Position numbers and translations under genes: made by a program. Shown in pieces: positions 1-64,000 of a DNA stretch of 64,000 nucleotides (the stretch's first letter is position 1; each line of letters opens with the position of its first letter). Origin of the DNA: Frigoribacterium sp. CFBP 13712 (lineage in GTDB: Bacteria > Actinomycetota > Actinomycetes > Actinomycetales > Microbacteriaceae); the NCBI RefSeq assembly GCF_014842255.1, contig NZ_JACYVH010000003.1, forward strand, positions 329,223-393,222. The letters run 5' to 3'. The notes beneath the pieces are model-generated. The model ran no database searches. It had not been told where the DNA came from and saw only the letters and a list, made by a program, of their open reading frames with translations.

Positions 1-23
1 GCCGCGTCTGGTTGGCTCCGGGC

Positions 24-1055
24 ATGAAGTCGATCGTGTACACCGAGACCGGACCCGCCACCACCGTGCTGCAGCTCGTCGACCGCGAGGTGCCCGAACC
101 CGCCGCCGGCGAGGTGCGCGTGCGCGTCGTGTGGTCGGGCGTCAACCCCACCGACTGGAAGTCCCGAGCCGGCGGCGAGCCGGGCGAGAGCCTGCCGTTC
201 GACGAGGTCACCCCGAACCAGGACGGCTCGGGCATCGTCGACGCCGTCGGCGACGGCGTGACCGGACTCTCGGTCGGCGACCGGGTCTGGACGTACCTCT
301 CCGCCTACCAACGCCCGACCGGCACGGCGCAGGAGTTCACCGTGCTGCCCGCACGACTCGTCGTCCCGCTGCCCGCGGGCATCGGACTCGACGTCGGTGC
401 CGCGTTGGGCGTCCCCGCGATGACCGCCCACCGCGCGCTCACCGTCTGGGAGGACGGCCCGAGCCGCCTGACCCCCGGCAGCCTCGACGGCGCGACCGTT
501 CTCGTCGCCGGAGGCGCGGGTGCCGTCGGTCACGCCGCCATCCAGCTCGCCCGCTGGGCCGGTGCAACGGTCATCACGACCATCAGCTCGGACGCCAAGG
601 CGGCGCTGGCCACCGCCGCCGGCGCGCACCACGTCGTGAACTACCGCACCGGCGACGCCGCCGCCGAGATCCGCGCCATCGCACCCGACGGGGTCGACGT
701 CGTCGTCGAGGTCGCCATGTCACAGAACGCCGACCTGCTCGCCGACGTCGTCGCCCACCGCGCCTCCGTCGCCATCTACGCCGACAACGGCGGCGACACG
801 ACGACGATCCCGATCCGCGCGAACATGATCACCAACACTCGGTACCAGTTCGTGTTGCTGTACACGGTCGGCGCGGCGGCGCTCGACGCCGCCGCGGAGG
901 ACGTCACGGCGGCCCTCCGCGACGGGGTCCTGCCGATCGGCGAGGCCGCGGGCCTGCCGGTGCACACGTTCCCGCTCGCCGAGACCGCGGCCGCGCACGA
1001 GGCGGTCGAGGGCGACATCGTCGGCAAGGTGCTGATCGAGGTGTCGGCCGAGTAG
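24..1055 (+). CDS. NADPH:quinone reductase / zinc-independent MDR oxidoreductase
   Basis: A 343-residue member of the medium-chain dehydrogenase/reductase superfamily, quinone oxidoreductase branch. It probably uses NADPH to reduce quinones or enones in the cytoplasm. The N-terminal GroES-like half carries the family's 'GVNPTDWKSRAG' stretch. The Rossmann half has the nucleotide-binding 'VLVAGGAGAVGHAAIQLA' near residue 160. The structural-zinc cysteine cluster of alcohol dehydrogenases is absent, as expected for this branch. I chose the ATG at 24; an in-frame TTG at 12 is also possible. The upstream region is cut by the window edge, so the promoter cannot be judged. One copy of the GGAGGCGC core lies inside the dinucleotide-binding loop (about 509-518). 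The physiological substrate is unknown. Confidence 0.85.
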   Translation: MKSIVYTETGPATTVLQLVDREVPEPAAGEVRVRVVWSGVNPTDWKSRAGGEPGESLPFDEVTPNQDGSGIVDAVGDGVTGLSVGDRVWTYLSAYQRPTGTAQEFTVLPARLVVPLPAGIGLDVGAALGVPAMTAHRALTVWEDGPSRLTPGSLDGATVLVAGGAGAVGHAAIQLARWAGATVITTISSDAKAALATAAGAHHVVNYRTGDAAAEIRAIAPDGVDVVVEVAMSQNADLLADVVAHRASVAIYADNGGDTTTIPIRANMITNTRYQFVLLYTVGAAALDAAAEDVTAALRDGVLPIGEAAGLPVHTFPLAETAAAHEAVEGDIVGKVLIEVSAE

Positions 1056-1077
1056 CCGTCGGCCGCGCTGCCCCGCG

Positions 1078-1135
1078 AACCCCGTTCGCGAAGATGAACC
1101 ACCGTATATCGCGGTTCATCTTCGCGAACGGGGTT
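1078..1135. repeat. Palindrome family B, copy 1 (23-bp perfect stem)
   Basis: Perfect 23-bp inverted repeat (arms 1078-1100 and 1113-1135) with a 12-base loop, in the gap between two genes on the same strand. The arm contains GTTCGCGAAGATGAACC. A near-identical palindrome lies at 32087-32150. It could act as a hairpin terminator or a REP-like element; there is no T-tract. Confidence 0.85.
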
Positions 1136-1198
1136 CATCGCTGCCTGGGCGGGCGGGCGGCGGGCGGGCGGCGGGGCGGGCCTGGCTAGGCTCGGAGG

Positions 1199-2362
1199 GT
1201 GAGCGACCCCGCCAGCCGACCCGTTCCTCCCACCCCCGTCAGCGCCGTACAGGCGCAGGCGCTCGACCGTGGCGAGCAGCCCCCGGTCGAGGAGGTGCGG
1301 CACGGAGTCTGGTCGATCGCCTTCCCGTTCGGCGACGGCGACTTCTCGCTCGGCTACCTGATCGAGGGCTCCGACGGCGCGCTCACCCTCATCGACCCCG
1401 GGTGGGCCGACGACGCGAACCTCGACCGGCTCGAGGCCGCACTCGGCGAGATCGACCACTCGATGGCGGACATCGCCCTCGTGGCCGTCACCCATCTGCA
1501 CGCCGACCACCTGGGTGGTGCCGATGCCGTGCGCCGCGCCTCCGGAGCCCGCCTCGCCCTGCACTCCACCGAGCAGCTCGCGCTCGACGAGCGCACCGCC
1601 GACGCCGCCGCAGCCGACGCAGACATCGCCCGCTGGGGCGCACCGGCCGACGACGAGGAGGCGCTGGTCGCGTCGTGGGGATCGGGTCGCCACCTCCCCC
1701 GCGTCACCGCCGACCTGCTGCTCGCCGACGGCGACGAGCTGCCGATCGCCGGGCGACGACTGCGCGCCGTCCACACCCCCGGTCACACCGCCGGACACCT
1801 CTGCTTCGTCGAACCCGAGCAGCGGCTGATCTTCACCGGCGACCACGTGCTGCCGCGCATCAACCCGGGCATCGGGCTCGGCGGTCGAGCGGACGGCAAC
1901 CCCCTCGACGACTACCTCGCGTCGCTCGGTCGGGTCATCGCCCTCGACGTCCCGGGGGCGGACGCCCTCGAGGTCTGCCCGGGGCACGAGTTCCGGTTCG
2001 TCGGTCTCTCCGACCGGGCGCAGGCCCTCGTCGATCACCGTGCCGCCCGCAGCGCCGACGCCGCAGCCGCGCTCGACGCTCTCGCGGGGGCGCGCGAGAG
2101 CCCGACTGACGCCGACACGACGGTCGCCAGCGCGACCGATGCCCGTACGACGCACGGCGGTACGACCGACCCCAGCGCGACCGATGCCGGCACGACCGAC
2201 GCGTCTCTCGACCGTCCGACGGTCTGGCAGGTCGCCGAACGCATGTCGTGGACCGGCGGCATCGCCTCGCTGCACGGCTACCGGCTCGGCTCGGCGCTCG
2301 CCCAGACCGAGTGGCACGTGCAGGCGCTCGGCCGACTCGGCGAACTCCGACCGTCCTCCTAG
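1199..2362 (+). CDS. MBL-fold metallo-hydrolase
   Basis: A 387-residue metallo-beta-lactamase-fold hydrolase. The metal ligands are visible in order: 'THLHADHLGG' near residue 98, 'HTPGHTAGH' near 198, 'FTGDHVL' near 218 and 'CPGHEF' near 265. This is the glyoxalase II-like subgroup; the substrate is not deducible. A low-complexity Thr/Asp/Ala-rich insert (about residues 300-335, imperfect 15-bp DNA repeats) separates the catalytic domain from a C-terminal helical segment typical of the subgroup. The GTG start lies exactly 6 bases after a TAGGCT -10 box (1187-1192). The message is therefore probably leaderless, and the GGAGG between them is too close to act as a ribosome-binding site. Confidence 0.85.
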   Translation: MSDPASRPVPPTPVSAVQAQALDRGEQPPVEEVRHGVWSIAFPFGDGDFSLGYLIEGSDGALTLIDPGWADDANLDRLEAALGEIDHSMADIALVAVTHLHADHLGGADAVRRASGARLALHSTEQLALDERTADAAAADADIARWGAPADDEEALVASWGSGRHLPRVTADLLLADGDELPIAGRRLRAVHTPGHTAGHLCFVEPEQRLIFTGDHVLPRINPGIGLGGRADGNPLDDYLASLGRVIALDVPGADALEVCPGHEFRFVGLSDRAQALVDHRAARSADAAAALDALAGARESPTDADTTVASATDARTTHGGTTDPSATDAGTTDASLDRPTVWQVAERMSWTGGIASLHGYRLGSALAQTEWHVQALGRLGELRPSS

Positions 2363-2477
2363 GCGACGGGCCTACCGTCGGGGCCGGCCCCGTGGCAGCG
2401 CGATCTCGCACCCGAGACGACCCGCGCCCGAGACGCCACCGAACCGACACACCGCCGACACTCCGGAGATGCACGAC

Positions 2478-3356
2478 ATGACCAGCCCCGCCTCCTCCCG
2501 CCCACGCACCGCTCTCGTCCTCGGCGGCGGCGGCATCACCGGAATCGCCTGGGAGCTCGGCGTGCTGTCGCGCCTCCTCGAGGCCGGTGTCGCCCTCGAC
2601 GACGCCGATCTGGTGGTCGGCACGTCGGCCGGCTCGGTCGTCGGCACGATGGTGCGGCTCGGACGCGTGGACGAGGGTCTGCGCGAGCAGTACGAGGCGG
2701 TCACGGAGCTGCCGACCGGCTCGATCGACCCCGAGGCGTTCCAGCAGACGCTCGGTCAGGCGCTGATGGGCGCGACGGACCAGCAGGAGGCGCGGGCCCG
2801 CATCGGCGCGCTCGCCCGGCAGACACCGGTCACCGGCGACGAGCCCGCCCTGCTCACGACGATGCGCGCGCGATTCGGCGACGTCGGCTGGCCGACCGGC
2901 GCGTTCACGGTCTGCACCGTGGACGCGACCGACGGCGCCTTCCGCCCCCTCGACGCCGACTCGGGCGTCGACCTCCACCGCGCCGTCGCCGCCAGCTGCG
3001 CGGTGCCCGTCGTCTGGCCCACCGTCGAGATCGACGGGCACCCCACCATGGACGGCGGGGTCCGCTCGGGCACGAACGCCGACCTGGGCGACGAGTACGA
3101 CCGGGTGCTGGTGCTCTCGTGCGGCCCCGAGCTCGACGTCTCGCCGCTCGGGCCGACGCTGCCCCAGGTCGTCGCGGCCCGCCGTGCTGCCGGGCGCGAG
3201 GTGCTCGTGATCCAGGCGGACGCCGAGGCTCTCGCGGCCTTCGGCGGCGACGTGCTGTCGACCGCCACCCGCCGCCCCGCCGCCGATGCCGGACGCCGCC
3301 AGGCGGAGGCGCTGCTCGACGACGTCCGCACGTTCTGGACCGGCGCGACCGCCTGA
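2478..3356 (+). CDS. Patatin-like phospholipase family protein
   Basis: A 292-residue patatin-fold lipid acyl hydrolase. The oxyanion-hole motif GGGGITG is at residues 16-22, the nucleophile elbow GTSAG puts Ser50 in place, and the catalytic Asp lies in 'MDGG' at Asp192, completing the Ser-Asp dyad. There is no signal peptide, so it should be cytosolic or peripheral on the membrane. The start at 2478 has GGAG nine bases upstream. The alternative ATG at 2469 directly abuts that GGAG and is less likely. It follows the MBL gene by 115 bp on the same strand and may be read from the same message. The natural substrate is unknown. Confidence 0.85.
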   Translation: MTSPASSRPRTALVLGGGGITGIAWELGVLSRLLEAGVALDDADLVVGTSAGSVVGTMVRLGRVDEGLREQYEAVTELPTGSIDPEAFQQTLGQALMGATDQQEARARIGALARQTPVTGDEPALLTTMRARFGDVGWPTGAFTVCTVDATDGAFRPLDADSGVDLHRAVAASCAVPVVWPTVEIDGHPTMDGGVRSGTNADLGDEYDRVLVLSCGPELDVSPLGPTLPQVVAARRAAGREVLVIQADAEALAAFGGDVLSTATRRPAADAGRRQAEALLDDVRTFWTGATA

Positions 3357-3471
3357 TCCGCCGGCCGGGCGGGTCCGGCGCAGACGGGCGCGTCCGGGCG
3401 ACCGTCCTGGCCGGACTCGCCCGCATCGTCCGGCGCACCGGGCGCGCGGGCCGCGCGCACCCGCGGGCCGG

Positions 3472-3477
3472 TACCCT
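3472..3477 (+). promoter_or_regulatory. -10 box of leaderless glycosyltransferase promoter
   Basis: TACCCT followed by six bases and the GTG start at 3484. This spacing places the transcription start at or next to the start codon. Confidence 0.6.
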
Positions 3478-3483
3478 CGGGAA

Positions 3484-4773
3484 GTGACCACCGCCTCCTC
3501 CCCGCTCCGCATCGCGCTCGTGTCGCTGCACACCTCCCCCGGCGCCGAGCCGGGCTCGGGCGACGTCGGCGGCATGAACGTCGTGGTGCGCAACCAGGCC
3601 GAGGCCCTCGGCGCCGCCGGCCACCGGGTCGACATCGTCACTCGACGCTCGTCGCCCGACGAGCCGCCCCGCGTCGACCTGTCGCCGGGCGTCACGCTCC
3701 ACTTCGTCGCGGCGGGCCCCGCCGAGCCCGTCACGAAGGGCCGCAACGAGCTCTTCGTCGACGAGTTCCGCGACCGTCTCGCCGAGCTCGGCCCATGGGA
3801 CGTCGTGCACTCCCACCACTGGTTCTCGGGCATGGCCGCCCTGCCCGTCGCCCGAGCGCTCGGCGTGCCCCACGTGCAGAGCTTCCACTCGATCGCGGCC
3901 GCCGACTCGACCCCCCTCTCGCACGGGGAGCGCGCGGAGTCCCCCGGCCGCCTCGCCGGCGAGGCCCACCTGGCCCGAGAGTCCGACGCCGTCGTCGCCA
4001 TCAGCCGCGCCGAGGCCGAGACCGTGCTGACCCGTCTCGGCGGCAGCCCCGATCGCGTCGCCGTCGTGCTGCCCGGCGTCGACAGCGAGCTGTTCCACCC
4101 GCTCGACGGCACGGTGTCGGACGAGACGGCTCACGAAGACACCGCATCAGAGGGCACCGAGGAGGCGCGGGTCGTCGACCCCGCACGCCCCTACGTCGTC
4201 GTCGCCGGGCGCCTCGAGCCGCTCAAGGCCCCCGACCTCGCCATCCGCGCGGTCGCCGCCGTGCCCGCGGAGGTGCGCCCCGACCTGGTGATCGCCGGCG
4301 GCGCGTCGACGGAGTTCGCCGGCTACGAGGACGACCTCCTGGCCCTCGTCGACGAGCTCGACGTCACCGTGCGCTTCGTCGGCCCCCGCACGCGCACCGG
4401 TCTCGCGACGCTCCTGCGCGGAGCCCGCGCAGTGCTCGTGCCGTCGCACTCCGAGACCTACGGCCTGATCGCCCTCGAGGCGGCCGCCAGCGGGGTGCCC
4501 GTGATCGCCGCCTCCTCGGGCGGACTCCGCGAGAGCGTCGTCGACGGCGTCACCGGCGTCGTGCTCGACTCGCGCGATCCCGACGTCTGGGCGGCCGCCA
4601 TCACCCGCGTCGTCCGCGACGTCGAGTGGGCCGGGCGACTGTCGCGCGCCTCCCGGGCCAGGGCGCTCGACCACCCGTGGGCGTGGTCGGCCGCCGAGCT
4701 GGCCGACGTGTACTGCCGCGTCGCGGGCAGCGACGACTGCTCCGAGCTCGCGTCAGCCGGCGTCCGCCGCTGA
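3484..4773 (+). CDS. GT4-family glycosyltransferase (MshA-like)
   Basis: A 429-residue GT-B retaining glycosyltransferase. The N-terminal domain opens with 'ALVSLHTSPGAEPGSGDVGG', close to the MshA/sucrose-phosphate-synthase type loop. The C-terminal domain has 'VVAGRLEPLKAPD' and the E-x7-E nucleotide-sugar signature in 'SHSETYGLIALEAAASG'. MshA makes the mycothiol precursor from UDP-GlcNAc and inositol phosphate, but specificity for that acceptor is only inferred, so no symbol is given. Between the two domains sits a non-conserved acidic linker (about residues 203-228) whose end is encoded by a full copy of the dispersed 17-mer (4157-4173, read EEARV). It is probably transcribed alone from a leaderless promoter. 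Confidence 0.8.
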   Translation: MTTASSPLRIALVSLHTSPGAEPGSGDVGGMNVVVRNQAEALGAAGHRVDIVTRRSSPDEPPRVDLSPGVTLHFVAAGPAEPVTKGRNELFVDEFRDRLAELGPWDVVHSHHWFSGMAALPVARALGVPHVQSFHSIAAADSTPLSHGERAESPGRLAGEAHLARESDAVVAISRAEAETVLTRLGGSPDRVAVVLPGVDSELFHPLDGTVSDETAHEDTASEGTEEARVVDPARPYVVVAGRLEPLKAPDLAIRAVAAVPAEVRPDLVIAGGASTEFAGYEDDLLALVDELDVTVRFVGPRTRTGLATLLRGARAVLVPSHSETYGLIALEAAASGVPVIAASSGGLRESVVDGVTGVVLDSRDPDVWAAAITRVVRDVEWAGRLSRASRARALDHPWAWSAAELADVYCRVAGSDDCSELASAGVRR

Positions 4774-4879
4774 CCGTTCGGCGACGGGTCACCGACGCAC
4801 GGCCTCCGGGGACCGGTCGGCAGGGTCGGCCGACGCCCCCGGCTCGGACGCCCCGAGCTCCGATGTCAGGGGCCCGGCC

Positions 4880-4885
4880 TATGCT
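4880..4885 (+). promoter_or_regulatory. -10 box upstream of UPF0303 gene
   Basis: TATGCT about 40 bases before the ATG at 4925. The resulting 5' leader carries a good GGAGG at 4915-4919. The gap from the previous stop has no other promoter-like sequence that I can see. Confidence 0.5.
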
Positions 4886-4924
4886 CGGATGCGACCAGAC
4901 GACCCGCATCGACCGGAGGCCCTC

Positions 4925-5404
4925 ATGACCGACGACACCCTGCTGACCGAGCTCGCCGAGCAGGAGGAGCGCCTGGTCTTCCGCCGCTTCACCACCGACA
5001 CCGCTCTCGATCTCGGCGCGTTCCTGCTCGCCGAGGCGCGTCGCCGCGGTCTCGCCGTCACCATCACGGTGCGCAAGGGCCGCCAGCGGGTCTTCCACGC
5101 CGCGCTGCCCGGCACGTCGCTCGACAACGACGAGTGGCTCGACCGCAAGGCCCGCGTGGTCGAGCGCTACGGGCAGAGCTCGTACCGGGTCGGCGAGTCG
5201 TTCCGCGTCGCCGGGTCCACCTTCGACGAGAAGTCCCGTCTCGACACCGACCTCTACGCCGCCCACGGCGGTCTGTTCCCGGTGACGGTGGTCGGGGTGG
5301 GCGTCGTCGGGTCCGTCGGGGTGTCGGGGCTGCCGCAGGCCGACGACCACGCCCTCGTCGTCGAGGTGCTCGACGACTTCCTGGCGCACGGCTACGACTC
5401 CTGA
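4925..5404 (+). CDS. UPF0303 / heme-degrading domain-like protein
   Basis: A 159-residue protein of the UPF0303 family (GlcG/HbpS-like fold), recognised from 'AVTITVRKGRQRVFHAALPGTS', the 'DEWLDRKARVV' helix, and the conserved 'HGGLFPVTV' followed by a Gly/Val-rich strand and the 'GLPQADDH' motif near the C-terminus. HbpS relatives bind heme or cobalamin; no activity is established for this family. The ATG at 4925 is set by GGAGG five bases upstream; the longer reading from 4889 would bypass that site. The next gene starts seven bases after its stop, so the two are likely co-transcribed. Confidence 0.75.
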   Translation: MTDDTLLTELAEQEERLVFRRFTTDTALDLGAFLLAEARRRGLAVTITVRKGRQRVFHAALPGTSLDNDEWLDRKARVVERYGQSSYRVGESFRVAGSTFDEKSRLDTDLYAAHGGLFPVTVVGVGVVGSVGVSGLPQADDHALVVEVLDDFLAHGYDS

Positions 5405-5411
5405 GCCGATC

Positions 5412-5939
5412 GTGCCCGCACCGATGGCGCCCGCACCGAGCGAGGCCGACGAGCAGGCGGCCGCGCAGCTCCGCACGCTGCTCGCCGACACGGCCCGCGA
5501 CCTCGCCGCGCGTGACGCCCGCACCGAGGCGCTCGCCCGCTACCGGCCGTCGCGCCGGATCGTCGTCGTGAAGACCGCCGACTCGCTCGAGCCCGTCGGC
5601 CGGGCCTGGCGCCTCGGCGTGCTGCTGCTCGAGACCGACGGCCGTGTGCACGAGACGGGTCGCATCACCCGGGCCCTCGAACCGACCCGATCGCAGAACC
5701 TCTCGCCGTCCGTCGAGAGGCGCAAGGCCGAACGGCGGGCTGCGGCCCGGGGTCACTTCGCCGAGGGCGAGGTCGTCGATTACGCCTATCTGCCCGTCGA
5801 CCTCTCGACCGAGGCCCTCGTCGCCGGCGACCAGCGCCTCCTCGTCTCCGACGGCCGGGCACTGGTGCGCTGGGGCGCCGGGCCCGGCGAGGTGCGCGAC
5901 GCGGCGGCGTACCTGGCCGACCGAGGCGACCTGCTCTAG
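5412..5939 (+). CDS. Conserved protein of unknown function
   Basis: A 175-residue soluble protein I cannot assign. The N-terminal third is helical and Ala-rich. The core includes 'RIVVVKTADSLEPVGRAWRLGVLLLETDGRVHETGRITRALEP' in separate strands, followed by a basic helix 'ERRKAERRAAARG' and 'HFAEGEVVDYAYLPVDL'. Similar actinobacterial proteins have been labelled glutaminase, but no glutaminase active-site motif is visible, so I do not use that name. The start is GTG 5412 or ATG 5424; neither has a clear ribosome-binding site, which suggests reinitiation after the UPF0303 stop. Its last codons begin a micro-repeat that continues downstream. Confidence 0.6.
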   Translation: MPAPMAPAPSEADEQAAAQLRTLLADTARDLAARDARTEALARYRPSRRIVVVKTADSLEPVGRAWRLGVLLLETDGRVHETGRITRALEPTRSQNLSPSVERRKAERRAAARGHFAEGEVVDYAYLPVDLSTEALVAGDQRLLVSDGRALVRWGAGPGEVRDAAAYLADRGDLL

Positions 5940-6010
5940 GCGATCCGCTCCGGGCCATCCGCGCTAGGGGATCTGCTCTAGGCGATCCGCTCTAGGCGTT
6001 CCGCTCCAGG
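5928..6010. repeat. Short tandem repeats spanning a stop codon
   Basis: About four imperfect copies of GCTCTAGGCGATCC-like units. The first copy includes the TAG stop of the preceding gene (5937-5939). The others follow in the intergenic DNA, consistent with local slippage duplication of a gene's 3' end. Confidence 0.6.
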
Positions 6011-6082
6011 GGGGCGGGCGTCGTCGGTGAGGCACGCCGCGCCTCCTCGGCTCGCGCCCAGTGAGGCTCCGAGACCAGGCGA

Positions 6083-6088
6083 TATCCT
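6083..6088 (+). promoter_or_regulatory. -10 box upstream of secreted lysozyme-like gene
   Basis: TATCCT about 60 bases upstream of the GTG at 6149. It lies just after a copy of the dispersed motif at 6038-6050. Confidence 0.45.
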
Positions 6089-6148
6089 CGGACTCCGTCA
6101 GACGCCTCCGAGTCGTCTGCTCCATCCGCCCGACCGAGAGGCCCACCT

Positions 6149-6745
6149 GTGCGCCGAGTGCTGATCGCCGCGTCGATCGTCTTCTGCGCCGCGGTGCTGG
6201 CTCTCGTCGTCGCGCTCGTGATGGTCGTGTCGTCGTTGGCGGCGCCGCGCGATCAGGTGGCGCGGCCCGTGACTCCGCCGGTGACCTGCCCCGCGGTCGA
6301 CCCGGTCATGGTGGGCGACATCGAGGTGCCTGCCGGTCCGGTCGCCGGCTACTGCCAGGACCGCCTGATCAACGCGGCGTGGATCATGCAGGCCGCCCGG
6401 GCGCAGGGCATCGGCGAGCACACCCAGGCGATCGGCGTGATGACGGCGATGGGCGAGTCCAGCCTGCGCAACATCGACCACGGCGACGCGGTCGGCCCCG
6501 ACAGTCGCGGGCTCTTCCAGCAACGCGACAACGGCGCCTGGGGAACCTATGCCGAGCGGATGGATCCGTACTCGGCGGCCACCCGGTTCTTCTCGAAGCT
6601 CGTGGCGATCCCCGGCTGGAAGGAGCTGTCGCCGACCGAGGCGGCGCACGCCGTCCAGATCAACGACGACCCCGACCACTACGCGCGGTGGTTCCCCGAG
6701 GCCGAGCAGGTGGTCGCGGCGCTGTCGGGTTCGACGTCGCCCTGA
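6149..6745 (+). CDS. Membrane-anchored lysozyme-like protein
   Basis: A 198-residue exported protein. Residues 4-31 form one hydrophobic segment ('VLIAASIVFCAAVLALVVALVMVV'-type; a signal anchor or uncleaved signal), followed by a Pro-rich linker. The C-terminal 120 residues resemble the lysozyme-fold modules of actinobacterial cell-wall proteins. 'AIGVMTAMGESSLRNIDHGD' carries the likely catalytic Glu, with 'GLFQQRDNGAWGT' and 'RMDPYSAATRFF' following in family order. It probably cleaves or binds peptidoglycan outside the membrane. Two cysteines ('VTCPAVD', 'GYCQDRL') could form a disulfide. It is monocistronic, with its 3' end facing DUF427 across a large nested palindrome. Confidence 0.7.
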   Translation: MRRVLIAASIVFCAAVLALVVALVMVVSSLAAPRDQVARPVTPPVTCPAVDPVMVGDIEVPAGPVAGYCQDRLINAAWIMQAARAQGIGEHTQAIGVMTAMGESSLRNIDHGDAVGPDSRGLFQQRDNGAWGTYAERMDPYSAATRFFSKLVAIPGWKELSPTEAAHAVQINDDPDHYARWFPEAEQVVAALSGSTSP

Positions 6746-6773
6746 CCCGGGGGCCGCGCGTCGTTCGCAGACC

Positions 6774-6888
6774 GACCCGCGCCTCCTCGGTGTTCGCGTC
6801 GATGGTCAGAAGATGCCGTTCATCCGAGCCCGAACGGCATCTTCTGACCACTCGAGGCCGCCAGCACGGAACCGAGGAGGCGCGGGTC
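6774..6888. repeat. Composite nested inverted repeat (motif-flanked palindrome)
   Basis: The outer arms are 17-bp perfect inverted copies of the dispersed motif (6774-6790, GACCCGCGCCTCCTCGG; 6872-6888, its complement). Inside is a 19-bp perfect stem (6803-6821 / 6832-6850) with a 10-base loop; its arm reads TGGTCAGAAGATGCCGTTC. The element fills the gap between convergent genes, and its right arm overlaps the DUF427 stop codon. It could serve as a bidirectional terminator, but its architecture looks like a tiny element with terminal inverted repeats. Confidence 0.85.
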
Positions 6889-7396
6889 ACCAGCCGAGCG
6901 TGCCGGGCGGTCCCTTGAACGGGCCGACGATCGCATCGGTGATCCAGCCGCCGTAGAAGTCGCCCTCCTGCGCCCGCACGGTCTCACCGTCCATCTCGAT
7001 CGACTCGACGCGACCCGGGTAGAGCGCGACATGGTCGACGAGCTGCTCGTACCCCGCCCACGGGGACGGATAGAACCAGCCGGCTCCACTCGACCGGTCG
7101 GCCCCGCCCCGCAGATCGACGTAGCCGGCGCTGCCCTTGAACTCGCACATGCTCGATCCGTCGCCCCGGGTCAGGGCGCCCTCGACGAACGCGCTCCGCG
7201 GCAGGTAGTAGACCGGCGGGTGGCTGGTCTCGAGCACGCGGAACGAGCGGGTCGTGTCGGCCACCACCTGCCCGCCGAGTCGCACGACGATGCGCTCGGT
7301 GCGCGCCTCGACGCGAGGGGGTCGGGGATAGTCCCAGACGGACTCCTGACCGGGGCCGGGGATGTCGCGGTCGGGTCGGCGGACGCTGCGTCTCAT
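6887..7396 (-). CDS. DUF427 domain-containing protein
   Basis: A 169-residue DUF427 protein, recognised from 'ERIVVRLGGQVVADTTRSFRVLETSHPPVYYLPR' (split over strands), 'CEFKGSAGYVDL', 'WFYPSPWAGYEQLVDHVALYPGRVE' and the terminal 'GDFYGGWITDAIVGPFKG'. The fold is a small beta-tent barrel found widely in bacteria and fungi with no assigned reaction. The ATG at 7396 begins MRRSVRR, just upstream of the conserved domain. No neighbour suggests a pathway; the next gene on the same strand ends 45 bp upstream. The stop codon lies in the right arm of the nested palindrome. Confidence 0.8.
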   Translation of the reverse strand: MRRSVRRPDRDIPGPGQESVWDYPRPPRVEARTERIVVRLGGQVVADTTRSFRVLETSHPPVYYLPRSAFVEGALTRGDGSSMCEFKGSAGYVDLRGGADRSSGAGWFYPSPWAGYEQLVDHVALYPGRVESIEMDGETVRAQEGDFYGGWITDAIVGPFKGPPGTLGW

Positions 7397-7440
7397 CCCG
7401 CCATCGTGCACCCCGGGCCGACGAGTCGTCGGGGCGATAC

Positions 7441-7953
7441 TCAGGCCCGGACGACCGCGGGTGCCGAACGGAGCGTCGACGACAGGCCGTCGAGGGCCGC
7501 GACGCCGCCCGTGGCCCCGCGAGCGGACGCGACGAGCAGCTCGAGCGCGGCCCGGGCGGTCGTCGGTGACACGTCGACGTGCTGACCGACGCTGAGCGCG
7601 AGGTCCTCGAGATCGGCGGCGAGGGAGGCGAGTCGCGAGGCCGGGACGTGGCCGCCCTCGAGGGGACCACCCGCCGGACCGCCGACGGCGTGCTGCTCGA
7701 GGCGCTCGACCAGCAGTCGCGCCTCGCGGGCCGTGGACTCCGCGGTCGGACGCAGCGCCGACGGCACGGAAGGACCCCGGCCCAGGTCGAGCGCGCTCAG
7801 ACGCAGCCCCCGCACCAGCTCCGTCGCGACGTCGCGCACCCGGAGCCCGTCGTGCACGGACGGCAGCGCCCAGGCCGCCGCCAGCTCGGGTCGCTCGAGC
7901 AGCCGGACGGCCACGGAGGCGCAGGCCAGGAAGGCCGATCGGGTCTCGGTCAC
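7441..7953 (-). CDS. MDMPI/DinB-like N-terminal domain protein
   Basis: A 170-residue, largely helical protein resembling the N-terminal four-helix domain of mycothiol-dependent maleylpyruvate isomerase proteins: 'SAFLACASVAVRLLERPELAAAW', then 'LPSVHDGLRVRDVATELVRG' and a later long helix pair. In active relatives the equivalent of 'VATELVRG' contains a metal-ligand histidine ('LAGHL'). Here that histidine is not seen, so catalysis is doubtful. I placed the GTG start at 7953 because GAGG lies nine bases upstream; an ATG at 7962 abuts that GAGG. It is divergent from the flavin oxidoreductase fusion gene and shares a regulatory region with it. Confidence 0.5.
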   Translation of the reverse strand: MTETRSAFLACASVAVRLLERPELAAAWALPSVHDGLRVRDVATELVRGLRLSALDLGRGPSVPSALRPTAESTAREARLLVERLEQHAVGGPAGGPLEGGHVPASRLASLAADLEDLALSVGQHVDVSPTTARAALELLVASARGATGGVAALDGLSSTLRSAPAVVRA

Positions 7954-8011
7954 GGGAACCATCCTCGCATCGCCGCCGAGACGGGGACGACCGGCGGGCG
8001 CGGACGACCTT

Positions 8012-8082
8012 TTGCCTCTTCGGCAACAGACGTTGCCCCGCAGGTCATCGACCGGCACCCTGGAGTCAGGAGGTCATCGACC
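8012..8082 (+). promoter_or_regulatory. Putative operator and leader of the oxidoreductase-methyltransferase gene
   Basis: Three related half-sites in a row: TTGCC (8012-8016), GGCAAC (8022-8027) and GTTGCC (8032-8037). The last two form a perfect 6-bp inverted repeat with a 4-base spacer. Downstream, AGGTCATCGACC occurs twice (8042-8053 and 8071-8082). An AGGAGG ribosome-binding site at 8068-8073 overlaps the second copy and serves the ATG at 8083. No regulator gene is adjacent. Confidence 0.5.
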
Positions 8083-14950
<6,868 letters not shown>

Positions 14951-14954
<4 letters not shown>

Positions 14955-16288
14955 GCGCCGGCCTTGCGGATCGACAGGCCCTTGTTCTTCATGACCGTGA
15001 TGATGTCCTTCTCGGCCTGCACCACCGCGTCGACGAGGGTCCCGCCGGAGGCCTTGCCACGGAATCCGTCGCTGAGGATGTTGAACGACTGCTGCGTCAC
15101 GGGCCACCAGCTCCAGTCCTGGTTCTGACTCGACTCCTTCGTGGCGGGCACGAACACCTCCTGGTTGTAGTTCTGACCGCTGAAGAACTCGCTCGGCTTC
15201 TCGCGCAGGTCCCCGACCACGTCGACGGCGGGCGACCAGCCGATGCCGCAGAACTCGATCAGCGCGTTGACGCCCTCGGGGGTCGTGGTCATCCAGACGG
15301 CGAAGTCGAGCGCCTCCTGCGGGTGCCGGCTGTTGGCGAGGATCGCCGCCGTCGACCCGCCGAGGAACGACGACGCGTAGCCGTCCTCCCAGGTCGGCAG
15401 GGGCGCGGCGCGCCACTTGCCCGAGGCGCCGCTGACGCCCTCGATGAGCGCGTCGCCCCACGAGCCCGTCGCGACCGACGCGATCTTCCCGTCGGCGGCG
15501 GCCGAGAACCAGGCGGGCGTGTACGCGCCGTAGGCCGTCGTGACGATCCCGTCGTCGATCGCCTGGTCGAAGAACGCCGCGACCTTCATCGTCGCCTCGT
15601 CGGTCATGTCGATGACCCACCCGTCGTCCTCCGCGCGGAACCACGAGGCGCCGGCCTGGGTGGCGTAGGCGGCGAACGGCGACGCGTCGGCGAGCGGGAA
15701 CGAGTCCATCAGCACGCCCGCGCCCTTCAGCTCGGCGCCCACGGCGGCCCAGTCGCTCCACGTGGCGGGCACGGACGCGCCGACCTGGTCGAAGACGGCC
15801 GGCTGGTAGAACATGCCCATCGGGCCGCTGTCCTGCGGCACCGCGTAGACGCCGCCCGTGTAGCTGACCTGGTTCCAGAGCGTGGGGTCGTAGAGCTCGC
15901 GATACTGGTCGATCCCGTAGCGCGAGAGGTCGACGACGCCGTTGGCCAGCAGGAACTCGGGCAGCGACCGCAGCTCGACCTGGGCGATGTCGGGGCCGGC
16001 GCCCGCCGCCAGCGCCGAGTACAGCTTCTGGTAGCCGCCGGCGTTGCCACCCGGGATGAACACGGTCTCGACCTGGACGCGGTCCTGGCTGCGGTTGTAG
16101 AGGTCGGTCACCTGGTCGAGGCCCTTGAGCCAGGCCCAGTACTCGAGGCGGACGCGGCCGTCGGCCGGCGGGATGGTCGGCAGGCTGTTGACCGAGGTCG
16201 TGCCGGGTGTCGCGCACCCGGCCAGGATCGCGGCAGCGCCGGCGCTCAGGCCGAAGCCGAGCAGTTGACGTCGACTGAGGGGGCTCAT
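14951..16288 (-). CDS. Extracellular sugar-binding lipoprotein
   Basis: A 445-residue family 1 solute-binding protein, the first gene of the sugar operon. It has an N-terminal SRRQLLGFG stretch with twin arginines and a lipobox 'ILAGC' at about residue 25, so it is probably exported folded and lipid-anchored on the outer face of the membrane. The mature part shows 'RLEYWAWLKGLDQVTDLYN', 'GGYQKLYSALAAGAGPDIAQVE' and 'GPMGMFYQPAVFDQVGASVPATW', typical of CUT1 receptors. It should deliver a beta-galactoside or related oligosaccharide to the two permeases. Its expression is probably repressed by the divergent TetR protein through the palindrome at 16335-16352. Confidence 0.9.
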
Positions 16289-16334
16289 CGTGACTCACTT
16301 CATCGTGGACGGGACCCGCCGAACCTAACACAAT

Positions 16335-16352
16335 TCCGAGTGCTCACTCGGA
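16335..16352. promoter_or_regulatory. TetR-type operator between the sugar operon and its regulator
   Basis: Perfect 8-bp inverted repeat TCCGAGTG-CT-CACTCGGA; extending outward by three A/T positions keeps symmetry with one mismatch. It sits 46 bp from the binding-protein start and 41 bp from the TetR start, where it could control both directions. Confidence 0.7.
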
Positions 16353-16380
16353 TTTGAGCCGAGGAGGCGCGGGTCGGCCG

Positions 16381-16386
16381 TAGAGT
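16381..16386 (+). promoter_or_regulatory. -10 box of leaderless TetR promoter
   Basis: TAGAGT then six bases and ATG at 16393. It follows a full copy of the dispersed 17-mer (16359-16375), which sits where a -35 region would lie. Confidence 0.6.
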
Positions 16387-16392
16387 CCCCTC

Positions 16393-17052
16393 ATGACCGC
16401 AGACACCACCGCCGCCCACCCGGAGCCCGCCGCCCGGCACGACGCGCCGGTCGCCCGCGGCCCGCGGGGCCCGCGCGGCCCGTACGCGAAGTCGTCCGAG
16501 CGCCGGGCCGCGATCGTGGACGCCGCCTTCGAGGTGTTCTCGACCCGCGGCTACCGCGGCGGCTCGCTGCAGGAGGTCGCGGATCGCGTGGGCGTCAGCC
16601 AGACCGGCCTGCTGCACTACTTCCCCTCGAAGCGCGATCTGCTGCGGGCCGTGCTCGAGCGACGGGACTCGATGGCGAGCGGCGCCGTGCGCGACGGGAC
16701 CACCGACGGCGACTTCATCGAGGGGGTGCTGCGACAGGCACGGCACAACGAGACGGTGCCGGGTCTGATCGCGCTGTACGCGGTGCTGGCCGGAGAGGCC
16801 GCCACGGAGGACGCACCCGTGCGCGGCTACGTGGCGACGCGCTTCGAGGGGTTGCGGGCCGAGTACACGGCCGGGTTCCGCGACCTCGAGTCGCAGGGGC
16901 GCCTCCGTCCGGGGGTGGACCCCGCCCGGGCCGCGTCCGGGCTCGTGGCGCTCTGGGACGGCATCCAGCTGCAGTGGCTGATCGACCCGTCGAGCGTCGA
17001 CGTCGAGCAGCAGCTGCGCGACCACCTCGGGTCGCTGGTGCTGCCCGGCTGA
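16393..17052 (+). CDS. TetR/AcrR family transcriptional regulator
   Basis: A 219-residue repressor. After a 30-residue Pro/Arg-rich tail ('GPRGPRGPYAKSS'), residues 38-85 form the helix-turn-helix: 'AAIVDAAFEVFSTRGYRGGSLQEVADRVG' and the recognition helix 'SQTGLLHYFPSKRDLL'. The remaining helices are the effector-binding and dimer domain. It is divergent from the sugar-binding/permease/beta-galactosidase operon and very probably represses it, since the only strong palindrome between them fits a TetR operator. The inducer would then be a sugar or sugar derivative, unusual for TetR but seen in Microbacteriaceae glycosidase loci. Confidence 0.85.
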   Translation: MTADTTAAHPEPAARHDAPVARGPRGPRGPYAKSSERRAAIVDAAFEVFSTRGYRGGSLQEVADRVGVSQTGLLHYFPSKRDLLRAVLERRDSMASGAVRDGTTDGDFIEGVLRQARHNETVPGLIALYAVLAGEAATEDAPVRGYVATRFEGLRAEYTAGFRDLESQGRLRPGVDPARAASGLVALWDGIQLQWLIDPSSVDVEQQLRDHLGSLVLPG

Positions 17053-17077
17053 GCTGCGCCGCGCCTCCTCGGCGCCG

Positions 17078-17530
17078 CTACTTCGAGCGGGTGAGCTGCG
17101 AACGGAGCGCCGCACGGTCGCGCCACGCGCCCGTGGACCAGAGCGCGAGGAGGACGAGGAGGGGCTGGCCGATCAGGCGGACGGCCCGCTTCGTGTCGGT
17201 GTCGAGGCCGAACGCGTCGGTGTGCGTCACGAGCTGCGAGATGTTGCCGGGGAAGATCGCGATGAAGAACGCCGCGACGGCCCAGCCGACGGCGACGCGC
17301 TTCTTGCCGAGCACCAGCAGCGCCCCGCCGAGCGTGATCTCGACGACGCCCGAGGCGAGCACCACGGCGTCGTCGTCGAAGGGCAGCCACTCGGGCACCT
17401 GCGCCTGGAAGTCGTCGCGGGCGAAGGTGAGGTGGCTGACGCCGGCGAGGACGAGGATGCCGCCGAGGGCCAGACGCCCGATGACGCGGGGGACGGACGT
17501 GGGGCGCGGGCGCGTGGTTCGACGTGACAT
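17078..17530 (-). CDS. DoxX-family membrane protein
   Basis: A 150-residue protein with four predicted membrane segments: 'VIGRLALGGILVLAGVSHLTF', 'AVVLASGVVEITLGGALLVLG', 'VAVGWAVAAFFIAIFPGNISQLV' and 'RAVRLIGQPLLVLLALWSTG'. This is the DoxX/DoxD-like pattern; relatives have been linked to quinone or thiol-related redox chemistry in the membrane, without a firm role. The N-terminus is basic (MSRRTTRPRP). It is convergent with the TetR gene across a 25-bp gap made mostly of one copy of the dispersed motif, and divergent from a second DoxX gene. Confidence 0.7.
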   Translation of the reverse strand: MSRRTTRPRPTSVPRVIGRLALGGILVLAGVSHLTFARDDFQAQVPEWLPFDDDAVVLASGVVEITLGGALLVLGKKRVAVGWAVAAFFIAIFPGNISQLVTHTDAFGLDTDTKRAVRLIGQPLLVLLALWSTGAWRDRAALRSQLTRSK

Positions 17531-17650
17531 CCCGTCAGTCTGCTCCTCCCCCGGTGCGTCGTCGACCCGTGTCGCTGCACGTCCGTGCAGGTCGGACCGT
17601 GGGCGTCGTGTCTGCGGACCGGTGCCAGGGTCGTCGGGTAGAAGAGACGG

Positions 17651-18148
17651 ATGAGCCTCGCATCCACACTCCTCCGCACGACGATCGGCGGCCTCTTCGT
17701 GGGCCACGGACTCCAGAAGCTGACGGGCGCCTTCGACGGCCCCGGGCTCGAGGGCACCGAGCAGATGATGGCGGGGACGGGCATGCACCCGGCCGCCCGC
17801 ACCGCACGACTCGTCGCCGTCGCCGAGACCGCCGGCGGCGCCGCGCTGGCCCTCGGCGCCGCGACCCCGCTCGCCGCCGCGACGGTCGTCGCCACCATGG
17901 TCACCGCCGTCCGCAAGGTGCACGGGTCGAAGGGCCCGTGGAACACCGAGGGCGGCTTCGAGTACAACGCCGTCCTGATCGCCGCGGCCGCCGCCGTCGC
18001 CGCGGGCCCCGGCGGGCCCTCGATCGACCAGGCCTTCGGCAAGAAGACCTGGGGCACCGGCGGCACGCTGTTCGCCCTCGTCGCCGGCACGATCGGCTCG
18101 TTCGTGGTCGTCGAGCTCGGCCGCCGCGCCGCGCCGAAGGACGCCTGA
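17651..18148 (+). CDS. DoxX-family membrane protein
   Basis: A 165-residue DoxX-type protein. The family start 'LRTTIGGLFVGHGLQKLTG' is clear, followed by 'GGAALALGAATPLAAATVVATMVTA', a conserved 'KGPWNTEGGFEYNAVLIAAAAA' and a last membrane segment 'TLFALVAGTIGSFVVVEL'. Four membrane helices are predicted. The function is unknown; DoxX proteins may act in membrane redox or detoxification. It sits head-to-head with another DoxX gene 120 bp away. The ATG at 17651 has a weak TAGAAG six bases before it, a possible leaderless promoter. A CAGCAC microsatellite starts just after its stop. Confidence 0.75.
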   Translation: MSLASTLLRTTIGGLFVGHGLQKLTGAFDGPGLEGTEQMMAGTGMHPAARTARLVAVAETAGGAALALGAATPLAAATVVATMVTAVRKVHGSKGPWNTEGGFEYNAVLIAAAAAVAAGPGGPSIDQAFGKKTWGTGGTLFALVAGTIGSFVVVELGRRAAPKDA

Positions 18149-18493
18149 CCCGCAGCACCCGCACCGCCTGCACCAGCACCAGCACCAGCACCAGCACCAG
18201 CACCAGCACGAGCTGAACCGCTTGTGCAAATCGCGACCGTCCGGGCGCGACACGCCGCTCATCTTCACGTGAGCACGGCGTGTCGCGGCCGACAGGTCGG
18301 GTTCGGCACGCAGAAGCGACGCCCGCCGGTCGGGTTCGGCACGCCGAAGCGACGCCGCAGGTCGCCATCCGCCCAGAGCAGCCCGAGAACTCCCGGCCCG
18401 GTGATCCCTCCCCAGACGGCCCTGCCAAGGAGGCGCGGTGCAGGCACCCGACGAGGGCCCGGCACTGTCGGTGGCGTCTGACAGCATGACGGC
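18149..18493. other. Intergenic region with microsatellite, palindrome and direct repeat
   Basis: A 345-bp gap with no credible gene. It holds a CAGCAC/ACCAGC hexanucleotide run (about 18163-18213), a palindrome with 12-bp perfect arms (18246-18257 / 18276-18287, arm CGCGACACGCCG), two direct copies of GGTCGGGTTCGGCACGC followed by GAAGCGACG (about 18295-18323 and 18331-18357), and one copy of the GGAGGCGCGG core (18429-18438). Confidence 0.7.
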
Positions 18494-20617
18494 ATGACTT
18501 CGACGAGCACCACGACCGACATCGACGCCGAGGCCCTCGACCTGCTCAGGGCTCTGACGGGTCGCGACGACGCGGTTTTCCACGACGGTCAGCTCGAGGC
18601 CATCCGCGCCCTCGTGGCCGACCGGCGCCGCGCTCTCGTCGTGCAGCGCACGGGGTGGGGCAAGTCGGCGGTCTACTTCATCGCGACGCTGCTGCTCCGT
18701 CGTCGCGGCACCGGGCCGACGCTGCTCGTCTCGCCCCTCCTCGCCCTGATGCGCGACCAGGTCGCGGCCGCCGCGCGGGCAGGTGTCAGGGCCGTCGCCG
18801 TGAACTCCGCCAATGCGCACGAGTGGTCCGACGTGCAGCAGCAGCTCGTCGACGACGAGATCGACGTGCTGCTCGTCTCGCCCGAGCGCCTCAACAACCC
18901 GAGGTTCCGAGACGAGCAGCTGCCCGTGCTGATCGCCCGACTCGGCATGCTCGTCGTCGACGAGGCGCACTGCATCTCCGACTGGGGCCACGACTTCCGG
19001 CCCGACTACCGCCGTCTCGCCGAGCTCATCCGCACGCTGCCGAACGGCGTCCCCGTCCTCGCGACCACCGCGACCGCCAACGCCCGGGTCGTCGCCGACG
19101 TGGCCGAGCAGCTGGCGGTGGGGCCGGGCGACGACGTGCTGACCATCCGCGGGTCGCTGGCGCGCGCCTCCCTGCGGCTGGGGGTGCTGCAGCTGCCCAC
19201 CTCGCGCGACCGGCTCGGCTGGCTGCTCAGCCACCTCGCCGACCTTCCGGGGAGCGGCATCATCTACACGCTGACCATCTCGGCCGCCGACGACACCGCG
19301 CGGCTGCTGCGCGAGGCCGGCCACGACGTCCGCTCGTACTCGGGGCGCACCGACCCCGAAGAGCGCGAGCAGCTCGAGCAGCGGCTGAAAGACAACGACC
19401 TCAAGGCCCTCGTCGCGACCAGCGCCCTCGGCATGGGGTTCGACAAGCCCGACCTCGGTTTCGTCATCCACCTCGGGGCGCCCTCGTCGCCCGTGGCGTA
19501 CTACCAGCAGATCGGTCGAGCCGGTCGGGCCACCGACAACGCCGACGTCCTTCTGCTGCCCGGCAGCGAAGACGCCGAGATCTGGCAGTACTTCGCCACG
19601 GCCTCGATGCCGTCCGAGGCCAGGGCCTCCGCCGTGCTGGCCGAGTTGACCGACACCCCGCTGTCGACCCCCGCGCTGGAGGCACGGGTCGACATCAAAC
19701 GCACCCCCCTCGAGCTGATGCTCAAGGTGCTCGACGTCGACGGGGCCGTCCGGCGGGTCCAGGGCGGGTGGGTGAGCACCGGGCAGCCCTGGGTGTACGA
19801 CGCCGAGCGCTACGACCGCATCGCGACCGCCCGCGTGGCCGAGCAGCAGTCGATGCTCGACTACCAGCACGCCACCACCTGCCGCATGCAGATGCTGCAG
19901 ACCGATCTCGACGATCCCGACGCCAAGCCGTGCGGGCGCTGCGACGTCTGCGCCGGCGCCTGGTACCCGACCGACATCAGCGGTGAGGCCGCCACCTCGG
20001 CCACGTCGTCGCTCGACCGGGTCGGCGTCGAGATCGAGCCCCGCGCGCAGTGGCCCACGGGCGCCGACCGCGCCGGGGTGCCCGTCAAGGGCAAGCTCCC
20101 CGAGGGCGAGCGCGTCGAGCAGGGCCGGGCCCTCGCACGGCTGACCGACCTGGGCTGGGGCACGACGCTGCGCGAGGTCTTCGCACCGTCGACCCCCGAC
20201 GCCCCCCTGTCGAAGAACCTGCTCGACGGCGTCGTGCGCGTGCTGCGCGAATGGCCCTGGGCCGAACGACCCGTCGGCGTGGTGGCCATGCCGTCGGCGT
20301 CGCGACCGCTGCTCGTCGGCTCGCTCGCCGAGGCCATCAGCACCGTCGGGCGACTCCCCCTGCTCGGGGCGCTCACTCCCACCCGTCCGTCCGCGGGGCG
20401 GGGCCAGGGGGGCAACAGCGTCTACCGACTCGCCGACGTCTGGCAGTCGTTCGAGGTCGGCCCCGAGCTGGCCGCCGCCCTGGCCGGCGTGCAGGGCCCG
20501 GTGCTGCTCGTCGACGACCTCGTCGACAGCCGCTGGACGCTCACCGTCGCCGGTCGCGAGCTGCGCCGAGCAGGGGCACCCGCCGTGCTGCCCTTCGGAC
20601 TAGCGATCGTCGGCTGA
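18494..20617 (+). CDS. recQ: RecQ-family ATP-dependent DNA helicase with phosphoribosyltransferase-like tail
   Basis: A 707-residue SF2 helicase. Walker A is 'RTGWGKS' with Lys57, motif II and RecQ-specific loop are 'VVDEAHCISDWGHDFRPDYR', motif VI is 'QQIGRAGRATD'. A zinc cluster follows: Cys in 'TTCRMQM' and 'KPCGRCDVC'. No HRDC domain is present. The last 180 residues instead resemble a phosphoribosyltransferase fold, ending in a PRPP-loop-like 'PVLLVDDLVDSRWTLTVAG'. This layout recurs in actinobacterial RecQ homologues; what the tail binds is unknown. It should unwind 3'-5' during recombination repair. The start codon at 18494 has no good ribosome-binding site; an ATG at 18485 is out of frame. 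Confidence 0.85.
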   Translation: MTSTSTTTDIDAEALDLLRALTGRDDAVFHDGQLEAIRALVADRRRALVVQRTGWGKSAVYFIATLLLRRRGTGPTLLVSPLLALMRDQVAAAARAGVRAVAVNSANAHEWSDVQQQLVDDEIDVLLVSPERLNNPRFRDEQLPVLIARLGMLVVDEAHCISDWGHDFRPDYRRLAELIRTLPNGVPVLATTATANARVVADVAEQLAVGPGDDVLTIRGSLARASLRLGVLQLPTSRDRLGWLLSHLADLPGSGIIYTLTISAADDTARLLREAGHDVRSYSGRTDPEEREQLEQRLKDNDLKALVATSALGMGFDKPDLGFVIHLGAPSSPVAYYQQIGRAGRATDNADVLLLPGSEDAEIWQYFATASMPSEARASAVLAELTDTPLSTPALEARVDIKRTPLELMLKVLDVDGAVRRVQGGWVSTGQPWVYDAERYDRIATARVAEQQSMLDYQHATTCRMQMLQTDLDDPDAKPCGRCDVCAGAWYPTDISGEAATSATSSLDRVGVEIEPRAQWPTGADRAGVPVKGKLPEGERVEQGRALARLTDLGWGTTLREVFAPSTPDAPLSKNLLDGVVRVLREWPWAERPVGVVAMPSASRPLLVGSLAEAISTVGRLPLLGALTPTRPSAGRGQGGNSVYRLADVWQSFEVGPELAAALAGVQGPVLLVDDLVDSRWTLTVAGRELRRAGAPAVLPFGLAIVG

Positions 20618-20714
20618 CCACCGGGCCGCCGAGGTCGCCCGCCGACGGCACGAGGGACGGGCGGCCTGCGACCACGGGAGACCCCGTCACCGCCCCCGCG
20701 TCACCGCCCCCGCA

Positions 20715-22367
20715 TCAGCGCCCGAAGCGCATGCCGTCCCGCGTCAGCGAGCTGAACCGCATGGCCCAGACGTCACGCGGGTAGTTCTGGTGCATCCGCC
20801 ACGGAGCACGCCCACCCTGGCGGGGCAGCAGATGCTCACCCCGCGCGACGTACCCGCTCGACAGATCGATCAGCGGCATCGTCCGTCCGGCGCGTCGGGG
20901 CGCCGTCGGCACCGCCCACCGCAGACCCCGGCGGTCCAAGTACCGCAGCAGCCGCGACAGGTACCGGCCGACCAGGTCGATCTTCAGCGTCCACGACGCG
21001 TTCGTGTACCCGATCGCGAACGCGAAGTTCGGCACGTCCGCCAGCATGAACCCCTTGTACGTCAGCTTGGTCGCCGGGTCGACCACCGCCCCGTCCACCG
21101 ACAGGCGCATGCCGCCGAACAGCAGCAGATTCAGCCCCGTCGCGGTGACGACGACGTCCGCGGGCACGACCCGCGCCTCCTGCCCGTCACGCCCCTCGAC
21201 CGCCACGCCCTCGGGCACGAACCGCTCGACGCCGTCGGTCACGATCGACGCCGACCCCGACCGCAGCGCACGGAACAGCGCGCCGTCCGGGGTGATGCAC
21301 AGACGCTGATCCCACGGGTCGTAGCTCGGCTGGAAGTGCCGGTCGACGTCGAAGCCCTCGGGCAGACGACGCTCGACGCCCGACCGGAGGAACGCCTTCA
21401 TCCGCTCCGGCGATCTCCTGCTCGCCTGGTAGCTCAGCAGCGCCATGCCGACGCTCCGCCACCGGACGAGCCGATCGTCGACCGATCGCGGCAGCAGTCG
21501 CCGCCAGGGCCGCGGTCGCTTCCGCTCCGACGGCAGCGACAGCACGTACGTCGGCGAGCGCTGCAGCATCGTCACGTGCTCGGCCTGCTCGGCGAGCGCC
21601 GGCACGAGCGTGATCGCGGTCGCGCCCGACCCGATCACGACGACCCGTCTGCCGGTCACGTCGAGGTCGGCGGGCCAGTGCTGCGGGTGCACGAGGGTGC
21701 CGGCGAAGTCCTGCTGACCGGTGAAGGTCGGCGTGTAGCCCTCGTCGTAGCGGTAGTACCCCGAGCAGGCGACGAGCACGCCGCAGGTCACCGTGAGGCG
21801 GCGGGCGCCGACGGGCCGGTCGGCGGAACCGGCGGAACCGTCCGAACCGTCCGAACCGTCCGCGGCTCCCCCGGCTCCCCCGGCTCCCCCAGAGGGAGGC
21901 GCGGCGACGTCGATCTCGACCGTCCAGCGGGCGTCGGCGGACGACCAGTCGGCGGCCACGACCCGGTGCCCGTAGCGCACCCGCTCGGCGACCCGGGTCT
22001 CGTCGGCGGTGTCGCGCACGTAGTCGCGGATGGCCGCGCCCGGGGCGATCGAGCGACGGTCGCGCCACGGGCGGTCCGCGTAGCCGAGGGTGAACATGTC
22101 GCTGTCGGAGCGTACGCCGGGGTAGCGGAACAGATCCCAGGTGCCGCCCATCGCCTGGCGGGCCTCGACCACGGCGAGGGTGCGTCGCGGGAAGTCGCGC
22201 AGCAAACGCGCGGCCATGCCCACGCCCGACAGCCCAGCGCCGACCACGAGCACGTCGACGTGCCCGGGCAGCGGCTCACCCGACGACCGTCTATCGCGTG
22301 ACCGCTCCCCGTGCAGCGTCTCACCCGACGGCACGCCCCCCGAGGAGGCGCGGTTCGAGCCGGTCAC
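20715..22367 (-). CDS. Flavin-containing monooxygenase (Baeyer-Villiger/FMO type)
   Basis: A 550-residue class B flavoprotein monooxygenase. FAD site 'DVLVVGAGLSGVGMAARL' near residue 40, 'GTWDLFRYPGVRSDSDM' in the usual place, NADPH site 'RRVVVIGSGATAITLVPAL', and the FMO-type 'VTATGLNLLLFGG'. It should oxygenate a ketone, amine or sulfur compound with NADPH and O2. An unusual Gly/Ala/Asp/Ser linker (about residues 158-185), made of two kinds of in-frame micro-repeats, interrupts the domain. Motif copies encode 'NRASSG' at the N-terminus and 'QEARV' near residue 395. The GTG start overlaps the alcohol dehydrogenase stop by four bases, so both act in one operon. Confidence 0.85.
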   Translation of the reverse strand: MTGSNRASSGGVPSGETLHGERSRDRRSSGEPLPGHVDVLVVGAGLSGVGMAARLLRDFPRRTLAVVEARQAMGGTWDLFRYPGVRSDSDMFTLGYADRPWRDRRSIAPGAAIRDYVRDTADETRVAERVRYGHRVVAADWSSADARWTVEIDVAAPPSGGAGGAGGAADGSDGSDGSAGSADRPVGARRLTVTCGVLVACSGYYRYDEGYTPTFTGQQDFAGTLVHPQHWPADLDVTGRRVVVIGSGATAITLVPALAEQAEHVTMLQRSPTYVLSLPSERKRPRPWRRLLPRSVDDRLVRWRSVGMALLSYQASRRSPERMKAFLRSGVERRLPEGFDVDRHFQPSYDPWDQRLCITPDGALFRALRSGSASIVTDGVERFVPEGVAVEGRDGQEARVVPADVVVTATGLNLLLFGGMRLSVDGAVVDPATKLTYKGFMLADVPNFAFAIGYTNASWTLKIDLVGRYLSRLLRYLDRRGLRWAVPTAPRRAGRTMPLIDLSSGYVARGEHLLPRQGGRAPWRMHQNYPRDVWAMRFSSLTRDGMRFGR

Positions 22368-23365
22368 GGGACCAGCACGATCCGGATCGGGTCACCCTCT
22401 TTGCGCTCCAGCATCGCGACGGCACGGGCCGCCTCGGCGAGGGGGACGGTGGCGCTGACGGACCGCGAGAAGTCGAGGCGGCCCTGCCCGGCGAGGGCGA
22501 CGAGCGTCGTGACGTCGGCGGGCTCCGACCCGTAGTGGCCGAGCACCTGCTGCTGCAGGTAGCTGAACTTGGTGCCGTCGGCGATCGTGATGGGCTTGTC
22601 GGTCAGACCCACGAGGGTGAGTCGGCCGCGGTAGCCGAGGCAGGCGATGGCCTGCTCGCGGACGGCCGGCACCCCGGCGAAGTCGAAGGCGCGTGCGAGA
22701 CCGGCGCCGCGCGTGGCCTGCCCGAGCTGCTGCGCGAAGTCGGGGGCGGCGGGGTCGAGGGCGAGGTCGGCGCCGAAGGCCAGGGCCCGCTCCCGCGCCT
22801 GCGGCAGCGGGTCGACGGCGATGATCGGGGCGGCTCCGATGAGGGCGAGCAGCTGCACGGCGTGGGCGCCGAGTCCGCCGACGCCCCAGACTCCGACGGC
22901 GGTACCGGGCTTCGTGTCGGCCGTGGTGGTGAGCGCGGCCCATGGAGTCGAGACGGCGTCGGGGATGAAGCAGGCCTGCTCGAACGGGAGGCCGTCGGGG
23001 ATGGGGACGACCGTGTCGGCCCGGGCGACCGCGTACTCGGCCCAGCCGCCGTCGTAGTCGACGCCGCGGGTGAGGACCCGCCCGTCGTCCTCCTGGCCGG
23101 CCTGCAGCAGGACGCGATCGCCGACCGCGAGGTGCGCGACCCCGTCGCCGACCTGGTCGATCGTCCCCGCGACCTCGTGACCGAGGGTGACGGTGTCGCC
23201 CGGCAGGTGGAGCGGTGTCAGCGACCCCTGGATGAGGTGGACGTCCGACAGGCAGACGCCGGCGGCGGCGACGGCGATGCGGACCTCTCCGGGGCCGGCG
23301 TCGGGGGTGGGCACCTCGACGACCTCGAACTGGCGGGTGGTGACGGTCAGGCGTCCGGCGAGCAT
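22364..23365 (-). CDS. Zinc-type alcohol dehydrogenase-like protein (MDR)
   Basis: A 333-residue medium-chain dehydrogenase. The catalytic-zinc region shows 'GVCLSDVHLIQG' and 'LGHEVAGTI' (Cys and His-Glu ligands). The nucleotide-binding loop is 'VGVWGVGGLGAHAVQLLA', followed by an acidic 'IAVDP' suggesting NAD(H). The four-cysteine structural zinc lobe is absent. It is the promoter-proximal gene of a pair with the flavin monooxygenase, overlapping it by four bases; together they could oxidise an alcohol to a ketone and then insert oxygen, which is an inference from the pairing. The start at 23365 follows GGGAAG at good spacing; ATG 23377 is an alternative. Confidence 0.8.
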   Translation of the reverse strand: MLAGRLTVTTRQFEVVEVPTPDAGPGEVRIAVAAAGVCLSDVHLIQGSLTPLHLPGDTVTLGHEVAGTIDQVGDGVAHLAVGDRVLLQAGQEDDGRVLTRGVDYDGGWAEYAVARADTVVPIPDGLPFEQACFIPDAVSTPWAALTTTADTKPGTAVGVWGVGGLGAHAVQLLALIGAAPIIAVDPLPQARERALAFGADLALDPAAPDFAQQLGQATRGAGLARAFDFAGVPAVREQAIACLGYRGRLTLVGLTDKPITIADGTKFSYLQQQVLGHYGSEPADVTTLVALAGQGRLDFSRSVSATVPLAEAARAVAMLERKEGDPIRIVLVP

Positions 23366-23450
23366 GGTTCTTCCCATCTGGGGGCGGCACGCTCTCGGTC
23401 GTCGGTGACCGCGGGCTCGCACCGCGCCTCCTCGGCGACGGTACGCCCGC

Positions 23451-23483
23451 TCCCGTGGCCGTGCCCCACGCACGGCCACGGGA
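23451..23483 (-). terminator. Hairpin terminator after the dicarboxylate symporter gene
   Basis: Perfect 13-bp arms (TCCCGTGGCCGTG at 23451-23463 and its complement at 23471-23483) with a 7-base loop, starting five bases beyond the symporter stop codon. There is no U-tract, so termination efficiency is uncertain. Confidence 0.65.
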
Positions 23484-23487
23484 GGTC

Positions 23488-24951
23488 TCAGCGTCGGGTG
23501 CCGGTCTCCGCGTCGGCCGCGACCGCGGCGGCGGAGGGCGCCTCACCCGCGGCGGCGGCGTCGTCGACCGCGCTGTCGGACGAGCCGTGCCCGTCGGCGT
23601 TCATCGTCGCCTCGTCGAAGGGCGCCCGGCCGGACAGCACCGTCTCGACGCGCTCGGGGTCGATCTGCTTCGTCCAGGTGCCGACGAGCACGGTCGCGAC
23701 CGCGTTGCCGGTGAAGTTCGTCAGCGCGCGGGCCTCCGACATGAACCGGTCGATGCCGACGATCACGCCGACGCCGTCGACCAGGTCGGGACGGTGAGCC
23801 TGCAGCCCGCCCGCGAGCGTGGCGATGCCGGCGCCGGTGACCCCGGCGGCGCCCTTCGAGGCGATCATCATGAACAGCAGCAGCGAGATCTGCTCGCCGA
23901 CGCTGAGCGGCGTGCCCATGGCGTTGGCGATGAACAGCGACGCCATCGTCAGGTAGATGGCCGTGCCGTCGAGGTTGAACGAGTACCCGGTGGGCACCGT
24001 GATGCCGACGACCGGCTTCGAGACGCCCAGGTGCTCCATCTTGGCGATGAGGCGGGGCAGGGCGACCTCGCTCGACGAGGTCGAGACGATCAGCAGGTAC
24101 TCGCGACCGAGGTACCTCATCAGCCGGAAGATGTTGACCCCGGTGACGAGCTTGAGGATCGAGCCGAGCACCACCGCGACGAACACGATGCAGGTGATGT
24201 AGAACGCGATCATCAGGGTGCCGAGCGCGATGATCGCGGCGACGCCGGTCTCGCCGACGACCGCGGCGATGGCCCCGAAGGCGCCGATCGGCGCGACCCA
24301 CATGATCATCGCGAGGATGCGGAAGACCAGCACCTGCAGGTTGCGGACGCCCTCGAGGATGGTGGCGCCGCGGGTGCCCATGCGCTGCAGTGCGAACCCG
24401 ACGAGCAGGGCCACGAAGAGCGTCTGGAGGATCGAGCCCGACGTCAGCGACGACACCAGGGTCTCGGGGATGATGCCGAGCAGGAACCCCGCGGTGCCGC
24501 CGGCCTCCTCCGACGCGGGGGCCTCGTAGCCGGTCGAGCCGACCATCAGACCCTCGCCCGGGTGCACGAGGTTGCCGACCACGAGGCCGATCCCGAGCGC
24601 GAAGGTCGACATCGCGATGAAGTAGCCGAGCGCCAGGCCGCCGACCTTGCCCACCGTCGCCGCCTTCGCGATCGACCCGACGCCGAGCACGATGGTGCAG
24701 AAGATGACGGGGGCGATCATCATCGAGATGAGCGAGACGAACGCCGTGCCGATGGGCTTCAGCTGCACGGCCACCTCGGGCGCGGTGAGACCGACGAGGA
24801 TGCCGGCCGCGACCGCGACGATGACGGCGATGTACAGCCAGTGCGAGCGGTCGATGCGACGGCGCGTCCGCCCGCCGCCCGCCGTGGGTGTCGACGGTGT
24901 CGTGCTGCCACCGGGGGCGGGCGCGCCGGCGCCCTTGTGCGTCCTAGCCAT
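23488..24951 (-). CDS. dctA: C4-dicarboxylate:cation symporter (DAACS family)
   Basis: A 487-residue DctA-type transporter importing succinate, fumarate, malate or similar acids with protons or Na+. Family hallmarks: 'LIKPIGTAFVSLI'-like TM2 region ('LKPIGTAFVSLISMMIAPVIF'), the serine-rich re-entrant loop 'IVSTSSSEVALPRLI', 'GYSFNLDGTAIYLTMA', and 'MIASKGAAGVTGAG', with the substrate Arg in 'VGIDRFMSEARALTNFTGN'. Both tails are polar extensions. The ATG at 24951 has AGGA eight bases upstream. It is divergent from a CitA/DcuS-like kinase and regulator, which very probably control it. A hairpin terminator follows at once. Confidence 0.88.
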   Translation of the reverse strand: MARTHKGAGAPAPGGSTTPSTPTAGGGRTRRRIDRSHWLYIAVIVAVAAGILVGLTAPEVAVQLKPIGTAFVSLISMMIAPVIFCTIVLGVGSIAKAATVGKVGGLALGYFIAMSTFALGIGLVVGNLVHPGEGLMVGSTGYEAPASEEAGGTAGFLLGIIPETLVSSLTSGSILQTLFVALLVGFALQRMGTRGATILEGVRNLQVLVFRILAMIMWVAPIGAFGAIAAVVGETGVAAIIALGTLMIAFYITCIVFVAVVLGSILKLVTGVNIFRLMRYLGREYLLIVSTSSSEVALPRLIAKMEHLGVSKPVVGITVPTGYSFNLDGTAIYLTMASLFIANAMGTPLSVGEQISLLLFMMIASKGAAGVTGAGIATLAGGLQAHRPDLVDGVGVIVGIDRFMSEARALTNFTGNAVATVLVGTWTKQIDPERVETVLSGRAPFDEATMNADGHGSSDSAVDDAAAAGEAPSAAAVAADAETGTRR

Positions 24952-25050
24952 GGGGACTTCCTCGTTCTCATGTCCGATCGACGTCGTCGTCGACGGTCTG
25001 CGGAGTGCGTTCGGGCGAGCCTGTCGTGCGGTCCGGCCCCGGTCGAGGTT

Positions 25051-25066
25051 CTGGTCATACTGGTCA
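25051..25066. promoter_or_regulatory. Putative response-regulator site between dctA and its two-component system
   Basis: Direct repeat CTGGTCA-TA-CTGGTCA with a 9-bp period in the 223-bp divergent intergenic region. Further on, GACCCGGTGCAGCGC is repeated in tandem (about 25094-25125). Either could bind the DcuR/CitB-like regulator. Confidence 0.4.
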
Positions 25067-25174
25067 CGCCGGCTCGCGCGGGCCCGCGGCGCACGACCCG
25101 GTGCAGCGCGACCCGGTGCAGCGCGACCCCCGCCGCACGACCCCGCGCCGCCCGACTCGACGAGGAGCCACCCG

Positions 25175-26857
25175 ATGACCCGACCCCACCCCCGGTGGAG
25201 CATCGCCGCGCGCCTGTTCGCCCTGCAGGTCGTCGTCATCGTGCTGATCGCCGCCCTCGCGACCGTGTGGACGATCCGCTCGGCGCGCACCGACGCCGAC
25301 TCCTCCGCCGCCCGCGCCTGCCTCGCGCTCGCCACCGGGATCGCCGACAACCCCTTCGTGCTCGACGCGCTGACGACGACCGATCCGAGTGCGCGCCTCC
25401 AGCCCTACGCCCTCGACCTCATGCGCGACACGTCGACCGACTTCGTCACGATCATGAGCCCCGACCGCACCCGTCTCACGCACCCCGACGCCGCCGAGAT
25501 CGGTCGGCCGTTCGTCGGCACGATCGAGCCCGCGCTCGCCGGGCGCTCGTTCACCGAGACCTACACGGGCACGCTCGGCCCGTCGGTGCGGGCCGTCGTC
25601 CCCGTGCTCGGCGCCGACGGCGAGGTCGTCGCCCTCGTCGCGGCCGGGGTCACCGTGTCGGCGATCGCCGACACCCTCGAGCAGCGACTGACGCTGGTGC
25701 TCGCGGCCGCCCTCGCGACCGTGCTGATCGGCGCCCTCGCCTCGTGGCTGCTCAGCCGCTACCTCCGTCGAGTGACGAGGGGCCGCGGCCCGGAGGAGCT
25801 CGGCCGCCTCTTCGACTACTACGAGGGCGTCCTCCACTCCGTGCGCGAGGGCCTGCTGCTCGTCGACGGACGCGGTCGCCTCACCCTCTGCAACGACCAG
25901 GCGGCCGAGCTGCTCGGTCTGCCGCCGGGCGGGGTCGACCGGCCGGTGCCCCTCGAGAGCCTCGACCTCCCCGACTCCCTCGCGCGCCTCCTCGTCGGGG
26001 GGCGCGTCGCCGTCGACGAGGTGCACGTGACCGACGAGCGCGTCCTCGTCGTCAACCAGCAGCACACCGGGACCCCGAGCCGAGGAGGCGCGGGTCGCGT
26101 CGTCCCGGCACGCACCCTCGGCACGGTGACCACGCTGCGCGACCGCACCGAGCTGACCGACCTCGCCGACGAGGTCGAGACGATGCGGACGCTCGCCGAC
26201 GCCCTGCGCTCGCAGACGCACGAGTTCTCGAACCGGCTGCACACGATCGTCTCGCTGATCGAGCTCGGTCGCGGCGACGAGGCCCTGCGGTTCGCGGCCA
26301 CCGGGCTCGACGTCGACCAGCGACTCGCCGACAGCCTCGTCTCGTCCGTCGCCGAACCGGCGCTCGCGGCGCTGCTGCTCGGCAAGTCCGCCCAGGCGCG
26401 CGAGCGCGGCGTCGACCTCGTGATCGACGTCGATCCCGCCCTCGGCACCGTCGACGTCGAGCCGCGCGACCTCGTGACGGTGCTCGGCAACCTGCTCGAC
26501 AACGCCCTCGACGCCGCCGACGGCACCGTGCGGATCACGGCGCGACGGGAGCAGAGCGAGGGCGGCGAGGCGTGCGAGGGCGGCGAGGGCGGCGGCGCCG
26601 TCGTCTTCACGGTCGCCGACGACGGGCCGGGGCTCGGCGACGTCGAGCAGGCGTTCCACCGCGGCTTCAGCACGAAGGAGCCCGGCAGCACCGGTCGGGG
26701 CGTCGGGCTCGCGCTCGTGCGGCAGGCGGTCTCCCGCGCCGGCGGCGGCATCACGGTGACCACGGGCACCGACGGGACCGCCTTCTCGGTGCGGTTCTCG
26801 GACGCCGCGACCGCCGACGCGGCCGCGACGCCCGACGACGGGGGTGGGCGTCGGTGA
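25175..26857 (+). CDS. Sensor histidine kinase, CitA/DcuS family
   Basis: A 560-residue membrane kinase. TM1 is at residues 12-31 ('FALQVVVIVLIAALATVW'). An extracytoplasmic PAS/Cache domain follows ('DFVTIMSPDRTRLTHPDAAEIG' in parts, typical of citrate and C4-dicarboxylate sensors), then TM2 near 172-192. A cytoplasmic PAS ('LLLVDGRGRLTLCNDQAAELLG') leads to the H box 'SQTHEFSNRLHTIVSL' (phospho-acceptor His) and the ATPase with 'NLLDNALDA', 'DDGPGLG' and 'GRGVGLALV'. GAGGAG precedes the ATG at seven bases. A motif copy at 26090-26106 is read 'SRGGAGRV' in a linker. It senses C4-dicarboxylates or citrate and signals to the overlapping regulator gene. Confidence 0.88.
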   Translation: MTRPHPRWSIAARLFALQVVVIVLIAALATVWTIRSARTDADSSAARACLALATGIADNPFVLDALTTTDPSARLQPYALDLMRDTSTDFVTIMSPDRTRLTHPDAAEIGRPFVGTIEPALAGRSFTETYTGTLGPSVRAVVPVLGADGEVVALVAAGVTVSAIADTLEQRLTLVLAAALATVLIGALASWLLSRYLRRVTRGRGPEELGRLFDYYEGVLHSVREGLLLVDGRGRLTLCNDQAAELLGLPPGGVDRPVPLESLDLPDSLARLLVGGRVAVDEVHVTDERVLVVNQQHTGTPSRGGAGRVVPARTLGTVTTLRDRTELTDLADEVETMRTLADALRSQTHEFSNRLHTIVSLIELGRGDEALRFAATGLDVDQRLADSLVSSVAEPALAALLLGKSAQARERGVDLVIDVDPALGTVDVEPRDLVTVLGNLLDNALDAADGTVRITARREQSEGGEACEGGEGGGAVVFTVADDGPGLGDVEQAFHRGFSTKEPGSTGRGVGLALVRQAVSRAGGGITVTTGTDGTAFSVRFSDAATADAAATPDDGGGRR

Positions 26858-27582
26858 CCCGCGCCTCCTCGGGGCCCGGGCTCGAAGCCCCGGTCGCGGA
26901 CGTCCGGGTGCTCGTCGTCGAGGACGAGCCGCTGACCGCCGAGGCGCACGTCGCCTACGTCGGCCGCGTCGACGGCTTCGTCGTGGCGGCCACGGCCCAC
27001 GACGGGCGAGAGGCCCTCGATCGGCTCCGCGACGACCCCTCGATCGACCTCGTGCTGCTCGACATGAACCTGCCCGACACGCACGGCATCGCCCTCTGCC
27101 GTGCCCTGCGCGCTGCGGGGTCCACCGTCGACGTGATCGCGGTCACGGCCGTGCGCGACGTCCAGGTCGTCCGCGCCGCCGTCTCGCTCGGCATCGTGCA
27201 GTACCTGATCAAGCCGTTCACCTTCGCGACGTTCGCCGAGCGCCTCGAGGGGTACCGCACGTTCCGGTCGTCGCTGACGCCCGACGGCGGACTCGTGACC
27301 CAGGGCGACGTCGACGCGGGGCTCGCGACCCTCCGCACGACGACGGCGCCCGCGCTCGGCAAGGGCCTCTCGCCCACCACGCTCGATCGGGTCGTCGCGG
27401 TGCTGCGCGGCGGACCCGACCCGTGGACCGCGGAGGCGCTGGCCGGGTCGACGGGGGTCTCGCGCGTCACGGCGCGCCGCTACCTCGAGCACCTCGAGAC
27501 CGCCGGCCTCGTGCGCCGCGACCAGCGCTACGGCTCGCCCGGGCGGCCCGAGAGCACGTACCGGTGGCTGGGGCGCCGGTGA
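26854..27582 (+). CDS. Response regulator, CitB/DcuR family
   Basis: A 242-residue regulator. The receiver domain (about residues 14-135) has the acidic pocket 'VVEDE', phospho-acceptor Asp in 'LVLLDMNLPDTHG', the Thr of 'VIAVTAVRD' and Lys in 'LIKPF'. The C-terminal winged HTH 'DPWTAEALAGSTGVSRVTARRYLEHL' is typical of DcuR/CitB. The GTG start overlaps the kinase stop (GTGA). Right after the start codon comes a full motif copy (26856-26872), read TRASS, giving the protein an extra N-terminal tail ahead of the receiver domain. It probably activates dctA across the divergent intergenic region. Confidence 0.88.
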   Translation: MTRASSGPGLEAPVADVRVLVVEDEPLTAEAHVAYVGRVDGFVVAATAHDGREALDRLRDDPSIDLVLLDMNLPDTHGIALCRALRAAGSTVDVIAVTAVRDVQVVRAAVSLGIVQYLIKPFTFATFAERLEGYRTFRSSLTPDGGLVTQGDVDAGLATLRTTTAPALGKGLSPTTLDRVVAVLRGGPDPWTAEALAGSTGVSRVTARRYLEHLETAGLVRRDQRYGSPGRPESTYRWLGRR

Positions 27583-27589
27583 CCAGCAG

Positions 27590-27665
27590 GCGGGAGTGAC
27601 GCGCGGCCGCGAGTGACGCCCCGGCGCGAGTGACGGGCGCCCCGGCCCGAGTGACGTCCCGGCGC
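27590..27665. repeat. GAGTGACG short tandem repeat
   Basis: Four imperfect units of about 18-22 bp, each with GAGTGACG flanked by G/C-rich spacers, between the convergent response-regulator and molybdopterin oxidoreductase genes. It gives no perfect hairpin, so a role in termination is unclear. Confidence 0.6.
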
Positions 27666-27667
27666 GG

Positions 27668-29287
27668 TCAGCGCACGGTGATCGTGTGCTCGTCCCAGCC
27701 CTCGGCGCCGTTCGGGGCCGGGGGCAGCGGCGTCTCCGACTGCGTGACGCCGTCGGCACCCGTGGCCCGCACCTGCACGGTGTGGTCGCCCGGCGTGGCG
27801 TCCCAACGGTGGACCCACTGCACCCAGGTGTCGGCCGAGACCGACTCGGCCAGCTCGGCGGCGACCCAGGCCCCGCCGTCGATCCGCACCTCGACGCCCG
27901 AGACCCCCGTGTGCGGATGCCAGGCCACCCCGGCGATCGGCACCCGGCCGGCGTCGACCGACGCGCCCGCCTTCGGCGTATCGATGCGCGACTCCAGCTT
28001 GACCGGCCCGAGGGCGTCCCAGCCGCGCGGCGTCCAGTAGCCCTCGGTGTCGGCGAACCGGGTGACCTCGAGGTCGACGACCCACTTCGTCGCCGAGACG
28101 TAGCCGAACAGCCCCGGCACGACCATCCGCACCGGGAACCCGTGCTGCTGAGGCAGGGGCTCGCCGTTCATCCCCACGGCCAGGATCGCGTCGGTCCCGT
28201 CGTCGACCAGCACGGACAGCGGCGTGCCCGCGGTGAACCCGTCGCTGCTGGTCGAGAGCACCATGTCGGCGCCGCTCTGCGGACCGGCCCGCTCGAGCAG
28301 GGCGCGGATCGGGTAGCCGAGCCAGAGCGCCGTGCCGATCAGGTCGCCGCCGACCTCGTTCGACACGCAGCTGAGGGTCGCGTAGTGCTCTTCGAGGGGC
28401 AGGGCGAGCAGCTCGTCGAACGAGATCTCGATCTCGCGGTCGACGAGACCGTGGATCCGCAGACTCCATTCGGCCGGGTCGATCGAGGGCACCTGCAGGG
28501 CGGTGTCGATGCGGTAGAAGTCGGCGTTCGGGGTGACGTACGGCGTGATGCCCTCGACGTCGAGGGAGGCGCCGGCCGGCACCGCGGGAGCGGCCTGCGC
28601 CGGCGCGGGCAGGGTCAGGGCGTCGCGGAGCGCCCCGACGTTCGCCCGGGTCGCGTTCACCAGACGGGCGCCGGTGCCGACGACGACGGACGCCGCACCC
28701 ACGGCGATCGCCATCACCAGGAACCCGCGGCGCTCGAGCCCGGGGCCGAGCAGCGGCGGTTCGGGCACGGTCGCGGCGGCCCAGCCCGGCTCGGTCGAGG
28801 CCTCCCAGCGGTGCAGGCGCGTCATCAGCGCGGTGAGGACGACCAGCGACACGACGGTGCCGACGGCCGTCGGGGCGCCGTCGAGCGAGGTGCTGTCGGC
28901 CCGGGTCAGCACGGCGACGAGCGCGACGACCCCGCCGATGCCGAAGACGATCTTGCCGCCGGGCGGGCGGCGATGCTCGAGCACGCCGGCCCCCGCGGTG
29001 ATCGCGACGAGCAGCACGCCCATCAGCACGAAGAGGGCCACCTTGTCGCCGGTGCCGAACAGCGACACCATCAGGTTCTTGACGGCCGCGGGGGCCAGGT
29101 CGATCGCGGCCGAGCCCACGCCGAACAGCGGGCTGCCGCCGGCGCCGGTGACCCACGCCACGGCCTCGGCCGACGCGAGGAACGCCGTCACCGACACGAC
29201 GCCGGCCAGAGCGGCCCAGGCCGAGGAGGCGCGGGTCGTCATCCCGACGCCGGCGGGACGGGGCGGGGACTCCAGACGCACGGACAT
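27668..29287 (-). CDS. Molybdopterin-dependent oxidoreductase (sulfite-oxidase fold) with membrane anchor
   Basis: A 539-residue protein. Four to five hydrophobic segments occupy residues 25-200. A sulfite-oxidase-type domain lies outside the membrane: 'GITPYVTPNADFYRIDTAL', 'LRIHGLVDREIEISFDELLAL', the Mo-ligand Cys in 'YATLSCVSNEVGGDLIGTALW', and 'FPVRMVVPGLFGYVSATKWV'. A C-terminal Ig-like dimer domain ends at 'DEHTITVR'. Unlike YedY there is no twin-arginine peptide; export depends on the membrane segments. Substrates of this actinobacterial subgroup are unknown. A leaderless start is likely (TAGCCT six bases before ATG). A motif copy is read 'TTRASSAW' in the N-terminal tail. Confidence 0.85.
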   Translation of the reverse strand: MSVRLESPPRPAGVGMTTRASSAWAALAGVVSVTAFLASAEAVAWVTGAGGSPLFGVGSAAIDLAPAAVKNLMVSLFGTGDKVALFVLMGVLLVAITAGAGVLEHRRPPGGKIVFGIGGVVALVAVLTRADSTSLDGAPTAVGTVVSLVVLTALMTRLHRWEASTEPGWAAATVPEPPLLGPGLERRGFLVMAIAVGAASVVVGTGARLVNATRANVGALRDALTLPAPAQAAPAVPAGASLDVEGITPYVTPNADFYRIDTALQVPSIDPAEWSLRIHGLVDREIEISFDELLALPLEEHYATLSCVSNEVGGDLIGTALWLGYPIRALLERAGPQSGADMVLSTSSDGFTAGTPLSVLVDDGTDAILAVGMNGEPLPQQHGFPVRMVVPGLFGYVSATKWVVDLEVTRFADTEGYWTPRGWDALGPVKLESRIDTPKAGASVDAGRVPIAGVAWHPHTGVSGVEVRIDGGAWVAAELAESVSADTWVQWVHRWDATPGDHTVQVRATGADGVTQSETPLPPAPNGAEGWDEHTITVR

Positions 29288-29342
29288 GCTGCCAGGCTAG
29301 GCCGCGCCTCCGGGGAGTCGCCTCCGCGCAGCCGCGCCGCGG

Positions 29343-29636
29343 TCAGTCGTCGTCGCCGACGAGGCTCTCCATCAGTTCGACGATCAGCGCGACGGCCGAC
29401 TCCGAGCCGGGCGGGTCGCCGGCGTCGGCCTCGGCGTCGGGGGCGTCGACGACCAGCAGCGGGATGCCGGGGCCGAGCACCAGCTGGGCGATCTCGGAGC
29501 GCCCCTCGATGCGGCAGGCGACCGGTACGCGGAACGTGCGGTCGTCGTCGGCGAACTCCATCGAGGCGGCGAGCAGCGTCTCGGCGAGCTCGTCGGTCAC
29601 GGTCAGGCGGGCGCCGGCGTAGTGCAGGGTCTTCAT
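29343..29636 (-). CDS. Small conserved protein of unknown function
   Basis: A 97-residue acidic protein I cannot assign. It begins 'MKTLHYAGARLTVTDELAETLLAASMEFA', continues with a beta-rich middle ('FRVPVACRIEGRSEIAQLVLG') and ends in a very acidic helix. It has no signal peptide or membrane segment. TAAGGT lies six bases before the ATG, pointing to a leaderless message; this box also sits in the 39-bp gap shared with the divergent ligase gene. It follows the ligase orientation break, so no operon partner is evident. Confidence 0.6.
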   Translation of the reverse strand: MKTLHYAGARLTVTDELAETLLAASMEFADDDRTFRVPVACRIEGRSEIAQLVLGPGIPLLVVDAPDAEADAGDPPGSESAVALIVELMESLVGDDD

Positions 29637-29675
29637 CCCCTCACCTTAGGCGCGCGACCGGAGCACACTCGGGTG

Positions 29676-30839
29676 ATGATCCCCGACGCCGCTCATCCCG
29701 TCGTTCCGATGCTCGCGAAGGCCGTCGCCGAGGTGCCCGAGCCCGACTCGGTGCCGGGCGGGTTGTCGTACGAGCCGAAGTGGGACGGCTTCCGCGGCAT
29801 CGTCTACGCCCGATACCTGGACGCGGACCAGCCCGGCGGAGCGACCGACCCCGGCGGAGAGACGGACTCCGGCGGTGCGGCCGAACCAGGCACCCCGCAC
29901 GGCGGCACCGGCCGCCGCCCCCTCGAGATCGAGATCGGCAGCCGCGGCTCGAAGACGCTGACCCGGTACTTCCCCGAGCTGGTCGCGTCGCTCGCCGAGC
30001 TGCTGCCCGGTCCGTGCGTGCTCGACGGCGAGATCGTCGTCCGCACCGGCGAGCCGGGTCGCGAGCGGCTCGACTGGGAGGCGCTCGGTGCGCGGATCCA
30101 CCCCGCGGAGTCCCGGGTCGCCACCCTGTCGGTCGAGACCCCCGCCCTCTTCGTGGCCTTCGACCTGCTGGCCCTCGGTGACCGAGAGCTCGTCGACGCG
30201 CCCTTCGGCGAACGACGCGCCCTGCTGGTCGAGACCGTCGGCGGAGGCGACGGCACCGGGCCGCTGCACGTCAGCCGCACCACCGACGACGTCGATCTCG
30301 CCCGACGCTGGCTCGCCGAGTTCGAGGGCGCCGGGCTCGACGGGGTCGTCGCGAAGCCCCTGGACGCCCCGTACTCCCCCGGCAAGCGCACCATGCTGAA
30401 GATCAAGCACCACCGCACGGCCGACGTCGTCGTGCTCGGCTACCGGGTGCACAAGAGCGGAGCCGGGGTCGGGTCGCTGCTGCTCGGCCTGTTCGACGCC
30501 GACGGCGAGCTGAGGAACGTAGGAGGCGCGTCGGCGTTCTCCGACGCCCGTCGCCTCGAGCTCGTGACCGAGCTGGAACCCCTCGTGGCCCGCGACGCCG
30601 ACGGCGGTGTGTCGCACGCCGAGACGGAACGGAGCCGGTTCTCGTCGGGCAAGGACGTCTCGTACGTGCCGCTCCGGCCCGAGCGGGTCGTCGAGGTCCG
30701 CTACGACCAGATGGAGGGGTCGCGGTTCCGCCACACGGTGCAGTTCGCCCGCTGGCGGCCCGATCGCGACGCCCGCTCGTGCGGCTTCGACCAGCTGGAG
30801 GTGCCCGCCGCGTACGACCTCGGGGACGTGCTCGGGTAG
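29676..30839 (+). CDS. ATP-dependent DNA ligase (LigC-type)
   Basis: A 387-residue stand-alone ATP-dependent ligase. The adenylated lysine lies in 'EPKWDGFRG', motif III in 'VLDGEIVV', motif IV in 'GLDGVVAK', motif V in 'MLKIKHHRTADVVVLG'. The OB-fold domain follows, ending in 'HTVQFARWRPDRDARSCGFDQLEV'. Size and sequence fit mycobacterial LigC rather than the ligase module of LigD. A Gly/Asp-rich insert (about residues 48-78) splits the adenylation domain. The neighbouring convergent gene encodes a Prim-Pol, so the two likely act together in gap-filling repair. No Ku gene is in the window. The start is set at ATG 29676. Confidence 0.85.
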   Translation: MIPDAAHPVVPMLAKAVAEVPEPDSVPGGLSYEPKWDGFRGIVYARYLDADQPGGATDPGGETDSGGAAEPGTPHGGTGRRPLEIEIGSRGSKTLTRYFPELVASLAELLPGPCVLDGEIVVRTGEPGRERLDWEALGARIHPAESRVATLSVETPALFVAFDLLALGDRELVDAPFGERRALLVETVGGGDGTGPLHVSRTTDDVDLARRWLAEFEGAGLDGVVAKPLDAPYSPGKRTMLKIKHHRTADVVVLGYRVHKSGAGVGSLLLGLFDADGELRNVGGASAFSDARRLELVTELEPLVARDADGGVSHAETERSRFSSGKDVSYVPLRPERVVEVRYDQMEGSRFRHTVQFARWRPDRDARSCGFDQLEVPAAYDLGDVLG

Positions 30840-30994
30840 GCGCGCCGCGCCTCCCCGGGGGGGGGGGCGGGACTCCTCGGCTCCGCGCGCCTCCTCTGTT
30901 GCCGAACCGCGCCTCCTCGGCTCCGCGCGCCTCCTCGGGAGGCGACCCGGGCCTCCTGGGCTCCGCGCGCCTCCTCGGCCCGGTAGCGGGCGGG
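30840..30994. repeat. Cluster of dispersed-motif copies between ligase and Prim-Pol genes
   Basis: The 155-bp convergent gap is built almost wholly of GCGCCTCC-containing units, at least five copies, several inside the phrase GGCTCCGCGCGCCTCCTCGG. A homopolymer run of about ten G (30857-30867) follows the first copy. This is one of three clusters of the motif in the window. Confidence 0.8.
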
Positions 30995-32011
30995 TCAGTC
31001 GGTTGCGGGCGTGCGGGCGCGACTGGGCTGCACGCGGGGAGGCTCGCCCGGCATCTTCGGGAAGTCGGGTGGGAACGGCAGCTCGCCGAGACCGTCGGCG
31101 ACGTCGCGCTCCCACCAGCCCAGAAGGGTGTCGATGCGGCCCGGGCTGTCGTGCATGCCCGCCCACGGGTCGCCCAGCCGCTGCAGCCGGTCGGGCACCG
31201 TCAGCACGGTGTGCTCGGCCGGGTCGACGGTCGGCAGATCGTCCCAGCCGACGGGCAGCGAGACGGAGGCGCGGGGCAGCGCCCGAGGCGACCAGGCCCC
31301 CGCCATGGTCCGGTCGCGATTGGCCTGGTTGTAGTCGACGAAGATGCGCTCGCCGCGCTGCTCCTTCCACCAGGCGGTGGTGATGCGGTCGGGGGCGCGA
31401 CGCTCGAGCTCGCGGGCGGCGGCGATCACCGCGTGCCGCACCACGAGGAACTCGTGCTCGGGTTCGATCGGCGCGAAGACGTGCAGCCCGCGGTTGCCGC
31501 TCGTCTTGACGAAGGCGGTCAGCCCCGCCTCGGCGAGCACCTCGCGGAGGTCGAGAGCGGCGCGGACGGCGTCGTCGAACCCCGTGCCCGGCTGCGGGTC
31601 GAGGTCGATGCGCAGCTGGTCGGGCAGATCGGGCTGCTCGGCGCGCGACGCCCACGGGTGGAAGACGAGGGTGTTCATCTGCGCGGCCCAGACGCCGGCG
31701 GCGGGTTCGTCGATCACGAGCTGCGGGTGGACGCGCCCGCTCGGATACGTGACGTCGACGGCGCGGACGTGGTCGGGGGTGCCGCGCGGCGGGTTCTTCG
31801 AGAAGTACTGGTCGCCGTCGATGTCACCGCCGAAGCGCTGCAGCGAGATGGGGCGGTCGCCGTTCGCCTCGACGAACGGCGCACCCACCTCGACGAGATA
31901 GCGGGCGAGGTCGAGCTTCGTGACGCCGAGGTCGGGCCAGAGCACCCGGGAGGGGCTGCTGACCCGGACATCGCGGTCGCCCACCCGCAGGGTCGTCGAT
32001 TCGGAGGCCAT
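30995..32011 (-). CDS. Prim-Pol / LigD polymerase-domain protein
   Basis: A 338-residue archaeo-eukaryotic primase superfamily polymerase (PolDom). 'WPDLGVTKLDLARYLVEVG' begins the domain; the catalytic acidic pair is in 'LRIDLDPQPG', with 'KTSGNRGLHVFAPI' and 'VDYNQANRDRTMAGAWS' downstream. It should add ribo- or deoxynucleotides to short gaps in repair, matching mycobacterial Prim-PolC. It has no ligase or nuclease domain; the ligase is encoded by the convergent neighbour. The start at ATG 32011 precedes the conserved domain by a short tail; reading further upstream runs into the long palindrome at 32087-32150. Confidence 0.85.
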   Translation of the reverse strand: MASESTTLRVGDRDVRVSSPSRVLWPDLGVTKLDLARYLVEVGAPFVEANGDRPISLQRFGGDIDGDQYFSKNPPRGTPDHVRAVDVTYPSGRVHPQLVIDEPAAGVWAAQMNTLVFHPWASRAEQPDLPDQLRIDLDPQPGTGFDDAVRAALDLREVLAEAGLTAFVKTSGNRGLHVFAPIEPEHEFLVVRHAVIAAARELERRAPDRITTAWWKEQRGERIFVDYNQANRDRTMAGAWSPRALPRASVSLPVGWDDLPTVDPAEHTVLTVPDRLQRLGDPWAGMHDSPGRIDTLLGWWERDVADGLGELPFPPDFPKMPGEPPRVQPSRARTPATD

Positions 32012-32086
32012 GCGCGCGACGCTAGTCCGCCGGGCGAGGTGCGGCCCGACGGGCGAGGTGCGGCCCGACGGGCCGGGTGCGCTGCG

Positions 32087-32150
32087 ATGAACCGCGTTCG
32101 CGAAGATGAACCGCGATCTATCGCGGTTCATCTTCGCGAACGCGGTTCAT
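32087..32150. repeat. Palindrome family B, copy 2 (31-bp perfect stem)
   Basis: Perfect 31-bp inverted repeat (32087-32117 / 32120-32150) with a 2-base centre. It shares GTTCGCGAAGATGAACC with the copy at 1078-1135. Here it lies upstream of two divergent genes, so it cannot simply be a terminator for either. Confidence 0.88.
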
Positions 32151-32217
32151 GGGGAGGAGTGGCCCGCTTCGCGGACGCAGTTCATGGAGCGGAGGTGTCG
32201 GCGGGGAGCGCCCGCGC

Positions 32218-32223
32218 TAGATT
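32218..32223 (+). promoter_or_regulatory. -10 box of leaderless small-protein promoter
   Basis: TAGATT, then six bases, then the ATG at 32230. Confidence 0.6.
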
Positions 32224-32229
32224 GTGCGC

Positions 32230-32595
32230 ATGAGCAGCTCTCGCGAGTCCAAGGGTCCTCGGGTCGAGCGGGGAGATGCGGAGCTGACCCGCGCCTCCTT
32301 GGTGCTCGGTCTTCCTCCGACGATGGTCCCCGCGCTGGTGCGCCGGGCTGTGCAGACGAGCCCGTCGTTCACCGTGACCAGCGTCGACGACGACGGGGCC
32401 GTGCTGTCTCGCCGGTCGGCGACGGCGACGGGTGACGTCGCGTTCCGACTGACGTTCACGGCGGTCGACGGCGGGACGCGCGTCGATGGCGAGCTGCGGC
32501 CCCCGACGGGGACGATCGGCGCCTCGGTCAAGCGTCGCGACGACGATGCGACCGCCCTCTTCGAGGCCCTGGCTGCCGCCGCCGGCCCCTTCTGA
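32230..32595 (+). CDS. Small conserved protein of unknown function
   Basis: A 121-residue protein without membrane segments. After a polar N-terminal third it shows an alternating pattern, 'PSFTVTSVDDDGAVLSRRSA', 'AFRLTFTAVDGGTRVDGELR' and a closing helix 'DATALFEALAAAA', which resembles a small START/polyketide-cyclase-like sandwich but is too short to be sure. A motif variant at 32286-32302 is read 'LTRASLVLG' in frame. It probably has a leaderless message of its own. The large tandem-palindrome array begins 26 bp after its stop. Confidence 0.55.
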   Translation: MSSSRESKGPRVERGDAELTRASLVLGLPPTMVPALVRRAVQTSPSFTVTSVDDDGAVLSRRSATATGDVAFRLTFTAVDGGTRVDGELRPPTGTIGASVKRRDDDATALFEALAAAAGPF

Positions 32596-32992
32596 GCGAG
32601 CCTCCGGCCCGCCCTCGCCCGAGTGGTCAGAAACCGCCCTTCGGCGCGCCACGAAGGACATCTTCTGACCAATCACGCACCCGGCGACGCGGACGCCCGC
32701 GCACACCGCCCGGCTGACGCCCACCCCCGAGCTCGAGTGGTCAGAAACCGTCCTTCCGCGCGCGACGAAGGACATCTTCTGACCACCCACGCACCCGGCG
32801 ACGCGGACGCCCGCACTCCGCCCGGCTGACGCCCGCCCCCGAGCTCGAGTGGTCAGAAAACGCCTTTCCACGCGCCGCGACGGACATCTTCTGACCAATC
32901 AAGCACGCGCGAGCGCGAGCACGAGCGTGAGCGCGAGCGCGCCCGAGCACGACCACGAGCACCCGCCGGCGCCGCCCGTCAGCAGGCGCCCC
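32596..32992. repeat. Tandem array of family A palindromes (period 112-114 bp)
   Basis: A 397-bp gap with no gene. Units start at 32621, 32735 and 32847. Each opens with GAGTGGTCAGAAA and closes its hairpin with ACATCTTCTGACCA; the arms are imperfect over about 19 bp. Hairpins are joined by conserved spacers (CGCACCCGGCGACGCGGACG and GAGCTCGAG). The third unit is truncated after its hairpin, and is followed by a GAGCGC/GAGCAC-rich low-complexity stretch (32904-32965). The hairpin core matches the palindrome at 6803-6850. Confidence 0.85.
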
Positions 32993-35503
32993 CTAGGCGC
33001 CCGCCTCGTCGTCCGTCTCGTACCGGTCGACGCTGATCGTCGGGATCGACGCCGTGATGACCGACCCGTCGGCGCGCATCAGCCCGCGCAGGTCGTTCGT
33101 CGTCGGCACCTTGGTGGTGATGCGCGGCCCCTGGTCGTCGAGCGCGATGCGCACCGGCGCCTCGGGCGTGACCGTGAAGCCCTGCTCGCGCACCCACAGC
33201 TCGACCTCGCCGCCCGTCTCGATCGTGAAGACGATCTCGTGCTGGGCCAGGTCGACGCGCACGCGGCTGCCCCTGATCTGCACCCGGAACGTGAGTTCGG
33301 TCCACTCGCCGGGCAGACGCGGGTCGAAGCTGAAACGGCCGAGCCAGTCGCGCATGCCGCCGTACCCGTTGACGAGCGCGCTCCAGATGCCGCCGGTCGA
33401 GGCGACGTGCACCCCGTCGGAGGTGTTGTTGTGCAGATCGGCGAGGTCGACGAAGAGCGACGACAGGAAGTACTGCTGCGACAGCTGGTGGTGCCCCACC
33501 TCGGCCGCGACGATCGACTGCACGACGCCCGAGAGGGTCGAGTCACCGGTCGTCAGAGCGTCGTAGTACTCGAAGTCGCGCAGCTTCTGCTCGGCGGTGA
33601 ACTCGTCGCCCTGCAGGTAGAGCGCCAGCACGACGTCGGCCTGCTTCAGCACCTGGAAGCGGTAGATCACGAGCGGGTGGTAGTGCAGCAGCAGGGGGCG
33701 CTTGTTCTCGGGCGTGGCGTCGAGGTCCCAGAGCTCCTTGTCGAGGAACTGCGCGTCTTGAGGGTGGATGCCGCGGTGCTCGTCGTAGGGGATGTGCATG
33801 GCCTCGGCGGCGAGGCTCCAACCGTCGACCTCGTGGTCCTCGAGGCGGAGGCGCGCCACGAGCCGGTCGTAGGCGGCCGGCGACTCCTTCGCCAGCCAGG
33901 TGACCGTGCGGACGGCGGCCCGGAGGTTCGCGCGGGCCATGACGTTCGTGTACAGGTTGTCGTCGACGACGGTCGTGTACTCGTCGGGCCCGGTGACGCC
34001 GTCGATGTGGAACCGCTGATCGCCGTTCGACCGCCAGAAGCCGAGGTCGGCCCAGAGACGGGCGGTCTCGACGAGGATGTCGACGGCGCCCCGCTCGAGG
34101 AAGTCCTGGTCGCCCGACGCCTGCACGTACTGACTGAGGGCATGCGAGATGTCGGCGTCGATGTGGTACTGCGCGGTGCCGGCGGCGTAGTACGCCGACG
34201 ACTCGAGACCGTTGATCGTGCGCCAGGGGAACAGCGCCCCGCGCTGGTTCAGCTCGACGGCGCGGTCGCGTGCCGCGTCGAGCATGCCGAGCCGGAACCG
34301 CAGCGCGTTGCGGGCCACGTTCGGCGACGTGTACGTGAGGAACGGCAGCACGTAGATCTCGGTGTCCCAGAAGTAGTGCCCGCCGTAACCCGAGCCGGTG
34401 ACGCCCTTCGCGGCGATGCCCTGGCCGTCGGTGCGGGCCGTCGCCTGCGCCAGCTGGAAGAGGTTCCAGCGGATGGCCTGCTGCACCTCGGGCTGACCGG
34501 CGACCTCGACGTCGCTGCGGGCCCAGTAGTCGTCGAGCCAGGCGCGCTGCTCGGCGAAGACGTTCTCGATGGGCTGATCGGCGATGCGGTCGAGGGTGCG
34601 GTCGCAGCGGTCGGCCAGCTCGCGCGGCGGCACCCCGCGCGACGTGTGGTAGGCGACGGTCTTGGTCAGCGTGACCTTCTGACCGGCCTTGGCGCGCACG
34701 CGGTAGACGTGCTTCGCGATGTCGTCGTCGATCTGCGACGACTCGTCCCAGCCGTTCTCGGTCTCGAGCACGTGGTCGGCGCCGACGGCGAGGGTCATGC
34801 CCGAGTTGGTGGTGCGGTAGCCGAGGATGGCGCGCGACCCGCCGTTGCGACGCAGCTCGGGCTGCAGCACGCGGTCGTCGAACGACTCGGCCCGTCGCGG
34901 GTCGAAGGCGTCGGCCGCCGCGCGCATCCCGGCGTGGTACTCGTCGCCCATGTCCTGGCGGTTGAGGATCTGACTCGAGATCAGCAGCGACGCGTCGGCG
35001 TCGAGCACCGTCACCTCGTACTGGATGACGGCGAGGTGACGCTCTTCGAACGACACCAGGCGGCGGCTGGTGACGAGCACCTGCTTGCCCGAGGGGGTGC
35101 GCCATTCGATCTCGCGGACGAGCACGCCGTCGCGGAAGTCGAGGCGGCGGCAGTGCCGGAGGATGTCGGCCTCGAACAGCACGAACGGCTCGTCGTCGAC
35201 GTAGAGGCGGATCACCTTGGCGTCGGGCACGTTGACGATGGTCTGACCGACCCGCGCGAATCCGAAGGCCTCTTCGGCGTGGCGGATGGGCCACGTCTCG
35301 TGGAACCCGTTGATGAAGGTGCCGAACGAGTGCCCGCCGCGCCCCTCGTCGGGGTTGCCGCGGAGACCCAGGTAGCCGTTGCCGACCGCGAAGACCGTCT
35401 CGGTGCGACCCTCGTCGCCCTGGTGGTACTCGTCTTCGATCAGGGCCCACTCGTCGACCGGGAACCGGCGGCGGTCGAGCGGGTCGGACGTGATGTGGTT
35501 CAC
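32993..35503 (-). CDS. Glycoside hydrolase family 65 disaccharide phosphorylase
   Basis: An 836-residue GH65 enzyme that should cleave an alpha-linked disaccharide (maltose, trehalose, kojibiose or nigerose) with phosphate to give beta-glucose 1-phosphate. N-terminal super-sandwich: 'ETVFAVGNGYLGLRGNPDEG'. The (alpha/alpha)6 barrel has 'GYGGHYFWDTEIYVLPFL', the general-acid Glu in 'VTGPDEYTT', and 'QADVVLALYL'; phosphate-loop features follow in 'HVASTGGIWSALVNGYGG'. The specific disaccharide cannot be read by eye. The GTG start overlaps the stop of the beta-phosphoglucomutase-like gene (GTGA), which would convert the product to glucose 6-phosphate. Confidence 0.9.
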   Translation of the reverse strand: MNHITSDPLDRRRFPVDEWALIEDEYHQGDEGRTETVFAVGNGYLGLRGNPDEGRGGHSFGTFINGFHETWPIRHAEEAFGFARVGQTIVNVPDAKVIRLYVDDEPFVLFEADILRHCRRLDFRDGVLVREIEWRTPSGKQVLVTSRRLVSFEERHLAVIQYEVTVLDADASLLISSQILNRQDMGDEYHAGMRAAADAFDPRRAESFDDRVLQPELRRNGGSRAILGYRTTNSGMTLAVGADHVLETENGWDESSQIDDDIAKHVYRVRAKAGQKVTLTKTVAYHTSRGVPPRELADRCDRTLDRIADQPIENVFAEQRAWLDDYWARSDVEVAGQPEVQQAIRWNLFQLAQATARTDGQGIAAKGVTGSGYGGHYFWDTEIYVLPFLTYTSPNVARNALRFRLGMLDAARDRAVELNQRGALFPWRTINGLESSAYYAAGTAQYHIDADISHALSQYVQASGDQDFLERGAVDILVETARLWADLGFWRSNGDQRFHIDGVTGPDEYTTVVDDNLYTNVMARANLRAAVRTVTWLAKESPAAYDRLVARLRLEDHEVDGWSLAAEAMHIPYDEHRGIHPQDAQFLDKELWDLDATPENKRPLLLHYHPLVIYRFQVLKQADVVLALYLQGDEFTAEQKLRDFEYYDALTTGDSTLSGVVQSIVAAEVGHHQLSQQYFLSSLFVDLADLHNNTSDGVHVASTGGIWSALVNGYGGMRDWLGRFSFDPRLPGEWTELTFRVQIRGSRVRVDLAQHEIVFTIETGGEVELWVREQGFTVTPEAPVRIALDDQGPRITTKVPTTNDLRGLMRADGSVITASIPTISVDRYETDDEAGA

Positions 35504-36360
35504 GGCTGGTCCTCTCGCGGGCTGGTGCTGATGTCGTGGTCGGTGTTCGGAGCGATCCGAGGAGGCGGTGGGTCCGAGGGACCGTCGGCCTGCGTCCGCG
35601 ACGAACCGAGTCTCCCGACGACCTCGGCGAGGTCGTCGACGACGACGTCGGCCCCGAAGTCGAGCAGGGTCTGCGCCCCGGTGCCGCGGTCGACGCCGAG
35701 CACGAGGCCGAAGGCCCCGCGACGACCGGCCTCGACGCCCGACTGGGCGTCTTCGACGACGACGCAGTCGGCGGCGGTCAGCCCGAGACGGCGAGCGCCC
35801 TCGAGGTAGGTGTCGGGGGCGGGCTTGCCCGTGATGCCCTCCGCCGCGGCGACGACGCCGTCGACGATGACGTCGAAGCGGTCGCGGAGACCGGCGGCCT
35901 CGAGCACGGGCACGGCGTTGCGCGAGCTCGAGACGACGGCGACGCGGATGCCGAGCGCGATCGCCCGGTCGAGGAACTCGACCGACCCCGGGTACGGCGC
36001 GACCCCGTTCTCGTCGAGCTCCGCCGCGAAGGCGGCGTTCTTGCGGTTGCCGAGACCGCGCACGGTCTCGACGTCGGGCCCGTCGTCGTCCGACCCCTCG
36101 GGCAGGGTGACGCCGCGGGCGGCCAGCATGGCGCGCACGCCGTCGTAGCGCGGGCGGCCGTCGACGTGCTCGAAGTAGTCGGCCTCGGTGTACGGCGCGA
36201 GCCCTCGGGGTTCGAAGTACTCGGTGAACAGCCGCGACCAGGCGCGCATGTGCACCTCGGCGGTCGGTGTCAGCACCCCGTCGAGATCGAAGAGCAGAGC
36301 GTCGAGCGAGGCGAGACGGGAGACGTCGCGCGGGGCCTCGGAGGGCGGGGATGCAGGCAC
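35500..36360 (-). CDS. HAD-family beta-phosphoglucomutase
   Basis: A 286-residue HAD phosphatase-superfamily protein. Motif I 'LLFDLDGVLTPTAEVH' supplies the phosphorylated Asp, motif II Ser lies in 'VAVVSSSRNA', motif III Lys in 'ITGKPAPDTYLEGARRLG', motif IV in 'VVVEDAQSGVEAGRRG'. The cap domain carries 'YFEHVDGRPRYDGV', typical of the beta-PGM group. With the overlapping GH65 phosphorylase it forms a phosphorolytic disaccharide pathway: disaccharide plus phosphate to beta-G1P to G6P. The C-terminal 35 residues are a disordered Pro/Asp tail. The GTG start at 36360 has no convincing ribosome-binding site. Confidence 0.85.
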   Translation of the reverse strand: MPASPPSEAPRDVSRLASLDALLFDLDGVLTPTAEVHMRAWSRLFTEYFEPRGLAPYTEADYFEHVDGRPRYDGVRAMLAARGVTLPEGSDDDGPDVETVRGLGNRKNAAFAAELDENGVAPYPGSVEFLDRAIALGIRVAVVSSSRNAVPVLEAAGLRDRFDVIVDGVVAAAEGITGKPAPDTYLEGARRLGLTAADCVVVEDAQSGVEAGRRGAFGLVLGVDRGTGAQTLLDFGADVVVDDLAEVVGRLGSSRTQADGPSDPPPPRIAPNTDHDISTSPREDQP

Positions 36361-36430
36361 GGGCCGATCACTTTCGAGCGATGTCGAGTCAGGAGGTCGT
36401 CATCGGAGCGTCGGTGATCCGGTGAGGCAC

Positions 36431-36448
36431 GACACCCCGCGGGGTGTC
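36431..36448. promoter_or_regulatory. Perfect palindrome upstream of the GH65/beta-PGM operon
   Basis: GACACCCCGCGGGGTGTC, an 18-bp perfect palindrome without spacer, 71 bp upstream of the operon start and 42 bp beyond the stop of the next gene. It could be an operator or part of a terminator for the upstream gene. Confidence 0.5.
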
Positions 36449-36489
36449 CGCGCCCAGTCTGGCAGGTCGGCGGCGACGGACGGACCCCG

Positions 36490-39120
36490 TCACGACCGCG
36501 CGTCGACGGGATCCCCCTCGCGCGCCTCCTCGGGTCCGACGATCCAGGTGTCCTTCAGCTCGCCGCCCTGCTCGGCGGTCACCACCATGCTGCCCTCCGG
36601 GGCGACCCGGGTCAGGGCCAGGTCGGCGAGCGCGCTCTCGCCCTCGCCGAGCCCGATGAGGTGCACGAAGCAGCGCAGGTCGACGTGCCGCGGCTGCAGC
36701 CCCGTGGCGGTGAGGGTGGGGTGCGACGACAGCTGGACGACCTCCTGGGCGACCCAGTGCGCGGGGTCGGCGGCGATGGCGGCCCGACGCGCGCCGACGG
36801 CCGCGGCGGAGGCGGACGGCCCGATCAGCACCCCGTGCCCTCCTCGGCCGTCGACGGGCTTGGTGACGAGCTCGCCGACCCGTTCGAGCACCGAGACCCG
36901 CTCGGCCGGGTCGCCCGGGCGGTAGGTCGGCACCGATTCGAGCAGGGGCTTCTCGCCGAGGTAGTAGGCGATGAGGTCGGGCACGGCGCAGTACATCGAC
37001 TTGTCGTCGGCGAGACCGGTGCCGGGGGTGTTCGCGAGCACGACTCCCCCGCCGGCGGCCGCGTCGATCAGGTGCTCGCCGAGCCGGTCGTCGTCGGGCG
37101 ACGCCGCGTCGATCAGCTCGCCGTCGAGGCGCACGTACAGGGCGTCGATCACCGTGCCGGTCGCCCGCTCGACGACGAGCCCGTCGCGCACGATCAGGTC
37201 GCCCGGTCGCACGAGCAGCAGCCCGGCGCCGTCGGCCAGCACCCGGTGCTCGTACCAGCCCGAGCTGCCCGGTCCGTCGCTGAGCAGCGCCGCGACGCGC
37301 TCGCGGTCTGCATCGCGGTCGCCGCCCAGGTCGCCATCCCGGTCGCCTGCGAGGTCGCCGTCGACGGAACGAGGAGGCGCGGCGTGCGCCAGCAGCGTCC
37401 GTCGCAGCATCGGGAACACGGTCGTCGGGTCGAGCAGCCCGGCCGGTCGAGGGGCGTCGGGCACGACCGCGTCGAGCATCGCGCGGACGGCGAGCGAGAA
37501 GGCGGCGCCGCCCGGCGAGCGCACGGTGTCCTCGAGCACCCGCCACGAGCCGAACTCGGTGCGGACGAGGTCGAACCCCTGGAGGGGCGCGCGGACGACG
37601 TCGGCCGGCAGCCGGGTCGCCTCGTCGCGCCAGCCCGAGGCGCCGACCACCTGGTGCTCGGCGAGGACGCCGTCGGCGACCACCCGGCGCTCGCCGTACG
37701 CGTCGCGGAGGAACGCCTCGATGGCCCGGGCGCGCTGGGTGAGCCCCGCCTCGAGTCGCGCCCACTCGTGCCGACCGACGACGCGGGGCACGAGGTCGCC
37801 GCGGAACTCGCGTTCGTGACCGTCGACGACGGGGCCGATCCGCGCCTCCTCGGCCCAGCGGTCCCGGTGGGCGACGCGCTCGCGGAGGCCCTCCGCGCCG
37901 AGGTCGACGAAGAAGGCGGCGATGTCGGCGTAGGCGGCGCGGGGCTGCAGCCCGGGCCCGATCGCCTCGTCTCCGGCCCGGAGCCGGTAGCCGGTCAGGG
38001 TCGGCACGGCGGCGCGGCGCCCGGCGGCGGGGCCCCGGGTCTCGTCGAGCACCTGCGCCACGACGTCGTCGAGCTCGCCCCGTTCGGCGAAGGCGGCGCG
38101 TTGCCGGTCGGCGCTGTTGCCGCGGGCGAGGGTGGCCTCGGCGAGGTCGCGCACGTCGTCGTAGTCGCCGAGCTCCTCCAGCTGGGGCCGGAGGTGCTCG
38201 ACGAGCGCGCGGACGGCGTCACGGGCCGGCAGGCGCGACGGGTGCGCGTCGAGGTCGAGCAGCTCGCCCGAGAGGCCCGCCCGCGCCGCCTGCCACATCG
38301 CCGCGCGGTGCAGCGGCTGGGCGCGGAGCTCGTAGGGCCGGTCGGCGAGCACGTCCAGCTCGGCGTGCCGGACGGCCGCCCGGTACAGCCCGGCGATCAG
38401 CACGGCGTCGTCGACGAGCGGGCAGGCGTCGCAGGTGCGCAGCTCGAGGGTCGGCGCGTGCGAGGACGGCCGCACGTCGAAGTAGGCCATCTTCGCGTCG
38501 GCGATGACGCCCGAGGCGATGAGGTCGTCGAGCAGGCGGTCGTACTCGGAGGCGTCGCGCATCGGACCGGTGGCGCCGGCGCTCGGCCAGCGCTGCCAGA
38601 TGATCGATCGGATGCTCGCGTAGCCGGTGTCCTGTCCGTTCCAGAACGGCGAACTCGCCGACAGGGCCAGGAGGGCGGGCAGCACGGGGGCAACGCGACC
38701 GGCGATCCGCACGGCGACGTCGCGATCGGCGACCCCCACGTGGATCTGCAGCCCGCAGATCAGCTGCTCGTCGACGAGCAGTCGGTACTGCTCGTGCATG
38801 CGCCCGTAGCGCCCGGTGGGGGTCAGCTCGAAGTCGGCGAACTCCGACCGGGGCGCCGTGCCGACGGCGGCGACGGCGAGACCCTCGGCGGCGGTGACCT
38901 CGGCGACCTCGCGGCGCAGCTCGACGATCTCGCGACGGAGGTCGCTCAGCGTCCGCACGACGGGCACGTTCGTCTCGATGGTCGAGCGCTGCAGCTCGGC
39001 GCCGAACCGGTCGGCGGGCAGGCGGCTCAGCAGGTGCGGCGCCCTCGTCGACAACCGCCCCGTGGCGACGTCGATCAGATGCAGCTCCTCTTCGGCCCCG
39101 AGCGTCAACTCCGCAGTCAT
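36490..39120 (-). CDS. GCS2-type carboxylate-amine ligase fused to circularly permuted ATP-grasp enzyme
   Basis: An 876-residue bifunctional protein. Residues 1-380 are a GCS2/YbdK-type glutamate-cysteine-ligase fold ('LTLGAEEELHLIDVATGRL', 'TIETNVPVV', 'LICGLQIHVGVADRDVAV', 'PTLELRTCDACP'). Residues from about 395 are a circularly permuted type 2 ATP-grasp ligase ('PRVVGRHEWARLEAGLTQRARAIEAFL' in parts, 'HQVVGASGW', 'LANTPGTGLADDKSMY', 'VTKPVDGRGGHGVLIGP'). Both halves join a carboxylate to an amine with ATP, so one polypeptide may make a small peptide-like product. A leaderless start is likely (TAGGGT six bases before ATG). Motif copies encode 'WAEEARIG' and 'PEEAREGD'; a DGD-repeat lies at about residues 595-612. 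Confidence 0.82.
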   Translation of the reverse strand: MTAELTLGAEEELHLIDVATGRLSTRAPHLLSRLPADRFGAELQRSTIETNVPVVRTLSDLRREIVELRREVAEVTAAEGLAVAAVGTAPRSEFADFELTPTGRYGRMHEQYRLLVDEQLICGLQIHVGVADRDVAVRIAGRVAPVLPALLALSASSPFWNGQDTGYASIRSIIWQRWPSAGATGPMRDASEYDRLLDDLIASGVIADAKMAYFDVRPSSHAPTLELRTCDACPLVDDAVLIAGLYRAAVRHAELDVLADRPYELRAQPLHRAAMWQAARAGLSGELLDLDAHPSRLPARDAVRALVEHLRPQLEELGDYDDVRDLAEATLARGNSADRQRAAFAERGELDDVVAQVLDETRGPAAGRRAAVPTLTGYRLRAGDEAIGPGLQPRAAYADIAAFFVDLGAEGLRERVAHRDRWAEEARIGPVVDGHEREFRGDLVPRVVGRHEWARLEAGLTQRARAIEAFLRDAYGERRVVADGVLAEHQVVGASGWRDEATRLPADVVRAPLQGFDLVRTEFGSWRVLEDTVRSPGGAAFSLAVRAMLDAVVPDAPRPAGLLDPTTVFPMLRRTLLAHAAPPRSVDGDLAGDRDGDLGGDRDADRERVAALLSDGPGSSGWYEHRVLADGAGLLLVRPGDLIVRDGLVVERATGTVIDALYVRLDGELIDAASPDDDRLGEHLIDAAAGGGVVLANTPGTGLADDKSMYCAVPDLIAYYLGEKPLLESVPTYRPGDPAERVSVLERVGELVTKPVDGRGGHGVLIGPSASAAAVGARRAAIAADPAHWVAQEVVQLSSHPTLTATGLQPRHVDLRCFVHLIGLGEGESALADLALTRVAPEGSMVVTAEQGGELKDTWIVGPEEAREGDPVDARS

Positions 39121-39181
39121 GGCCCGACCCTAGGGCTCAGGGACACCGTTGGGGCGGGTTACGTGAGGAATTCACAAGAAG

Positions 39182-39236
39182 TTGAGGAGGCGCGGCGCCG
39201 AGGAGGCGCGGTGCCGAGGAGGCGCGGTGCCGGCGC
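39182..39236. repeat. Three tandem copies of the dispersed motif
   Basis: GAGGAGGCGCGG three times at a period of about 15 bp (first copy 39184-39195) in the 124-bp gap between the GCS2/ATP-grasp gene start and the TetR stop codon, all on the plus strand. Confidence 0.85.
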
Positions 39237-39244
39237 GCCCGCGG

Positions 39245-39865
39245 TCAGGCGTCGGCGGGCTGCCGCACTCCGGCGGCGGGGAGCAGCACGCCGTCGATCA
39301 GCGAGATCAGGAAGTCGCGGTCGACGGGCCTGCGGAGCACGAGCACCCGGTACGAGACCATGGACGGCGTGACGAGCGCGAGCGACTCGATGTCGGTGGC
39401 GGGGTCGATCTCGCCGCGCTCGAGGGCGCGGCGCATGAGCAGTCGATTGGCCTGGGCCCGCGGCTGCACGATGGCGCTGTCGACGGCGTCGGCCAGCTCG
39501 GGCGTGGTCGAGAGCATCGTGACGACCCCGGCCATCACCCGCATCTTCTTCTCGGCCTCGTCGATGCTCTGCGGCTTGATCATCGCGACGAGGTCGCCGC
39601 GGAGGGTGCCGGTGTCGGGCAGGTCGTCGAGATCGACCGCGCCCTGCTTCAGGCAGGCGACCGCGTCGACGACGAGCTCGCCCTTCGACGCCCACCGGCG
39701 GTAGAGCGTCGCCTTGCCGGCCTTGGCGCGGGCGGCGACCATCTCGATGGTCATGCCCTCGAAGCCCGTCTCGGCCAGCACGTCGATGGTGCAGCGGAGG
39801 ATCTCGGGGTCGCGGCTGTGATCGCGCTTCCGCCCCGGGCGGCCGGGCGTCGGTGCATCGGTCAT
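39245..39865 (-). CDS. TetR family regulator of the adjacent MFS transporter
   Basis: A 206-residue TetR repressor. The HTH spans about residues 20-66: 'DPEILRCTIDVLAETGFEGMTIEMVAARAKAG' and recognition helix 'KATLYRRWASKGELV'. The C-terminal domain matches the TetR_C subgroup with 'DFLISLIDGVLLPAAG'. It is divergent from a DHA2-type drug exporter, and the 75-bp gap between them carries palindromes that overlap the exporter's -10 box, so it most likely represses the exporter and itself. TAGAGT lies seven bases before the ATG at 39865, suggesting a leaderless message. Inducers are probably the exporter's substrates. Confidence 0.87.
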   Translation of the reverse strand: MTDAPTPGRPGRKRDHSRDPEILRCTIDVLAETGFEGMTIEMVAARAKAGKATLYRRWASKGELVVDAVACLKQGAVDLDDLPDTGTLRGDLVAMIKPQSIDEAEKKMRVMAGVVTMLSTTPELADAVDSAIVQPRAQANRLLMRRALERGEIDPATDIESLALVTPSMVSYRVLVLRRPVDRDFLISLIDGVLLPAAGVRQPADA

Positions 39866-39897
39866 GCCGGTGACTCTACCTCGGGGATTTGCGAGAC

Positions 39898-39935
39898 CGG
39901 GCATATCCGAAACCGACGAGACTCGTATATGCTCG
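39898..39935. promoter_or_regulatory. Operator/promoter region between TetR and MFS genes
   Basis: Imperfect inverted repeat (39898-39911 against 39922-39935, 11 of 14 matching; core GCATAT/ATATGC) with an inner palindrome ACGAG-A-CTCGT at 39916-39926. The right arm covers TATGCT (39928-39933), the -10 box seven bases before the exporter ATG. Binding here would block initiation. Confidence 0.6.
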
Positions 39936-39940
39936 CGCCC

Positions 39941-41458
39941 ATGTCTCGGACCTCTCCGCTCTCTGGCGACGCGACCCGCGCCTCCTCGTCCCGCCGCTGG
40001 TGGACCCTCACCACCGTCGCCCTCGCCCAGCTGATGGTCGTGCTCGACTCGACCGTCGTCAACATCGCGCTGCCCGCCGCCCAGGCCGACCTCGGCTTCT
40101 CGGACGGCGACCGGCAGTGGATCATCACCGCCTACTCGCTCGCCTTCGGCAGCCTGCTGCTGCTCGGCGGCCGCATCTCCGACCTGATCGGCCGCAAGCG
40201 CACCTTCATCGTCGGCCTGATCGGCTTCGCGCTCGCCTCGGCCCTCGGCGGCGCCGCCGACAGCTTCGGGCTGCTCGTCTTCGCGCGAGCGCTGCAGGGC
40301 GCGTTCGGCGCACTGCTCGCCCCCACCGCGCTCGCCGTGCTGACCACGACCTTCACCGTGCCGAAGGAGCGCGCCCGCGCGTTCGGCGTCTTCGGCGCGA
40401 TCGCCGGCGCCGGCGGGGCGATCGGCCTGCTGCTCGGCGGGTTCCTGACCGAGTACGCCTCCTGGCGCTGGAACCTCTACATCAACGTCGTCATCGCCGT
40501 CGTGGCCATCGCCGGCGCCGCGGTCTTCGTCTCGCACATCACCCGCACGGGCCCGCGCCCGAAGCTCGACGTGCCCGGCACCGTGCTCGTCTCGGCCGCG
40601 CTGTTCTCGCTCGTCTACGGCTTCTCGAACGCCGAGAACGAGGGCTGGGGCTCACCTCTGACCTGGGGGTTCCTCGTCGCGGCCGTCGTGCTGCTGACCG
40701 CCTTCGTGCTCTGGCAGCGCCGTGCCGAGCACCCGCTGCTGCCGATGTCGATCGTGCTCGACCGCAACCGGGGCGCCGCGTACAGCTCGGTCACCATCGC
40801 GGGTGCCGGCATGTTCGGCATCTTCCTGTTCGTCACCTACTACCTGCAGACCTCGCTCGGCTACACGCCGACGCAGACGGGTCTCGCGTTCCTGCCGATG
40901 ATCGGCATGCTCGTGCTCGCCGCGCAGCTGTCGACCAACATCTTCGTGCCGCGCTTCGGTCCGAAGATCATGGTGCCGTTCGGCATGACCCTCGGCGTGA
41001 TCGGCATGCTGCTGCTCACGAGGCTCGATCTCGACAGCGGCTACGCCGGCGACGTGCTGCCCGCTCTGATGGTGCTCGGCTTCGGCATGGGGTCGATCAT
41101 GCCGGCGTCGATCCAGACCGCGACCCTCGGAGTCGACCGCGAGCACGCCGGAGTCGCTTCGGCCATGGTCAACACCAGCCAGCAGGTCGGCGGATCGATC
41201 GGCACCGCGCTGCTGAACACGCTGGCGGCCACGGCCACGGCGAACTACCTGATCGACAGCACGTCGACGACGGGTGCGGTCGCCGCCGAAGCCGCGGTCG
41301 CGGGCTACGCGACCGCGTACTGGTGGGGAGCCGGGTTCTTCGCCGTCGGCGCCGTCATCGCCGCGCTGCTGTTCCGCCGACGTGCGCCCCAGGCGCCGGA
41401 CGAGGAGACGCGGGCCGGGATCTCGACGGAGACCGGGCCGGTCGCCGTCCCCGCCTGA
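39941..41458 (+). CDS. MFS multidrug efflux transporter, DHA2 family
   Basis: A 505-residue drug:H+ antiporter with about 14 predicted membrane segments. Motif D1 'LAQLMVVLDSTVVNIALPA' in TM1, motif A 'LLGGRISDLIGRKRTF' in the first cytoplasmic loop, and motif C-like 'GAIAGAGGAIGLLLGGFL' in TM5 are all present. It should expel amphipathic toxic compounds. It is controlled by the divergent TetR gene. The N-terminal cytoplasmic tail contains the dispersed motif, read 'DATRASSSRRWW' (39973-39988), directly after the leaderless start. A GC-rich hairpin follows the stop. Confidence 0.9.
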   Translation: MSRTSPLSGDATRASSSRRWWTLTTVALAQLMVVLDSTVVNIALPAAQADLGFSDGDRQWIITAYSLAFGSLLLLGGRISDLIGRKRTFIVGLIGFALASALGGAADSFGLLVFARALQGAFGALLAPTALAVLTTTFTVPKERARAFGVFGAIAGAGGAIGLLLGGFLTEYASWRWNLYINVVIAVVAIAGAAVFVSHITRTGPRPKLDVPGTVLVSAALFSLVYGFSNAENEGWGSPLTWGFLVAAVVLLTAFVLWQRRAEHPLLPMSIVLDRNRGAAYSSVTIAGAGMFGIFLFVTYYLQTSLGYTPTQTGLAFLPMIGMLVLAAQLSTNIFVPRFGPKIMVPFGMTLGVIGMLLLTRLDLDSGYAGDVLPALMVLGFGMGSIMPASIQTATLGVDREHAGVASAMVNTSQQVGGSIGTALLNTLAATATANYLIDSTSTTGAVAAEAAVAGYATAYWWGAGFFAVGAVIAALLFRRRAPQAPDEETRAGISTETGPVAVPA

Positions 41459-41492
41459 TCGTCCCGGTCTCGCGGCCGCGCACGACCCCTCG

Positions 41493-41518
41493 GGGCGGGC
41501 TCTCCACAGGGCCCGCCC
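41493..41518 (+). terminator. GC-rich hairpin after the MFS gene
   Basis: Arms GGGCGGGC / GCCCGCCC (8 bp) with a 10-base loop, 35 bp after the MFS stop. There is no T-tract, so it is only a candidate terminator. Confidence 0.45.
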
Positions 41519-41560
41519 TCGACGCTCTCGGCGTCGGTGGCTGCTGACATCATGGTCGGC

Positions 41561-44500
41561 ATGGACCACACGGACGGCATGGGCGACGACGGGGCCGAGG
41601 CCGACTTCTCCCCTCTCACGCCGCTGATCGACGCCGTCGACATCATCCGACTCGTCGGGCCGATGGCTTTCAACCGGGCGAAGGAGTACGCGGCGACGGG
41701 TGCCGTCACCGAGACGTCGTGGCACCCCGCCGACGAACGCATCACCGGCACCGTGCAGGGCACCGAGGCCACCCCGTACCTCAGCGAGATCGTCGTGCGA
41801 GCCGGCCGGGGCGACTACAGCCGACCGCTGCGCAGCACCTGCAGCTGCCCCATCGGCGGCGACTGCAAGCACATCGCGGCCGTGCTGCTGCAGAGCAACA
41901 CCGCGGCCCTGCTGCAGCGACGCGGGGCGTCGAGCGGCGGGCTGCAGTCGGGTGCGCTGCCGTCGGGTGCGCTGCAGCCCGGCGGCCTGGCGGGGTCCGC
42001 CCTGGGCGAGATCACCTCGGCGTCGAGCGCAGGGTCGCCGACGGGTGCGGTCGACCCGGGCGACTGGCGATCGGTCGTGGGCTCCCTCGGTCGGTCGACC
42101 CGCGCCTCCTCGGCTCGGACGACCGGCATGGGGCTGCTGTTCGAGGTGCGCGACCGGGCTCCCGCCCCACGGCCGGGCGGCCGACGCCCGCCGGGCGGCA
42201 CGGGTCGATCGATGCCGCCCCGCCTCGGCGTGCGACCGGTCACGCTCAGTGCGACGGGCAACTGGGTCAGAGGCTCCCTGACCTGGACGTCGCTGCCGTA
42301 CCAGCTCAACCGTCTCGCCGTCGACCCCGATCAGCACGCCTGGTTCGGTCAGTTCGCGGCCCTGCACCGATCGGTCGTCGCGACCTACGTGCCCGGCGCC
42401 GCCGACTGGCTGCACCTCGACGACTTCGCCAGCCCGCTGCTCTGGCCGCTGCTCGCCGAGGCCTCGCGGCTGGGGGTGGCCTTCGTCACCGGCAAGCGCG
42501 CGACCGATGTGACGATCGGCGAGCAGGCGCAGGTGACCGTCGACGCGACCCGCGCCGCCGACGGGTCCGTGCTGCTAACGGCTGGCGTCTCGATCGACGG
42601 CTCGACCGGTCGCGCGCCGATCGCAGGGGTCGTCGGCGACCACGGGGTGTGGACGGCCGAGACGTCGCGGGCGCTGTCGGTGGTGCTGGCTCCGACGGCC
42701 GTGCCGCTCGGCGCCGACGAGCGTCGGCTGCTGACCCTCACCCCCGAGATCCTCGTGCCGGCCGCCGAGACCGCCGAGTTTCTCGCCGACTTCTACCCCG
42801 CCCTCCGCCGCAGCGTCGACGTGGTCAGCTCCGACTCGTCCGTCGAGCTGCCCGAGATCGTGCCGCCGAGCCTCCTGCTCACGGTCGGCTTCGAGAGGTC
42901 GCACACGCTGCGGCTCTCGTGGGGCTGGTCGATCGACGGCCGACGGCTGCCCCTCGACGCCCACGGTCCGGTGCCGGACCTCGACGAGCTCGCCGCGCCT
43001 CCTCGAGACACGGTTCTCACCGGGGTCGCGGCCGCCGAGTTCGCCGCCGAGGTGCTGCCGGCGCTCGAAGCCCGAGCCGACGTCGTCGTCGACCTCGTCG
43101 GCACGCGACCCGACTACCGCGAGCTCACCGACGAGCCGCATCTGACCGTGACGACGATCGAGACCGACAAGCGCGACTGGTTCGACCTCGGGGTGCTGGT
43201 CACCGTCGAGGGGCGCACGCTGCCCCTCGTGCCGCTCCTCACGGCGCTCGCCAAGCGGCAGCGCAAGATGCTGCTCGTCGACGGCTCGTACCTCTCGCTC
43301 GGCTCGCCCGTCTTCGACGAGCTGAAGCGTCTGCTCGACGAGGCGGCCTCGCTCGACGAGTGGGAGACCGGGCCGCGCATCAACCGGTACCAGGCGGGTC
43401 TCTGGGCCGAGATCGACGACCTCGCCGACGAGACGGTGCAGGCCGACCGGTGGCGCTCGGCCGTGGGCGGGCTCCTGGCGCTCGCCCAGCGGGGCGATGG
43501 CGATGGCGGTAACGACGGCGACGGGTCGAGGCTCGTCACGACTCCCCCGGCGGTGCCCGCGTCGATCGACGCGACCCTGCGGCCGTACCAGCGCGAGGGG
43601 TTCGAGTGGCTGGCGTTCCTCTACGAGCACGGGCTCGGTGGGGTGCTGGCCGACGACATGGGGCTCGGCAAGACCCTGCAGACCCTCACCCTGATGGCGC
43701 ACGTGCGCGAGACGGAGGACCTTGCCGAGCGGCGGCCGTTCCTCGTCGTGGCGCCGACCTCGGTCGTGGCGAACTGGGTGCTCGAAGCGGCCCGGTTCGC
43801 CCCCGGTCTCGTCGTGCACGGGGTGACCGAGACGGAGCGGAAGAGCCGGGGCGCGCTCGCGACCGCCCTCGACGGAGGCGCGGGGCCGGTGCCCGACGTC
43901 GTCGTCACCTCGTACGCGCTGTTCCGACTCGACGCCGCGGCCTACCAGGGGCACACCTGGGCGGCGCTCGTGCTCGACGAGGCGCAGTTCGTCAAGAACC
44001 GGGCGTCGCAGGCGCACCGTGTCGCCGTCGAGCTCGACACCCGGGTCGCGATCGCCATCACGGGCACTCCGCTCGAGAACAGCCTGATGGATCTCTGGTC
44101 GCTGTTCCGCATCGTCGCCCCGGGTCTGCTCTCGACGGCGAGCGCGTTCACCGAGAACTACGTCAAGCCGATCGAGGCCGGCGGGCGACCCGAGCACCTC
44201 GACCGGCTGCGTCGGCGGATCCGCCCGCTCCTCCTCCGCCGCACGAAAGAGCTGGTGGCGGCCGACCTGCCGGCCAAGCAGGAGCAGGTGCTCCGCGTCG
44301 ATCTGGCGCCCGCGCATCGCGAGCTCTACGACACGTTCCTGCAGCGCGAGCGCCTGAAGCTGCTCGACCTCATCGACGACCTCGACCGCAACCGCTTCAT
44401 CGTGTTCCGATCGCTGACGCTGCTGCGCATGCTCTCACTCGACGCGGCGCTGCTCGACGAGGCCTACGCCGACATCCCGTCGGCGAAGCTCGACCAGCTG

Positions 44501-44986
44501 ATCGACGAGCTCGACGACGTCGTGGCGGGCGGGCACCGCGCGCTCGTGTTCAGTCAGTTCACGTCGTTCCTCGGGCGGGTCGCCGCGCGGCTCGACGAGC
44601 GGGGCATCGCCCACGAGTACCTCGACGGGTCGACACGTCGACGGGCCGAGGTGATCCGGCGCTTCAAGACCGGCGACGCCCCCGCATTCCTGATCAGCCT
44701 CAAGGCCGGTGGGTTCGGGCTGACCCTGACCGAGGCCGACTACGTCTTCATGCTCGACCCGTGGTGGAATCCCGCGGCCGAATCGCAGGCAGTCGACCGG
44801 ACGCACCGCATCGGCCAGACGAAGAACGTCATGGTCTACCGGATGATCGCGAACGGCACCATCGAAGAGAAGGTGCTGGCGCTGCAGAAGAAGAAGGCCC
44901 AGTTGTTCGACGCCGTCATGGACGACGACGCGGTCTTCAGCTCGGCGCTCACCGCCGACGACATCCGCGGTCTGCTCGACGTCTGA
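41561..44986 (+). CDS. SNF2-family DEAD/DEAH helicase with SWIM zinc finger
   Basis: A 1141-residue SWI2/SNF2 ATPase. An N-terminal SWIM finger ('CSCPIGGDCKHIAAVLLQ', near residue 90) is followed by a long variable region holding short repeats (LQSG/LPSG) and a motif copy read 'STRASSART'. The ATPase starts near residue 670: 'LRPYQREGFEWLAFL', Walker A 'DDMGLGKTLQ', box II 'LDEAQF' (DEAQ), and C-terminal motifs 'LVFSQFTSFL', 'SLKAGGFGLTLT' and 'AESQAVDRTHRIGQTKNV'. It should move along duplex DNA and remodel bound proteins. In-frame starts exist at 41537 (GTG), 41552 and 41561 (ATG); none has a good ribosome-binding site. Confidence 0.88.
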   Translation: MDHTDGMGDDGAEADFSPLTPLIDAVDIIRLVGPMAFNRAKEYAATGAVTETSWHPADERITGTVQGTEATPYLSEIVVRAGRGDYSRPLRSTCSCPIGGDCKHIAAVLLQSNTAALLQRRGASSGGLQSGALPSGALQPGGLAGSALGEITSASSAGSPTGAVDPGDWRSVVGSLGRSTRASSARTTGMGLLFEVRDRAPAPRPGGRRPPGGTGRSMPPRLGVRPVTLSATGNWVRGSLTWTSLPYQLNRLAVDPDQHAWFGQFAALHRSVVATYVPGAADWLHLDDFASPLLWPLLAEASRLGVAFVTGKRATDVTIGEQAQVTVDATRAADGSVLLTAGVSIDGSTGRAPIAGVVGDHGVWTAETSRALSVVLAPTAVPLGADERRLLTLTPEILVPAAETAEFLADFYPALRRSVDVVSSDSSVELPEIVPPSLLLTVGFERSHTLRLSWGWSIDGRRLPLDAHGPVPDLDELAAPPRDTVLTGVAAAEFAAEVLPALEARADVVVDLVGTRPDYRELTDEPHLTVTTIETDKRDWFDLGVLVTVEGRTLPLVPLLTALAKRQRKMLLVDGSYLSLGSPVFDELKRLLDEAASLDEWETGPRINRYQAGLWAEIDDLADETVQADRWRSAVGGLLALAQRGDGDGGNDGDGSRLVTTPPAVPASIDATLRPYQREGFEWLAFLYEHGLGGVLADDMGLGKTLQTLTLMAHVRETEDLAERRPFLVVAPTSVVANWVLEAARFAPGLVVHGVTETERKSRGALATALDGGAGPVPDVVVTSYALFRLDAAAYQGHTWAALVLDEAQFVKNRASQAHRVAVELDTRVAIAITGTPLENSLMDLWSLFRIVAPGLLSTASAFTENYVKPIEAGGRPEHLDRLRRRIRPLLLRRTKELVAADLPAKQEQVLRVDLAPAHRELYDTFLQRERLKLLDLIDDLDRNRFIVFRSLTLLRMLSLDAALLDEAYADIPSAKLDQLIDELDDVVAGGHRALVFSQFTSFLGRVAARLDERGIAHEYLDGSTRRRAEVIRRFKTGDAPAFLISLKAGGFGLTLTEADYVFMLDPWWNPAAESQAVDRTHRIGQTKNVMVYRMIANGTIEEKVLALQKKKAQLFDAVMDDDAVFSSALTADDIRGLLDV

Positions 44987-45033
44987 GCCGGCGCCGGCTC
45001 TGAAGACCGGCACCGGCCCTGAGCCCGGGGGCG

Positions 45034-45336
45034 TTACGCGTCGAGCGGGATCGTCGTCGAGAACGAGCGCGTCGTCGGCGGCTCGACGAGCACCTCGGGC
45101 AGGCGGTTGGCACCCTCGGGCGTCGCGCGCCACGCGACGTACGCCTCGTGATCGGCGGCCGTCGCCCAGGTCTCGACGACGATGGCGCGCGTCGGGTCGT
45201 CGTCGTCCACGACGACCACGAGGTCCTGGCAGCCCGGCCAGGCACGGGTGGCGACGAGCGTCTCCCGGACGATGTCGCGGGCGAGGTCGAGCTTGTCGGC
45301 GTCGAAGTGCACTTCGAGATGGACGGTCGTGGTCAT
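45034..45336 (-). CDS. Antibiotic biosynthesis monooxygenase (ABM) domain protein
   Basis: A 100-residue single ABM domain of the ferredoxin-like fold. Typical features: 'VHLEVHFDADKLDLARDIVRETLVATRAWPGC' in the first half, 'VVVETWATAADHEAYVAW' and a C-terminal strand 'FSTTIPL'. Such proteins act as dimers in quinol oxidation, heme degradation or cofactor-free oxygenation; the last activity is often assigned without proof. AGGAGGA six bases before the ATG sets the start. It is convergent with the SNF2 gene and divergent from an APC permease, whose promoter region carries two copies of the dispersed motif. Confidence 0.75.
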   Translation of the reverse strand: MTTTVHLEVHFDADKLDLARDIVRETLVATRAWPGCQDLVVVVDDDDPTRAIVVETWATAADHEAYVAWRATPEGANRLPEVLVEPPTTRSFSTTIPLDA

Positions 45337-45546
45337 GCGGTTCCTCCTGCGGTCGGAGGGTCGACGCTACGCGCGTCTCCCCCGTCTGCCCGCACCGCGC
45401 CTCCTCGGCAGCACCACGCCTCCGTGCTCGCCCCTCCCCGGTCTCCTCGCACCGCGCCTCCTCGGCTCCGGGGGTCGACAAGCGGTGCGGAGCGGGGGCA
45501 GGATGTCGTGGACATCCGTGCTCCACCGACGCACCCGGAGGTCGCC

Positions 45547-46989
45547 ATGACCACGTCGAGCAACACGAAGCCGCCGACCACCGACACCGGTGAGACGCCC
45601 ACCGAGCTGAAACGGGCGATCGGCCCCAAGCTGCTGCTGCTGTTCATCGTGGGCGACATCCTCGGCACGGGCGTGTACGCGCTCACCGGGCAGGTCGCCG
45701 CCGAGGTGGGAGGCGCGGCCTGGCTGCCGTTCCTGATCGCGTTCGCCGTCGCCCTGGTGACCGCGTTCTCGTACCTCGAGCTCGTGACGAAGTACCCGCA
45801 GACGGCCGGGGCCGCCCTCTACGTGCACAAGGCGTTCGGCATCCACTTCGTCACGTTCATCGTGTGCTTCGTCGTGATGTGCTCGGGCATCACGAGCGCC
45901 TCGACCGCCGCGCGCGCTTTCGCGGCCAACCTCGCGGCGGGCATCGGCGTCGAGCTGTCGAACGGCGTCGTCATGGCGATCGCGATGGGGTTCATGCTGC
46001 TGGTGATGGCGATCAACTTCCGGGGCGTGAGCGAGAGCGTCAAGGCGAACGTCGTGCTCACGCTCGTCGAGCTGTCCGGTCTGCTGATGGTGATCATGAT
46101 CGGCTTCTGGTTCATCGCAGGCGGCAACGCCGACTGGGGGCGGGTCGTGCTGTTCGAGACGCCGGGCGACAAGTCGCTGCTGCTGAGCATCAGCACGGCG
46201 ACGTCGCTCGCGTTCTTCGCCATGGTCGGCTTCGAGGACAGCGTCAACATGGCCGAGGAGACCAAGGACCCGAGCCGGATCTTCCCGAAGGTCATGCTCA
46301 CCGGGCTCGGCGTCGCCGCCGTCATCTACGTGCTGGTCGCCATCTGCGCCGTCGCGGTCGTGCCGATCGGCGAGCTGGCCGACAACGAGACGCCGCTCGT
46401 GACCGTCGTCAACACGGCAGCCCCCGACTTCCCCATCGGTCAGCTGCTGCCCTTCATCTCGATGTTCGCCGTCGCCAACAGCGCCCTGATCAACATGATG
46501 ATGGCCAGCCGCCTGCTCTACGGCATGAGCCGCCAGGGCGTGCTGCCCGGGTTCCTGTCGAAGGTGCACGCGAAGCGCCAGACCCCCTGGGCCGCGATCG
46601 TCTTCACCACGGCGCTCGCGCTCGGGCTGATCGGCTACGTGTCGCTGTCGCCCGAGTCGCCCATCGTGGCGGTGCTCGGCGGCACGACGTCGCTGCTGCT
46701 GCTCGCCGTGTTCGCCGTCGTCAACGTGACGGTGCTCGTGCTGCGCCGCGACCGCGTCACGCAGAAGCACTTCCGGGCGGGTACCGTGCTGCCGGTGATC
46801 GGCGTCGTCGCGTGCCTGTGGCTCGTGCTGCCGATGTCGTCGGGGCGCGGGGCCGAGCAGTACGAGATCGCCGGAGGGCTGCTCGCGATCGGGATCGTGC
46901 TGTGGGCGGTGACTTTCGTGTCGCGCCGCGGCAAGCCGGTGCCGAGCGAGGCGATCGCCGAGGCCGATCGCGCCGAGCCGCCCGCGTAG
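45547..46989 (+). CDS. APC superfamily amino acid permease
   Basis: A 480-residue transporter with about 12 membrane helices. The APC signature in TM1 'LLLFIVGDILGTGVYALTG' includes the unwound GTG bend, and TM6 reads 'SISTATSLAFFAMVGFEDSVNMAEETKDPSR', also characteristic. 'SRLLYGMSRQGVLPGFLSKVH' follows in the TM8-9 loop. It probably imports an amino acid or amine coupled to protons; substrate choice cannot be told. GGAGG five bases upstream sets the ATG at 45547. It is convergent with the GH13 gene across a block of nested palindromes. Confidence 0.87.
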   Translation: MTTSSNTKPPTTDTGETPTELKRAIGPKLLLLFIVGDILGTGVYALTGQVAAEVGGAAWLPFLIAFAVALVTAFSYLELVTKYPQTAGAALYVHKAFGIHFVTFIVCFVVMCSGITSASTAARAFAANLAAGIGVELSNGVVMAIAMGFMLLVMAINFRGVSESVKANVVLTLVELSGLLMVIMIGFWFIAGGNADWGRVVLFETPGDKSLLLSISTATSLAFFAMVGFEDSVNMAEETKDPSRIFPKVMLTGLGVAAVIYVLVAICAVAVVPIGELADNETPLVTVVNTAAPDFPIGQLLPFISMFAVANSALINMMMASRLLYGMSRQGVLPGFLSKVHAKRQTPWAAIVFTTALALGLIGYVSLSPESPIVAVLGGTTSLLLLAVFAVVNVTVLVLRRDRVTQKHFRAGTVLPVIGVVACLWLVLPMSSGRGAEQYEIAGGLLAIGIVLWAVTFVSRRGKPVPSEAIAEADRAEPPA

Positions 46990-47007
46990 CCGGCCACGCG
47001 CATCCGT

Positions 47008-47056
47008 GTGACCCGAAGCGAGCCGCGGCAGCCCGCTACGGCACCCTTCGGGTCAC
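47008..47056. repeat. Palindrome family D, copy 1 (GTGACCCGAAG stem)
   Basis: Perfect 11-bp arms (47008-47018 / 47046-47056) enclosing an inner GCCG/CGGC stem. It lies 19 bp after the APC permease stop and could terminate its message. The same arm and loop elements (GTGACCCGA, CCGCTAC, GCACC) recur at 49172-49232. Confidence 0.7.
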
Positions 47057-47118
47057 TTCGGCGGCCGCGGACGAGGCGCGCGGGCGGGCGGGTCGGCTAG
47101 CCACACGCGTACGCGACC

Positions 47119-47186
47119 TTCGGCGGGTTCCCGTCATCGGGGGCGGGTCAGCGCTGACCCGCCGCGAAGGACGGGAACCCGCCGAA
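47119..47186. repeat. Nested double palindrome
   Basis: Outer arms of 17 bp, perfect (47119-47135, TTCGGCGGGTTCCCGTC; complement at 47170-47186). They enclose an inner 22-bp palindrome with no spacer (47142-47163, arms GGCGGGTCAGC / GCTGACCCGCC). It lies 19 bp before the GH13 stop codon in a convergent gap. Confidence 0.85.
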
Positions 47187-47204
47187 CCCGCCGTGAAACC
47201 GCGA

Positions 47205-48950
47205 TCAGACGAGCCGCTTCTCGCCCGCCCGCAGCACGCGCAGCCACCGGAACCCGTAGCCCTCGAGCTCGATGCGGTGGTGGGCGTCGCCGGCCAGAGC
47301 CTCGGGGACGGACCGCTCGGCGAGCAGATCGACGAGGCGAGGCGCGGCGGCACCCGCGGCGTGGCCCGCGGCGGCACCAGCCGCCTCGCCCACTGCGCCC
47401 GCCTCACCCACTGCGCCCGCCTCGCCCGCATCCGGGCCGAGCAGCCCGCTCAGGTCGAGGTCGACCGAGCGGCCGTCCGGTGCGAAGTTGTGCACGGCGA
47501 CGAGCGTCCCTGTGCTGCTGACGACCGCGTGAGCGAGCACGCAGTCGTGCCCCGAGTCGAGGAGGGTCAGTTCGCCCCAGCCGATCTCGGGCGACGCGCG
47601 ATAGTGCCGCACGAGGCTCTGCACGAATCGCAGCATCGAGTCGGGCTCGTGCCGCTGGCGCGACACGTTCACGTGCTCGGGCGCCCAGCCCTCGACGGCC
47701 AGCGGCGCGACGAGGTCGTCGGCCTCGGCGCGCGAGAAGCCCCCGCCCGCCTCGTCGGTCCACTGCATCGGCGTGCGGACGGCCCCGCGACCGCTGACGG
47801 CCGGGTTCTCGCCCATGCCGATCTCCTCGCCGTAGAACAGCACAGGGGCACCGGGCGTCGAGAACATCAGGCTGTAGACCATGCGGATGCGCCGCGGGTC
47901 GCCGTCGAGCATCGGCGGCAGACGACGCACGATGCCGCGACCGTGGATCCGCTGCGACTCGAGCGGCGCGAACGCCTCGAACACCTCGTCGCGCTCGTCG
48001 TCGCTCAGCTGATCGAGGGTCAGCTCGTCGTGGTTGCGCACGAAGTTGCCCCACTGGTTGCCCCGCGCCAGCGTCGGACGGGTCGACAGCGCGGCGGCCA
48101 GCGGACGGGCGTCCTGCCGCGCCAGCGAGAGGTACAGCGCCTGGTTGGCGACGAAGTCGAACTGCATCGTCAGCTCGTCGCCGTCGTCCTCGCCGAAGAA
48201 CGCGACCATCTCGTCGTACGGGAGGTTCACCTCGCCGAGCATCATGCCGCTGCCGCTCCGTCTGGCGACGTACCCGCGGAGCGCCTGCAGGAACCCGTGC
48301 TCCGCCCCGTCGTCGGTGTCGATCAGGTGCGGCACCGCGTCGACGCGGAACCCGTCGATCCCGAGCTGCAGCCAGAATCCGATCACCTTGGCGATCTCGT
48401 CGCGGACCTCCTGACGGTCGGTCGCGAGGTCGGGCTGGTGCGAGTAGAACGAGTGCCGGTAGTACTGGCCGGCTTCGTCGTCGAACGACCAGACGCCGTC
48501 CTCGACGTCGGGGAACATGTTCGCCGGCTGGTCGGCGGGCACCTCGTCGCGCCAGGTGTAGAAGTCGCGGTACCGGCTGTCGCGGTCGCTGCGCGCCGCG
48601 CGGAACCACGGGTGCTGATCGCTCGTGTGGTTGACCACGAGGTCGACGATGACGCGCATCCCGCGGTCCTTCGCCGTCCGCACGACCTCGACGAAGTCGC
48701 CGAGGTGCCCGTAGCGCGGGTCGACGCCGAAGTAGTCGGAGATGTCGTACCCGTTGTCGCGCTGCGGCGACGGGTAGAACGGCGCCAGCCAGAGGCAGGT
48801 GACGCCCAGCTCGGCGAGGTGGTCGAGGCGGTGCGCCAGCCCCTCGAGGTCGCCGACGCCGTCGTCGTTCCAGTCGAGGTACGTCTCGACGTCGAGGTTG
48901 TAGAAGACGGCGGTCTTCCACCACAGGTCGCTCGTGTCGGTGACCCTCAT
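47205..48950 (-). CDS. GH13 alpha-amylase-family enzyme (trehalose synthase-like)
   Basis: A 581-residue GH13 protein. Barrel motifs in order: 'IVDLVVNHTS' (region I), 'GIDGFRVDAVPHL' (nucleophile Asp, region II), 'MMLGEVNLP' (acid/base Glu, region III) and 'FVRNHDELTLD' (region IV). The start 'WWKTAVFYNLDVETYLDWNDDGVGD' and '(F)YPSPQRDNGYDISDY' resemble trehalose synthases of GH13_16, but a true maltose-trehalose isomerase cannot be claimed by eye. A C-terminal repeat region (GEAGAV x2, then Ala/Gly-rich) precedes the last sandwich domain, which ends 'GFRWLRVLRAGEKRLV'. The ATG at 48950 is directly upstream of the conserved start. Confidence 0.82.
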   Translation of the reverse strand: MRVTDTSDLWWKTAVFYNLDVETYLDWNDDGVGDLEGLAHRLDHLAELGVTCLWLAPFYPSPQRDNGYDISDYFGVDPRYGHLGDFVEVVRTAKDRGMRVIVDLVVNHTSDQHPWFRAARSDRDSRYRDFYTWRDEVPADQPANMFPDVEDGVWSFDDEAGQYYRHSFYSHQPDLATDRQEVRDEIAKVIGFWLQLGIDGFRVDAVPHLIDTDDGAEHGFLQALRGYVARRSGSGMMLGEVNLPYDEMVAFFGEDDGDELTMQFDFVANQALYLSLARQDARPLAAALSTRPTLARGNQWGNFVRNHDELTLDQLSDDERDEVFEAFAPLESQRIHGRGIVRRLPPMLDGDPRRIRMVYSLMFSTPGAPVLFYGEEIGMGENPAVSGRGAVRTPMQWTDEAGGGFSRAEADDLVAPLAVEGWAPEHVNVSRQRHEPDSMLRFVQSLVRHYRASPEIGWGELTLLDSGHDCVLAHAVVSSTGTLVAVHNFAPDGRSVDLDLSGLLGPDAGEAGAVGEAGAVGEAAGAAAGHAAGAAAPRLVDLLAERSVPEALAGDAHHRIELEGYGFRWLRVLRAGEKRLV

Positions 48951-49171
48951 CGGGTCGCGGTGTCGCGCGCGGCGCGACGGGGGCAGGCGCAGGAGGCGCG
49001 GGTCGGGCGGGTCATCTCGGCTCCGTCTCGGGTGGGTCGCTTCCGCCGACCGTACCGACGCCGCGCCTCCTCGGTCCTGTCGATCCCCTGAGCGCGCGCA
49101 TCGCGGCCACCGCGCCGCGCGCTGCGCCCCGAGCCCCTCGCGCTGCGCCCCGCGCACCGCGCCCACCGCCC

Positions 49172-49232
49172 GTCGAAGTGACCCGATGGGCGCCGCCACA
49201 GGCCGCTACCGCACCATCCGGGTCACCTCGAC
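49172..49232. repeat. Palindrome family D, copy 2
   Basis: Imperfect 18-19 bp arms (49172-49189 / 49214-49232) with about a 24-base loop, ending two bases before the SDR stop codon. It has the same arm core and loop words as the copy at 47008-47056. Confidence 0.7.
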
Positions 49233-49234
49233 GA

Positions 49235-50446
49235 TCACGGGATGAGGCGAGCCGCCCGGTACCGCTCGAACAGGTCGACGAACGCCTGCTCGGTGCGGCG
49301 GTAGCGCGAGAAGCCGGCGTCGCGCGCCTTGCCCATGTCGGCGACGACCTCGAGGTCGCGGCCGAGGTCGGCGTCGGTGTGCCACCACGAGGCGACGCGC
49401 GCCAGCTCGGGTTCGACGAGGTCGTGCTCGGCGACGAGCTCGCGCCAGTCCTGCTCGAGCCCGGCCATCTGCTCCTCCAGCGGTCGCGGCGCGCCCTCAT
49501 ACCCCTCGACGAGGGCGGGGTCGATGCCGAGGTGCGCGGCGAGGCGGGGCCACATCCAGCGCCAGCGGAAGACGTCGCCGTTCACGATGTTGAACGCCTC
49601 GTCGCCGCCCGCGGGGTCGGTCCCGGCCCAGATCATCTGCTCGGCGAGCACGCCCGCGTCGGTCATGTCGACGAGCGAGTTCCACTGCGTCTCGCTGCCC
49701 GGGAACACGAACGGCCGCCCGAGGCGCTTCGTCAGCGCCGCCTGCACGGCGATGGTCAGCCCCATGTTCATGGCGTTGCCGACGGCGAACCCGATCACGG
49801 TGTGCGAGCGGTGCACCGACCAGGTGAAGCCCTGACGCTCGGCGGCGGCGAACAGCTCGTCCTCCTGCGCGTAGTAGAAGTTCGGGTAGTCGAGGCGCGG
49901 CTCGTCCTCGTGGAACGGCGTGTCGGGCATGACGCCCTTGCCGTACGCCTCGAACGGGCCGAGGTAGTGCTTCAGACCGGTCACGAGCGAGACGTGCTGC
50001 ACGGGGGCGTGCTCGAGGGCGGCGAGCAGATCGCGGACCATGCCGCCGTTCACCTCGATGTTCTCGGCCTCCGTGTCGCGCTTCTGCCAGGCGGCGAAGA
50101 ACACGTGCGTGGGCTGCACGTCGGCCAGGGCGGTCGCGAGGCTCTCGGCGCTCAGCAGATCGGCGGCGATGCCGGTGACCCCCGGAGCCGAGGAGGCGCG
50201 GCGCGACAGGGCGAGCACGTCCCATCCGTCGCGGGTCAGCTGCTCGACGAGCGCGGTGCCCGTGATGCCGCTCGCGCCCACCACGAGTGCGGTGCCGGGG
50301 CGGGCGCCCGGTGCGGTGGCGTCGTGCCGGGGCTCGACGGACTCGAGGGCGATGCTCTCGGGGGCGCCCGTCTCGGGGTCGCGGATGTCGCTCGTCGCGG
50401 GGTCGGTCTGCGGGCGGTCGGTCTGCGGGGTGCGGTCGTCGCTCAT
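49235..50446 (-). CDS. SDR-family NAD(P)-dependent oxidoreductase (PRISE-like)
   Basis: A 403-residue atypical short-chain dehydrogenase. The Rossmann motif 'ALVVGASGITGTALVEQLTRDGW' starts near residue 53, after a long polar tail. 'HVSLVTGLKHYLGPF', 'FYYAQEDELFAAAERQGFTWSVHRSHTVIG' (split) and 'FPGSETQWNSLVDMTDAGVLAEQMIWA' match the progesterone 5-beta-reductase/iridoid synthase-like (PRISE) group, with an FYYxQED in place of YxxxK. The reaction is probably reduction of an activated C=C bond with NADPH. A motif copy is read 'SRRASSAPG' after the second strand. The N-terminal tail DNA has a 13-bp tandem repeat. Confidence 0.78.
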   Translation of the reverse strand: MSDDRTPQTDRPQTDPATSDIRDPETGAPESIALESVEPRHDATAPGARPGTALVVGASGITGTALVEQLTRDGWDVLALSRRASSAPGVTGIAADLLSAESLATALADVQPTHVFFAAWQKRDTEAENIEVNGGMVRDLLAALEHAPVQHVSLVTGLKHYLGPFEAYGKGVMPDTPFHEDEPRLDYPNFYYAQEDELFAAAERQGFTWSVHRSHTVIGFAVGNAMNMGLTIAVQAALTKRLGRPFVFPGSETQWNSLVDMTDAGVLAEQMIWAGTDPAGGDEAFNIVNGDVFRWRWMWPRLAAHLGIDPALVEGYEGAPRPLEEQMAGLEQDWRELVAEHDLVEPELARVASWWHTDADLGRDLEVVADMGKARDAGFSRYRRTEQAFVDLFERYRAARLIP

Positions 50447-50542
50447 CCGGGAGAGAAGCCGAGCGCCCCTCCTTCTATTCCTGGGCGTCCCCTCGTCCGT
50501 TCGTGCGGCGGACGACCGCGACCGCTCCCGGTGTCCACCGCG

Positions 50543-50548
50543 TACGGT
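50543..50548 (+). promoter_or_regulatory. -10 box of leaderless promoter
   Basis: TACGGT, six bases, then ATG at 50555. Confidence 0.55.
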
Positions 50549-50554
50549 CGAGCG

Positions 50555-51172
50555 ATGGATCAGATCAGCGGCGACGACTCGACCGACCGGCCCCCCTCCA
50601 CTCCCGAGCAGGAGGCCGCCGCCCTCGCTCTCGCGATCGTTTCGCAGGCCTCGGCCATCACGCAGGGCGACGAGGAGGCGCTGGACGCGAGCGAGGACAA
50701 CCTCCGCGAGGTCGTCACCGGCCTCTCCGACGCTCCCCTCACCCCGCGCCAGGAGGACGTCGTCGCGACTCTCGGCGCCGCTGGCGGCAGTCTCGCCGCC
50801 GGGCTCTCGGAGGCGCTCGCGCACACGAAGGGCGTCGACACCGGCGTCGTGCTCGGCTCGGCCGCCGAGGCGGTGCTCGCGCAGACGCAGCCCGAGGCGG
50901 AGAACGCGCCCGACGCGGCGAGCGCATCCGACGCTGGGACGGCATCCGACGACGGAGCAGGCGCCGGCGACGCGACCGCACCGGGCGCCGATGACCGGTC
51001 CCCCGGCTCCGACGCGATCGCGGACCGCGACAACGCCGCGTTCGACGACGCCTTCGACGACCTGGTCGCCGGCACGAGTCGCGACGACGCCGGGCAGAGG
51101 GGCCAGGGCGCTCGGCGAGACGACCGGCACGCCGACGGCCGCCGTCCTGACGACGACCACCGCGCCTCCTAG
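50555..51172 (+). CDS. Acidic, low-complexity protein of unknown function
   Basis: A 205-residue protein I cannot assign. The first 110 residues are helical and Ala-rich ('AAALALAIVSQASAITQGDEEALDASEDNLREVVTGL' in parts). The C-terminal half is Asp/Ala/Gly-rich, then strongly charged, and likely disordered. It has no membrane segment or signal. The final codons come from the dispersed motif: CCGCGCCTCC then TAG, so the protein ends 'DDHRAS' and the motif abuts the stop. The same TAG is the first part of TAGACT, a plausible -10 box for the downstream exporter gene. Confidence 0.55.
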   Translation: MDQISGDDSTDRPPSTPEQEAAALALAIVSQASAITQGDEEALDASEDNLREVVTGLSDAPLTPRQEDVVATLGAAGGSLAAGLSEALAHTKGVDTGVVLGSAAEAVLAQTQPEAENAPDAASASDAGTASDDGAGAGDATAPGADDRSPGSDAIADRDNAAFDDAFDDLVAGTSRDDAGQRGQGARRDDRHADGRRPDDDHRAS

Positions 51173-51175
51173 ACT
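51170..51175 (+). promoter_or_regulatory. -10 box for the ThrE-like gene, overlapping a stop codon
   Basis: TAGACT begins with the TAG stop of the preceding gene and follows the motif copy at 51160-51169. Confidence 0.4.
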
Positions 51176-51253
51176 CGACGCAGCCCGCCGAGCAGGCCCC
51201 GCCGCGACCGCGCCAGCCGTGTCGAGCGGGGCCCGACCCGAGGGCCATCTCCC

Positions 51254-52810
51254 GTGACCCCGCACCACCCCGACGTGACCGATCGGAGCTCGACCGTGAG
51301 CGATCCCCAGCGACCCGGCCGACGCGATCGTCCTGCCCGCCCGCCCCGCCCGCCGGCGAAGCCGACCCGGGTCAGGGCCCGCAACGTCAACCCGCAGGAG
51401 ATGCGCGACGTCCGCGCCCGCCTCCGCGGCACGATCTACGAGGGCACGACGCCCGAGCACGGCATCGGCGGCGACCTCTACTCGCCGCGCCAGATCGTCG
51501 ACTTCTGCCTCGACCTCGGCGACGTGATGCTCGCGTCGGGGGCCGACGTCCGCAGCACCGAGGTCGCGATCGTCGCGGTCAGCACGAAGTGGAACCTCGC
51601 CCCGCTCGAGCTCGACATCACCGGCACGGCGATCACCGTCCAGTACGCGCCCGTCGAGGGCCCGCCGCTGATCAAGACCCGCGTCGTCTACGCCGAGGGC
51701 TCGAACCTGCACCGACTGTCGCTCGTCTACCAGATCGTCGACGACCTGCTGCACGACGACCGCGACATGACCACGGCCGTGGCCGGTCTCGTCGACGTGC
51801 TGCGCTCTCCCCCGCGCTGGCCGTCGTGGATCACCGATCTGGCGATGGGCATGCTCGGCGTCTCGGTCACGCTGCAGGCCGGCGGCACCTGGCAGGCGGC
51901 CGTCGGGGCGTTCGTCCTGATGATCGGGGTGATGGCGACCGGACGGGGGCTCGCGGCCCGCGGCATCCCCCAGTTCTTCGTCGTCGGTCTGCAGGCGGGC
52001 GCCACGGCGGCCCTCGGCACCGTCGGGATCTCGCTCGATCTCCTATCGGCCGGAGGCGCGGCGGCGATGGTCGCGGCGGTGGTCGTCCTGACGCTCCCGC
52101 ACCCCACCATCGTCACCTGGGCGCAGGACGCCATCTCGGGGTTCCGGGCGATGGCCCTCGGCCGGGCCCTGGTGATCGGTCTGATCGTGGCGGGTATCGT
52201 CTGCGGCATCCCCGCCGGCATCGCCGTGACCGCCGGGTTCGTCGACTTCGAGGTCGACCCGACGAACATCACGCTGCAGGCGCTGCCCCTGTGGCTGTCG
52301 CTGTGCTCCAGCTTCGCGGCGGCGTCGGCGAACGCGGTGGCGCAGGGGTCGAGCGCGCGGATGATCCCCATCACGATCGGCGTCGCGCTCGTCGGCAACC
52401 TCTCGCTCTTCACCCTGCGACTGCTCGGCGTGCCCCTGATGGGTGCGACGTTCCTCGCGGCGATCCTGCTCGGCGCGCTGTCGACGGTCGCCGCGGCGCG
52501 ACTCCGCACGGCCGCGACGGTCATCGCGGTGCCGGCGTTCTGCGGGTCTCTGCTGCCGTCGCTGGCGGTCGCGTCGGCGCTGCTCAACTTCATGTCGGGC
52601 ACGGAGGGGGCCGAGGTCGACTTCGTCTTCTCCATGCTGACGACGCTCGCGATCGGCGCCGGACTCGTGCTCGGCAACCTGCTCGCCACCCCCGGCGCGC
52701 GTCGCTGGCTGCGCCGCCGCAAGAAGGTCTACGTGCAGTCGCTGCACAGCGACACGACGCCGATCAACATCGTCGTCGCGCACGACGCCGAGGCGCCCCG
52801 GGCCGATTGA
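51254..52810 (+). CDS. Threonine/serine exporter family protein (ThrE)
   Basis: A 518-residue ThrE-type exporter. The cytosolic N-terminal domain has 'FCLDLGDVMLASGADVRSTE' and 'NLHRLSLVYQIVDDLLHD', the part resembling a hydrolase in the family. It is followed by about ten membrane segments ('AVGAFVLMIGVMATGRGLAARG', 'FFVVGLQAGATAALGTVGISLDLL') fusing the DUF1212 and DUF3815 halves. Actinobacterial homologues export threonine and serine. Two GTG starts are plausible: 51254 (GAGGG nine bases upstream) and 51296 (GGAG seven bases upstream). A GGAGGCGCGG core is read in frame inside a membrane helix near 52050. Confidence 0.82.
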   Translation: MTPHHPDVTDRSSTVSDPQRPGRRDRPARPPRPPAKPTRVRARNVNPQEMRDVRARLRGTIYEGTTPEHGIGGDLYSPRQIVDFCLDLGDVMLASGADVRSTEVAIVAVSTKWNLAPLELDITGTAITVQYAPVEGPPLIKTRVVYAEGSNLHRLSLVYQIVDDLLHDDRDMTTAVAGLVDVLRSPPRWPSWITDLAMGMLGVSVTLQAGGTWQAAVGAFVLMIGVMATGRGLAARGIPQFFVVGLQAGATAALGTVGISLDLLSAGGAAAMVAAVVVLTLPHPTIVTWAQDAISGFRAMALGRALVIGLIVAGIVCGIPAGIAVTAGFVDFEVDPTNITLQALPLWLSLCSSFAAASANAVAQGSSARMIPITIGVALVGNLSLFTLRLLGVPLMGATFLAAILLGALSTVAAARLRTAATVIAVPAFCGSLLPSLAVASALLNFMSGTEGAEVDFVFSMLTTLAIGAGLVLGNLLATPGARRWLRRRKKVYVQSLHSDTTPINIVVAHDAEAPRAD

Positions 52811-52900
52811 GCAGGAGGCGCGGGTGGGCCGCGAAGGAGGCGCGGGTCGTCCGATCGGGGCTCCTCGCCATGTCAGCACGGCACAGGCCCCGAGACCGGC

Positions 52901-52906
52901 TACCGT
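52901..52906 (+). promoter_or_regulatory. -10 box of leaderless DEAD-box helicase promoter
   Basis: TACCGT, six bases, then ATG at 52913. It lies about 50 bp after two tandem motif copies (52812-52848). Confidence 0.6.
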
Positions 52907-52912
52907 TGCACT

Positions 52913-54739
52913 ATGAGTGACACCACCGAACAAGCCCCGAGCGACGCCACGGAGCAAGCCGAAACACCCTCGACGTTCGCCGACCTGGGCTTGAGCGATC
53001 AGGTCCTCAAGGCCATCAAAGACATAGGGTACGAGACCCCCTCGGCCATCCAGTCCGCCACGATCCCCACCCTCCTCGCCGGTCGCGACGTCGTCGGCCT
53101 GGCGCAGACGGGCACCGGCAAGACGGCAGCCTTCGCGCTGCCGATCCTGTCGCGCCTCGACGTGAGCGCGAAGAAGCCGCAGGCGCTCGTCCTGTCGCCC
53201 ACCCGCGAGCTCGCCCTCCAGGTCTGCGAGGCGTTCGAGCAGTTCGCCTCCGGCATGCGCGGCGTCCACGTGCTGCCCGTCTACGGAGGTCAGGCCTACG
53301 GCGTCCAGCTGAGCGCTCTGCGCCGCGGCGTCCATGTGGTCGTCGGCACGCCCGGTCGCATCATGGACCACCTCGCGAAGGGCACCCTCGACCTCTCCGA
53401 GCTCAAGTACCTCGTGCTCGACGAGGCCGACGAGATGCTCAAGATGGGCTTCGCCGAAGACGTCGAGACGATCCTCGCCGACACCCCCGACGACAAGCAG
53501 GTCGCGCTCTTCTCGGCCACCATGCCGCCGCAGATCCGTCGCATCTCGAAGCAGTACCTGAACGACGCCGAAGAGATCACCGTCAAGGCGAAGACCACGA
53601 CGTCGGTCAACACGACGCAGCGCTACCTGATGGTGTCGTACCCGCAGAAGGTCGACGCCCTGACGCGCATCCTCGAGGTCGAGAACTTCGAGGGCATGAT
53701 CATCTTCGTCCGCACCAAGAGCGAGACCGAGACCCTCGCCGAGAAGCTCCGTGCGCGCGGCTACTCGGCGGCGGCGATCAGCGGCGACGTGGCCCAGGCC
53801 CAGCGCGAGCGCACCGTCAACCAGCTGAAGAGCGGCAAGCTCGACATCCTGGTCGCGACCGACGTCGCGGCCCGTGGTCTCGACGTCGATCGCATCAGCC
53901 ACGTCGTCAACTACGACATCCCGATCGACACCGAGTCGTACGTGCACCGCATCGGCCGCACCGGCCGTGCCGGTCGCAGCGGCGCGGCGATCAGCTTCGT
54001 CACCCCGCGTGAGCGCCGCCTGCTCGGCGCCATCGAGAAGGCGACGCGTCAGCCCCTCACGCAGATGCAGCTGCCGTCGGTCGACGACGTCAACAGCACG
54101 CGCCTCACGCGCTTCGACGACGCGATCACCGAGGCGCTGTCGCAGGAGGCCCGCATCTCGGCCTTCCGCGACATCATCGCGCACTACGTCGAGCACCACG
54201 ACGTGCCCGAGGCCGATGTGGCCGCGGCCCTCGCGGTCGTGGCGCAGGGCGAGACGCCGCTGCTGCTCGACCCGAAAGACGAGCGTCCGCAGCGCGACGA
54301 GCGTCCGCTGCGCGAGCGCGACGACCGGGCTCCGCGGGCCGGTCAGGGCGACGACCGAGGCGAGCGTCGCGACCGCGGCCCCCGCACGTCGAAGCCGATG
54401 ACCTCGTACCGCATCGAGGTCGGTCGTCGTCACCGTGTCGAGCCGCGTCAGATCGTCGGTGCGCTCGCCAACGAGGGCGGTCTCAGCCGAGACGACTTCG
54501 GCGCGATCGCGATCCGCCCCGACTTCTCGATCGTCGAGCTGGCCTCCGACGTCAGCAGCGACATGCTCGACCGACTCAGCGACACCCGCATCAGCGGCAA
54601 GCTGATCGAGATCAAGCAGGATCGCCGTGGCGGCGGCGCCGCCGGTGGCGGTGCTCGTCGTGACGACCGCGGCGACCGCGGCGACCGCTCCTCCGGGTCG
54701 TACGGCGGGGATCGCCCGCCGCGCAAGCCCCGCTACTAG
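52913..54739 (+). CDS. deaD: DEAD-box ATP-dependent RNA helicase (DeaD/CsdA type)
   Basis: A 608-residue RNA helicase. Q motif 'TFADLGLSDQVLKAIKDIGYETPSAIQ' (in parts), Walker A 'AQTGTGKT', 'PTRELALQ', 'GTPGR', DEAD in 'LVLDEADEML', 'SATMP', 'VATDVAARGLDV' and 'HRIGRTGRAGR' are all intact. A DbpA-type RNA-binding domain lies at about residues 495-565, then a Gly/Arg/Asp-rich tail ending 'PPRKPRY'. It should remodel structured RNA in ribosome assembly and mRNA decay, often at low temperature. It is leaderless, monocistronic, and closed by a strong intrinsic terminator. Confidence 0.93.
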   Translation: MSDTTEQAPSDATEQAETPSTFADLGLSDQVLKAIKDIGYETPSAIQSATIPTLLAGRDVVGLAQTGTGKTAAFALPILSRLDVSAKKPQALVLSPTRELALQVCEAFEQFASGMRGVHVLPVYGGQAYGVQLSALRRGVHVVVGTPGRIMDHLAKGTLDLSELKYLVLDEADEMLKMGFAEDVETILADTPDDKQVALFSATMPPQIRRISKQYLNDAEEITVKAKTTTSVNTTQRYLMVSYPQKVDALTRILEVENFEGMIIFVRTKSETETLAEKLRARGYSAAAISGDVAQAQRERTVNQLKSGKLDILVATDVAARGLDVDRISHVVNYDIPIDTESYVHRIGRTGRAGRSGAAISFVTPRERRLLGAIEKATRQPLTQMQLPSVDDVNSTRLTRFDDAITEALSQEARISAFRDIIAHYVEHHDVPEADVAAALAVVAQGETPLLLDPKDERPQRDERPLRERDDRAPRAGQGDDRGERRDRGPRTSKPMTSYRIEVGRRHRVEPRQIVGALANEGGLSRDDFGAIAIRPDFSIVELASDVSSDMLDRLSDTRISGKLIEIKQDRRGGGAAGGGARRDDRGDRGDRSSGSYGGDRPPRKPRY

Positions 54740-54748
54740 CGACACCCT

Positions 54749-54785
54749 CCGAAGGCGGGCCCGTTCGGGTCCGCCTTCGGTTTTT
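54749..54785 (+). terminator. Intrinsic terminator after the DEAD-box gene
   Basis: A stem of up to 14 bp (CCGAAGGCGGGCCC against GGGTCCGCCTTCGG, one G-T pair) with a GTTC loop, followed by TTTTT at 54781-54785. It is the clearest factor-independent terminator in the window. Confidence 0.9.
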
Positions 54786-54805
54786 CCCCCGCCGAGGAAC
54801 CCCGC

Positions 54806-55210
54806 ATGAACCCCGCCACCGGCACCGACGCCCTCTTCGGCGTCGTGCAGACCGCGCTGACCATCGGCTGCCTCATCCCGCTGCTGCTGGGCCTCGTGGC
54901 GTTGGTTCTGTTCTTGCGGACGCGAGCCACGAACTCGGCGGCGTCGGACGGCGGCGGCGGCGCCGGCGGCGACAGTGCGGCTGCACGGCAGCGGGCGCAC
55001 GATCTGGCCCGTGTGGCGCTGCTCGGCTCGGCGTTCGGAACGGCGTTGCTGCTCGTCGGGCAGCTCGTGGTCGGTCTCGGAACGTCGATCGGGTTGGTGA
55101 ACGCGTTCGCCGGGCCACTGGTGCCCCTGAACATCGGGGCGCTGACGCTGACGGTCGTGTCCGCCGTGGCGTTCGCCGCGTCCCCCGCGCCCCCTGCGCC
55201 GGGACGCTAG
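54806..55210 (+). CDS. Small membrane protein of unknown function
   Basis: A 134-residue protein with three to four predicted membrane segments: 'VVQTALTIGCLIPLLLGLVALVLFL', 'VALLGSAFGTALLLVGQLVVGLG' and 'LVPLNIGALTLTVVSAVAFAA'. A Gly/Ala/Ser-rich loop separates the first two. I do not recognise a family. GAGGAA seven bases upstream supports the ATG at 54806. It sits between the DEAD-box terminator and the tandem hairpin array. Confidence 0.55.
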   Translation: MNPATGTDALFGVVQTALTIGCLIPLLLGLVALVLFLRTRATNSAASDGGGGAGGDSAAARQRAHDLARVALLGSAFGTALLLVGQLVVGLGTSIGLVNAFAGPLVPLNIGALTLTVVSAVAFAASPAPPAPGR

Positions 55211-55703
55211 CGCCCACCCTCGCGGGCCCACCTCCGGCGCACATCCAACGGTGGGCAGAAAACGCCCCTCACCCACCACCGAAGGGCAACAACCGCCCAC
55301 CCTCGGGCGCGCCGCCTCCGACGGTGGGCAGAAAACGCCCCTCACCCACCGCCCAAGGGCACCAACCGCCCACCTCAGCGCGCCCGGCTCCGACGGTGGG
55401 CAGAAAACGCCCCGCACCCACCACCCAAGGGCAATATGCGCCCACCCTCGCGCGCCCGGCTCGGACGGTGGGCAGAAAACGCCCTTCGCTCACCGCCGAA
55501 GGGCACCAATCGCCCACCCTCGCGCGCTCAACCCCCGACGGTGGGCAGAAAACGCCGCTCGCTCACCACCGAAGGGCAATAAGCGCCCACCCTCGCGCGC
55601 CCGGCTCCGACGTTGGGCAGGAAACGCCCCTCCCTCACCGCCGAAGGGCACTTACCGCCCACCCTCCCGGGCCGGGCTCGACTCCGGGCGTCCGGCGCCG
55701 CGG
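55211..55703. repeat. Six-copy tandem hairpin array (period 71-73 bp)
   Basis: A 493-bp gap with no gene. Units start at 55251, 55324, 55396, 55468, 55541 and about 55612. Each begins GTGGGCAGAAAACGCCC and ends with AAGGGCA, five variable bases, then CGCCCAC; these ends pair, giving a hairpin of about 50 bases. Units are joined by a conserved CCTCGCGCGCCCGGCTCCGA-like spacer. Changes among copies keep the GTGGGC/GCCCAC ends. The mixed 71, 72 and 73-bp spacing excludes translation of the array. Confidence 0.88.
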
Positions 55704-56726
55704 TCAGTCGACGAGTGCGCGCAGCTCTTCGGCCGTGATCGTCAGCATCGACCCGGCGGGGTTCACGACGATGCCCGCATGCCCCTGGTCGAGTGCGACG
55801 CGTGCCACAGCGTCGAAGCGGGTCGCGCTCGCATCAGCGCTCGGGGCCCAGGCGCCCACCTCGGCCGGTGACGTCAGGAGCACCGAGAACGTCTGACCTT
55901 CGTGCGACGTGACCGTCGCGACACCCATCGATGTGATCTCGCCGCTCTCGTCGCGATGCGCGACGGACGCGATGTAGAGCGCCGGGGCCGCGCGGACGAG
56001 CTCGAGCATGGCCGGCCAGGCGATCCGCTTCTCGGCCATGGCCTGCTTGACGGCCCTGTTCTCGGCCGGGTTCTCGGTGAGCCCGCGCACGAGCTCGTCG
56101 GTGTAGCCGATCCACTGCGTGTCGGGCGATCCGGGGTCGAGCACGAGCCCGTCGTACTTCGACACGGCCATCGCGACGACGTCGGGTGCCGCCTCGACGA
56201 GCGACACGGGGTCGCTGGTCTTGCGGTAGAAGCCGAGCCTGTCGCCGCTGGTGAAGGCGAGGAGCACCTTCTTGCCGGCGTTGTCGACCTGGTGGGCGAT
56301 CGAGATCGTGTCGCCCTTCTGCGGTCCGACCTTCGGGTCGGCCATCGTCGACGATCCGATGTCGAGCAGCAGGTCGCCCGCCGCGAGCTCCTTGACGACG
56401 GAGTACATCGTCTGGACGTTCTTCGCCTTGCTCCAACCGGTCAGCGCCTCCTGCAGCGCGGTGTGCACGACGGGCGCGGCAGCACGCAGCGGGGGCACCG
56501 AGGTGCCGGCCGAGGCACCGGTCGGGACGGCCGACGGGTCCGCCCCGGTCGAGTTGGTCGGCGCAGCGCGCGTGATCCTCACGACGGGCGGCGCCTGCGC
56601 CGGGGCCACCTGCGGTGCGGAGTCGTCTGCGGTGTCGACCTTCACCCCGTCGGCGGGGTCGGACGTGGTCCGATCGGTCGTGGTGTCGTCGGCGGGTGTG
56701 TTTTTCTTGCGCGAGAAGAGCCCCAT
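55704..56726 (-). CDS. SseB-domain protein
   Basis: A 340-residue cytosolic protein. An N-terminal basic hexapeptide (GLFSRKK) and a 90-residue disordered Thr/Ala/Pro region precede two modules of the SseB type: 'ALQEALTGWSKAKNVQTMYSVVKELAAGDLLLDIGSST' and 'VEAAPDVVAMAVSKYDGLVLDPGSPDTQWIGY' in parts, followed by an SseB C-terminal-like stretch ending 'GHAGIVVNPAGSMLTITAEELRALVD'. Such proteins are widespread in actinobacteria without assigned function; the name comes from a secretion protein and does not imply secretion here. TAGGCT six bases before the ATG indicates a leaderless message. Confidence 0.75.
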   Translation of the reverse strand: MGLFSRKKNTPADDTTTDRTTSDPADGVKVDTADDSAPQVAPAQAPPVVRITRAAPTNSTGADPSAVPTGASAGTSVPPLRAAAPVVHTALQEALTGWSKAKNVQTMYSVVKELAAGDLLLDIGSSTMADPKVGPQKGDTISIAHQVDNAGKKVLLAFTSGDRLGFYRKTSDPVSLVEAAPDVVAMAVSKYDGLVLDPGSPDTQWIGYTDELVRGLTENPAENRAVKQAMAEKRIAWPAMLELVRAAPALYIASVAHRDESGEITSMGVATVTSHEGQTFSVLLTSPAEVGAWAPSADASATRFDAVARVALDQGHAGIVVNPAGSMLTITAEELRALVD

Positions 56727-56833
56727 ACGTCGAGCCTAGGGCGAAGCCGAGGAGGCGCGGCGCAGCACCCGGGCGCCAGGACGCACCGCACAGCTCAGGA
56801 GGGACGACGCCGGTGGCCTCGGATCGCACCTGC

Positions 56834-59800
56834 TCAAGACGGTGACGATCCGATGCCGGAAGGTGCTGTCTCGAGCCCGGGCCCGGGCTCGGACGCGGAC
56901 GGAGGCGCAGACGTGGTCGCTGGCGCAGGCGCGGTCGCAGACACAGACACAGACACAGGCGCAGACGCAGGCGCGACGAGGTCGATGAACCGCGACAGCA
57001 GCCCCAACCCGGCGATCGACGTCGGCATCGACGCGGCCAGGGCCGGCGAGTGCACGAGGTACGCCGCCCACTGCGCGCGCGAGATGCCGACGTTGAGCCG
57101 GTTCGGCATGAGCAGGAAGTCGAGTCCGCGCGGGATCTCGGCCGCCGACGACGCCGCCAGCGAGAGGATCGCCACGACGGCCTCGCGACCTTGGAAGAGG
57201 TCGACCGTGCCGACGGTGGTCTCGGCGAGCCCGGCCCGGTCGAGAGCGTCGCGGATCAGCGCCCCCTGCGCGTTGTACGGGGCGACGACGATGACGTCCG
57301 CAGCCGTCAGCAGTCGTGTCGAGTCGCCGTCCGTCCAGGTGCGCCCCACCATGTCGGTGGCGATCGCGACGACGCGCTCGGCCTCTTCGGCGGACGAGGT
57401 GGTGTTGCCGTGATGGGCCACCGGCTCGACGTGCAGACCGGGCGCGATGCCCTCGAGCCGCCGTTCGGGCGCCCTCGACTCGAGGGCGCCGTCGTACGAC
57501 AGCCGGGAGACCGGGGCCGTGAGCGCCGGGTGCATCCGGTAGGTGCGCGACAGGAAGTATCCGAGCTCGGCCGGGAGCACGTCGTGTCCGTCGGCGAGCC
57601 AGCCGAGCGCCGACTGGTCGACGGGTTCGGGGTGCGAGCCCTGGCTGACCTGCGGCAGCTGCTGCGGGTCGCCGAGCAGCAGCAGGCGCTGAGCCGCCAG
57701 CGATGACGCGATCGTGGGGGCCAGCGAGAACTGCCCGGCCTCGTCGACGACCAGGAGGTCGAGCGAGCCTCGCGCGATGTGATCGGCGTTGGCGAAGGTC
57801 CAGGCGGTGCCGCCGACGACGCCCCCGGTCTCACCCGGCCCGGACAGGAACGCGGCGAGACCCGCGCCGTTCGCGACGGGCGTCCACGCCGAGGCCTCGA
57901 GGGCCTCCGAGCTGGTGCCCTTCTTCGGCACCTTGACGACCCTCTCGGCGTCGACTCCCTTGCCGACGACGGCCGCCAGGAAGTTCTCGACCACGGCGTG
58001 CGACTGCCCCACGACGCCGACCCGCCAGCCGTGCTCGCGGACGAGGCGGGCGACGACGGTCGAGCCCACGTAGGTCTTTCCGGTGCCCGGAGGGCCCTGC
58101 ACGGCCAGATACGACCGGTCGAGGTCGAGCAGGGTCCCCATCACGGCCCCGACCGTGTCGTCGCCCACGACGGGTCGGACGCCGCCGCGGGGCGGCACGC
58201 GGCGCAGCAGATCGAGCGCGGCGTCGGGCACGAACCCCGGCAGATCGTCGAGCACCCGGCGCCCCCACTCCGAGATGGCCTCCGGTTGCGGGGCCGCCCG
58301 AGGAGGTGCGGCGGGGGTCAGCGCCACCGGGAACGACTCGTGGGGCTCGGCACCCGTGGGGACGGTCTCGGTGACGAGCAGCACGACGTCGTCGGCGCCC
58401 GGGTCGGCGTCGACGACCGTGGCCCGAGCGGCCCAGCCGCGGGAGCCCGGGCCCGCCCGATTCGCCGAGGGAGGCAGAGGCGTGTCGTAGACGGCCATGG
58501 GCGTGGAGCCCAGAGGCGACCGACTGCCCGGGGCGAGCGACCCGACGAGGCGGAGGTCTCTCGAGAGGGTCCGCTTGCGCGGCGGCTTCCCCCAGTCGCG
58601 GACGACCTCGGCGTGCTCGACGACGAACACGTCGCGGGTGTCTGCCCACTCGTCGAGCGGTTCGCGCAGACGATCGAAGTGCTCTTGCCAGAAGGTCTTG
58701 GCCTCGCGGCGGTGGTAGTCGATGGCCGCGGCCGCCAGGGCGAGGGCGGTCTGATCGGGCGTGCGGTCGAGGGGATCGACGTCGGCCAGCTGCGCCGTGA
58801 GCTCGACGAAGACCGGGTCGGGCTCGGCCCGGACTCGCTCGTCGTCGACGAGGGCCACGGTGTCGTCGCTGACGGTGTCGGCGGGGAGCATCGTCAGCAG
58901 CCAGTCGCGCAGACGGAGGGTCGATCGGCAGTCGTACTCGTTGTAGTCGGCGACCTGGTCGAGACGCGTCTGACCGGTGGGGTCTCCGGCACGGAGGGCG
59001 GCCGCCGCCTCGACGTACGCACCGATGCTGTCGACGGCCGAGACCACCCCGTCGCCGTCGCGGTGCTCGGCGCCCATGTAGAGCGGCTCGAGCTTCTTGA
59101 TCGAGTAGCTGCGCGACCCCACGAGGAGCGCCTTGCGGACGATCGGGTACAGGTCGACCAGCACCCCCGCCCGCAGCAGATCGTCGACGTCGTCTTCTCC
59201 GACGCCGTGCCGGGCGGCGAGCGACAGCAGGTGACTGCGCTCGTACGACGCGTAGTGGTAGATGTGCATGCCCGGGTGGGCCGCCCGCCGTTCGCGGACG
59301 AACGCGAGGAAGTCCATCAGAGCACGGCGCTCTTGTCGGAGGTCGTGCGCCCAGAACGCCGTGAAGCGCGACCGGTCGTCGACCAGCCCGAACAGGTAGT
59401 CGAGCCCCCACACCGACGAGTCGCCCTCGGTGTAGAGCGGGTCGCCCTCGAAGTCGAAGAAGATGTCGCCGGGGTCGGGGGCGGGGATGGCCGCCAGCGC
59501 ACCCGGGTCGATGACGCGCACCTTGGGCAGGGAGGCCCCGGCGCTGTCGATCTGGAGCCGGGCCTGACCGCGGAGGCGCGCGAGGGCGGCACCGCCCACG
59601 CCGGCGACGGGCCCGGTGCTCGCAGCCAGGTCGTCGATGCTCGCGATGCCCGCCGCGAGCAGCGCCGACCGCTGACCGAGACTGAGCCCGGCGACGAGCA
59701 CGAGGTCGCGGTGCTCGTCGACCTGCACCGAACACTGTCCGCAGCGGCCGCAGGCGACGACCCCGGGGGCGCCCCAGGCCAGCGGGGCCTCGGCGTGCAG

Positions 59801-60391
59801 GCGACGGTCGACGACCGACCTCAGCCGGTCGCGCTGCGCGCGGTACACCGGTGCGATGTCGGCGAGAGCGTGACTGGAGGTCGTGCCGTCGCCGAGCACG
59901 AGGTGCACCTGCGGCCCGACGCGGAGACCGAGCGCGGCGATCTGCTCGGCGTAGGCGGCCAGCTGCAGGAGGGCGGGGATCTTGGCGTGTCGGGCGAGCT
60001 TGGTGTCGTAGACCTCGTAGGCGCCGTCGTCGGTGCGGAGCAGGAAGTCGGAGAACCCGATGAACGAGCCGTCGAAGAACGTCGCCTGATAGAGCACCGG
60101 CACGCCGTCGCGCATGGCCTGCTCGGCGGCCGCCGCGGCGGCCGGGTACCCCGCGCGCTCAGGGCGCTCGAACTCGACGACCCGGTGCGTCTCGCGCAGC
60201 CGTTCGAGGAACCGGATCTCGTGGTCGTCGCCCAGTCGGGCCGTGCGGTCGAGCATGGCGTCGGCCACCTCGGGCACCGCCGGGATGCGCCCGAGCCTGG
60301 CGTCGAGGCGTCGGAGGAACGCCCACTCGCACGCGGCCCACGTGCTGAGGTCGGACGGGCTCGTGACCACGGTGTCGTCGTCGAGGTAGAT
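56834..60391 (-). CDS. TM0106-family RecB-like nuclease fused to SF1 DNA helicase
   Basis: An 1185-residue protein. The N-terminal third is RecB-like (PD-(D/E)XK): 'DGSFIGFSDFLLRTDDGAYEVYDTKLARHAK' with Asp and Lys in order, then a four-cysteine cluster with 'CGRCGQCS'. An RNase H-like exonuclease domain follows ('DIFFDFEGDPLY', 'ADYNEYDCRST'). The C-terminal third is an SF1 helicase: Walker A 'VQGPPGTGKTYVG', DEAG box 'LLVVDEAGQFSL', 'GDPQQLPQ' and 'VDLFQGREAVVAI'. It likely processes DNA ends or R-loops. No ATG, GTG or TTG precedes the conserved start; an ATC codon at 60391 with AAAGG seven bases upstream fits best, with GTG 60370 as fallback. The tail is a VSVSV/APAP repeat. Confidence 0.8.
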   Translation of the reverse strand: MYLDDDTVVTSPSDLSTWAACEWAFLRRLDARLGRIPAVPEVADAMLDRTARLGDDHEIRFLERLRETHRVVEFERPERAGYPAAAAAAEQAMRDGVPVLYQATFFDGSFIGFSDFLLRTDDGAYEVYDTKLARHAKIPALLQLAAYAEQIAALGLRVGPQVHLVLGDGTTSSHALADIAPVYRAQRDRLRSVVDRRLHAEAPLAWGAPGVVACGRCGQCSVQVDEHRDLVLVAGLSLGQRSALLAAGIASIDDLAASTGPVAGVGGAALARLRGQARLQIDSAGASLPKVRVIDPGALAAIPAPDPGDIFFDFEGDPLYTEGDSSVWGLDYLFGLVDDRSRFTAFWAHDLRQERRALMDFLAFVRERRAAHPGMHIYHYASYERSHLLSLAARHGVGEDDVDDLLRAGVLVDLYPIVRKALLVGSRSYSIKKLEPLYMGAEHRDGDGVVSAVDSIGAYVEAAAALRAGDPTGQTRLDQVADYNEYDCRSTLRLRDWLLTMLPADTVSDDTVALVDDERVRAEPDPVFVELTAQLADVDPLDRTPDQTALALAAAAIDYHRREAKTFWQEHFDRLREPLDEWADTRDVFVVEHAEVVRDWGKPPRKRTLSRDLRLVGSLAPGSRSPLGSTPMAVYDTPLPPSANRAGPGSRGWAARATVVDADPGADDVVLLVTETVPTGAEPHESFPVALTPAAPPRAAPQPEAISEWGRRVLDDLPGFVPDAALDLLRRVPPRGGVRPVVGDDTVGAVMGTLLDLDRSYLAVQGPPGTGKTYVGSTVVARLVREHGWRVGVVGQSHAVVENFLAAVVGKGVDAERVVKVPKKGTSSEALEASAWTPVANGAGLAAFLSGPGETGGVVGGTAWTFANADHIARGSLDLLVVDEAGQFSLAPTIASSLAAQRLLLLGDPQQLPQVSQGSHPEPVDQSALGWLADGHDVLPAELGYFLSRTYRMHPALTAPVSRLSYDGALESRAPERRLEGIAPGLHVEPVAHHGNTTSSAEEAERVVAIATDMVGRTWTDGDSTRLLTAADVIVVAPYNAQGALIRDALDRAGLAETTVGTVDLFQGREAVVAILSLAASSAAEIPRGLDFLLMPNRLNVGISRAQWAAYLVHSPALAASMPTSIAGLGLLSRFIDLVAPASAPVSVSVSATAPAPATTSAPPSASEPGPGLETAPSGIGSSPS

Positions 60392-60472
60392 GGCGTCGCC
60401 TTTCGATTCACGGTCCGCACGGTCGTCGGCCCGTGCTGCACACGCTAACGCCGACCCCCGACATCGATCGTC

Positions 60473-60535
60473 GACCCGCGCCTCCCCGGCCCGCGCCTCC
60501 TCGGCTCCCCGGCCCCGCGCCTCCTCGGCCCGGGC
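60473..60535. repeat. Three dispersed-motif copies in the nuclease-helicase promoter region
   Basis: Three GCGCCTCC-containing copies in 63 bp: GACCCGCGCCTCCCCGG, then two copies of CCCGCGCCTCCTCGG or near it. They lie about 25 bp upstream of TAGCGT (complement of 60442-60447), a -10 candidate for the nuclease-helicase gene. Confidence 0.8.
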
Positions 60536-60564
60536 GAACGCCTCCGAAGGGGGACCGGCGCGCG

Positions 60565-61524
60565 CTACCCCTCGCTCGAGAGCACCCAGCCGAGCCAACC
60601 GGCGAGCGTCGCCGCGGCCGACACGCTCGACGACCGCTCGACGTCGGGGTTGTAGTTGGTGTTCGTGTTGACGTCGTACGGCACGACGCGGCCGTCGGCG
60701 GTCTCGATGAACTCGATCCCCGCGACCTCGATGCCCTGCTGATCCAGGAAGGCCTCGAGCCGCTGCACGAGAGGGTGCGACGCGGTCACCGACGATCGGA
60801 CGGCGAAGGGTGCGAACGTGGTGGGGTCGGCGCCGTCGGGCACGACGCACGCGTCGGCGGGGCACAGCTCGAAGCTGCCCGCCGAGGTGTCGACCCGCAC
60901 GGCGTAGACGAAGCGCCCGCCGACGAACTCGACGCGGGTGTTGAAGGGCTCCTCGGCCTGCAGGAACTCCTGCAGCAGCGTGATCCCGTCGACCGGCACC
61001 TCGAAGTCGGGGCCGTCGACGTAGGCGTCGAACGACTCGAGGTCGTCGAAGCGACGCACCCCGAGACCCTTGCCGCCCTGGTTGTGCTTGGTGATGAACG
61101 GCAGCTTCTGCTCGCGCGCCCGGGCCTTGAGGTCGGCGGTGCCGAACACGGCGGTGGTGGCCGGAACGTCGAAACCGGCCTGCCCGAGCGCCAGGTACTG
61201 CGCGACCTTGCTCACCTCGAGCTCGACGACGCCGCTGCCGTTGATCGTCCGGCGTCCGTGGCGCTCGGCCCAGCGGAGCGTCGCTCGGGCCACCTCCTTG
61301 GCCGTCGCCCGGCCTCGCGTGTGGGCGGACCCGCTGAGGCGCGACCAGAACACCCCGGCAGGAGGCTCGGCGGACAGATCGAACGAGCTCCCGTCGAGCA
61401 GGTGCTCGCGATGCGGCACCCCCGCCGCGTCGAGGGCGGCGACGAGCGGAGGGAGCCACTCGGCGTTGTCGTGCAGGATGTGGACGACGGGCGTCGGGTC
61501 GGCGACGTCTGCGGAAGCGGTCAT
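60565..61524 (-). CDS. RimK-like ATP-grasp ligase
   Basis: A 319-residue ATP-grasp enzyme. After a Rossmann-like N-terminal region ('VHILHDNAEWLPPLVAAL'), the ATP-grasp core shows the lysine strand 'LPFITKHNQGGKGLGVRRF', the hinge 'ITLLQEFLQ', 'RVEFVGGRFVYAVRVDTSAG', and the metal-binding end 'VPYDVNTNTNYNPDVE'. This is the RimK/LysX/CphA-like group, which ligates amino acids to a carboxylate. 'DACVVPDG' carries an odd Cys-rich loop with 'ELCPADAC'. The partner substrate is unknown, and it has no co-directional neighbour within 80 bp other than the lipoprotein upstream. The ATG at 61524 follows a G-rich stretch. Confidence 0.75.
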   Translation of the reverse strand: MTASADVADPTPVVHILHDNAEWLPPLVAALDAAGVPHREHLLDGSSFDLSAEPPAGVFWSRLSGSAHTRGRATAKEVARATLRWAERHGRRTINGSGVVELEVSKVAQYLALGQAGFDVPATTAVFGTADLKARAREQKLPFITKHNQGGKGLGVRRFDDLESFDAYVDGPDFEVPVDGITLLQEFLQAEEPFNTRVEFVGGRFVYAVRVDTSAGSFELCPADACVVPDGADPTTFAPFAVRSSVTASHPLVQRLEAFLDQQGIEVAGIEFIETADGRVVPYDVNTNTNYNPDVERSSSVSAAATLAGWLGWVLSSEG

Positions 61525-61604
61525 CCCCCGAGACTGCACCACGCGCCTCCGGCGATCCTGCAGATGTCGGCGCGTGACGATGGGCACACCCACCCGACGC
61601 GGGG

Positions 61605-63068
61605 CTACTCCGCCCAGGCCGCGCGCACCACCTCGCAGAGGCGCTGATCGTCGGTCTCGAGCGCGGAGCAGTCGGCCACGGCCTCGTCACCGACCGTCTC
61701 GACGGCGAGGTCGACCGGCTCCCGGACGTCGCGACGGAACGCCACGACGGTGCCGCGCGGCGCCGCCTGCACCGCGGCGACCACGTCGTCGAGCGACCCT
61801 TCGGTCACGGCGTCGCCCAGCACGACGTCCACCCTCGCCTCCGTGCTCGCGACGGACACGCCCTCGATCCGGGGTGAGGCCGTCACCGCGTCCGCGACGG
61901 AGACGAGCACCTCGAGGGTCGCGGGGTCGCTCGAGAACGCGAGGCCGCGGGGGTCCGACCGGTCAGGCGAGACGCGGACGACATCCAGACGCGACAGGTC
62001 CGCCGACCCGCCGATGGCCCGCAGGGCGGGCACGACCTGATCGGGCCGCACCGTCCGCACCCCGACGGACCGGGCGCTGATGGCCGAGTAGGTCACCGCG
62101 TCGGAGTCGACGGCGTCCACGACCGACTCGGCGTCGGACAGGTCGCCGTCCACCTCGCGCGACTCGTCGGGCGACGAGACGGTGGCGATGGTCGTGCCCG
62201 AGACGCCGGACGTCGCCGCGAGGGCGCTCGCGATCCGCTCGGCACGGCCGGACGCCTCGGCCACCTCGTCCGGTGGCTGCTGCCCTGTGACGGTCGGCTG
62301 CTTCAGGTCGACCCTGATGCCCTCCGGCAGGACGAGGACCCGCCCCGCACCGAGGTCGTCGTCCCCCACCGCGGCGAGCAGATCCGCCTGCTCGGCGGCG
62401 TCGAGGACGACGTCGGACGTCGCGGGGTCGTCGAGCGCCGAGGGGAACCCGCTGACGTTCTCGGTGATGAACCGGCGCGAGTCCTGGCTCCAGGCGGACA
62501 CGTCGACCTCGGCCAGCTGCGGTTCCGCATCCCGGAGAGAGCGCGCCCGCTGCCACGCCGTGAGGACGTCCGACGACGCCGAGGGGATCACCGTGATCCC
62601 GAACCCCCGCCGCGGCGCTTCCGAGTCGCTCGTCGTCGCACCGAACTCGTGCGTGCCGAGGGACGCCTCGGCGAAGACCGAGTCGTCGGCGACCCGGCGG
62701 GCGAGGTCGAGCTGGGCCGCCGTGTCGGCCTCGTCGGCCAGCACCTCGAAGGTGACGGCGCCCCGGCGCACGTCGACGTACTGCCACTCGTCGCCGACCT
62801 CGCGGGCCACGAACGGCCTGATCCGCTCGGCCACGGCGGCGAGGTCGTCGTCGCCGAGATCGCTCTCGACCACGACCGTGGCCTGGGCCGTGGCACTGCC
62901 CAGGGGGTAGTCGATGCCGCCGGTCTCGATCTCGACGATGCCGTCGACGCCCGCCATCGACGACTCGAAGCGCTGGCCCAGTTCGGCGGAGTCGGCGCAC
63001 CCGGCCCCGGCGAGGACGACCGCCGCGACGACGGACCCCGCGACGCATCGTCTCAGACCGCTCCGCAT
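61605..63068 (-). CDS. Secreted lipoprotein of unknown function
   Basis: A 487-residue exported protein. The N-terminus 'MRSGLRRCVAGSVVAAVVLAGAGC' is a signal peptide with a lipobox-like end, so Cys24 is probably lipidated. The mature part is made of repeated alpha/beta units of about 75 residues, with recurrent 'VVVESDLGDDDLAAVAERIRPFV', 'LDLARRVADDSVF' and 'VLVSVADAVTASPRIEGVSV', suggesting five or six related modules. It contains only one other cysteine pair near the C-terminus ('ADCSALETDDQRLCEVV'). I do not recognise the family. The start at 63068 is chosen for the signal peptide; the longer frame has no signal. Confidence 0.7.
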   Translation of the reverse strand: MRSGLRRCVAGSVVAAVVLAGAGCADSAELGQRFESSMAGVDGIVEIETGGIDYPLGSATAQATVVVESDLGDDDLAAVAERIRPFVAREVGDEWQYVDVRRGAVTFEVLADEADTAAQLDLARRVADDSVFAEASLGTHEFGATTSDSEAPRRGFGITVIPSASSDVLTAWQRARSLRDAEPQLAEVDVSAWSQDSRRFITENVSGFPSALDDPATSDVVLDAAEQADLLAAVGDDDLGAGRVLVLPEGIRVDLKQPTVTGQQPPDEVAEASGRAERIASALAATSGVSGTTIATVSSPDESREVDGDLSDAESVVDAVDSDAVTYSAISARSVGVRTVRPDQVVPALRAIGGSADLSRLDVVRVSPDRSDPRGLAFSSDPATLEVLVSVADAVTASPRIEGVSVASTEARVDVVLGDAVTEGSLDDVVAAVQAAPRGTVVAFRRDVREPVDLAVETVGDEAVADCSALETDDQRLCEVVRAAWAE

Positions 63069-63131
63069 CCGCTCAGTCTGGCCCCGGACCACCGTCGGCG
63101 CTTCCGTCGCAGGGCGGAACGCGCCAGTTGG

Positions 63132-63157
63132 TATCCTCGTCCGACGACTGCCGGAGG
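63132..63157 (+). promoter_or_regulatory. Promoter and ribosome-binding site of the jetA gene
   Basis: Extended -10 box TGGTATCCT (hexamer 63132-63137), then GGAGG at 63153-63157, eight bases before the GTG at 63166. Unlike most neighbours this gene has a short leader with a strong ribosome-binding site. Confidence 0.6.
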
Positions 63158-63165
63158 TCCGCTTG

Positions 63166-64000
63166 GTGAACGAATCGTCAGGGCCCGACGACGCCCTGAG
63201 CCGTGACGACGTGCGCGTCGCGCACGAGGACGACCCCACGTGGGCCCTGCTCCGCAGCTACAACAGCCGCTGGATGCTCCCGCTCTTCTCCCGTCACCTC
63301 GAGCACGCCGAGGGGCCCGTCTCGGCCGACTGGTTCCACCAGCAGGTCGCGCAGGCCCTCGAGCTGAACGCGCTCGATCAGACAGCGCCGCATCAGACAG
63401 CGCCCGCCGAGACCGCGCCCGTCCGGGCCGGAGCCGAGGAGGCGCGGGTCGGCGACTCCGGGGCGACGCCCGCCCCCGAGACCCGCACCACCCCGGCCGA
63501 CTACTGCCGGAGCTGGGTCGACAGCCGGTGGCTGATCCGCACCCGCGCCTCCTCGGCGGACGACGACGGGGCACGCCACGGCGGCCCGAGCAGCACGACG
63601 ACCGGCACCTCCCCCGCGGCCGACGGTTGGGGCGCGCTCGGCGCCGCGCACCCGAGCGGCGCGGCGGCGGGGTCGGCCCCGACGCGCGCCTCGAGCCCGC
63701 CCCCGCGCGGCGAGGCTCGCGCGCAGTACCGGCTCTCGCCCCACGCGCTCAAGGCGCTGCGGATCGTGCGCGAGCTGGTCGAGCAGGACAACGCGGTGAG
63801 CGAGGCGAGACTCGGCAGCATCGCCCACGCCGTCGGTCAGCTCGCCGGTCTCGCCGACCCGAGCCGCGAGGCGCAGACCGCTCGGATCGACGAGCAGATC
63901 GCCGAGCTGCAGCGTCGCCGCGATCGCATCGAGCAGCATGGCACCGAACCGGTCAGCCCCGACGTCCTCAAGCGGCAGGTGCGCGAGGTGGTGCGGCTGA
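63166..64000 (+). CDS. jetA: DUF3375 protein JetA of a Wadjet system (3' end beyond window)
   Basis: The first 278 codons, open at the window edge. 'DPTWALLRSYNSRWMLPLFSRHL' opens the N-terminal domain and 'VSADWFHQQVAQAL' follows. From residue 188 the family core is clear: 'YRLSPHALKALRIVRELV', 'SEARLGSIAHAV', 'ARIDEQIAELQRRRDRIE'. DUF3375 is JetA, the kleisin-like (MukF/MksF-like) subunit of Wadjet, an SMC complex that extrudes and cuts circular plasmid DNA; jetB, jetC and jetD normally follow at once. Between the two conserved parts is a 115-residue low-complexity region carrying inverted copies of the dispersed motif (63434-63450, read EEARV; 63541-63556, read TRASS). The system is inferred from one partial gene. 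Confidence 0.75.
   Translation, partial: MNESSGPDDALSRDDVRVAHEDDPTWALLRSYNSRWMLPLFSRHLEHAEGPVSADWFHQQVAQALELNALDQTAPHQTAPAETAPVRAGAEEARVGDSGATPAPETRTTPADYCRSWVDSRWLIRTRASSADDDGARHGGPSSTTTGTSPAADGWGALGAAHPSGAAAGSAPTRASSPPPRGEARAQYRLSPHALKALRIVRELVEQDNAVSEARLGSIAHAVGQLAGLADPSREAQTARIDEQIAELQRRRDRIEQHGTEPVSPDVLKRQVREVVRL

Follow-up and report, generated by a model that had tools for sequence, protein, structure and literature searches.

The DNA under study (hereafter the window, meaning the whole stretch of 64 kb) closes within a gene of the JetA family (63166–63999, + strand), of which the 5' part is comprised and which runs on past the window. The gene model, obtained like all others in this work with our own codon-usage gene finder and with no annotation used, spans 278 codons before the window ends and matches PF11855 (DUF3375), a family that we take to be JetA, at 4e-67. 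Two copies of the 12-base word GAGGAGGCGCGG lie in frame in the linker regions of this gene, one at 63436–63447 (+), read as EEAR(V), and one at 63543–63554 (−), whose complement is read as (T)RASS. A first-pass annotation of this DNA had proposed that the word is written in frame into protein linkers as EEARV or TRASS and that this gene bears one copy of each type, and both statements are confirmed within the same gene model.

Exact copies of the word amount to 31 in the window, against 0.28 expected from 100 shuffles, and 17 of these are intergenic, so that the coding copies are a minority here. Apart from the JetA site, the EEARV frame is found between two glycosyltransferase domains (4159–4170, +) and, as EEARI, between GCS2 and ATP-grasp domains (37840–37851, −). 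The TRASS frame is found ahead of Bgal_small_N in LacZ (10761–10772, +), at the N-terminus of a response regulator (26859–26870, −), in the N-terminal part of a molybdopterin oxidoreductase (29223–29234, +), in the N-terminal tail of an MFS transporter (39976–39987, −), in an SNF2 interdomain region (42100–42111, −) and, as RRASS, within an NAD-epimerase-like domain (50190–50201, +). The remaining frames are PRLLD within the LacZ TIM barrel (11888–11899, +), RGGAG in a histidine kinase interdomain region (26082–26093, +), and AAPPR, both within an ATP-grasp domain (37371–37382, +) and in an SNF2 interdomain region (42993–43004, −). The proposed preference for linkers and tails holds, as 3 of the 14 coding copies in the window lie inside Pfam domains versus 9.4 expected (P=3e-4), the expectation being the domain coverage, with limits entered by hand and without a weaker second DUF3375 stretch in JetA. 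A QEARV peptide, which had also been listed as a motif site, is indeed encoded in the gene at 20715–22253, but the underlying DNA, CAGGAGGCGCGG at 21171, differs from the word by one base.

Single intergenic copies are located at 6037–6048 (−), 6777–6788 (−), 6874–6885 (+), 16361–16372 (+), 17059–17070 (−), 22342–22353 (+), 23422–23433 (−), 30907–30918 (−), 45395–45406 (−), 45452–45463 (−), 49061–49072 (−) and 56749–56760 (+), the remainder being three direct copies with a 16-base period (39184–39227, +) and a direct pair at 60491–60502 (−) and 60515–60526 (−). At two of these sites the relative G002 carries altered bases, namely a one-base variant in an ungapped motif at 16361 and two substitutions at 23422. 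Other repeats are present in the window. Inverted-repeat units TGGTCAGAA...TTCTGACCA, mostly between gene models, occur as a single copy at 6803–6861 and as three copies with a spacing of 112–114 bases at 32586–32909, and related units with TGGGCAGAAAACGCCC form four tandem copies of 72-base period at 55248–55680. A 14-base tandem repeat around CTCTAGGCGATCCG spans 5917–6014, covering and following the terminus of the gene model that stops at 5939, and a 40-base tandem repeat at 30839–30976 contains near-motif copies with GCGCGCCTCCTC together with the exact motif at 30907.

Genome-wide, the 12-mer is counted 692 times in 3.16 Mb, versus 3 for the reversed control word, and thus displays the strong over-representation across the genome that is expected of an uptake sequence. 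A 14-mer version was found in 432 kb as 82 exact and 61 one-mismatch copies (reversed word, 0 and 1), and the extended consensus derived from a sequence logo is gCCGAGGAGGCGCGG(g/c/t)(T/G)Cg. In this logo the strong conservation of the flanks ends about 20 bases out, and a longer conserved palindromic unit was not found. The output of an EM motif search reflected codon periodicity and was discarded.

Within genes, the word has one favoured phase per orientation, as had been claimed, with sense copies read mostly as EEAR and antisense copies mostly as TRASS. Considering the 51 coding copies among 104 copies of the 13-mer in the window and in C1:400–768 kb of the same genome, the sense phases are EEAR (17), RGGA (3) and RRR (0), and the antisense phases TRASS (22), PRLLG (5) and APPR (4). 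The suggestion that G/C-rich third positions are the cause of this preference is sufficient for the sense copies and fails for the antisense ones: codon frequencies predict EEAR for 96% of sense copies, the observed 17 of 20 being slightly below this value (P=0.03), whereas TRASS is predicted for 28% of antisense copies and found in 22 of 31 (P=8e-7). Third-position GC therefore accounts for EEAR alone. Seven of the eight RASS peptides in the window gene models are coded CGC GCC TCC TCG, the exception being at 63685. It may be that within genes mainly those frames persist which give harmless peptides (RASS, EEAR), and that the antisense excess arises from the sense orientation perhaps providing the mRNA with a ribosome-binding-like AGGAGG; indeed, AGGAGG outside the motif is also antisense-biased within genes (162 versus 114 sense), which is consistent with avoidance of ribosome-binding-like sequences in mRNA.

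The conservation of the word was analysed at the level of DNA in 94 coding sites of favoured phase from the window and the corresponding stretches of relatives, leaving out the C1 sites and the other phases. Among blocks whose four residues are retained, all 12 underlying bases agree in 441 of the 478 at the motif (92%), compared with 4149 of the 7718 neighbouring ones (54%); the bootstrap 95% confidence interval of the difference, resampled by site, is 0.35–0.42, and the expectation for identical blocks, matched to the same codons in the flanks, is 0.385–0.396. Restricted to sites of the window's own genome (10 sites), the figures are 44 of 48 versus 96 of 304. An exception is GCG in the EEAR frame, which is barely more constrained than elsewhere (0.70 versus 0.64). 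Since local alignment can favour the pairing of motif with motif, in addition to this same-residue comparison we considered gap-free contexts (576 of 1730 pairs), in which the motif columns are 0.95–0.99 identical and the 30 columns on each side 0.72–0.97. In all 13 genome pairs, orthologous 12-mers at the motif are more often identical than those of the flanks, as for example from G000 to G004, with 11 of 18 (0.61) versus 0.08; ortholog pairs from related species are non-independent, and resampling by site applies to the identical-block comparison only. The synonymous positions of the motif are constrained and the word is maintained at orthologous sites; the hundreds of copies per Frigoribacterium genome are one 12-letter word conserved as DNA. 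Such DNA-level maintenance at permissive positions, together with one favoured orientation in genes, is what is expected of uptake sequences. As the word is maintained as DNA and sited where proteins permit, the pentapeptides EEARV and TRASS that it spells are its passengers.

The resemblance to palindromic elements inserted into coding DNA in Rickettsia, which had been put forward initially, found no support, as species without the word have residues of the same length at the JetA and SNF2 sites and length differences are around zero. At the JetA TRASS site, RTRAS is present in 12 of the rows for 13 genus members, 5 with the exact word and 7 without it, and G003 differs. Conservation of the same residues in motif-free relatives had been named as the observation that would speak against insertion; the TRASS residues are kept without the word, but in species of the same genus and not of motif-free genera, so that the refutation is obtained in a weaker form. 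The JetA EEAR site has the word in 6 rows, the others having EEARP, EEAPP, EEAPV, EEALL, GEAPA or an unrelated stretch; the surrounding linker has many alignment gaps and is absent in G003. Here the linker itself may have been inserted, and the aligned sequences appear to rule out that EEA was brought in by the word. At the SNF2 TRASS position, G001, G003, G006 and G007 have different residues with unchanged length, and the length differs in G018 and G022, the two rows from outside the genus that could be used; this comparison comprises 12 of 22 loci, after setting aside 4 without a long ORF and 6 rows that were on the wrong strand or unaligned.

The same scenario results from ortholog pairs at large. 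Among the 1248 pairs that span a motif site, 716 are identical, 287 have ungapped substitutions (174 of them of one base) and 245 are gapped within the 12-mer, versus 1391, 4181 and 463, respectively, at random positions (pairs that do not span the site, 489 for the motif and 652 for the controls, were left out). In the 532 non-identical pairs the net length difference clusters around 0 (216 pairs); values of +12 to +18 occur in 41 pairs and values of −12 to −18 in 45. Gaps within the 12-mer affect 0.196 of motif pairs versus 0.077 of random pairs, and the gapped share of differing pairs is 245 of 532 versus 463 of 4644, an excess which is expected for linkers and spacers. Relative to the local flanks, gaps are rarer at the motif in 8 of 13 genome pairs and commoner in 5, and therefore some copies may arise or vanish through small indels. 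A unit insertion making the host gene longer, as expected of the Rickettsia type, is thus seen neither in JetA nor in SNF2 nor in the ortholog pairs.

As to its distribution, every one of the 16 genus genomes has 213–648 copies of the 13-mer, which reaches no more than 12 copies in any of 44 other genomes; for the 11-mer the range is 383–1152 in 10 genomes of the genus, with a maximum of 78 among 388 genomes from the rest of the family. The word is confined to Frigoribacterium. What its counts suggest to be a clade-specific second spelling, AGGAGGCGGTGG, occurs 100–127 times in G001, G007, G011 and G012 and 23–65 times in the other twelve genus genomes, with reversed controls at no more than 7 copies within the genus. 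In sister genera a different word, CGGATGCCG, exceeds its reversed control about 9–31 fold in genomes G016 (1692 versus 55), G023 (1276 versus 47), G024 (1217 versus 100), G021 (1110 versus 57), G017 and G018; it stays close to background in most of the family's genera with small genomes, and reaches at most about 2.7-fold in the searched genomes of other families. Its copies are mostly coding, and a small conservation test across sister genera gave 20 of 54 pairs versus 29 of 216 flanking 9-mers, five control words giving comparable values in two cases (8 of 28, 6 of 15), 0 of 14 in another and, for the last two, one pair each. It is possible that CGGATGCCG is a family-level analogue of the Frigoribacterium motif.

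Placement in the genome was analysed over 752 kb of the 3156 kb of the own genome, in which 84 of 170 copies are intergenic; for the 13-mer in the window and C1:400–768 kb, where 13% of the DNA is non-coding, the proportion is 53 of 104. Strand counts are 29+/32− in C1:1–320 kb, 31+/47− in C1:400–768 kb and 15+/16− in the window, so no strand polarity is seen across these 752 kb, which are stretches and not whole replichores. No consistent excess on one strand was found in the relatives' stretches, and a 17-base extended pattern in G007 has 24 sites (13+/11−) without clear polarity. An apparent polarity among the first 100 listed copies was an artefact of listing, and was dropped after reading the DNA. 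The spacing of copies is as random (CV 0.94 and 1.07), and their density correlates with GC content (Spearman 0.58, 42 bins). Motif pairs within 80 bases number 13 in the 752 kb, 7 direct and 6 inverted, 2 of the latter inside genes; at distances up to 35 bases the inverted and the direct pairs number 5 each, versus 1.5 and 1.3 expected after jitter, and 5 of the 6 inverted pairs are 23–29 bases apart, versus 1.5 expected after jitter. Direct tandem copies have a spacing of 16–59 bases. One inverted pair (C1:307718) lies between convergent genes, and no T-run was found after the inverted pairs of these 752 kb. At G000:C1:118955–118994 two inverted copies are found inside a long near-perfect palindrome, whose stem exceeds the motif. 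Of 54 intergenic copies in the window and C1:400–768 kb, 37 are closer to a gene 3' end (P=6e-4), and among those 37 the antisense orientation is found in 27 (P=0.008), a bias which leaves room for a role at the RNA level.

Taken as a whole, an abundant, unpolarised and apparently lineage-spelled word, conserved as DNA and placed at permissive positions, would fit uptake sequences better than the other classes considered. We thus give an even chance to the word being an uptake-sequence-like DNA tag, held by selection or drive acting on DNA, a function which is here inferred. Within such a mechanism, a receptor of the competence pilus or on the ComEA side would bind incoming DNA bearing the word, which would spread with each fragment that is taken up and recombined, and point-mutated copies would be replaced by tagged DNA of relatives. 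In the own genome, ComEA-like and ComEC genes are neighbours, and there is a single Tad/Flp-type locus, in which the TadE match falls under the curated cut-off. ComEC failed as a discriminator for the word, since 58 of 60 genomes have it, including 42 from outside the genus that lack the word. The same combination of ComEA/ComEC and Tad/Flp is reported for the transformable actinobacterium Micrococcus luteus (PMC6370729). Known uptake sequences are abundant, have no general orientation bias in the genome and have one orientation commoner in genes, according to PMC2346458; inverted pairs of them are common in Neisseriaceae (PMC3630211), and neisserial islands have reduced DUS density (PMC7371117).

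The likeness to the DUS of Neisseriaceae and the USS of Pasteurellaceae comprises a 10–12 base word, hundreds of copies on both strands, intergenic enrichment, coding copies at permissive positions, a prevailing orientation within genes, some inverted pairs and, possibly, spellings that differ by lineage. In contrast, the organism here is an actinobacterium, the sequence is another one, and inverted pairs are about half of the close pairs. The word may work like an uptake tag, and we do not class it as DUS or USS. Findlay and Redfield reportedly dealt with uptake sequences and proteomes in 2009. Against an uptake tag stand the inverted pairs being just 6 of 13 close pairs, the equal enrichment of direct ones and the absence of the T-run, as well as the random-like spacing, a variable density that tracks GC and the surplus of gaps within the 12-mer; direct pairs and the antisense bias at 3' ends are not accounted for by the mechanism. 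Extending the uptake interpretation, Microbacteriaceae might label their own DNA by genus-specific words of uptake type, Frigoribacterium using AGGAGGCGCGG and AGGAGGCGGTGG and several of its sister genera words similar to CGGATGCCG; such labelling would be of independent origin and read by Tad/Flp-pilus competence, a proposal that we make tentatively and consider rather unlikely.

Two further interpretations also invoke a signal in the DNA. It is conceivable, though on the doubtful side, that the word is bound by a chromosomal protein unrelated to uptake, such as a nucleoid, repair or transcription-termination factor, with selection acting on binding and coding copies lying where the peptide is harmless. 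Conservation at the DNA level, the preference of intergenic copies for gene 3' ends and their antisense orientation there would agree with this, as would the few hairpin-forming inverted pairs, of which one is between convergent genes. Against it, spacing is uneven, polarity is absent and about half of the copies are coding, and the putative clade-specific respelling at about 100 sites would presumably be unusual for such sites; for an ordinary operator, moreover, the copies favour the side away from promoters. The high copy number, the G-rich composition and the restriction to one genus are also compatible with a Chi-like recombination signal or an FtsK-orienting signal (KOPS), which are likewise abundant short G-rich words; these are polarised along the replichore, whereas the Frigoribacterium word is unpolarised in the examined stretches, as the strand counts given above indicate, which makes this explanation improbable.

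That the word is a short element, mobile or palindromic, which entered genes in frame in the manner of REP or of the palindromic elements of Rickettsia, is very improbable and largely refuted. The peptides do sit in low-complexity linkers, direct tandem copies exist and gaps within the 12-mer are in excess over random pairs; however, net length differences are near zero with no excess of +12 to +18 over −12 to −18, replacement at the JetA TRASS site and in SNF2 is of the same length, and a strong conserved flank is missing past about 20 bases. Rickettsia palindromic elements share in-frame coding copies in tolerant protein regions, but are far longer than a 12-mer and palindromic, unlike this word, for which unit insertion is not seen. 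A longer palindromic intergenic unit, as in REP/BIME with their cognate RAYT transposase, is not found in the logo either, about half of the own-genome copies being coding. HIP1 of cyanobacteria is also a very abundant short word within and between genes; it is a perfect 8-base palindrome, whereas the word described here is a directional 12-mer. Finally, a chance product of about 73% G+C and codon usage would agree with the EEAR frame and with the density tracking GC, but is refuted by the counts against shuffles and the reversed word, and also faces the near-background occurrence in 388 other family genomes, the TRASS excess and the constraint on synonymous positions, so that its probability is negligible.

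Described uptake sequences were found for Neisseriaceae and Pasteurellaceae in the parts of the literature consulted (PMC2346458, PMC3630211). Among the publications listed for uptake sequences in Actinobacteria, Microbacteriaceae or Frigoribacterium, none was seen to name this word; literature matches to the exact word seem unrelated by title and start of abstract, and exact-string searches for the 14-mer complement, GGATGCCG and CGGATGCC-type strings found none. If the uptake interpretation were true, it would represent an independent case in a high-GC actinobacterium, and one could then test, in a further lineage and with a different pilus, why some bacteria mark DNA as their own. Even with another function, hundreds of DNA-constrained words dictate short protein stretches genus-wide, a genome-level constraint that shapes proteomes.

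A last observation concerns G000:C1 at about 680–710 kb, where GC is down to 0.64–0.67 and codon use is atypical, possibly an acquired island; nine ORFs were scanned in it, four of them with Pfam matches. This stretch of 30 kb, partly of low GC, chosen post hoc and read against a density that tracks GC, has 1 copy of the word versus 7.6 expected (P=0.004).
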